28,097 nt of DNA, from positions 1 through 28,097 of IMG/VR virus record IMGVR_UViG_3300020450_000077; one strand, written 5' to 3'. Positions 1-28,097 of this stretch are shown piece by piece. Under the pieces are notes generated by a model. It had not been told where the DNA came from. It was given only the letters and a program-made list of their open reading frames with translations, and made no database searches. This DNA is from a virus. The position numbers were made by a program, and so were the translations under genes. How positions within the stretch are numbered: position 1 is the stretch's first letter; each line of letters begins with the position of its first letter.

Positions 1-1
1 T

Positions 2-28
2 ATTGATATGCTTGATATGATTGATATA
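2..28. repeat. three tandem 9-bp repeats beside a palindrome
   Basis: Three head-to-tail 9-mers, ATTGATATG, CTTGATATG and ATTGATATA, lie directly next to the dispersed palindrome at 32-51. They are downstream of the methyltransferase stop on the minus strand, so they may belong to the control region of a gene beyond the left edge. The repetition is seen directly; any role as iterons or an operator is inference. Confidence 0.6.
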
Positions 29-31
29 TCA

Positions 32-51
32 AAAAGTATTATAGTACTTTT
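32..51. repeat. dispersed 20-bp palindrome, copy 1
   Basis: The sequence is AAAAGTATTATAGTACTTTT. It matches the consensus AAAAGTACYATRGTACTTTT with one change, GTAT for GTAC in the left half. It overlaps the TAA stop of the methyltransferase gene, whose stop is at 39-41 on the minus strand. It is probably a protein-binding site. Confidence 0.85.
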
Positions 52-1139
52 ACCTTTGTAAACAGAGGTGTCTCTCCCATAAGTCTGTCTTCAGCTATCT
101 CAACATAGTCTTTATTAAGTTCTATAATAGTAGCATTTCTATTTAATCTATCTGCCACCAACCCTGTGGTTCCCGATCCGCCAAAGGGGTCAAGAACGTG
201 TCCGTCTTTTGGACAGCCTGCCTTGATACAGGGTTCTATTAGATCAGTGGGGAAGACAGCAAAGTGTGCTTCCTTGTAGGGTTTAGTGTTTACTGTCCAG
301 ACAGACCTTTTGTTTTTAGTCTCTGGCATCATGTCTCGTTCTCTTGTCAAGCCATTAAATATATTCTCTTTGTCTTTAGAGTTCTCTACGTTAATAGGTG
401 TCTTCCCACCCCATCGGCTCTGACTAGCTTCTTCCTGTATAGCTTCATGGTCAAAGTAGTAATGTGAGTTTTTGCTTAACAGAAAGATATACTCATGTGC
501 TTTAGTGCATCTATCTTTTACTGATTCGGGCATAGGGTTTGGCTTATGCCATATGATATCCTGCCGTAGATACCATCCGTCTTCCTGTAGAGCGAATGCC
601 ACTCGCCAAGGTATGCCCATCAAATCTTTCTCTTTTAGTCCTTGTATCTTGTTTGCCCTGTTCGGACTCACCTCTGGCTGATCATGTTTGTCTTTATGGA
701 GTGTTTGCTTAACATTCAACCCATCTGCACGATAGTTGTGATATGTGTCGCCCAAATTTAGCCATACAGTGCCGTCTTCTTTTAGGGTATCTCTTACTCC
801 ACGGAACACCTCTACAAGCCGTCTGACGTAATCCTGAGGGGTCAATTCTAAGCCAATTTGCGAATCTTGACGCTCTGCACCGCATATTGGACACTTTTGC
901 CTGTAAATTGCATCTCCGACTACATCTCCGTGGTCATACATATTTGCGTGACCTGTAGCTGTATCTTTAGATATCTTGGTTAGTCTTTTGTGAGGACAGT
1001 TTGGGTCACCACCCACCCACGTTCCTGTATTGTAGTCACGGAGTCCGTAGTAGGGCGGTGAAGTAACAACAGTATCAAAGTGATTCTTTGGTAGTGTCTT
1101 TAGAACCTCTACACAATCACCTATCTTTATGTTGATCAT
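39..1139 (-). CDS. DNA methyltransferase, N4-cytosine/N6-adenine type (beta class)
   Basis: This is a 366-aa S-adenosylmethionine-dependent DNA amino-methyltransferase. The catalytic motif IV TSPPY is at residues 26-30 and the SAM-binding motif DPFGGSGTT is near residues 317-325. This permuted order is typical of beta-class enzymes in the N6_N4_Mtase family. SPPY is more usual in N4-cytosine enzymes than DPPY, but base choice cannot be settled from the motif. A Cys cluster (CPH, then CPICG) in the first third suggests a small zinc ribbon inserted in the target-recognition part. The start overlaps the end of the preceding gene by 23 nt, so it is the last gene of the recombination operon in this window. 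No restriction enzyme is adjacent, so it looks like an orphan phage methylase, perhaps for protection from host restriction or for marking phage DNA. The family call is secure; specificity is unknown. Confidence 0.93.
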   Translation of the reverse strand: MINIKIGDCVEVLKTLPKNHFDTVVTSPPYYGLRDYNTGTWVGGDPNCPHKRLTKISKDTATGHANMYDHGDVVGDAIYRQKCPICGAERQDSQIGLELTPQDYVRRLVEVFRGVRDTLKEDGTVWLNLGDTYHNYRADGLNVKQTLHKDKHDQPEVSPNRANKIQGLKEKDLMGIPWRVAFALQEDGWYLRQDIIWHKPNPMPESVKDRCTKAHEYIFLLSKNSHYYFDHEAIQEEASQSRWGGKTPINVENSKDKENIFNGLTRERDMMPETKNKRSVWTVNTKPYKEAHFAVFPTDLIEPCIKAGCPKDGHVLDPFGGSGTTGLVADRLNRNATIIELNKDYVEIAEDRLMGETPLFTKVKVL

Positions 1140-1605
1140 TCTTTATTTCCCAAGCTGCTTTTCTTATCTTTTTAAACTTTGTTTGTGCCAATGTGTCAGT
1201 GGCTAATTCTTTTCTTGATTGTATATGTAAAAATCGTTTCAGAAATCTTGTGCAAAGCTCTTCACTATTAATACCCTCTGACATTAAATGATAATCATGT
1301 GCATAGAAGTTTGACTCATCTATTGCGTCCATCAATGCTTCCCAGAACTCTGGTTCTTTGCAGGACATAATAGCACTCTTAACAAGACGTTGACCCTCTA
1401 GTTCGGTTGGTTTTATGTCCACCTCTTCTTGATCATTTATCCTAACCATAGCTACACCATATCTAGAACCCACCCAATCTCTTAGCAAGCCGTCTGGAAC
1501 ATCATCAGGGTGTATGCACAAGCGTAAGTTAAAACCATTTTTATCTTTGTTCATTGACACCTGCACAGCTTCAAACTGATACGCTACATCTTTTACATTA
1601 GTCAT
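1117..1605 (-). CDS. hypothetical phage protein, 162 aa
   Basis: I do not recognise a family. I place the start at 1605 because a GGGGAG ribosome-binding site lies about 8 nt upstream (minus strand). A longer reading from 1659 would add 18 residues without such a site. The protein opens MTNVKDVAYQFEAVQV and has a mixed alpha/beta look, with a segment NLRLCIHPDDVPDGLL and a basic Lys/Arg-rich C-terminus. It overlaps the preceding small gene by 8 nt and the methyltransferase by 23 nt, so it is translated in the recombination operon. The context suggests a DNA-metabolism accessory, but the sequence does not show this. Confidence 0.75.
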   Translation of the reverse strand: MTNVKDVAYQFEAVQVSMNKDKNGFNLRLCIHPDDVPDGLLRDWVGSRYGVAMVRINDQEEVDIKPTELEGQRLVKSAIMSCKEPEFWEALMDAIDESNFYAHDYHLMSEGINSEELCTRFLKRFLHIQSRKELATDTLAQTKFKKIRKAAWEIKNDQHKDR

Positions 1606-1843
1606 TTTCTTTCTCCCCAGAAGGTATGGCTTTGATTGCACTAACATTCTTAACTTCATACGCTATCTTATTCATCTTATCGTATCGTTTGCTTGCAACA
1701 TTTAACTCTCTATCTCTTGCCATCTCTTTGGCTTCAAGCTTGTTTCTTGCTCTTATTCGTCTTGTTCTTCGATATACAACTTCGACAACGACATCAAACG
1801 ACATCGCTCTAAGATAATCAGTTGTTCCTCTGTCTAGTTTCAT
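1598..1843 (-). CDS. small basic hypothetical protein, 81 aa
   Basis: This is a short unknown protein starting MKLDRGTTDYLRAMSFDVV. The start at 1843 is chosen for a GGAGAAAG site about 6 nt upstream. The open frame continues to 1924, but that would overlap the HNH gene much further. The middle is strongly charged, with an Arg-rich stretch (YRRTRRIRARNKLEAKEMA), consistent with a helix that could touch nucleic acid. It overlaps the HNH gene on one side by 26 nt and the 162-aa gene on the other by 8 nt, consistent with one polycistronic message. No function is claimed. Confidence 0.65.
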   Translation of the reverse strand: MKLDRGTTDYLRAMSFDVVVEVVYRRTRRIRARNKLEAKEMARDRELNVASKRYDKMNKIAYEVKNVSAIKAIPSGEKEND

Positions 1844-2099
1844 TGTACTTTCTCCAATTTTCTTCTGCCCATTCGATTGGGTCAACTCCTTGGAATATCC
1901 ACCATCGTTTCTCGTTACCGTCATGATGTATTTCCATATGGTGGGTATGGCAGATAGGCACTACCCAATTGTCGCCCACTTTCAATGCAACACCTCTAGG
2001 TTCTGCATACATAATGTGATGAGCCTCACTCTCTCTTCCACAGATCAAGCAAGGCTCTTTTCTAACTAAGGATAAATATTTTTTATCCCTTATCTTCAA
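1818..2099 (-). CDS. HNH nuclease, DUF968/Ref-like
   Basis: This 93-aa protein has the pattern of a zinc-bound HNH nuclease. CLICG is near residues 17-21, followed by AHHIMY, then DNWVVPICHTHHMEIHHDG and a Trp-rich tail around EKRWW. The spacing resembles the C-terminal nuclease domain of P1 Ref and the DUF968 family, which nicks or cuts DNA in recombination settings. The likely start is TTG at 2099, sharing bases with the stop of the upstream gene (CTTGA), which suggests coupled translation. It sits beside ERF, the possible SSB and the PD-(D/E)XK nuclease, which fits a role in phage recombination. The HNH call is good; the subfamily is inferred from memory of the motif. Confidence 0.82.
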   Translation of the reverse strand: MKIRDKKYLSLVRKEPCLICGRESEAHHIMYAEPRGVALKVGDNWVVPICHTHHMEIHHDGNEKRWWIFQGVDPIEWAEENWRKYNETRQRNN

Positions 2100-2440
2100 G
2101 ACAACAAGTCATCCAGAGTTGTTGTTTGTTGTGCAGGTTTACTTGGGATAGGCTGTTCGCCATCTTTCCTATCCTTGTGAACACTTGCCCTAACCGTGAT
2201 GTACTTCTGCTGTTTAGAGCCGTCATCCCTTGGCTTGCTGAGATTAACCCACCCTGCAATACTGATCTTAGGCTTTGGGTCATCATTGCTGTGTATGTTA
2301 TCTTTGTATAAAAGATATTGCTTGTGGATATTCTCACACAAATCTAAGGGAAGTTCTAAGTCACCAATCATATCTGGTTGACCGTCTTTCTGCTTAAACC
2401 TGTTTGAGTTTAAGATACCATTGAAATAGATTTTATTCAT
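2096..2440 (-). CDS. possible single-stranded DNA-binding protein, 114 aa
   Basis: This small protein has a beta-rich body (ISIAGWVNLSKPRDDG, then KYITVRASV) and a low-complexity Pro/Gln/Thr linker ending in an acidic-hydrophobic tip, TTTLDDLLS. Such an acidic C-terminal tip is characteristic of SSB-type proteins and recruits partner enzymes. It follows the ERF gene with a TAATG stop/start overlap and has an AAGGAG site 7 nt upstream of the ATG. Annealing proteins are often encoded next to an SSB, which supports the guess. I cannot see a definite OB-fold motif, so the assignment rests on shape and context only. Confidence 0.5.
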   Translation of the reverse strand: MNKIYFNGILNSNRFKQKDGQPDMIGDLELPLDLCENIHKQYLLYKDNIHSNDDPKPKISIAGWVNLSKPRDDGSKQQKYITVRASVHKDRKDGEQPIPSKPAQQTTTLDDLLS

Positions 2441-3168
2441 TAGCTTGCTCCTTGTAAGTTATCTAATTTTGTTTTGGTTTCTTGTTTAAATTTAGCCATC
2501 AAATCTTTATCGTCTTTAAATGTGTTTATGGCTTCTTGGTTTACCGAAATAAACTCCTTCAGATGGTTCACAGACCCTTGATCTTGCATGAAGTGTTTTA
2601 GTATTCTAAACACCGCTTGCTGATGGGTCTCACCCTCATTCTTCTTTACTTGGTTATTCTTACCAGACAATTCTTTCACCACAGTTTTAATCTCTTCCTG
2701 TTTGCTGCCTGGCGGCGGAGTAGTTGTATTTTGTACCATAGTACTTTTTGGTTCTACTGTGGTAGAATTACCATCGTCATCTGTTTCTGGATCACATTCT
2801 AGGTTCAACATGGATTGAAGTAGATATCTTCTCATGTAGGTGATGCCACTACCAATTGCTTGGCTACCCTTTTTCGTATCGTCAAGACAGCTAACCTTGC
2901 TTTCTAGTTTTTCACCAGAGGGCAGGTGATACAGAGTACAAACCAATAGGTTTTCTATTCTGTCATTCATATTCACCACCTCTGTAGTAAAGGATATGTG
3001 TATACCATTCTCCTCTAAAGGTTTCTTGCAAGAGTCAAACACATCCATAAGAGTGGAGTATTTACTAGAAAATGCAGGATTTTTACCAGACTTCTTTAGT
3101 TCTGAGAAACCCTCTCCTCTTGCTTTCTCTATCGCTTCAAATATTTTTTCTTTCATAGGCTCACTCAT
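2440..3168 (-). CDS. erf: ERF-family single-strand annealing recombinase
   Basis: This is a 242-aa relative of P22 Erf, which binds single-stranded DNA ends and anneals complementary strands during phage recombination. The ERF signature is visible: NPAFSSKYSTLMDVFD in the N-terminal third and GSGITYMRRYLLQSMLNLE followed by DPETDDDGN in the middle. A Ser/Thr/Pro/Gln-rich linker separates this core from a helical C-terminal part. The start at 3168 is preferred because GGAGAG lies 5 nt upstream; the open frame extends to 3243 but would run deep into the upstream gene. The linker contains a copy of the dispersed palindrome (2729-2748). The exonuclease partner is probably the PD-(D/E)XK protein at 3941-4828. 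Confidence 0.92.
   Translation of the reverse strand: MSEPMKEKIFEAIEKARGEGFSELKKSGKNPAFSSKYSTLMDVFDSCKKPLEENGIHISFTTEVVNMNDRIENLLVCTLYHLPSGEKLESKVSCLDDTKKGSQAIGSGITYMRRYLLQSMLNLECDPETDDDGNSTTVEPKSTMVQNTTTPPPGSKQEEIKTVVKELSGKNNQVKKNEGETHQQAVFRILKHFMQDQGSVNHLKEFISVNQEAINTFKDDKDLMAKFKQETKTKLDNLQGAS
2729..2748. repeat. dispersed palindrome, copy 2, inside erf
   Basis: The sequence TTTTGTACCATAGTACTTTT has a perfect GTAC-CATA-GTAC core and one perfect arm; the other arm is TTTT instead of AAAA. It lies in the low-complexity linker of the ERF protein, where it encodes part of KSTMV. Confidence 0.75.
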
Positions 3169-3469
3169 GATTCTCTCCATATATAGTTTTGGTTCTGAAA
3201 AACCCCTTATGTTGGGGGTATCTATGCATGAAGTACCGTGCATACATAGAAATAAAGTCGTTACTAATTTTAAATGGGTTGCCGTATGTCACTACGCTAG
3301 TCTCCCATCGTACTCTATTTATAATCATCCACGCTGACATCTTCTTGTGACCTCTCTTGATTGCATGGAAAGTAAACTTGTCAAACAACTCGCATACCTC
3401 TGGGTTTTTCAGATGCCACTCCCACCACTTTTCTTTGAGATGTTCGTAATGATTAAAATATTCACTCAT
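3161..3469 (-). CDS. conserved phage hypothetical protein, 102 aa
   Basis: The protein resembles a small family I have seen in many phages, with the sequence pattern NPEVCELFDKFTFHAIKRGH, then RVRWETSVVTYG, FKISNDFISMYARYFM and a GFFRTK ending. No catalytic motif is apparent and the function is unknown. It is rich in aromatic and basic residues, so nucleic-acid contact is possible. It overlaps the ERF gene by 8 nt and the next upstream gene by 8 nt, placing it in the recombination operon. Confidence 0.78.
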   Translation of the reverse strand: MSEYFNHYEHLKEKWWEWHLKNPEVCELFDKFTFHAIKRGHKKMSAWMIINRVRWETSVVTYGNPFKISNDFISMYARYFMHRYPQHKGFFRTKTIYGENHE

Positions 3470-3686
3470 ATTTTCTTTTCCGTCCTTTCTTTGCTTTGCT
3501 TTTCTTGTTGTTAAAAAGGTCTGGCTTTAGGAAACTTTTGTTCATATCTTCGTGTATTTCTCTGGCTATCTTTGCCCTACGCTTCCATGTCGCAGAAAGT
3601 TTCTGACTTTTCTTTTGCTCTGGTGTGATTGGCTTCAGCTTTAGTGATTCCCAATCTATGTAAACTGATTTCTTTTCATCGCTCAT
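3462..3686 (-). CDS. small very basic hypothetical protein, 74 aa
   Basis: I do not recognise this protein. The C-terminal half is Lys/Arg-rich (for example KKSKAKKGRKRKYE at the end), which suggests nucleic-acid binding or a disordered tail. The N-terminus MSDEKKSVYIDWESLKLKP is mixed. It overlaps its neighbours by 8 nt downstream and 4 nt upstream (ATGA), so it is translated as part of the operon. Confidence 0.65.
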   Translation of the reverse strand: MSDEKKSVYIDWESLKLKPITPEQKKSQKLSATWKRRAKIAREIHEDMNKSFLKPDLFNNKKSKAKKGRKRKYE

Positions 3687-3913
3687 AGCATTCCCTCTGG
3701 TTTTTTTAGTGGTGTTCTTACAGTGATGTCAAAGTTCTCTACTTCAACACAGTTAGGCTTGCCAATAATTGGGTCTCTCAATTGGCTAAGTGCTTGAGCA
3801 AACTCAATGCAATCCTGTTTGTAGCTGAATACCATCCTGTGTACAGCATGATCATCTTTCTGAATGTCTGGTAAAGTTATTAGAAACAATACAAAATACG
3901 TTACGGGGTTCAT
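3683..3913 (-). CDS. small hypothetical protein, 76 aa
   Basis: The first 15 residues (MNPVTYFVLFLITLP) are hydrophobic and could be a short signal or membrane segment. The rest is soluble-looking with two Cys. The start at 3913 is well supported by AAAGGAG 6 nt upstream. That ribosome-binding site lies against the palindrome at 3922-3941 and partly within it, so a bound protein could affect this gene directly. Function is unknown. Confidence 0.65.
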   Translation of the reverse strand: MNPVTYFVLFLITLPDIQKDDHAVHRMVFSYKQDCIEFAQALSQLRDPIIGKPNCVEVENFDITVRTPLKKPEGML

Positions 3914-3921
3914 GGCTTCTC

Positions 3922-3941
3922 CTTTGTACTATAGTACTTTT
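3922..3941. repeat. dispersed palindrome, copy 3
   Basis: The sequence CTTTGTACTATAGTACTTTT has a perfect GTACTATAGTAC core and one perfect arm. It fills the 27-bp gap between two minus-strand genes. One end is the last base of the nuclease stop codon, and the altered arm forms part of the ribosome-binding site of the 3683-3913 gene. Confidence 0.82.
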
Positions 3942-4828
3942 TAGTTATCGTTGTATTGGGAACAGAAATCAGCAACGGAACAATAATTCGATTTACATCG
4001 TGTGTACTCACCTTTACGAAACTCTATGTCGTGATTTCTTTTATGTACGTCTACGTCTATCTTATCGGAAAGATCGTAAACTAAATCTTCTGCATCTTTC
4101 TGATTGTTGAAAACTCTGAACGCTTTCTTATTACCTTTTTTAATAACTGCCCACTTATCTTCTTTTGCCCATCTCTCTTTATCGGAGCATAAGATAAACT
4201 GATCTTCTAGATCGAACAACTGTCGAGCATCTTGATGTGCAGTTACTCTCTCGTTTACATATTTTATTCTGTCTTTCATAGACCAAAGAGGTATGTCTAT
4301 ATAGGCTATAGGATGTTGTGGATAGTCTGGTTTTAATTTAGCTTGTGTCCTGTTCCAATCTCTCAGTATCGCACATATCTTAATGTCTGTTACAGGTCTC
4401 TGTTTGTTTTTCTCAAGCAAGTAAGCATACACGTTTAGCTGATTAACCCACTCCTGCTTATCGAACATAACAGACCAGACAGACGTAACTTTATAATCGG
4501 TAATTATTAATTTATCGTCTTTCGATTCGTACTGATCAATTGCCCCAGATATTTTCCAACCTCTAACCGTATCGTAAAGTCTTTGCTCTTTCGTAACATT
4601 AATTGATTTACCACTTTCTAGAACAGAGTGAACTGCCGTACCGAATAAAGCAAAAGTCATATCCATTACATCGGTGGATATGTCTTCCTTATGCTTTTCT
4701 CTAAGCAACAAAACTCTGGGCGAATCAATAAGCTGAGTAACAGATATATCAGCATCACCTCTACTGTATTTATCTGATGTTGCATAATTTAAAAAAGAGT
4801 CTGGAAGACCATATTTATTAGTAATCAT
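3941..4828 (-). CDS. PD-(D/E)XK nuclease, RecB/Cas4-like exonuclease
   Basis: The 295-aa protein shows the motif series of the PDDEXK_1 (RecB-like) nucleases: GTAVHSVLE near residues 63-71, SGAID near 94-98, TDYK at 110-113 (catalytic D and K) and QLNVYAYLL near 130-138. The C-terminus carries three Cys (RCKSNYCSVADFC), reminiscent of the Fe-S cluster region of Cas4 and AddB, although I cannot place the fourth ligand with confidence. Phage members supply the DNA-end resection that feeds an annealing protein, here ERF. It is the first gene of the leftward operon, read from an AT-rich divergent promoter region shared with the RusA gene. The family is secure; polarity and substrate are inferred. 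Confidence 0.88.
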   Translation of the reverse strand: MITNKYGLPDSFLNYATSDKYSRGDADISVTQLIDSPRVLLLREKHKEDISTDVMDMTFALFGTAVHSVLESGKSINVTKEQRLYDTVRGWKISGAIDQYESKDDKLIITDYKVTSVWSVMFDKQEWVNQLNVYAYLLEKNKQRPVTDIKICAILRDWNRTQAKLKPDYPQHPIAYIDIPLWSMKDRIKYVNERVTAHQDARQLFDLEDQFILCSDKERWAKEDKWAVIKKGNKKAFRVFNNQKDAEDLVYDLSDKIDVDVHKRNHDIEFRKGEYTRCKSNYCSVADFCSQYNDN

Positions 4829-4911
4829 TTTATACCTATGCTTTATTATTATTATATTACTATAATATTATTATTGATTATTTTTTAATTATATAATAAT
4901 TAATACAATAT
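4829..4911. promoter_or_regulatory. AT-rich divergent promoter region
   Basis: This 83-bp spacer separates the first leftward gene (nuclease) from the first rightward gene (resolvase) and is about 90% A+T by eye, with repeated TATTATTAT and TATAAT-like strings. Several -10-like hexamers can be picked out (for example TATAAT at 4892-4897), but none is paired with a convincing -35 at proper spacing. Divergent promoters must lie here by gene layout; their exact positions are not resolvable. Confidence 0.6.
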
Positions 4912-5322
4912 ATGTCAACTCAAAATAGAATAAAAGTTTTGTTTAATATAATTTTTACAATCGAGGGCGAACCTGCAAGCAAAGCGAATCAACGAAAATT
5001 AGTGTTGATTAAAGGTCGAATGGTTCCAATAAAGTCTAAGAAAGCATTGGATTATGTAAAAGAATTTCAAAGACAAATTCCAAAGATTGACCCTCTAACA
5101 GAGGACTATGTCAAGGTGGAGATGATGATCTACTATGCTTCCAGAAGACCAGACTTAGACGAATCACTTATCTTGGATTGTATGCAAAATTATGTGTACT
5201 ACAACGACAGGCAAGTAAAAGAGAAGCATATCTATTGGGGTCTAGATAAAGAAAGACCTCGTACAATAATTAGAGTGTCTGAGTATAGAAAGGAGGATAC
5301 ACCAGACTACTTGACAAACTAA
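4912..5322 (+). CDS. rusA: RusA-like Holliday junction resolvase
   Basis: This is a 136-aa endonuclease of the RusA family, which resolves Holliday junctions and other branched DNA as a dimer. The family's early motif is seen as EGEPASKANQR (residues 18-28). The catalytic aspartates fall in RRPDLDESLILD (D81 and D83) and YYNDRQV (D99). E. coli-type RusA has DLDN at the first site; here Asn is replaced by Glu, a small departure. The ATG at 4912 has no clear Shine-Dalgarno site, so translation may be leaderless or start a few codons inside. It opens the rightward replication operon and probably clears recombination intermediates before packaging. Confidence 0.88.
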   Translation: MSTQNRIKVLFNIIFTIEGEPASKANQRKLVLIKGRMVPIKSKKALDYVKEFQRQIPKIDPLTEDYVKVEMMIYYASRRPDLDESLILDCMQNYVYYNDRQVKEKHIYWGLDKERPRTIIRVSEYRKEDTPDYLTN

Positions 5323-5362
5323 CTAAATAAAAAAATAATACAAACTTCATAGTGGAGATATC

Positions 5363-7111
5363 ATGCTAAACTCAAACATGAGCAACATGGTACTCAGTTT
5401 AGGTAAAGGGCAACATAAACTACAATGCCCATCGACAGAGTGCCAACAGCGAAAAAAGAAAAATCTTAAAACATTATCCGTTAAGGTTGATATGGATGGG
5501 GCAGTTTACTATTGCCACCATTGTAATCTTAGTGGTCAAGAATTTTATAATAAACATAGGGAAACTAAAATGACTTCAATACCAAAGATAGAGAAAAAAC
5601 CATTGAGTATCAATGGGTTAGAGTGGCTTAACAAAAGAGGTATCAGCGAATCAACTGCCGATAAGTTGGGCATTACCACTTGCACACATTACATTCAAGG
5701 AGTTGGAAACGAGACCGAATGTGTGATGTTTCCCTACACAAACAGAGGTCAGGTATACGCATCTAAAATTAGATCGATAACTGAAAAAGGTTTTGCTTGT
5801 TCTGGCTCACCACAAAGCTTTTTTAACTTGGATAGGGTGGACACTACCAAGCCACTAATAATATGTGAGGGTGAGTTGGATGCTCTGTCATTTATTGAGT
5901 GTGGTGCAGAGGATGTTGCTTCCGTTGTCAGCGTACCAAATGGAGCGGTGATGAAAGTCGTTGATGAAGAGTTTGCAAAGAAAGACGATAGTAAGTTCCG
6001 TTTCCTGACAAATGCAGAAGAGATGCTAGAAGAGGTGGAGAAAGTAATCATAGCAACTGATTCGGATACAGCAGGGCAGGCTATGGCAGAAGAAATGGCT
6101 AGAAGAATAGGTAAGCATAAATGTTTTAAGATAAACTATCCGAAGGATTGCAAGGATGCTAACGATGTTATTCTTAAAAAAAGTACCATAGCACTTTTTG
6201 ATTTGATCGATCTTGCCTCCGCCTATCCAGTATCTGGATTGTATGATGCATCTCAGTTTTACAAAAACTTAGATAGTTTATATTCAGACGGCTTTGGGAA
6301 GGGAGAGAGTACAGGGTTTGATAACGTGGATGAGTTATATACAATCGTTAAGTCGCAACTCACTATCGTTACAGGTCATCCGTCAAGCGGTAAATCAGAG
6401 TTCATAGATCAGCTTATGGTTAACCTTGCTGTTAATAAGGGATGGAAGTTTGCTGTAGCAAGCTTTGAGAATCAACCAGAGATACATCTAGCTAAGATTA
6501 TATCTAAGTATAAAAAGAAACCATTCTTTGATGGACTGAACCCAAGACTTACAAAAGAAGAATTGGATGACGGTAAAGACTTCATAAAGAAACACTTCTA
6601 CTTTGTGCATCAGAGGGATGGTAGCTTGAGTTCAATTGATTCCCTGTTAGAAAGGATCAGGATTAGTGTATTGAGATATGGTACAAACGCTGTCGTCATA
6701 GACCCATACAACTATATCATGAGACCAACAGATGAACAGGAGACAGCATTTGTGTCTAGTCTGCTCAGTAAGATACGAGTGTTTGCTCAGACTTATGATA
6801 TCCACGTTTGGCTCGTTGCTCATCCGACCAAGATGATGCGAGATAGTTCTGGTAAAGTGCCACCGCCTATGGCTTACGATATCTCTGGCTCTGCTCACTT
6901 CTTCTCTAAGACAGATTGTGGTTTGACAATACACAGACCAGACCCTGCTAACAGCAATATCACAGAGGTGCATTGTTGGAAGTGTAGATACTCATGGGTG
7001 GGTAAACAAGGACAGACCATACTAAGCTACGATGGATTGACCTCTACATACAAACCTTTTGAGCCTTATAAAGGCATTGATGAGTTGTTTACAGATGCTC
7101 CAGACTTTTAG
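5363..7111 (+). CDS. DNA primase-helicase, T7 gp4/Twinkle type
   Basis: A single 582-aa protein combines primer synthesis and replicative unwinding. Zinc-finger cysteines C22, C27, C51 and C54 are followed by the TOPRIM acidic motifs ICEGELDAL (around E169) and IATDSDTAG (D233, D235). A linker leads to the RecA-like helicase with Walker A GHPSSGKS at 338-345, Walker B NAVVIDPYNY and a later VWLVAHPTK motif. The start is supported by GTGGAG five nt upstream. The linker contains a dispersed palindrome copy that encodes KKSTIALF (272-279). The gene ends 152 nt before a strong terminator. No DNA polymerase is found in the window, so it must be elsewhere in the genome or supplied by the host. Confidence 0.95.
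   Translation: MLNSNMSNMVLSLGKGQHKLQCPSTECQQRKKKNLKTLSVKVDMDGAVYYCHHCNLSGQEFYNKHRETKMTSIPKIEKKPLSINGLEWLNKRGISESTADKLGITTCTHYIQGVGNETECVMFPYTNRGQVYASKIRSITEKGFACSGSPQSFFNLDRVDTTKPLIICEGELDALSFIECGAEDVASVVSVPNGAVMKVVDEEFAKKDDSKFRFLTNAEEMLEEVEKVIIATDSDTAGQAMAEEMARRIGKHKCFKINYPKDCKDANDVILKKSTIALFDLIDLASAYPVSGLYDASQFYKNLDSLYSDGFGKGESTGFDNVDELYTIVKSQLTIVTGHPSSGKSEFIDQLMVNLAVNKGWKFAVASFENQPEIHLAKIISKYKKKPFFDGLNPRLTKEELDDGKDFIKKHFYFVHQRDGSLSSIDSLLERIRISVLRYGTNAVVIDPYNYIMRPTDEQETAFVSSLLSKIRVFAQTYDIHVWLVAHPTKMMRDSSGKVPPPMAYDISGSAHFFSKTDCGLTIHRPDPANSNITEVHCWKCRYSWVGKQGQTILSYDGLTSTYKPFEPYKGIDELFTDAPDF
6179..6198. repeat. dispersed palindrome, copy 4, inside primase-helicase
   Basis: AAAAGTACCATAGCACTTTT has one change from consensus (GCAC for GTAC). 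It lies in the linker between the TOPRIM and helicase domains of the primase-helicase gene. Confidence 0.82.
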
Positions 7112-7262
7112 TTGGACATGGTGGACATGATGATAAGTGGCATATCCTGTGGCTGAAAAACCACAAACCACAAAATATAGCATTGACAACAAACCAATAT
7201 CGTCCGTATATTATCGAATGTGAATAGCACTACCTATGCGAAATCACTTCACTATGAAACCT

Positions 7263-7290
7263 TGGGTCTCTTCGGAGACCCATTTTTTTT
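7263..7290 (+). terminator. intrinsic terminator with UUCG tetraloop
   Basis: A perfect 8-bp stem TGGGTCTC/GAGACCCA is closed by the loop TTCG and followed by eight T. This is a textbook rho-independent terminator for the resolvase/primase-helicase operon. Confidence 0.93.
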
Positions 7291-7343
7291 ACATCAGCAA
7301 AAAATAAACCGCTGGCTTTGATCCGCTGGGAAGCCAGGAGTCA

Positions 7344-7363
7344 AAAAGCACTATGGTACTTTT
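7344..7363. repeat. dispersed palindrome, copy 5
   Basis: AAAAGCACTATGGTACTTTT has one change (GCAC for GTAC). It is placed between the plus-strand terminator at 7263-7290 and the minus-strand terminator at 7411-7443, so it does not sit in front of a visible gene. Confidence 0.85.
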
Positions 7364-7410
7364 CATGAGATGAGATTTAAATGCTGATTTAAATCCTGTT
7401 TCGATTAAGC

Positions 7411-7443
7411 AAAAAAAAACCCCCAGACATTTCTGTCTAGGGG
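7411..7443 (-). terminator. intrinsic terminator with GAAA tetraloop
   Basis: Read on the minus strand, a 10-bp stem CCCCTAGACA/TGTCTGGGGG (one G-T pair) closes on a GAAA loop and is followed by nine T. It ends the leftward MoxR/VWA cassette. Confidence 0.92.
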
Positions 7444-7468
7444 CTGAGTTGGGAGGAAAGTACCTGTT

Positions 7469-7506
7469 AAAAAATGGGGCGGTGAAAGGAATATAAAACC
7501 GCCCCA
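7469..7506 (-). terminator. second tandem minus-strand terminator
   Basis: The 9-bp stem TGGGGCGGT/ACCGCCCCA (7475-7483 and 7498-7506) has a 14-nt loop and is followed on the minus strand by six T. It comes first in the direction of transcription, with the GAAA-loop terminator as backup. Confidence 0.82.
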
Positions 7507-7553
7507 AGTACACAATAACCCACAGGTAAAAGGTTATTGGTGTTCATGTTAAA

Positions 7554-7757
7554 TTATTCTGGTAATAATCCAAGAATTTTTAAGACAGCATCTGCTAATT
7601 CCTTTCTGCCTTTTAATACACCTCTCAATACACTATTATCACATTCTTCAATATGATCTTCGTATTTACTGAACTGTTTGATCTCGTCTTCGCACAGTTC
7701 AATAATCTCACCTAGCTTAGATGTATCTTCGATAACCTCATCTTTTAATCTAGTCAT
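7554..7757 (-). CDS. small acidic helical hypothetical protein, 67 aa
   Basis: I do not recognise this protein. It is acidic, predicted helical from its composition (EVIEDTSKLGEIIELCEDEI), and ends in a hydrophobic LKILGLLPE. The ATG at 7757 has AAGGA about 7 nt upstream. It is the last gene before the two minus-strand terminators and lies 2 nt after the end of the 55-aa membrane peptide gene, so it shares that transcript. Confidence 0.7.
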   Translation of the reverse strand: MTRLKDEVIEDTSKLGEIIELCEDEIKQFSKYEDHIEECDNSVLRGVLKGRKELADAVLKILGLLPE

Positions 7758-7759
7758 AT

Positions 7760-7927
7760 CTAATCCTTTCTATCTAAAATATAACCAACGATAATTCCAA
7801 ATGTCGCTACTGACATAAGGGATGAATATGCGGATAATAATTCTTTGTCATTATCCGCAAGTGCGGATGTACTCAGTAAGCAGAGTACACCCATAAAAAT
7901 TGATGAACCTATGAATAAAATTCTCAT
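7760..7927 (-). CDS. small membrane or exported peptide, 55 aa
   Basis: The start at 7927 forms an ATGA overlap with the end of the 38-aa gene, so I prefer it to the longer frame from 7957. The N-terminus MRILFIGSSIFMGVLCLL followed by STSALADND looks like a signal peptide with an Ala-X-Ala cleavage site. A second hydrophobic stretch, VATFGIIVGYIL, lies near the C-terminus and is followed by DRKD. It could be an exported peptide anchored by its tail or a two-segment membrane peptide. Function is unknown; a holin or antiholin role is only a guess from size and topology. Confidence 0.65.
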   Translation of the reverse strand: MRILFIGSSIFMGVLCLLSTSALADNDKELLSAYSSLMSVATFGIIVGYILDRKD

Positions 7928-8040
7928 GGTGCGTACCATAAAACTACAAGTATCCATAAACCCACGATGCCACCTAAAAGAAGTGTAATTGATACCGCAT
8001 CAATAATTGTCTTTAATATTTCTAACCAATTGATCTTCAT
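7924..8040 (-). CDS. 38-aa single-pass membrane peptide
   Basis: This very short gene begins ATG at 8040, overlapping the stop of the 427-aa gene as ATGA, and ends in another ATGA overlap with the 55-aa gene. The peptide starts MKINWLEILKTIIDAV and continues with a strongly hydrophobic stretch, ITLLLGGIVGLWILVVLWYA, that would span a membrane once. The double start/stop overlap in a tightly packed operon is the main evidence that it is translated. Its role is unknown. Confidence 0.62.
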   Translation of the reverse strand: MKINWLEILKTIIDAVSITLLLGGIVGLWILVVLWYAP

Positions 8041-9320
8041 GACTTGACCTCCAACTCGTTAGCAATCCTAGTGACAAGCTTCTTATCTAAGTCTCTGTTA
8101 GCTTTACCTATGTCCTCATGAACTGCGTGAAGAACATCACCGCTTGGCAAAGTCTTAGCCATAAGAAAAAGGTTAGGTATCACATTAGGAGTAAACTCAT
8201 AACCTACAGGCATTCCATCTTTGTTAGTATACCCATTGGCTTCAGTTCTTTTAGTGAAAGCAAGGTCAACAAAGTCACCCTTGTATAATTTCTTGCCCTC
8301 TTTTTTGACCCAATCCAATTCAACATAAGAGTCTTTCTTTTCATCGTATCTTTTGTAAACACTTAGGCTCATAGGAAATAAATACCTGTTACCCATTTGC
8401 GATCTGACAAAAGGAAGACAACGTCTTTCCCACATAGGTGAGACCTGCAATGTCCAATCTTTTACTCCATCTGACTTAGTAGTCATTTGGGAGGTACGCT
8501 TCAAGAATGCTCTAGTAGAGTACTTGACCTTATCCTCTGGGTTCCAATAATACTTTTCGTTATAATGAGAAAAAGACATAGGCAATTCACGTTGCAGGTC
8601 TGAATTGTTTGTAGCATCCGCTAAGAGACCCTCAGACTTTCTCAACAAATGAACATACTTTGCACCACTCTCAGATTGTATGTAAGTGTCACATTGAACA
8701 TCTATATTTTCATATGCTTTAGGAAAGTTAGTTGATAACCCTCTATCAGCAGAATACTTGGCATCATATAAAAGACTATCAATTTTAGAAAAGTATGCGG
8801 TGTATCGCTCATCGTATCTAAGGTCTTTCAAAGAGTCTAACTGATGAACGAAACCCATAAGATTGTCTCCAACATTGTTACTAGAATATCCTTGAGAAAA
8901 GTCCTTAAAGTTTTGAGCAAAGACATAAGCTTGTCTAATATCTCCGCCTGCGGTGTTTGACTCTTTAATGTTTACTGATCGAGTACCATCTTTTCCGCCA
9001 TTACGATGATAGTAATAGGTTCGGTTCTTTTTATTTAAAACATCAGCAATAAAATCTTTTGGAATATCTAATGTTTCTCTCTGAAAATTTATACATTGTG
9101 CAAGCTTGATCTTAGCCATGTATTTTTTAACAGCAGTCTCTCTTTTCCTACCTGCTTTATTATCGCAGGTCTTCCAATACCATCTAGGTCTCTTGTTGTA
9201 GATATAGTCTTTAGCTTCCTGCTTAGTGTCAAATATCATTCCATCTGGCATAACCGTATAGGTATATTCTGGAGGTTCGCCTAAAGACGTAGCCTGCTTT
9301 ATGATTGTACGTTTTTCCAT
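8037..9320 (-). CDS. hypothetical protein of the MoxR/VWA cassette, 427 aa
   Basis: I do not recognise a fold or catalytic motif in this protein. It is soluble-looking and rich in Tyr, Lys and Asp, with no signal peptide, no membrane segment and no evident repeat. It begins MEKRTIIKQATSLGEPPEY, and AAAAGGAAT lies a proper distance upstream of the ATG. It is encoded 115 nt downstream of the VWA/metallopeptidase gene, with a palindrome copy and hairpins in that gap, so it may have its own control point. The context makes it a candidate substrate or partner of the AAA+/VWA pair. That is inference only. Confidence 0.78.
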   Translation of the reverse strand: MEKRTIIKQATSLGEPPEYTYTVMPDGMIFDTKQEAKDYIYNKRPRWYWKTCDNKAGRKRETAVKKYMAKIKLAQCINFQRETLDIPKDFIADVLNKKNRTYYYHRNGGKDGTRSVNIKESNTAGGDIRQAYVFAQNFKDFSQGYSSNNVGDNLMGFVHQLDSLKDLRYDERYTAYFSKIDSLLYDAKYSADRGLSTNFPKAYENIDVQCDTYIQSESGAKYVHLLRKSEGLLADATNNSDLQRELPMSFSHYNEKYYWNPEDKVKYSTRAFLKRTSQMTTKSDGVKDWTLQVSPMWERRCLPFVRSQMGNRYLFPMSLSVYKRYDEKKDSYVELDWVKKEGKKLYKGDFVDLAFTKRTEANGYTNKDGMPVGYEFTPNVIPNLFLMAKTLPSGDVLHAVHEDIGKANRDLDKKLVTRIANELEVKS

Positions 9321-9375
9321 TTTTGATTCCTTTTCTTAAATGGTGTTTCTCTAGGGCAACCCTAAAGAGAATACA

Positions 9376-9395
9376 AAAAGTACCATAGTATTTTT
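9376..9395. repeat. dispersed palindrome, copy 6, with flanking arms
   Basis: AAAAGTACCATAGTATTTTT has one consensus change (GTAT for GTAC). Outside it lie inverted arms GAGAAT at 9367-9372 and ATTCTC at 9398-9403, extending the dyad. It is 56 bp upstream of the 427-aa gene start. Confidence 0.85.
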
Positions 9396-9414
9396 GCATT
9401 CTCACAAAGGTTGC

Positions 9415-9431
9415 AGGGGGCAATGCCCCCT
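9415..9431. other. GC-rich hairpin after the VWA gene
   Basis: AGGGGGC-AAT-GCCCCCT forms a 7-bp GC-rich stem just past the stop of the minus-strand VWA gene. There is no T run on either side, so it is a weak terminator at best; it may stabilise or process the message. Confidence 0.5.
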
Positions 9432-9435
9432 ACAA

Positions 9436-10677
9436 TTAGTCATCGATAAATATTGTTGTGCCATAAGGTGGCAGGTAATAACTGCCAAGTTTTTCTTTAG
9501 ATTGGCAACATATCCAGATAATGTCACAAGGCTCATCAAACTGCGGTTCGTCACCGTAGTCACTGATCTCGCAGTCAGTAAAGATCACAAGCTTCTTGAA
9601 ATTAAAGTCCTGCCAATTCTCATCGATGTATTGAAAAGCAGGTCTAATTCTAGTACCGCCTGTACCATTGATCTTCAGAGAGTCTATCTCCTCACCCTTG
9701 TCAAACCGCTTGATACCATCAACGTCAACTCTGGATGTAAACGGTATGACAGTGATAGAGTCTGGCTTGATATCTTTAGATAGAGCATTCATTTCTGAAA
9801 ACCCTCTATCTCTTTGCTTCTTATCGACAGAAGCAGAGGTATCTTGAAGCACTCCGATATCACCGCATGACATACCCACGATTGTAGGTGTAATGGCATT
9901 CCAAGTAAGATGCTTTTTGTTAAGCTTCCTATATGTGTAGGTAGAGTCATTGTCACCGCCCTGCCATGCAAAGGTAAATGCTTCCTGCCATTCAACCTTA
10001 GACTCTTCAACTCTGTTTAGAACGTCTTGAATCTCTTGGTTGATTGCACCCACCTGCTTTGCTTTGATACCTGCTTGAACAATTTTTCTATCAATAGACT
10101 TGCTGAGTTTTTCCAACTGCTCTTGGTTCATCTCAGAGCCGTCTTCATTAGTAGGCTTCTCGATCTCACCGCCCCAAGGTTGTTGCGGTTCATCCTTAAC
10201 AGCATCCTTGTTTTGCTCAAGCACCGCATATATTTCTTCTGCGGTCATCTTCCTGCACTTGTCTCTATCAAGACCTAAGTCTCTCATTTCAACAAGACCG
10301 CCTTTAGGTAACTGTAACCGTAAGTCTGGTTTGCGAAACGATGCCATGCCAAAAACACGATCTCTCTGGTAGTCGTAGGTCTCTATCGTATTGTTGACCT
10401 TTAGGTCACAGGCAAAGTTCCATAACTTAGGGTCTCTGTTTCCCATGCGGATATGGTGCTTGTCTACTATGTGCATAATCTCATGCACAAGTACGGTTGC
10501 ATTTTCTATAACAGTTAAGGTCTCAACAAACGGCAGTGAATAGAAAATGTTTTTGCCATCAGTACACATTGTCTCAATGTCATTGCGTTCTGTTGGGTTG
10601 CCTGCAATCATCACTCCACCATAAAAGGTGAAGTGATTTGAAACGATTGACTTGGCTAATGCTATTTTATTTTCCAT
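9436..10677 (-). CDS. VWA-domain protein with HExxH metallopeptidase-like domain (DUF2201 type)
   Basis: The 413-aa protein has two parts. The N-terminal region carries HEIMH (residues 65-69), the zinc-binding HExxH motif, followed by WNFACDLKVNN, a pattern I associate with the DUF2201 N-terminal domain. After a Glu/Pro-rich linker comes a von Willebrand A domain with the MIDAS metal-site residues DTSAS (279-283), GGT (T342) and FTDCE (D368). Such proteins pair with MoxR AAA+ ATPases, and one is encoded immediately upstream, 8 nt away. The start has a good AGGAG site 5-7 nt upstream. The module may remodel a protein target or insert a metal. Whether the peptidase motif is active is unknown. 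Confidence 0.9.
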   Translation of the reverse strand: MENKIALAKSIVSNHFTFYGGVMIAGNPTERNDIETMCTDGKNIFYSLPFVETLTVIENATVLVHEIMHIVDKHHIRMGNRDPKLWNFACDLKVNNTIETYDYQRDRVFGMASFRKPDLRLQLPKGGLVEMRDLGLDRDKCRKMTAEEIYAVLEQNKDAVKDEPQQPWGGEIEKPTNEDGSEMNQEQLEKLSKSIDRKIVQAGIKAKQVGAINQEIQDVLNRVEESKVEWQEAFTFAWQGGDNDSTYTYRKLNKKHLTWNAITPTIVGMSCGDIGVLQDTSASVDKKQRDRGFSEMNALSKDIKPDSITVIPFTSRVDVDGIKRFDKGEEIDSLKINGTGGTRIRPAFQYIDENWQDFNFKKLVIFTDCEISDYGDEPQFDEPCDIIWICCQSKEKLGSYYLPPYGTTIFIDD

Positions 10678-10685
10678 GTTAACTC

Positions 10686-11786
10686 CTAAACATAAATATC
10701 ATTTAAATGTCCATCAGCGACTAACTGCTTGAAAGTATCTGATGATCGAACACCGCTACAAACTGCCATGCAATCCTGCACACAAACCTGCAATAGGTCT
10801 TTGTTATCTAATCGCACACAATATTCCGCAATAGCAGGGAACGTGTCTAATGTGCAACGTGCAGATAAAGAGCCTAACAATACGAATAGAATATCTGGTC
10901 TATCGCAGATAGGAGCATTAGCAGGTTCATCCAGAATAGCATCCAAGTTAGTTAACTCTGGAGCGGTCTGTACTACCTCTAGAAATGCCATGAAGCTGTT
11001 AGTCGTAGCTTCCCCTAGTGTACCAGATAGCAAAGCCTGTAAGCAGGTTAGATCGCCCTCAAGACCCATATCCAATATCGTGTTTGCTCGTTGCCATGCT
11101 CTAGGTGTAGAGGTTGAGTCCTGTGTAGGGTCTGAGTGACAAAAGACCGTAGGGTCTTCCTTACCTTTGAACCTCATGAAAGCAGGAATATAGGGAGACC
11201 ATCCGCTCTTAGTGGCATAGTCACAAAAGTCATCGATATCTGGTTCGACATAGATGAACGTAACCCTGTCCTTAATGTGTGTGGGAATACGATTAGTGCC
11301 TGCCTTATCTTTTAGGCGGTTACCTGCACACATAAAGAACCAACCGTCTGGAAGCTTGTATTCACCAACCATGCCATCATTCATGATCGGAGCAATAGCA
11401 TTCTGAGTGGGAACAGGTGCTTGCGGAAATTCATCACCGAATACCCAACCTATTTCCATGCCTGCGGTCTTCTTAGCAACAACCTCTAGATACCAATGAG
11501 ACTTTAAAACTTTTGTCTGATCGTTGGCTAAATCTGGCATTTGAATACCGTTAACCTCAGTTGGGTCTTTCTGTGCCAAAGGAACTTCAACCATACCCAT
11601 ATCCATATCGTTGTAAGGTTCTTGAACTGATTGCCTACCGCAGTCTGTCTTACCAATTCCCTGCATACCCATCAGCATAGGAACAATAGGTTTTGCTCCT
11701 GTACCTGCTTTCTGGTTTTCGTAATTAGAAATTAGGCAATGTCTCAATATCTTGCCTGCTTGTCTTATGTTAACTGTTTGTGTCAT
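10686..11786 (-). CDS. MoxR-type AAA+ ATPase
   Basis: This 366-aa AAA+ ATPase shows Walker A GMQGIGKT at residues 40-47, Walker B WVFGDE at 114-119 and sensor 1 CAGNR near 153-157. The segment between them (VPLAQKDPTEVNGIQMPD) matches the MoxR style of an ATPase that works with a VWA partner. The C-terminal third is Cys- and Leu-rich and helical. The ATG at 11786 has AAAGGA upstream. It is first in a two-gene block with the VWA/HExxH protein and is preceded by a palindrome copy inside an extended inverted repeat. MoxR/VWA pairs act as chaperone-like or chelatase-like machines; the phage target is unknown. Confidence 0.9.
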   Translation of the reverse strand: MTQTVNIRQAGKILRHCLISNYENQKAGTGAKPIVPMLMGMQGIGKTDCGRQSVQEPYNDMDMGMVEVPLAQKDPTEVNGIQMPDLANDQTKVLKSHWYLEVVAKKTAGMEIGWVFGDEFPQAPVPTQNAIAPIMNDGMVGEYKLPDGWFFMCAGNRLKDKAGTNRIPTHIKDRVTFIYVEPDIDDFCDYATKSGWSPYIPAFMRFKGKEDPTVFCHSDPTQDSTSTPRAWQRANTILDMGLEGDLTCLQALLSGTLGEATTNSFMAFLEVVQTAPELTNLDAILDEPANAPICDRPDILFVLLGSLSARCTLDTFPAIAEYCVRLDNKDLLQVCVQDCMAVCSGVRSSDTFKQLVADGHLNDIYV

Positions 11787-11809
11787 TTGTTATTCCTTTC
11801 AATATGACT

Positions 11810-11835
11810 TCATAAACTCACCATTAAGTTTATGA
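11810..11835. other. 9-bp hairpin in the MoxR leader
   Basis: TCATAAACT (11810-11818) and AGTTTATGA (11827-11835) form a perfect stem with an 8-nt loop, 24 bp upstream of the MoxR start. It may affect translation or stability of the leftward message. Confidence 0.55.
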
Positions 11836-11848
11836 GTAGGGAGTCTCG

Positions 11849-11868
11849 AAAAATACTATGGTACTTTT
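11849..11868. repeat. dispersed palindrome, copy 7, inside a 38-bp inverted repeat
   Basis: AAAAATACTATGGTACTTTT has one change (ATAC for GTAC). Perfect 7-bp arms GGAGTCT (11840-11846) and AGACTCC (11871-11877) flank it, making a long interrupted dyad. It lies between the 234-aa gene and the MoxR gene, 63 bp upstream of the MoxR start. Confidence 0.85.
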
Positions 11869-11890
11869 GAAGACTCCTAACTGATAAACT

Positions 11891-12595
11891 TTAGAATGAT
11901 ATCTTCTTTTGACCTGCAACATCAGAGACAGGTGCTAGAGCATCAGCAATTGCGGTAACCTTATTGTTAAGCTTCTTAACATCCGCTCCTGCTTTCTTAG
12001 CCTTAGACATTTTCTTTTTGGCTTGATCTTCAAAAGATTGTCTAGTCGCTATGGCTTCTTCTAGCCTGCTCTTTAGATCGAGGACAATATCCATTTCCTT
12101 ACCGCCCTTGTATTTAGTTCCGCACTTGGCAGGAACACCAACAACAGAGTCGATAACTTTCTGTACAAAGTCTCTGTTAGCTTCCTTGTTAGGGTTGCAT
12201 ATGTCCATTAACTTAGCTTCAGAAGTGATCTTGAACTGCTCCATAGTCTTAACGATATGGTCAACGCTAGTATCATTCTGACCTGCGAAAGCATCATTCT
12301 TGAGTACTAAGAATTGATGTAACCAACTAAGCTTTTCGGCTTTCTTCTTTTGTTGATTATCGTTTAAGCCTGCTTCCATAAGACCCTCTCTAATAGTCGC
12401 AAGATCATCAGATTTTAATTCTGTTTTCCTGCTTATGATCGATGAGGTTGAAAGCATAGTCGCATAGGTCTGGCAATTTGAAAGATTGATCTTTTCAGAG
12501 TTCTTCTTGTTGTTGCCTTTTAGTCTATTGATTGAAAGATCAAGAGACTTGATAGAGGATATAGCATCCTGTGTAAGATTGATTTTAGTGTTCAT
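11891..12595 (-). CDS. hypothetical helical protein, 234 aa, first in the MoxR/VWA cassette
   Basis: I do not recognise this protein. It is Lys/Ser/Asp-rich and mostly helical by composition, with a basic C-terminal region (KKKMSKAKKAGADVKKLNN) that could be a coiled coil or nucleic-acid contact. No membrane segment or catalytic motif is visible. AAGGAAC lies just upstream of the ATG at 12595. It is preceded by a leader of over 300 nt full of hairpins. The shared strand and order suggest it works with the AAA+/VWA pair, but a separate role is equally possible. Confidence 0.78.
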   Translation of the reverse strand: MNTKINLTQDAISSIKSLDLSINRLKGNNKKNSEKINLSNCQTYATMLSTSSIISRKTELKSDDLATIREGLMEAGLNDNQQKKKAEKLSWLHQFLVLKNDAFAGQNDTSVDHIVKTMEQFKITSEAKLMDICNPNKEANRDFVQKVIDSVVGVPAKCGTKYKGGKEMDIVLDLKSRLEEAIATRQSFEDQAKKKMSKAKKAGADVKKLNNKVTAIADALAPVSDVAGQKKISF

Positions 12596-12960
12596 GATTA
12601 AGTTCCTTTCATAAATGTTAACACTATAAACAAAGCAGGTTTATCCTGCTTTGATCACAGTGTTACCTGTGATGCACTGATAAAGATTTACGACTCAATA
12701 AGTATTCCAACTAACTATCCGAAGATATTGAGCTACCACCATTATTTTAGACTAGGTGTTTAGATCAGCTATGGTCTCCACGTTAAAGGTCTGGATATCG
12801 TCAGTACGTTTGCATCTAGGCTACAAGGGTCACAGGACTTGGTAGGCTTCCAGAATGCCCCTAAAGGGGCAGAGCGGATTCAACCCTTGTGCGTTCCACA
12901 TTGAACGTCACCTTATGTCTAATCTGAATTAATCCATGTGAACTCCTTTCTAAAAAATTA
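12596..12960 (-). promoter_or_regulatory. hairpin-rich untranslated leader, possible structured RNA
   Basis: The 624-bp gap 12596-13219 has no credible gene. In this half I see four stems: CAAAGCAGG/CCTGCTTTG at 12632-12654 (9 bp), ATCACAG/CTGTGAT at 12655-12674 (7 bp), TGCCCC/GGGGCA at 12856-12871 (6 bp) and a long-range ACAAGGGT/ACCCTTGT pair enclosing the last. A TATC/GATA stem with a tetraloop lies between. All could form in the transcript of the 234-aa gene. It may be a regulatory leader or a separate small RNA; I cannot match it to a known family. Confidence 0.5.
12929..12937 (-). other. two-codon minigene ATG-GAT-TAA
   Basis: On the minus strand a strong ribosome-binding site (AGAAAGGAG, then TTCAC) is followed by ATG GAT TAA. 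The spacing is ideal, yet the frame closes after two codons. This resembles the lambda bar minigenes (ATG ATA TAA). It may also be the remnant of a lost gene. Confidence 0.35.
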
Positions 12961-13062
12961 TAAGTAAAATTATATATGTAAGTACTTTTTCAACAATTAC
13001 AATAGTAGTACAAAAAAAATATTCAATAAAAGTAAACTTAATTATCTGATATCAAAGGGTTA

Positions 13063-13082
13063 AAAAGTACTATGGTATTTTT
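13063..13082. repeat. dispersed palindrome, copy 8
   Basis: AAAAGTACTATGGTATTTTT has one change (GTAT for GTAC). It lies about 70 bp upstream of the -35 of the late promoter and 138 bp before the terminase small subunit start. Confidence 0.87.
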
Positions 13083-13153
13083 CCCAGACGTAAATCTCAC
13101 CTATTGCAACGGGAACGCCTGTGAGGGCTTGTAAGTGTGTCAGGTATATTGGG

Positions 13154-13183
13154 TTGAAAAATGTATCAATGCCCTGTTATAAC
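13154..13183 (+). promoter_or_regulatory. sigma70-like promoter for the late operon
   Basis: TTGAAA at 13154-13159 and TATAAC at 13178-13183 are separated by 18 bp, a good match to the vegetative consensus. The gene that follows is the terminase small subunit at 13220. GAGAGG and GGAG-like sites lie between. Confidence 0.6.
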
Positions 13184-13219
13184 TAATTCTGAGAGGTCAA
13201 TTTTTTTGGAGTTATTAAA

Positions 13220-13714
13220 ATGGCAGGAAAGAAACCGCCCAAGTTAACATTAGTGAAAGGTCAGGAAAAAGGAAAAGACCGCCCCTTAACTGCGAAGCAG
13301 GCTAGCTTCTGCGAAAGTATAGTAGGCATTAATGAGGATGAACCCTTAACGATAGTGGACAGTTACCGTAAGCATTACTCCACTGACAATATGTCGTTAA
13401 ATGCTCAGTATGTAGAGAGTAGTAGGTTATTTAATCACCCTATGATTTCCCTAAGAATCGAACACCTCAGAACTGAGCAGGAGAAAAGAAACATTGCACG
13501 AAACCAGTCGAGAAAGGAGAGGGTAATATTTAATCTGGAGTCACTTGCCTATGATAAAACTAATACAGGACATACAAGAGTTAAGAGTCTGGAACTGTTA
13601 GGACGTATGGCAGGAGTCGATCTGTTCAGAGATAACCATGTGATAGAAGATAATAGGAATGCACAGGATATTAAGGCTGAACTAGAGAAGAAGCTAAAAT
13701 CTCTATTATCTTGA
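13220..13714 (+). CDS. terS: terminase small subunit
   Basis: The 164-aa protein fits the small terminase subunit that recognises the packaging site and loads DNA on the large subunit. The N-terminus has LTAKQASFCESIV and an IVDSYRKHYS helix, the usual start of these helix-turn-helix proteins. The second half, RVIFNLESLAYDK then RVKSLELLGRMAGVDLF, is a pattern I know from small terminases of marine phages. The ATG at 13220 follows GGAGTT. The large subunit is encoded 1.6 kb downstream, separated by small genes, an unusual gap. The assignment is from sequence pattern and position. Confidence 0.82.
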   Translation: MAGKKPPKLTLVKGQEKGKDRPLTAKQASFCESIVGINEDEPLTIVDSYRKHYSTDNMSLNAQYVESSRLFNHPMISLRIEHLRTEQEKRNIARNQSRKERVIFNLESLAYDKTNTGHTRVKSLELLGRMAGVDLFRDNHVIEDNRNAQDIKAELEKKLKSLLS

Positions 13715-13735
13715 CCCCACCTACCCCCACCCCCC
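13715..13735. other. C-rich tract right after terS
   Basis: Immediately after the terS stop codon the plus strand has runs of 4, 2, 5 and 6 C separated by single A or TA. The minus strand could form a G-quadruplex if the longest run is split in two. In a genome near 40% G+C this stands out. Confidence 0.55.
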
Positions 13736-13792
13736 ATGATAACAGCGTTGCGTTGGTCATGACTATATATAGTAATCCACACAAATAATTCT

Positions 13793-13945
13793 ATGGAATT
13801 TCTATCAAGGTTCAAAGTGGGTGAATGGATGTGGTTTAGCGTTATATTCTCTTATGTGATGGAGAGGCTTATAGAAGGCGATATAGAGGGTCTAATGGTT
13901 TGGTGGTACTTTGTGTTATATCTGGGTTCTATGTCCTCTGAGTGA
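13793..13945 (+). CDS. 50-aa membrane peptide
   Basis: This short open frame starts MEFLSRFKVGEWMWFSVIF and has two hydrophobic, aromatic-rich stretches (WMWFSVIFSYVM and LMVWWYFVLYLGSM) separated by the charged ERLIEGDIEG. That hairpin-like layout would suit a very small membrane protein. It has no strong ribosome-binding site, so the start is uncertain. It ends 3 nt from the stop of the oppositely oriented 76-aa gene, making a tail-to-tail pair. A lysis role is possible but unproven. Confidence 0.5.
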   Translation: MEFLSRFKVGEWMWFSVIFSYVMERLIEGDIEGLMVWWYFVLYLGSMSSE

Positions 13946-13948
13946 GGC

Positions 13949-14179
13949 TTATTTCTTCGCTATCAGACTATCTAGCTTTTGTTCCAGTCTCACTAAGTGT
14001 TCGACTACCCTGTCAATGTCATCTTTATGGTCATTCTTATGAACATATTGTTCTCTGGTTTTATTAAGAAGTATCTGAACTCTTTTGAGTTCATCATTTT
14101 GAGATTTGATATACCATGCTAGTGGTGCTACTATGACCGTGAGAATGATATTCCAGATGGTTGAGAGTTCTAAGATCAT
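13949..14179 (-). CDS. small membrane protein with coiled-coil tail, 76 aa
   Basis: An N-terminal membrane segment (LSTIWNIILTVIVAPLAWYI) is followed by a charged, heptad-like helix (NDELKRVQILLNKTREQY, then HLVRLEQKLDSLIAKK). This architecture occurs in XhlA-like, holin-accessory and spanin-like phage proteins and in many unnamed marine phage proteins. It is the only minus-strand gene inside the late region and has its own AT-rich upstream region, so it may be separately expressed, like a moron gene. The family is not certain. Confidence 0.7.
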   Translation of the reverse strand: MILELSTIWNIILTVIVAPLAWYIKSQNDELKRVQILLNKTREQYVHKNDHKDDIDRVVEHLVRLEQKLDSLIAKK

Positions 14180-14262
14180 CTTATAATGATTCTTTTTATT
14201 TTATTATAAATATATATTATTATAATACTAATATTATTATAATAACAAATGTAAAGGTAAAA
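14180..14262. promoter_or_regulatory. AT-rich divergent spacer
   Basis: This spacer separates the minus-strand 76-aa gene from the plus-strand 297-aa gene and is close to 90% A+T, with TATTATTATAATA strings very like the 4829-4911 spacer. It probably holds divergent promoters; TATAAT-like hexamers are too many to choose one. Confidence 0.5.
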
Positions 14263-15156
14263 ATGGCGAAAAGAAAATCAGGTGCATTGAAGACTGCCAA
14301 GATACCCCCACCCTTCCCCAGTGAGCTTCAGCCATATAACAAACCTTATAGTTTGGGTGACGTAGAATATTTAAAATATTTAAAAGATTTAGCATCAAAA
14401 AGAATACCAGGCGGAAGCAAGACAACAGAACTTGCCATAGATGATATCGAAAGAGAGACAGGCGGTGACTTTGGAAAATATATACAAATGGTCACAAGTA
14501 GGGCAGCTCCTTCAAGAGCAGAGCAAGACTTTGTAGAATATTTAAAAAAAGTGGGATTAATGCCACAATCAATGAGCAGTATTTATAATACTAATTACAG
14601 AGGAGCATTTTTCCCCAAAGCAAGTGACAAAAGAAAAGTATATAAAAGCCAAACAGAAGAGCCTCAAATTCTAGTTCAAGATTTAGATCAATATGAAATT
14701 CAAGGTGAAAAATATAATAAAAGCGATATAGACAGCAGAAGTTTTGCAGACAAACTAAAAGCAATATTCGGGTATAGCAGAGATGATTTTAGTTTAGCTG
14801 AAGAAAGAAAAAAAGGAACTTTTCCTACAAATGAAGAGATAGAAATGATAAAAAGATTGCAAGGCATGGCGACAACAAAAGGTGAAGAACTTGATCATTA
14901 TGCGATACATCTTCTTAGAAATCTTGGATACGAAACTCCAGAAGCAATAGATAGATTGGGTGATAAAGGCGAAGGTGGTGAAGAAGGATATTTAGGAGAG
15001 ATAAATAAATTACTGTATAGCAAGAATAAAGATGAATTAAGCAAGAAAGATCGTAACACACTTGAAGAGTTAGAAAAAATATCAGGAAAAGAACTAAAGA
15101 AAAGGCGTGGATATAAAGAAGGTGGCGTTGTTAATATGCTAAAGAGTTTTAAATGA
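14263..15156 (+). CDS. hypothetical protein before terminase, 297 aa
   Basis: The open frame reaches back to 14161, but I start it at ATG 14263 (MAKRKSGALKTAKIPPP), because AAAGGT lies just upstream and the extra N-terminus is translated AT-rich spacer. The protein is Lys/Glu-rich and mostly helical, with no recognised motif. The end, KKRRGYKEGGVVNMLKSFK, recalls the Gly-Gly/basic tails of the small proteins further downstream. An ATGA overlap with the HNH-like gene shows it belongs to the terminase operon. It may be a minor virion or packaging protein; this is context only. Confidence 0.72.
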   Translation: MAKRKSGALKTAKIPPPFPSELQPYNKPYSLGDVEYLKYLKDLASKRIPGGSKTTELAIDDIERETGGDFGKYIQMVTSRAAPSRAEQDFVEYLKKVGLMPQSMSSIYNTNYRGAFFPKASDKRKVYKSQTEEPQILVQDLDQYEIQGEKYNKSDIDSRSFADKLKAIFGYSRDDFSLAEERKKGTFPTNEEIEMIKRLQGMATTKGEELDHYAIHLLRNLGYETPEAIDRLGDKGEGGEEGYLGEINKLLYSKNKDELSKKDRNTLEELEKISGKELKKRRGYKEGGVVNMLKSFK

Positions 15157-15359
15157 GCCAATACAGAAAATATCATGCTTCTAAGAAAATGAAGCAAGAG
15201 AGGGCTATGCGTAACAAGAACCGCAGGACGGCTTTGAAGAACGGTACTGTTAAGAAGGGTGACAAGAAACACATAGACCACAGGGATGGTAACCCCAGAA
15301 ATAATAAAACAAAAAACCTGCGTGTGATCTCTGCCAAGAAAAACAGAAAAAAACAGTGA
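15153..15359 (+). CDS. short HNH-like basic protein, 68 aa
   Basis: The C-terminal half reads HIDHRDGNPRNNKTKNLRVIS, the core signature of HNH_3-type nucleases (DHxDGNPxNN...NLR). The N-terminal half is a basic helix (KMKQERAMRNKNRRTALK). The protein is much shorter than typical HNH enzymes and lacks an obvious final metal ligand, so it may be a trimmed nuclease or a DNA-binding derivative. HNH proteins beside the terminase are needed for packaging in some HK97-type phages. Start and stop overlap both neighbours (ATGA at the start, GTGA at the end). Confidence 0.75.
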   Translation: MSQYRKYHASKKMKQERAMRNKNRRTALKNGTVKKGDKKHIDHRDGNPRNNKTKNLRVISAKKNRKKQ

Positions 15360-16867
15360 ACCTCCAATCAAAAGATATCAAAAAGAAAATAAGTATGCTC
15401 CCATTGGAGCAACAAAAAGAAGTATTAGCTCTTCTAGAGCAATACGAACAGGTTAAAAGCAAAGAAGAATCACAAAAAGAATTTATTCCTTTTGTTCGGG
15501 CTATGTGGTCAGAGTTCATAGGGGGAGAGCATCATGAGATTATGGCAGAAGCTTTTGAGAAAGTGGCAAGCGGTGAACTAAAAAGACTGATAATCAATAT
15601 GCCACCCCGTCATACCAAGTCAGAATTTGCATCGTATTTATTTCCTGCTTGGTTCTTAGGACAATATCCAGAAAAGAAAGTGATCCAGACAGCCCACACT
15701 GCGGAGTTGGCAGTTGGTTTTGGCAGGAAGGTGCGTAACCTTATACAGTCAGAGGACTATCAAAAGGTATTTAGCGGTATAGAACTGTCCACAGACAGTA
15801 AGGCTGCAGGTAGATGGAACACAAACAAGGGCGGAGACTACTTTGCTATCGGTGTTGGTGGGGCAGTAACAGGAAAAGGTGCGGATGTTTTGATAATCGA
15901 TGACCCACACTCCGAACAGGACGCACAGGCAGGGCAGTATAACCCAGAAGTATTCGATAAAGTGTACGAATGGTACACATCAGGACCTCGTCAGCGTCTA
16001 CAGCCTGGAGGAGCGATCATACTTGTGATGACCAGATGGGCAAAGAGAGACCTAACAGGTCAAATTTTAAAAAGTATGACTGAAAGAGAGGGTGCAGATG
16101 ACTGGGAAGTCATAGAATTACCTGCAATTTTACCCTCTGGTAGCCCACTATGGGGCGAATATTGGAAATTAGAGGAATTAGAAAGCCTAAAAGCGGAATT
16201 ACCCCTGTCAAAATGGAACGCACAGTACCAACAAGACCCCACATCGGAAGAAGGAGCGTTAATTAAGCGTGAATGGTGGCAGGAATGGACAGAAAGAGAG
16301 CTACCACCCTGTGAATGCATCATACAATCTTGGGATACAGCGTTTCTAAAGACACAAAGGAGCGATTACAGTGCCTGCACCACATGGGGAGTGTTCTATC
16401 ATCATAAAGATGTGGATCAAAGCCGTCCTCACCTGATTCTTTTAGATGCATTCAAGGAAAAACTAGAGTTTCCAGAGTTAAAACGTGCGGCATACGACAA
16501 ATACTGGGAATGGGAACCAGATCAGATGATCGTAGAAGCAAAAGCATCAGGAGCGCCGCTTGTGTTTGAGCTTAGAGCTATGGGCATCCCTGTAACAGAG
16601 TTCACCCCCACTAGGGGTAACGATAAAATTGCTAGAGTTAACGCAGTTACAGACTTGTTTTCTAGTGGAAGTGTATGGTACTATTCCTCTAGATGGTCAG
16701 AAGAGGTAATTGAGGAATGTGCAGCATTTCCCACAGGTGATCATGACGACTTAGTAGATAGTACAACCCAAGCTCTTTTAAGGTTTCGTCAAGGAGGATG
16801 GGTTAGAGCAGAAAGAGATGATTGGGATGACGAACCTAAATACAGAAGACCAGTGGAGTATTACTAA
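15356..16867 (+). CDS. terL: terminase large subunit
   Basis: This 503-aa packaging motor has both domains. The ATPase has the variant Walker A PPRHTKS at residues 83-89 and Walker B VLIIDDP around 178-184. The nuclease has IQSWDTAF (first Asp), MIVEAKASG and HDDLVDSTTQ (last Asp) in the C-terminal third, as in the RNase H-like fold. The start is GTG at 15356 overlapping the previous stop (GTGA); an in-frame ATG lies 13 codons later. It translocates DNA into the prohead through the portal and cuts it to length. The assignment is secure. Confidence 0.96.
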   Translation: MNLQSKDIKKKISMLPLEQQKEVLALLEQYEQVKSKEESQKEFIPFVRAMWSEFIGGEHHEIMAEAFEKVASGELKRLIINMPPRHTKSEFASYLFPAWFLGQYPEKKVIQTAHTAELAVGFGRKVRNLIQSEDYQKVFSGIELSTDSKAAGRWNTNKGGDYFAIGVGGAVTGKGADVLIIDDPHSEQDAQAGQYNPEVFDKVYEWYTSGPRQRLQPGGAIILVMTRWAKRDLTGQILKSMTEREGADDWEVIELPAILPSGSPLWGEYWKLEELESLKAELPLSKWNAQYQQDPTSEEGALIKREWWQEWTERELPPCECIIQSWDTAFLKTQRSDYSACTTWGVFYHHKDVDQSRPHLILLDAFKEKLEFPELKRAAYDKYWEWEPDQMIVEAKASGAPLVFELRAMGIPVTEFTPTRGNDKIARVNAVTDLFSSGSVWYYSSRWSEEVIEECAAFPTGDHDDLVDSTTQALLRFRQGGWVRAERDDWDDEPKYRRPVEYY

Positions 16868-17094
16868 TGCCTAAATACAGAAAAAAAGACGGAACAATAG
16901 TATCATTTACAAAACCTGTTCCTAAAATAACACAAAGAATGTTAGGACTAAGACCTGCTAGAAAAACAATAACAGTAAAAGATATTGAGATGGCAGGTAA
17001 AAGAAGAAAGAAAGCAGGCGGTGTTATAAAAATGCGTGGTGGTGGAATAGCAAAAAAAGGAACTGCTAGTTTATCAGGTTATAAAGTCGTATGA
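16867..17094 (+). CDS. small basic protein with KMRGGG tail, 75 aa
   Basis: An unrecognised basic protein (MPKYRKKDGTIVSFTKPVP at the start). Its end, GGVIKMRGGGIAKKGTASL then SGYKVV, contains the KMRGGG motif also found at the ends of the 80-aa and 319-aa proteins encoded just downstream. It starts in a TAATG overlap with the terminase stop, with GTGGAG upstream, and its own stop overlaps the next start (ATGA). I think this is a virion or assembly protein, but no function is shown. Confidence 0.75.
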   Translation: MPKYRKKDGTIVSFTKPVPKITQRMLGLRPARKTITVKDIEMAGKRRKKAGGVIKMRGGGIAKKGTASLSGYKVV

Positions 17095-17189
17095 CCATAT
17101 CTAGAGCCAGTATGAAATCACAACTGGTTAGAGGTAAGAAGAAGTTCGTAAAGGCTAAAAAGAAAAAATATAAAAAGAAGAAAAAATAA
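17091..17189 (+). CDS. 32-aa lysine-rich peptide
   Basis: The peptide begins MTISRASMKSQLVRGKKK and ends in KKKKYKKKKK; 14 of its 32 residues are Lys. It starts in an ATGA overlap with the upstream stop and ends in a TAATG overlap with the downstream start, so it is locked into the operon by both neighbours. The composition is that of a nucleic-acid-neutralising peptide. A conserved small phage family with an ISRASM-like opening probably exists, from memory. Confidence 0.68.
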   Translation: MTISRASMKSQLVRGKKKFVKAKKKKYKKKKK

Positions 17190-17431
17190 TGGCTGCCTTC
17201 TCCTCAGATGAACTTAAATACATGAAAGCTATAGCTGACTATAGAGCAAAGAAGATAAGCTATTCAGACTTCCTCGACATAACTCTAAAGCTGAGAGATA
17301 TAAGAAGACACATAAAAGATAGCCACACTATGACAGGCAGAAAGTTTTCCCCTAGATATAAAAAGGGTGGCAGAATAAAAATGCGTGGGGGCGGCGCTGT
17401 CCAAAAACAATTGACATACAGGATTCGATAA
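17189..17431 (+). CDS. small basic protein with KMRGGG tail, 80 aa
   Basis: The N-terminal two-thirds is a charged helical domain (FSSDELKYMKAIADYRAKK, then YSDFLDITLKLRDIRRHIK). The C-terminus KKGGRIKMRGGGAVQKQ followed by LTYRIR repeats the tail motif of its neighbours, and its last three residues (RIR) match the 319-aa protein's end. It is coupled to the 32-aa gene by TAATG. The function is unknown; the shared tail suggests a shared partner or destination. Confidence 0.75.
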   Translation: MAAFSSDELKYMKAIADYRAKKISYSDFLDITLKLRDIRRHIKDSHTMTGRKFSPRYKKGGRIKMRGGGAVQKQLTYRIR

Positions 17432-17458
17432 ACATAATAACCTTAGAGGAGTATTACT

Positions 17459-18418
17459 ATGGCAGATGACAAAGATAAAAAACGAAAAGAAATTCGTGAC
17501 AGGCTTAAAAAGTCTAGAGAAAGCGGTGGAATAGATAGAAGTATAAACAGATTAACCACTAGCTCTCCTGGTGGTAGTCCAAATAAAGATGGAACAGTTA
17601 CAAGAACTAAGAAACTTAGAGAAAAATTTTCTACAAAAGAGGGAGTTCTTCCTAAGAAGAGAGTTGTTAAGAAAACAACAGTTAAAGCAGACCCTGCTAA
17701 AAAGACACCAAAGAAAGGTTCACCAAAAGGTCAGGCAGGAAAAGGCGCAAGTCCTTTGGCAGGAAAGCCAAGAAGTATAGCAGAGGCTAAAAGAAGAGGT
17801 GAAGTATACTTCTTTGATAGCAAGGGTGTTAAGAAGATAGCCGCTACTGCTGCAGATTTGAAAAGAACAGGTCTAACACTCAGACAGTACGCTAATAAGT
17901 TTGCTCCCAAAAAACAAACTAAGGCACACGCAGAATCATTAAAAGGTTTCGCCGCTACTAAAAAGAGGAAAGGTGGCTCAATTAAGAAAAAAGGTATGGC
18001 TGCAGGCGGTAGAATGAAGAAGAAGGGTATGGCTGCAGGTGGTCGAATGAAGAAAAAAGGAATGGCTCGTGGCGGCATGATGAAGAAGAAAGGCATGGCT
18101 AAAGGCGGTGTTATGAAAAAGAAAAACATGGCACGAGGAGGCATGATGAAGAAGAAAATGATGTCTGGTGGCGGTAAGCTAAAGATGGTCATGAAAAATG
18201 GTAAGAAGGTTCCTTTCTTTGCAGCTGACGGCAAGGGTAAAATGCGTGGCGGTGGCATGATGAAGAAGAAGGGTTATGCTATGGGCGGAGCCATGAAGAA
18301 AAAAGGCATGGCAAAAGGTGGAGCTATGAAGAAGAAGGGTATGAAGAAAGGTGGTAAGACCATGAAGATGAGAGGCGGAGGTCTAGCTACTAGAGGTACA
18401 AACTTCAGAATTAGATAA
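17459..18418 (+). CDS. Lys/Gly/Met repeat protein with KMRGGG tail, 319 aa
   Basis: The protein has a basic N-terminal region, a small conserved-looking segment (KRRGEVYFFDSKGVKKIAAT, then LKRTGLTLRQYANKF, residues 111-148) and nine copies of an 11-residue unit, consensus MKKKGMAxGGx. Six units run from 175 to 240 and three from 268 to 300, split by a spacer with its own KMRGGG. The tail is KMRGGGLATRGTNFRIR. A strong GAGGAG site precedes the ATG. Similar Lys/Gly/Met repeat proteins are common in uncultured marine phages as far as I recall, with no assigned function. Position between terminase and portal suggests a virion or DNA-condensing role. This is inference. Confidence 0.82.
   Translation: MADDKDKKRKEIRDRLKKSRESGGIDRSINRLTTSSPGGSPNKDGTVTRTKKLREKFSTKEGVLPKKRVVKKTTVKADPAKKTPKKGSPKGQAGKGASPLAGKPRSIAEAKRRGEVYFFDSKGVKKIAATAADLKRTGLTLRQYANKFAPKKQTKAHAESLKGFAATKKRKGGSIKKKGMAAGGRMKKKGMAAGGRMKKKGMARGGMMKKKGMAKGGVMKKKNMARGGMMKKKMMSGGGKLKMVMKNGKKVPFFAADGKGKMRGGGMMKKKGYAMGGAMKKKGMAKGGAMKKKGMKKGGKTMKMRGGGLATRGTNFRIR
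17981..18358 (+). repeat. 33-nt imperfect repeats coding the MKKKGMAxGGx units
   Basis: Six in-phase 33-nt units (17981-18178) and three more (18260-18358) encode the 11-residue repeats. The units differ mainly at third codon positions and at variable residues, so they have diverged while the protein pattern was kept. Confidence 0.8.
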
Positions 18419-20826
18419 TGGCTGTAGACAAAAACCTAGAACCCTTTGAGGTTGAGGAAGGGGGTAATCCCCAAGAATCAGAACTCAAAGTGGAAGTTGT
18501 GAATCCAGAAGCTGTATCTATAGAGACAGAGGATGGTGGTGTTGTTATTGGTTTTGATGATGGATCAAAGACTGATGACAGTGGAGTGGGTCACAACGAC
18601 AACCTAGCAGAGCATATAGACGAGGCAGACTTAGATGAAATGGCATCGGACTTAATAGACGATTTTGAGTCTGACAGAACATCTAGAAAAGAATGGTCTA
18701 GGTCATATATGAAAGGTCTTGATCTTCTTGGAATGAAGATTGAAGAAAGAACACAGCCTTGGGAAGGTGCTTCTGGGGTTTTCCATCCTTTATTATCAGA
18801 AGCGGTTGTTCGGTTTCAAGCACAAGCAATGTCAGAAATATTCCCTGCATCAGGACCTGTGCGAACAAAAGTCGTAGGAAAACAAACAAAAGAAAAGAAC
18901 GAACAATCCCAACGTGTTGAGCATGAAATGAATTATATGCTTACAGAGGAGATGACAGAGTATCGTGATGAAATGGAACAAATGCTATTTAGATTGCCTA
19001 TGGCAGGATCAGCATTTAAGAAAGTGTATTATGATCCTATAATGGAAAGACCATGCTCTATGTTTGTTCCTGCTGAAGATTTTGTTGTGTCTTATGGGGC
19101 ATCAGACCTTATGTCTTGTTCTCGTTACACGCATATAATGAAGAAAACACCCAATCAAATCAAAGAACTTATGGTAAATGGGTTTTACAGTGACATAGAT
19201 TTGCCAGAACCTCATCAGGATCAATCTGAGATACAGGAAAAATATGATGAAATGGAAGGCAATGAGTCTGTGTATGAAGAAGATGATAGACACACAATAT
19301 TAGAGATGCACGTTGATTTAGATATGCCAGAGCCTTTTGACGACAAAGATGGTTTGGCACGACCTTATATTGTGACGATAGATAAATCATCAAAAACAAT
19401 ATTATCTATTAGAAAAAATTGGTATGAAAGCGATGAAAAGAAAACTAAAAGACAGCATTTTATTCATTATAGATATCTTCCTAGCCTTGGGTTTTATGGT
19501 ACAGGACTCATTCATCTTATTGGTGGGTTGGCTAAATCGGCAACTTCCATACTGCGTCAGCTTATTGATGCAGGTACGTTATCGAATCTACCTGCTGGTC
19601 TTAAAGCTCGTGGTCTTAGGATTAAAGGGGATGAGTCGCCTCTTATGCCTGGTGAGTTCAGAGATGTCGATGTGCCTGGTGGTGCGATACGAGATTCCAT
19701 TACGTTTATACCTTATAAAGAACCATCCTCAGTTCTTTACCAGTTGTTGGGAAATATTGTCGAAGAGGGAAGAAGAATTGGGTCGATAGCAGATGTGCAG
19801 GTAGGAAACATGAACCCCAATGCTCCTGTGGGTACAACCCTAGCGTTATTAGAGCGATCTATGAAAGTGATGTCTGGTGTGCAGGCTAGACTACACGCAT
19901 CACTAAAAAAGGAACTCCGTATATTAGCAAAATGTATTCATGATTATATGCCATCACAATATTCTTACGAAACAGACGGAGAGTTTTCTAGAACGAAAGA
20001 TTTTGATAATAGAGTGGATGTCATACCTGTATCTGATCCTAACGCATCTACGATGGCACAAAGGGTAACACAATATCAATCAGCCCTACAGTTAGCCCAA
20101 CAAGCTCCACAGCTATACGACATGGGAAAACTACACAGACAAATGCTAGAAGTATTAGGAATACAAGATGCTGAGAGCATAATAAAATTACCAGATGATA
20201 TAGCCCCTAAAGACCCTGTAACAGAAAATATGGCTATAATGAAACAAGAACCTGTCAAGGCGTTCAAGTACCAAGACCATGAAGCTCACATTGCTGTACA
20301 CACTGCTGCTGCTCAAGACCCGAAGATACAGCAAATCATTGGTCAATCGCCATTTGCGTCTGCTATCCAGAATGCCTTGGCAGCCCATATCACGGAACAC
20401 GTTGCCTTCCAATATAGAAAAGAGATAGAAGACAGGTTGGGTGTTCCGATGCCTAGTGAGGACGAGCCTTTGCCAGATGATGTGGAAGAGCAGTTGTCCA
20501 AGCTGACAGCACAGGCAGCAGGGCAAGTATTGACAAAGAGTCAGGCAGAGATGGCAGAACAGGAAGCACAAAAGAAAGCAGAAGACCCACTGACACAGCT
20601 TCAGCAAAGAGAGATGGCGTTAAAAGAAGCAGAGTTTGAACATAAGAAACAAATGGATATGGCGAAGATACAGGTAGATACTGATCTGAAAAAGAAAGAC
20701 CAAGAGATAGAGGTTACTAAAGTAGCAACAAATGCCATACTCAGTGAGGCAAAATCAAAAAGAGATGAAAAGCGTAAAGGCTTTCAGGACGGTGTTGATT
20801 TAGCTAGAGAGTTTGTAGATGAGTGA
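18418..20826 (+). CDS. portal protein, P22-like, with long helical C-terminus
   Basis: At 802 aa this fits the large portal proteins of P22-like short-tailed phages, which form the dodecameric ring that terminase docks on and DNA passes through. Typical landmarks are ERTQPWEGASGVFHPLLSEA, FPASGPVRTKVVG, FVPAEDFVVSYGASDL and FYGTGLIHLIGGLAKSAT. The last 120 residues are a Gln/Glu/Lys-rich helix (LTQLQQREMALKEAEFEHKK and onward), which recalls the helical barrel that extends into the P22 head. The start overlaps the preceding stop (TAATG). The portal call is strong; the barrel comparison is inference. Confidence 0.9.
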   Translation: MAVDKNLEPFEVEEGGNPQESELKVEVVNPEAVSIETEDGGVVIGFDDGSKTDDSGVGHNDNLAEHIDEADLDEMASDLIDDFESDRTSRKEWSRSYMKGLDLLGMKIEERTQPWEGASGVFHPLLSEAVVRFQAQAMSEIFPASGPVRTKVVGKQTKEKNEQSQRVEHEMNYMLTEEMTEYRDEMEQMLFRLPMAGSAFKKVYYDPIMERPCSMFVPAEDFVVSYGASDLMSCSRYTHIMKKTPNQIKELMVNGFYSDIDLPEPHQDQSEIQEKYDEMEGNESVYEEDDRHTILEMHVDLDMPEPFDDKDGLARPYIVTIDKSSKTILSIRKNWYESDEKKTKRQHFIHYRYLPSLGFYGTGLIHLIGGLAKSATSILRQLIDAGTLSNLPAGLKARGLRIKGDESPLMPGEFRDVDVPGGAIRDSITFIPYKEPSSVLYQLLGNIVEEGRRIGSIADVQVGNMNPNAPVGTTLALLERSMKVMSGVQARLHASLKKELRILAKCIHDYMPSQYSYETDGEFSRTKDFDNRVDVIPVSDPNASTMAQRVTQYQSALQLAQQAPQLYDMGKLHRQMLEVLGIQDAESIIKLPDDIAPKDPVTENMAIMKQEPVKAFKYQDHEAHIAVHTAAAQDPKIQQIIGQSPFASAIQNALAAHITEHVAFQYRKEIEDRLGVPMPSEDEPLPDDVEEQLSKLTAQAAGQVLTKSQAEMAEQEAQKKAEDPLTQLQQREMALKEAEFEHKKQMDMAKIQVDTDLKKKDQEIEVTKVATNAILSEAKSKRDEKRKGFQDGVDLAREFVDE

Positions 20827-21007
20827 CACAGCCTACAGTCCTATATTAAAAAGAATTACAGATTATAAAGAAGACCTGAAAGAGCATCTTGCAGGTGGTG
20901 GAGCTAAGACCATAGAAGAGTATGCTCGTTGTGTGGGTGAGTATAAATGCCTAAAAAAATTACAGGAGGATATACTTGACATAGAGAAAAGATTTATAGA
21001 TGATTGA
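20819..21007 (+). CDS. small hypothetical protein after portal, 62 aa
   Basis: The protein is acidic and helical (ILKRITDYKEDLKEHLAGGG, then YKCLKKLQEDILDIEKRF). Short proteins of this kind often follow the portal gene in marine phages; I know no function. It overlaps the portal gene by 8 nt. Its stop directly abuts palindrome copy 9, so a transcription boundary may lie here. Confidence 0.72.
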   Translation: MSDTAYSPILKRITDYKEDLKEHLAGGGAKTIEEYARCVGEYKCLKKLQEDILDIEKRFIDD

Positions 21008-21027
21008 AAAAGTACTATGGTGCTTTT
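21008..21027. repeat. dispersed palindrome, copy 9
   Basis: AAAAGTACTATGGTGCTTTT has one change (GTGC for GTAC). It starts at the base after the TGA of the small protein gene and lies 48 bp before the GroES-like gene. Confidence 0.87.
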
Positions 21028-21075
21028 CGTTTTAACGCAAGGAACTGTGATCCTTAATCACTGCATGAGGTAAAA

Positions 21076-21447
21076 ATGTATCAAGCTGTTAAGAAAGAAG
21101 CCGATCCAAAAGTGGCTTCTAAAATGCCTGAACCACAAGGCTATAAACTTTTAATATCCCCTGTAGAAGTAGAAGAGAAAACTGAAGGCGGTGTCTATAT
21201 GCCTGACCAGTTAAGAGATGCTGAAGGAATAGCGTCTATAATAGGTTGGGTTGTTAGCATGGGTCCTGACGCTTACAAAGATGAAGACAAGTTTCCTTCA
21301 GGAGCTTGGTGTAAAGTGGGAGACTTTGTAATATTCAGGTCTTATTCAGGAACTCGTTTTAAAATAGGAACACAGGAATTTAGATTAATTAATGACGACA
21401 CTGTGGAAGCAGTTGTTGAAGACCCAAGAGGATACAAAAGAGTATGA
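21076..21447 (+). CDS. GroES-like co-chaperonin (Cpn10 fold)
   Basis: The 123-aa protein follows the Cpn10 pattern: GYKLLISPVEVEEKTEGGVYM at the start of the barrel, IIGWVVSMGPDAYKD, then WCKVGDFVIFRSYSGTRF and an ending EFRLINDDTVEAVVED. Co-chaperonins cap the host GroEL chamber; T4 gp31 and similar phage proteins replace GroES so the capsid protein can fold. Its position just before the scaffold and capsid genes supports this. The mobile loop should be in the TEGGVYMPDQLRDAEG stretch. GAGGT precedes the ATG. The fold call is good; the requirement for GroEL is inferred. Confidence 0.85.
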   Translation: MYQAVKKEADPKVASKMPEPQGYKLLISPVEVEEKTEGGVYMPDQLRDAEGIASIIGWVVSMGPDAYKDEDKFPSGAWCKVGDFVIFRSYSGTRFKIGTQEFRLINDDTVEAVVEDPRGYKRV

Positions 21448-22370
21448 ATGATACAGCAGAAAAAATAGAAGAAAACATCGAAGACAGCAATGAAGTAGTC
21501 GAGCAAGATGATTTTGAAGTAGAAATTGTAGATGATAGACCTGAAGACGATAGGGTAGCTAAAAGAAACGAATCATCAAATAAAGAGCCTGTTGATGATG
21601 ATCCAAGTGAAGCTAGAAATCTAAGTCAAAACGCACAAAAAAGAATATCTCAATTAAAATATGAGTATCACGAAGAGCGTAGAGCAAAAGAAGAAGCCAA
21701 AAGGCTAGAAACAGAAGCCTTAAAATACGCTGAAAGCCTTAAAAAAGATAACGAAAAGCTAAGAAAAACCCTAGCTGAAGGCGAAAATATGCTTATAGAT
21801 CAAGCAAAAGGCAGGGTAGATGCACAATTAGAGCAGGCAAAAAGCGATTACAAGGAGGCATACGAGTCAGGTGATCCAGATAAATTGGTAGATGCACAAG
21901 AAAAATTGTCTCAACTTCATAACGAAAAATTTAGAGTTGCTGAATATCAACCAAAAAAAGAAGATTTGCAGGACGCACAAGCCACACAGCCACAAAAACA
22001 ACAGCCTTCACTATCTCAAAGAGGTGTAGAGTGGCAAAAAAGCAACGATTGGTTCGATAAAGATATGAGAATGACAGGTTTTGCTCTTGGTCTACACGAA
22101 GAATTAAAACGAAAAGGTGTTGTACCAGACAGCGAACAGTATTATAAAGAAATAGATGAGGAAATGCGTAGAGCTTTCCCTGACAAGTTTGAGACTGAGC
22201 AAGAAGCACCTCAGTTACAAAATGGAACCGTGGTAGCCCCCGTTGAACGTAGCGGAAAAAAATCACGCACAGTGCGTCTAACAAGAACCCAAGTGGCACT
22301 CGCAAAGCGACTTGGACTCAGTCCAGAGCAATACGCAGCGCAATTAATGAAGGAACAATCAAATGGCTGA
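21444..22370 (+). CDS. capsid scaffolding protein
   Basis: The 308-aa protein has an acidic N-terminus (IEENIEDSNEVVEQDDFEVE), a long charged coiled coil (about residues 70-160) and a Gln-rich middle. The C-terminus, RLTRTQVALAKRLGLSPEQY, matches the helix-turn-helix end that scaffolds of marine phages use to bind the coat protein. It lies between the co-chaperonin and the capsid genes, with an ATGA overlap upstream. It would fill the prohead and leave before or during DNA entry. Confidence 0.85.
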   Translation: MNDTAEKIEENIEDSNEVVEQDDFEVEIVDDRPEDDRVAKRNESSNKEPVDDDPSEARNLSQNAQKRISQLKYEYHEERRAKEEAKRLETEALKYAESLKKDNEKLRKTLAEGENMLIDQAKGRVDAQLEQAKSDYKEAYESGDPDKLVDAQEKLSQLHNEKFRVAEYQPKKEDLQDAQATQPQKQQPSLSQRGVEWQKSNDWFDKDMRMTGFALGLHEELKRKGVVPDSEQYYKEIDEEMRRAFPDKFETEQEAPQLQNGTVVAPVERSGKKSRTVRLTRTQVALAKRLGLSPEQYAAQLMKEQSNG

Positions 22371-22797
22371 CAGAGAACCAAGAGACACGCAAACTCGTGA
22401 AAAGCAGGCAAAAGTAAAGCAGTGGGAGAGACCTTCTCTCTTACCCACTCCCAATCCAAGGGAAGGCGTAAAGTTTCGTTGGATAGCAACATCCGTTATG
22501 GGTCAATCAAATAACCCTAATGTGTCTGCAAAATTTCGTGAAGGTTGGACTCCAGTTTTAGCCAAAGACTTTCCAGAGTTGCAAATTATGTCGGATATCG
22601 ACTCTAAGTGGAAAGAAAATGTTGAGGTTGGTGGGTTACTTTTATGTAGCAACGCAATCGAAAATGTAGAAGCCCGTAAGAAATATCATAGAGAGCAGTC
22701 TGCAAGACAAATCGAAAGTGTTGATAATTCTTACTTGAGAACTAATGATCCACGGATGCCAGTTCTGAAGCCAGAACGAAGCACCCGTACAACTTAA
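22363..22797 (+). CDS. conserved head-region protein of unknown function, 144 aa
   Basis: The sequence resembles a family I have seen between scaffold and capsid genes in marine phages: WERPSLLPTPNPREGVKFRW, NVSAKFREGWTPV, GGLLLCSNAIENVEARKKY and NSYLRTNDPRMPVL. No function is known to me; assembly or scaffold partner is likely from position. It overlaps the scaffold gene by 8 nt. Confidence 0.78.
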   Translation: MADREPRDTQTREKQAKVKQWERPSLLPTPNPREGVKFRWIATSVMGQSNNPNVSAKFREGWTPVLAKDFPELQIMSDIDSKWKENVEVGGLLLCSNAIENVEARKKYHREQSARQIESVDNSYLRTNDPRMPVLKPERSTRTT

Positions 22798-22810
22798 TGG
22801 AGGTAGACAA

Positions 22811-23413
22811 ATGTCTAGCGTATCTTCTCCTTTTGGATTGAGACCCGTAGGAACTTTGGGTGGCGAATACACTGGTGGTTTTCGTCAGTATCCTATCCTA
22901 TCATCTGAGTCCACAAGGATATGTACTGGAGATATCGTCAAGCTAACTGACGGTGGCTCCACCACTACCATCCAGAAAGATACAGGCACAAGTGCGTGTA
23001 CACCTATCGGTATTTTTCTAGGATGTCGTTTCATCGATGTAAGCACTAAACAGCTTACATTTTCACAACAATGGTCAGGCGCAGCTCACACTGAAGGTAT
23101 GGCTTATGTCGTAGATGATCCAAATATTCTGTTTGCAGTTCAAGCAGATGGCACAGTAAATGATGATGATCTTGGTGCTAACGTAGAGTTAGAGCAAACA
23201 GCATCAAATGCTACGCTTGGAATATCTCGTGTTAGTCTAGATATTAGCACAACAAACACGACAGCTTCACTTCCTGTGAGAATAGTTGATTTTCTTGGAG
23301 GTCACGATGGTGACGAAAGAGGATCAAACTTTCCTATTATGCTTTGTAAATTCAACACAGGGCATCAATTAGGCATAGGCGTAGTGTCTGGCGCAGCACC
23401 AGGAGGTGGTTAA
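22811..23413 (+). CDS. probable capsid decoration or minor head protein, 200 aa
   Basis: The beta-rich protein begins SSVSSPFGLRPVGTLGGEYT and contains a pattern (GDIVKLTDGG, PIGIFLGCRF, MAYVVDDPNILFAVQADG) that I know from structural proteins encoded beside the capsid gene in marine phages. It ends in a Gly-rich tail. GGAGGT precedes the ATG and the major capsid gene follows 2 nt later. The role as decoration protein is inferred from position and size. Confidence 0.75.
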   Translation: MSSVSSPFGLRPVGTLGGEYTGGFRQYPILSSESTRICTGDIVKLTDGGSTTTIQKDTGTSACTPIGIFLGCRFIDVSTKQLTFSQQWSGAAHTEGMAYVVDDPNILFAVQADGTVNDDDLGANVELEQTASNATLGISRVSLDISTTNTTASLPVRIVDFLGGHDGDERGSNFPIMLCKFNTGHQLGIGVVSGAAPGGG

Positions 23414-23415
23414 TC

Positions 23416-24327
23416 ATGGCGGTTATAAGTAGAGCGCAGCTCTTAAAAGAGCTACTACCTGGTCTTAACGCATTGTTCGGACTAGAGTATGAGAACTATG
23501 AAAATGAACACGCAGAGATTTATGAAACTGAGAACTCTGATAGAAGTTTCGAAGAAGAAGTAAAGCTCAGTGGGTTTGGTGCAGCTCCTGTTAAACAGGA
23601 AGGTGCGTCCATTTCATACGATACTGCACAAGAGTCATTCACTTCTCGTTACAACCATGAGACAGTGGCTATGGGTTTCTCTATTACAGAGGAAGCTATG
23701 GAAGACAATTTGTATGACAGCCTATCAGCACGTTATACAAAGGCTCTTGCTAGAGGTATGGCTTACACAAAGCAAACCAAGGCAGCAGCACTTCTAAATA
23801 CTGGTTTTGATACTTTTAAATCTGGTGATGATGCATTCTTATTTAGTTCTGCTCACCCAACGGTGGCAGGCGGTAACAATAGGAACCAACTAGCAACAGC
23901 ATCAGACCTCAATGAAACATCTTTAGAGCAAGCAGTTATAGATATTGCAGCGTTCGTAGATGAAAGAGGACTGTTGATTGCAGCAAAACCAAGAAAGTTA
24001 ATCGTGCCTCCTGCATTGATGTTTACAGCAACAAGATTGCTACAAACAGATTTGAGAACAGGAACAGCAGATAACGATTTAAACGCTATCAAGTCTAATG
24101 GGTCTATCCCAGAGGGCTTTAGGGTTAATCATTATCTGACAGATACTGATGCTTTCTTCTTAATCACAGATGTTCCTAACGGAATGAAGCATTTCGTTAG
24201 AACTCCTATGGCGACTGGTATGGACGGTGATTTCAATACAGGAAACGTAAGATACAAAGCGAGAGAAAGATATTCTTTCGGTGTATCTGATCCTCTTGGA
24301 ATTTTCGGAACAACAGGAGCCGCATAA
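23416..24327 (+). CDS. major capsid protein, HK97 fold, Mu gpT-like
   Basis: The 303-aa protein has the N-terminal helix and E-rich region (FGLEYENYENEHAEIYETEN), the FGAAPVKQEGASISYD segment, the SITEEAMEDNLYDSLSARYT helix and an ending FNTGNVRYKARERYSFGVSD that matches the Mu-like head subunit family. It is followed by a long hairpin, as is common for highly expressed capsid genes. It would form the prohead shell around the scaffold. The capsid call rests on pattern and position, both strong. Confidence 0.9.
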   Translation: MAVISRAQLLKELLPGLNALFGLEYENYENEHAEIYETENSDRSFEEEVKLSGFGAAPVKQEGASISYDTAQESFTSRYNHETVAMGFSITEEAMEDNLYDSLSARYTKALARGMAYTKQTKAAALLNTGFDTFKSGDDAFLFSSAHPTVAGGNNRNQLATASDLNETSLEQAVIDIAAFVDERGLLIAAKPRKLIVPPALMFTATRLLQTDLRTGTADNDLNAIKSNGSIPEGFRVNHYLTDTDAFFLITDVPNGMKHFVRTPMATGMDGDFNTGNVRYKARERYSFGVSDPLGIFGTTGAA

Positions 24328-24335
24328 CTAGCGAA

Positions 24336-24379
24336 TATGGGGGTGGTTTATCAATCCTTCATCACCCCCATACAATTTT
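24336..24379 (+). terminator. hairpin after the capsid gene, partial terminator
   Basis: A 10-bp stem TATGGGGGTG/CACCCCCATA (24336-24345 and 24363-24372) with a 17-nt loop is followed by CAATTTT. The short T run suggests partial termination or 3' protection of the capsid message. Confidence 0.6.
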
Positions 24380-24425
24380 CACCTTGACAGCGTAAGCTGA
24401 CAATAGCCAAGACAAGGAGAATAAC

Positions 24426-24932
24426 ATGGCTAATACAACATTCTCAGGTCCTATTAGGTCTGAAAGCACAATTAAAACAGTTAGTAAAAATGCTACTTCA
24501 GGTACGATCACAGAAGTTATTACTATGGGTGACGCACCAGTTGCATTAGGTGACGAAGACAAAACTCTCGACAATGCTACACATAGTGGAAGAGTTCTTG
24601 CTGTGCCTGCTATAACATCAGATAGAACGATAACATTACCTGCACCAGTTGCAGGAGCTACGTTTAAATTTATCTATGCAGGAGCAGCAGAGGAAGCACA
24701 AAACCTTATTATTATTACGCCTGGTAATGCTAACTTTTTCTTAGGAAATGTTCAGCATTTAGATACCAACGCAGATAATGTTGGTGTGTATGCAAACGGT
24801 AGTTCTAACTCAAAGTTGACATTAACTGACTTTGGTAGCATGGAAATAAATATAGTGGGTAAAGATAGCACAAATTACTATATTTGGGGTAATGTAGTCT
24901 CTGAAGACGCACCTGCCTTTGCTGACCAGTAA
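24426..24932 (+). CDS. structural beta-rich protein, 168 aa
   Basis: The protein begins NTTFSGPIRSESTIKTVSKN and is Gly/Ala/Thr-rich and beta-like throughout, typical of head-fibre or decoration proteins. Similar proteins opening with FSGPxRSE are common near the capsid gene in marine phages, as I recall. AAGGAG lies upstream of the ATG. No enzymatic motif is seen. Virion location is inferred. Confidence 0.72.
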   Translation: MANTTFSGPIRSESTIKTVSKNATSGTITEVITMGDAPVALGDEDKTLDNATHSGRVLAVPAITSDRTITLPAPVAGATFKFIYAGAAEEAQNLIIITPGNANFFLGNVQHLDTNADNVGVYANGSSNSKLTLTDFGSMEINIVGKDSTNYYIWGNVVSEDAPAFADQ

Positions 24933-24944
24933 TAGGGGGATAAC

Positions 24945-25346
24945 ATGGCTGATGCAGTAACATCACAAACCATTTTTGATGGCGACAAGTATGTCATAAT
25001 GAAATTTACTAATATTTCTGATGGCACAGGAGAGTCTGCGGTCAAGAAGGTCGATGTCAGTGCATTGAACACAAATATCAAAGGCGATACTTGTACGAGT
25101 GTCGCCATTGAAAAGATTTGGTGGCAGTGCATAGGCATGAAGGTTAGGTTGTTTTTTGATGCAACGTCTGATGCTTTTATAATAGAGTTAGGTGAAAATC
25201 AAAGTGGTCATCACGACTATAGTGAGTTTAACGGTTTGATAAATAACGCAGGGTCTGGAAAGACAGGTGATATTGACTTTACAACCGTTGGTCACTCTAG
25301 TGGAGATACATATACAATCACTTTGAAGATGCGAAAAACATACTAA
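24945..25346 (+). CDS. structural protein of unknown role, 133 aa
   Basis: The protein has the pattern MADAVTSQTIFDGDKYVIMK, FTNISDGTGESAVKKVDVSA, IWWQCIGMKVRLFFDATSDA and a final GDTYTITLKMRKTY, which I know as a conserved marine phage structural family. It is beta-rich. A GGGGGA site precedes the ATG. It lies between two other virion genes. The exact place in the particle is unknown. Confidence 0.75.
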   Translation: MADAVTSQTIFDGDKYVIMKFTNISDGTGESAVKKVDVSALNTNIKGDTCTSVAIEKIWWQCIGMKVRLFFDATSDAFIIELGENQSGHHDYSEFNGLINNAGSGKTGDIDFTTVGHSSGDTYTITLKMRKTY

Positions 25347-25347
25347 A

Positions 25348-25845
25348 TTGTTTGACCCAGTAACTATTTCTGCTGCTGTTGCTACGGCAAGCACAGCATT
25401 TAACGGCATAAAAAGGGCTTTTGCCGCAGGGAAAGATTTGGAAGCGATGTCACAAGACCTGTCTAGGTGGATGGGTGCAGTTAGTGATGTAGATGCTGCT
25501 CATAAGTCGGCAAAAAATCCCACTATGTTTCGTAAAGTATTTAGTGGCGGAACCATAGAACAAGAAGCAATAGAAGCGTTCACAGCAAAAAAGAAACTAG
25601 AGGAACAAAGGTACGAGCTTAAACAGTTCCTAATGTTTACTCATGGCTCTAAAGCATGGGATGAGCTATTAGCTATGGAAGGTCAAATAAGAAAAAGACG
25701 ACAGAAAGAAATATATGATAGGAAGATATTTAGAGAAAAGATCATTAGTATCGTGGCTCTTGCAATCGTTCTTGCTGTTGGCACTGCTGTTCTTATCGGG
25801 TTCGTCTACACCCTCATGGGATTTGATAGAGGTTGGTGGGGATAA
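25348..25845 (+). CDS. helical phage protein with C-terminal membrane segment, 165 aa
   Basis: The likely start is TTG at 25348, two bases after the previous stop. The N-terminal FDPVTISAAVATASTAFNGI and the middle DLSRWMGAVSDVDAAHKSAK match a family seen in cyanophages and other marine phages, without known function. The C-terminus has one membrane segment (IISIVALAIVLAVGTAVLIG) and ends GFDRGWWG. The tail of the gene overlaps the next frame by 131 nt. It might be a minor virion or membrane-active protein. Confidence 0.72.
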   Translation: MFDPVTISAAVATASTAFNGIKRAFAAGKDLEAMSQDLSRWMGAVSDVDAAHKSAKNPTMFRKVFSGGTIEQEAIEAFTAKKKLEEQRYELKQFLMFTHGSKAWDELLAMEGQIRKRRQKEIYDRKIFREKIISIVALAIVLAVGTAVLIGFVYTLMGFDRGWWG

Positions 25846-26218
25846 CTGCGTAAGGAAACAAGGCGGTCAGGAAACATTTGAGTGGCTGTGTGTGGACGAT
25901 GGAGTCATATATCTTGCTCAATCAGATAATATAAAAAATTGTTTTACTTGTTTTCTCAAAAAATTTAGTGACTGGACTTGGGAACAAGAGATAAGAAAAG
26001 GTATAAGAGAAGACCCCAAGTATATAACCTGTAGGCGTTATAAAAGAAGAAAAGCAAAGAATGGTCAAGAAGTATGCTTATATAGAGGGGCAAACAATAC
26101 ATACAGTTTGGTGGTTGAGGGTCAATGCCCAATAGAATACCAATGTAAATATGAACCTGGCGGAAAAGAACCTAATATAGATAGCGTTGTAGACTCATTA
26201 AATGATAGCTTTAAATAA
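25715..26218 (+). CDS. Cys-rich exported protein, start uncertain, overlaps upstream gene
   Basis: From ATG 25715 the protein has a basic n-region (MIGRYLEKR), a hydrophobic core (LVSWLLQSFLLLALLFL) and SGSSTPSW, which together look like a signal peptide. The rest has many Cys (for example NCVRKQGG, EWLCVDDG, NCFTCFLKKF, EVCLYRG, EYQCKYEPGG), suggesting disulfides in the periplasm. It overlaps the previous gene by 131 nt in another frame. No strong ribosome-binding site is seen at 25715, and a TTG start near 25820 would remove the signal-like part. The open body to 26218 is convincing; its function is unknown. Confidence 0.6.
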   Translation: MIGRYLEKRSLVSWLLQSFLLLALLFLSGSSTPSWDLIEVGGDNCVRKQGGQETFEWLCVDDGVIYLAQSDNIKNCFTCFLKKFSDWTWEQEIRKGIREDPKYITCRRYKRRKAKNGQEVCLYRGANNTYSLVVEGQCPIEYQCKYEPGGKEPNIDSVVDSLNDSFK

Positions 26219-26239
26219 TTACTTAATATATAATATGCA

Positions 26240-26259
26240 AAAAGTACCATAGTGCTTTT
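26240..26259. repeat. dispersed palindrome, copy 10
   Basis: AAAAGTACCATAGTGCTTTT has one change (GTGC for GTAC). It fills most of the gap before the adaptor-like gene and ends 11 bp before its ATG, next to the GGGAG ribosome-binding site. Confidence 0.87.
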
Positions 26260-26270
26260 AGGGAGATAGT

Positions 26271-26948
26271 ATGGCGGTTGTAACACCAGATTTACCAGAG
26301 CTTTTTGAGGAGGCATATGAGAGAGCAGGTCTTGAAATGCGGTCTGGTTATGACTTAAAAACAGCTAGAAGAAGCTTTCAAATACTAACATTAGAGTGGC
26401 AAAACAGAGGAATAAATCTTTTTACTATAGAATCTGGCACACTATCTTTGTCAGCAGGCACAGCCACATACACTATGCCAAGCGATACGATAGACATTAT
26501 TGAGCATACTATCAGAACAGGAACAGGAACATCACAGCTTGATACTAATGTAAACAGAATAAGTGTTTCTACTTTTGCTCAAAAATCAAACAAGAATACA
26601 CAAGGGAAACCGACACAGATATTTGTGCAAAGATTAGCAGGTTCTACGACAGTTACTTTGCATCCAGTGCCAGATACTACATACACATTAGCATTCTTTA
26701 GACTAAAAGGTATAGACAGCATTGCTTCTGGTATAACAGGAACTACGACAAGCTTCATACCGCCAAGATTTGTTCCTTGTTTAGTTTCAGGTCTTGCTTA
26801 TTACATAGCAATGAAAAGACCAGAGGTTGCTAACAGGGTGGCAGCATTAAAACAAGAATACGAGTTTCAGTTTGAATTAGCAGCAGGTGAGGACACTGAA
26901 ACAGCATCAATTAAGTTTGTTCCTCACAACACATTCTTTGTAGGTTAA
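26271..26948 (+). CDS. head-tail adaptor protein, P22 gp4-like
   Basis: The 225-aa protein has the shape of the P22 gp4 / tail-accessory family that binds below the portal ring: a helical N-terminus (DLPELFEEAYERAGLEMRSG, then LKTARRSFQILTLEWQNRG), a central beta region (GTLSLSAGTATYTMPSDTID), PTQIFVQRLAG and a helical C-terminus (RFVPCLVSGLAYYIAMKRPE). GGGAG precedes the ATG. It follows palindrome copy 10, so it may begin a new transcript. The family call is from pattern; the position in the neck is inferred. Confidence 0.8.
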   Translation: MAVVTPDLPELFEEAYERAGLEMRSGYDLKTARRSFQILTLEWQNRGINLFTIESGTLSLSAGTATYTMPSDTIDIIEHTIRTGTGTSQLDTNVNRISVSTFAQKSNKNTQGKPTQIFVQRLAGSTTVTLHPVPDTTYTLAFFRLKGIDSIASGITGTTTSFIPPRFVPCLVSGLAYYIAMKRPEVANRVAALKQEYEFQFELAAGEDTETASIKFVPHNTFFVG

Positions 26949-26950
26949 AT

Positions 26951-27271
26951 ATGACCAAAGCTAGAGGAAAACACGCATTTGGAATATGCGATAGAACTGG
27001 ATTCAGATATCCAATAAATGAATTGGTATTTGAGTTTAACAACGGCAAAAAAACTGGATTAAGGGTAGGCAGAGATGTTGCAGACAGAGATCATCCACAA
27101 AATTTTGTAGGGAGAATAAAAACAGATGATAATCAATCAATAAAAGATGCAAGACCAGATAGGATAGAACCTTTGGAGCTTCATGTAGGTGTTCCTCAAT
27201 CAGAAGATTTTAATAAAAAGATAGATACCCTTTTTGCAGTGGTGGGTAGCGTTACAATAACGGTGAGTTAA
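26951..27271 (+). CDS. small virion-region protein with degenerate zinc ribbon, 106 aa
   Basis: The start GKHAFGICDRTGFRYPINEL resembles a marine phage family that usually has a CxxCGFRY zinc knuckle. Here the second Cys is replaced by Thr and no later Cys pair remains, so the zinc site is lost. The rest contains RDHPQNFVGRIK and ends in a short beta region. It sits between two neck-region genes with almost no spacer. The role is unknown. Confidence 0.7.
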   Translation: MTKARGKHAFGICDRTGFRYPINELVFEFNNGKKTGLRVGRDVADRDHPQNFVGRIKTDDNQSIKDARPDRIEPLELHVGVPQSEDFNKKIDTLFAVVGSVTITVS

Positions 27272-27958
27272 ATGGCATTTTTACAAAGCAATATTCCACA
27301 CTTTAAGTGTTGGGTTAGAAGAGAGTATACGCATGATCATCAGAAGTATCATGGAGAGTTTTTACACGCTATGGCTATAGCAGTGACGTGTATGCCAAAC
27401 AGATGTTTGAGCTTTCAGGTTATATTTACGGGATGTGAGTCAGATGACACTGACGATCCAAATGTGCATGGTGGAGCAATGTGGGCTAGAATGCCTATCA
27501 CCGCTTTAGTGGCAGACACTCCAGTTGAGGATTGGGCAGAGCCTATGCCTGTTCATGCGGCACAGCCTTGGGATTGCTCCTCCCGAACCCATGCTGTGTA
27601 TGTTTTGGATAGGGCTACACCATGTCCTTGGTTAGCAAAAATAGAGGGTAACTTTTATCCTGCAAAATATTATTTCACCGTAGATTACACGGACAGTGAG
27701 ATAGCTGATGACCCTGCTCAACACAAGCAAAGTCATGTGCTAGAATTGTTAGATGCAGGTCAATGGACAGGTAACATTGTTGCTTTGCCTAATAATAGAG
27801 TAAGGGTAACGCATCCTGCATGGTTTGAGACAGGTGACGGACCTCCAGATTTTTTACCATCACAGCATATACATTACTCAAAGTCTGATTTAGATTATGT
27901 CTTGGATGTTAATCAGATTTTTGATAATCTATACGCAGGTAAAAAGAGCAAGAAATGA
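27272..27958 (+). CDS. conserved virion-region protein, 228 aa
   Basis: The protein has a recognisable marine phage pattern: FKCWVRREYTHDHQKYHGEF, CMPNRCLSFQVIFTGCESDD, GGAMWARMPITAL and AQPWDCSSRTHAVYVLDR. The sequence is rich in Trp, His and Asp. No catalytic motif can be named. It directly follows the 106-aa gene and overlaps the next start (ATGA). A structural or assembly role is probable from position. Confidence 0.75.
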   Translation: MAFLQSNIPHFKCWVRREYTHDHQKYHGEFLHAMAIAVTCMPNRCLSFQVIFTGCESDDTDDPNVHGGAMWARMPITALVADTPVEDWAEPMPVHAAQPWDCSSRTHAVYVLDRATPCPWLAKIEGNFYPAKYYFTVDYTDSEIADDPAQHKQSHVLELLDAGQWTGNIVALPNNRVRVTHPAWFETGDGPPDFLPSQHIHYSKSDLDYVLDVNQIFDNLYAGKKSKK

Positions 27959-28097
27959 ATTATACAGAATTAACAAATGCGATCAAGGAATATACAGATA
28001 ACACCGAAACTACTTTTGTTAATAATATTCCTAACTTCGTCAGGCAAACGGAAGAAAGAATATACCGATCTATTCTTATCCCAGAACTCAGAAAGAA
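27955..28097 (+). CDS. adaptor-like protein, partial at right edge
   Basis: Only the first 47 codons are present. The peptide begins MNYTELTNAIKEYTDNTETT and continues FVNNIPNFVRQTEERIYRSI, which matches a widespread phage head-tail adaptor family (SU10 adaptor-like, from memory). It starts in an ATGA overlap with the upstream stop. The gene runs off the window. Confidence 0.78.
   Translation, partial: MNYTELTNAIKEYTDNTETTFVNNIPNFVRQTEERIYRSILIPELRK

Follow-up and report, generated by a model that had tools for sequence, protein, structure and literature searches.

The window analysed here (28,097 bases) is a complete virus record of IMG/VR. It carries a recombination block on the minus strand (39-4828; methyltransferase, Erf-like annealing protein and PD-(D/E)XK nuclease), followed on the plus strand by RusA and a primase-helicase (4912-7111). 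The latter (phrog_239; 5363..7111, plus strand) is the replication gene that is linked with the cassette studied here in the present phage group. The cassette itself occupies positions 7554-12595 on the minus strand, and a plus-strand block with terminase, portal and head genes begins at 13220. In the direction of transcription, the cassette encodes a 234-aa protein (HEL234), an AAA+ ATPase, a VWA protein with a metallopeptidase domain, a 427-aa protein (F427), and three small ORFs of 38, 65, and 67 aa, with plausible ribosome-binding sites for all four large genes. All ORFs of the first-pass annotation were recovered with the same coordinates on the minus strand, as were the Walker A (GMQGIGKT), Walker B (WVFGDE), HEIMH and MIDAS residues that it had pointed out. 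Its observation is thereby confirmed, and its interpretation is partly supported.

The annotation had also ascribed terminators of its own to the cassette. This holds for the 3' end, which is closed by a convincing minus-strand terminator, a hairpin with a T7 tail (7418..7445, read from 7445 to 7418), but the structure upstream of HEL234 (12653-12631) is only a weaker one. Similarly, the "tiny membrane peptides" are two rather than three. The maximal Kyte-Doolittle hydropathy over 19 residues is membrane-like for the 38-aa ORF with its single TM-like segment (7924..8040, minus strand; 2.6) and for the 65-aa ORF (7760..7957, minus strand; 2.0), but not for the acidic, soluble 67-aa ORF (7554..7757, minus strand). 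All three recur in three close relatives with identities of 54-100% (91-100% for the 65-aa and 63-76% for the 67-aa ORF). Beyond the two membrane-like ORFs, nothing supports the membrane remodelling that had been considered as a task of the cassette.

The core of the cassette is formed by the AAA+ ATPase (366 aa; 10686..11786, minus strand) and the VWA protein (413 aa; 9436..10677, minus strand), which belong to the N4 gp24 (phrog_1297, 4.3e-58) and N4 gp25 (phrog_1314, 2.2e-77) families, respectively; the family HMMs match N4 gp24 and gp25 with E-values of 5.8e-85 and 9.3e-88. The VWA protein exceeds the curated Pfam cut-offs for DUF2201_N (7.6e-26, 91.7 bits, cut-off 23.2) and DUF2201 (8.3e-12, 45.8 bits, cut-off 26.4) and carries an N-terminal HExxH metallopeptidase domain. 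Its zinc motif (H65-E66-xx-H69 with D91 and N87) and its MIDAS residues (D279-S281-S283) are invariant in 131 unique homologues, and T342 and D368 are conserved in 130 of them. Likewise, 124 AAA homologues share the Walker A glycine and lysine, D118 of Walker B, N156 and P228-R229 without exception, and 121 of them have R174. This near-strict conservation indicates that the motifs in both proteins did not arise by chance. The PHROG label "HNH endonuclease" for phrog_1314 is unsupported, and we regard the protein as a VWA-domain protein and putative metallopeptidase.

For the AAA protein, the Pfam matches in the window include neither AAA_5 nor any other AAA family. In a search of the PDB, its family profile was closest to midasin (8.4e-19), followed at a distance by CbbQ/NorQ (0.0025), whereas the VWA protein had no PDB match in a profile search. 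We class the ATPase as "MoxR-like" only, its helix-2 insert and hexameric ring being putative. Both genes are common: among INPHARED records, 725 were matched by the AAA and 559 by the VWA protein, mainly from N4-like phages and also from jumbo phages. The order AAA-VWA on one strand is found in the window and in all 145 loci having both genes, a set fetched by AAA or VWA that includes near-duplicates and is reduced to 61 when clustered at an AAA identity of 90%. Outside this set, phage Av-05 is an exception, with the two genes apart and on opposite strands.

The first gene of the cassette, HEL234 (11891..12595, minus strand), encodes a basic, predicted all-helical protein and founds a new family. 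In the pair-fetched loci, iterative HMM searches yielded 64 unique homologues, each of them preceding the AAA gene on its strand, with variable small genes in between in some genomes. HEL234 of the window was recovered by a family HMM built without its own clade (E 1.7e-18; best decoy 11). Its AlphaFold model (pLDDT 83) is helical and ends in a C-terminal helix of about 60 residues, which would suit a scaffold. A scan of genome contigs with HEL234 additionally returned a single 6.7-kb MAG contig of doubtful origin.

F427 (8037..9320, minus strand) is a fast-evolving, divergent member of a second new family with the C-terminal motif KA..LL.RR.K. This family comprises 72 unique homologues located downstream of VWA, again from iterative HMM searches of pair-fetched loci. 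A seed HMM built without F427 and without gp16 of phage CRP-7 recognised F427 with an E-value of 2.3e-9 (best decoy 1.8), and profile-profile comparison gave 1.6e-6 versus 0.26 for the reversed protein. CRP-7 gp16 scored only 0.76 against the seed HMM and entered the family by iteration, so that it is tied to the family by intermediate sequences and by position; its match of 99.9% to the final family profile is to a profile that itself contains it. Two loci (L143 and L095) encode remote F427 relatives at the matching position (86.8%), whereas MM2_64 of phage MinM2 is suggestive only (E 0.0035 vs. 0.013 for the shuffled sequence). The structural model of F427 (mean pLDDT 64.5) is confident for a beta-rich C-terminal domain (mostly above 90) and poor elsewhere; this domain ends in the helix with the conserved motif.

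Both partner proteins gave no tblastn match in INPHARED, no significant match to PHROG or Pfam, and none to NCBIfam or the conflict and defence models of PADLOC. An initial classification as "ORFans" based on the tblastn results was overturned by the profile methods. In profile comparisons, HEL234 and F427 showed no signal to DUF3150 (probability 0.5 or less) or Nmad5 (probability 0.3 or less), and no homology to DUF6011 and replication families. Foldseek found nothing below 0.001 for F427 in the PDB or for HEL234 in the PDB and BFVD; as neither has a structural match there, "adaptor or client" is a guess at their role.

The proposal that the four large genes form a single cassette, in which a MoxR/VWA-like pair with a metallopeptidase motif is accompanied by the two flanking genes, is borne out by linkage scans of IMG/VR. 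Starting from the HEL234 or F427 alignment and blind to the pair, these scans detected AAA and VWA at their expected positions in every locus that had enough flanking DNA to be tested (31/31 and 27/27, respectively), and showed no tendency of the flanking genes to occur apart from the pair. These counts are loci and not independent events, since the scans return close relatives first and several loci lie on contigs seen before. As phage synteny alone could hold neighbours together, linkage does not prove interaction, and HEL234 and F427 might be co-inherited neighbours within one phage lineage that do not act with the pair. All loci indeed stem from phages that are related and conserved in gene order, many loci are near-duplicates, and the variable small genes between HEL234 and AAA would fit such a loose association. 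Nevertheless, we consider co-inheritance decidedly unlikely, because both genes are still found with the pair at approximately 30% AAA identity, the F427 family also lies beside the pair in the different surroundings of CRP-7-type phages, and partners are replaced rather than merely lost.

This replacement is visible in the AAA tree, where a well-supported branch (99/97) separates a clade with F427, mostly together with HEL234, from a clade whose loci carry DUF3150 or Nmad5 or are N4-like with no known partner. The partner families follow this tree, on which their labels change 10 times, compared to 24.6 times in shuffles, and F427, DUF3150, and Nmad5 do not co-occur within the tree set. AAA-VWA pairs without F427 often have DUF3150 or Nmad5 in its stead, and all four testable primase-helicase loci without F427 encode DUF3150, whereas MinM2 combines HEL234 with DUF3150. 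These assignments are based on Pfam for representatives, where Nmad5 is above and DUF3150 (3.3e-4) below its cut-off, and otherwise on family HMMs. In N4 and LIT1, we found neither a recognisable partner nor a homologue of HEL234 or F427; ORF34 and ORF31 of LIT1 and three neighbours in Rhizobium phage X3_15, considered as hidden partners, gave no signal.

A homologous trio is also present on three plasmids from Burkholderia vietnamiensis (pBVIE02), Variovorax, and Rhodovastum, one of which was typed as conjugative. AAA and VWA have the same order as in the window, but a DUF3150-family protein (2e-62 to 6e-78) is encoded between the two. The VWA protein of the Variovorax plasmid has lost HExxH but kept DTSGS, suggesting that the peptidase activity can be dispensable.

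The distribution of the cassette differs from that of the virus-particle genes. Based on terminase and portal, the closest named phages are HTVC023P, HTVC027P, 023Pt_psg01, DSL-LC04, MinM2, CRP-901, and Caulobacter phage RW. Searches of the full records recovered AAA and VWA in none of the six other than MinM2, although the terminase and portal proteins of these pair-less phages are 32-59% identical to those of the window. Five of the six encode DNA polymerase A, which in RW is below the curated cut-off. Conversely, the phrog_239-type primase-helicase is present in 13/13 cassette records and DNA polymerase A in 0/13, an absence that is not proof because some of these records are fragments. When the primase-helicase alone served as the starting point, and the 25 loci with flanks of 7 kb or more on either side were considered, the pair was present in 24, in 20 of them as part of the full four-gene set and in the remaining four together with DUF3150. 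This link is not universal, since the pair-carrying phages N4 and CRP-7 have quite different replication genes.

These patterns bear on the proposal that the pair is a chaperone-cochaperone system for head or tail assembly, in which the metallopeptidase processes structural proteins. Iyer et al. 2021 (PMC7824862) suggested such a function for the jumbo phages of group 2.2, in analogy to the archaeal virus ATV, and the cassette does adjoin the small terminase gene (13220-13714) in the present phage group. However, a cassette that tracks the primase-helicase and is absent from six terminase/portal relatives argues against a role in virion assembly, as do the structural genes on the opposite strand and the homologous trio on plasmids, which make no virions. 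The pair of the N4-like phage LIT1 (ORF33/35) is also not among the particle proteins identified by mass spectrometry (gp52-56 and gp71-83), although a factor that catalyses assembly could do so without becoming part of the particle. Virion maturation, one of the tasks suggested in the first-pass annotation, is thus disfavoured here, and we judge an assembly role unlikely.

Two further explanations were considered. The cassette may serve host takeover or counter-defence by extracting or cleaving a host protein of the nucleoid, RNA polymerase or a defence complex, with F427 as host-facing adaptor. The dN/dS ratio of F427 (0.21-0.30) exceeds that of HEL234, AAA, and VWA (0.04-0.13; cf. approximately 0.065 for TerL and 0.025 for the primase-helicase), as would be expected for a host-facing surface, and the exchange of partners and the occurrence of the system in both phages and plasmids would be compatible with this idea. 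Yet the nearby small ORFs evolve equally fast, PADLOC, whose models cover defence rather than counter-defence, gave no match, and the link is to replication genes, whereas one would expect freer spread of a general counter-defence gene, so that this explanation appears rather improbable to us. Far less plausible still is metal insertion or cofactor maturation by CobS/CobT-like chelation or cofactor assembly. The general AAA+VWA architecture resembles CobS/CobT, and publications frequently give related genes of phages the labels cobS/cobT, but no large chelatase subunit was seen among the scanned proteins of the window, and the VWA protein matches DUF2201_N and DUF2201 rather than a CobT model and has an invariant HExxH.

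In our best reading, for which the arguments seem to us about evenly balanced, the cassette encodes an ATP-driven remodelling or proteolysis machine whose adaptor or client subunits are exchangeable and which serves replication or recombination. AAA+ rings of the MoxR/midasin type cooperate with VWA co-factors, whose MIDAS site makes contact with clients. The AAA+ ATPase of the cassette would form a ring that works with the VWA protein; the MIDAS site of the latter may bind partners or clients at their acidic residues, and its N-terminal zinc-peptidase domain could cut the bound proteins. HEL234 and F427 would be the dedicated subunits, adaptors or clients of one lineage, with DUF3150 or Nmad5 used by others. 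As part of a replication/recombination module with the primase-helicase, RusA, the Erf-like annealing protein, and the PD-(D/E)XK nuclease, the machine would probably dismantle or process nucleoprotein complexes in early-to-middle infection rather than build virions. While gene content and order, conserved metal sites and ATPase residues, replication linkage, and partner exchange are observed directly, we infer ring assembly, MIDAS-client binding, proteolysis, the adaptor role, timing, and substrates.

Several known systems share features with this cassette. The first-pass annotation saw no known task for the phage version with these partners; the pair is widespread in phages, includes N4 gp24/gp25, and is the subject of the published virion-assembly proposal (PMC7824862), although among open-licence papers we found no tested function for the N4-like AAA-VWA pair or for DUF3150 in phages. 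In N4 and other Schitoviridae, the homologous genes have the same order and strand and lie in the early/middle gene region, whereas N4 and LIT1 share only approximately 25% identity with the present cassette, in addition to missing its two partners. In group 2.2 jumbo phages, an N-terminal metallopeptidase is fused to vWA and coupled with a MoxR AAA+ protein (PMC7824862); slurp01 and Cassandra, the jumbo phages examined for this, showed no HEL234, F427, or DUF3150 partner. MoxR-vWA-VMAP systems have the idea of a core pair in common (PMC7159879), but their third component, VMAP, is probably a different one; HEL234 and F427 gave no match to Pfam, NCBIfam, or PADLOC models. RavA-ViaA, ATV p618/p892, midasin, and CbbQ/NorQ likewise combine a ring-forming AAA+ protein with a VWA/MIDAS co-factor. 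This is a likeness in working; homology of their VWA proteins to the phage protein was not found (no PDB match). None of these VWA partners is known to have a DUF2201_N peptidase domain.

Thus, the AAA-VWA core pair is already known as the N4 gp24/gp25 family and has been described in jumbo phages (PMC7824862), while the two partner families, the exchange of partners including plasmids, and the linkage to a replication module appear to be new compared to the open-licence literature. Tentatively, and with less confidence than in our reading of the cassette itself, we suggest that phages and plasmids may share a general, DNA-metabolism-linked machine for remodelling or proteolysis, made of AAA and VWA-peptidase, with F427, DUF3150, or Nmad5 as exchangeable substrate-specificity subunits and HEL234 as an optional one. 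Despite the common gene labels, such a machine would not be a chaperone for virion assembly, nor would it be a cobaltochelatase. The pair occurs in hundreds of sequenced phages, including N4, and is often mislabelled as "HNH endonuclease" or "homing endonuclease". Its exchangeable partners, its carriage on plasmids, and its link in one phage group to replication rather than particle genes shift the question of its function from virion assembly to DNA metabolism, a question that can be put to direct experiment with N4 and E. coli K-12.

The protein encoded at window 9436-10677, which carries an N-terminal HExxH domain and MIDAS residues, belongs to phrog_1314, for which PHROG gives the label "HNH endonuclease". 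Judged from its sequence, phrog_1314 is a VWA-metallopeptidase family of putative peptidases, contrary to this label. "HNH endonuclease" or "homing endonuclease" is attached to family members in many phage annotations (e.g. Av05_00170 and Cassandra_0139), and the phage records concerned by the family number in the hundreds.

In the N4-like phage LIT1, the unannotated ORF31 (L006 5274-6107) lies directly upstream of the gp24-like gene and encodes a second AAA protein (Pfam AAA, 4.6e-9). A DUF6011 protein (phrog_4046) recurs between the predicted helical protein HEL234 and the AAA protein in a subset of relatives (loci L145, L148, L140, L113, L126, L134, L115, and L159). L351, a contig of 6.7 kb that was assigned to an Akkermansiaceae MAG, contains a HEL234 fragment; this contig may be phage DNA within the bin.

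In 13 cassette-bearing records (those behind L003, L004, L097, L099, L107, L032, L119, L128, L158, L151, L124, L037, and L022), no DNA polymerase A, the one polymerase family searched for, was found, and all 13 encode the primase-helicase. Elsewhere in the window, the portal gene adjoins the gene for a repetitive protein very rich in lysine, glycine, and methionine (17459-18418, KKKGMARGG-type repeats), and two small ORFs neighbouring the latter gene (16867-17431) have RGGG tails related to these repeats.

The VWA homologue on Variovorax PBL-E5 plasmid 2 (L350 9943-11229) has lost the HExxH motif, with ISATVLH in its place, and retains DTSGS. With one motif lost and the other kept, this copy is an experiment of nature on which of the two activities is the important one.
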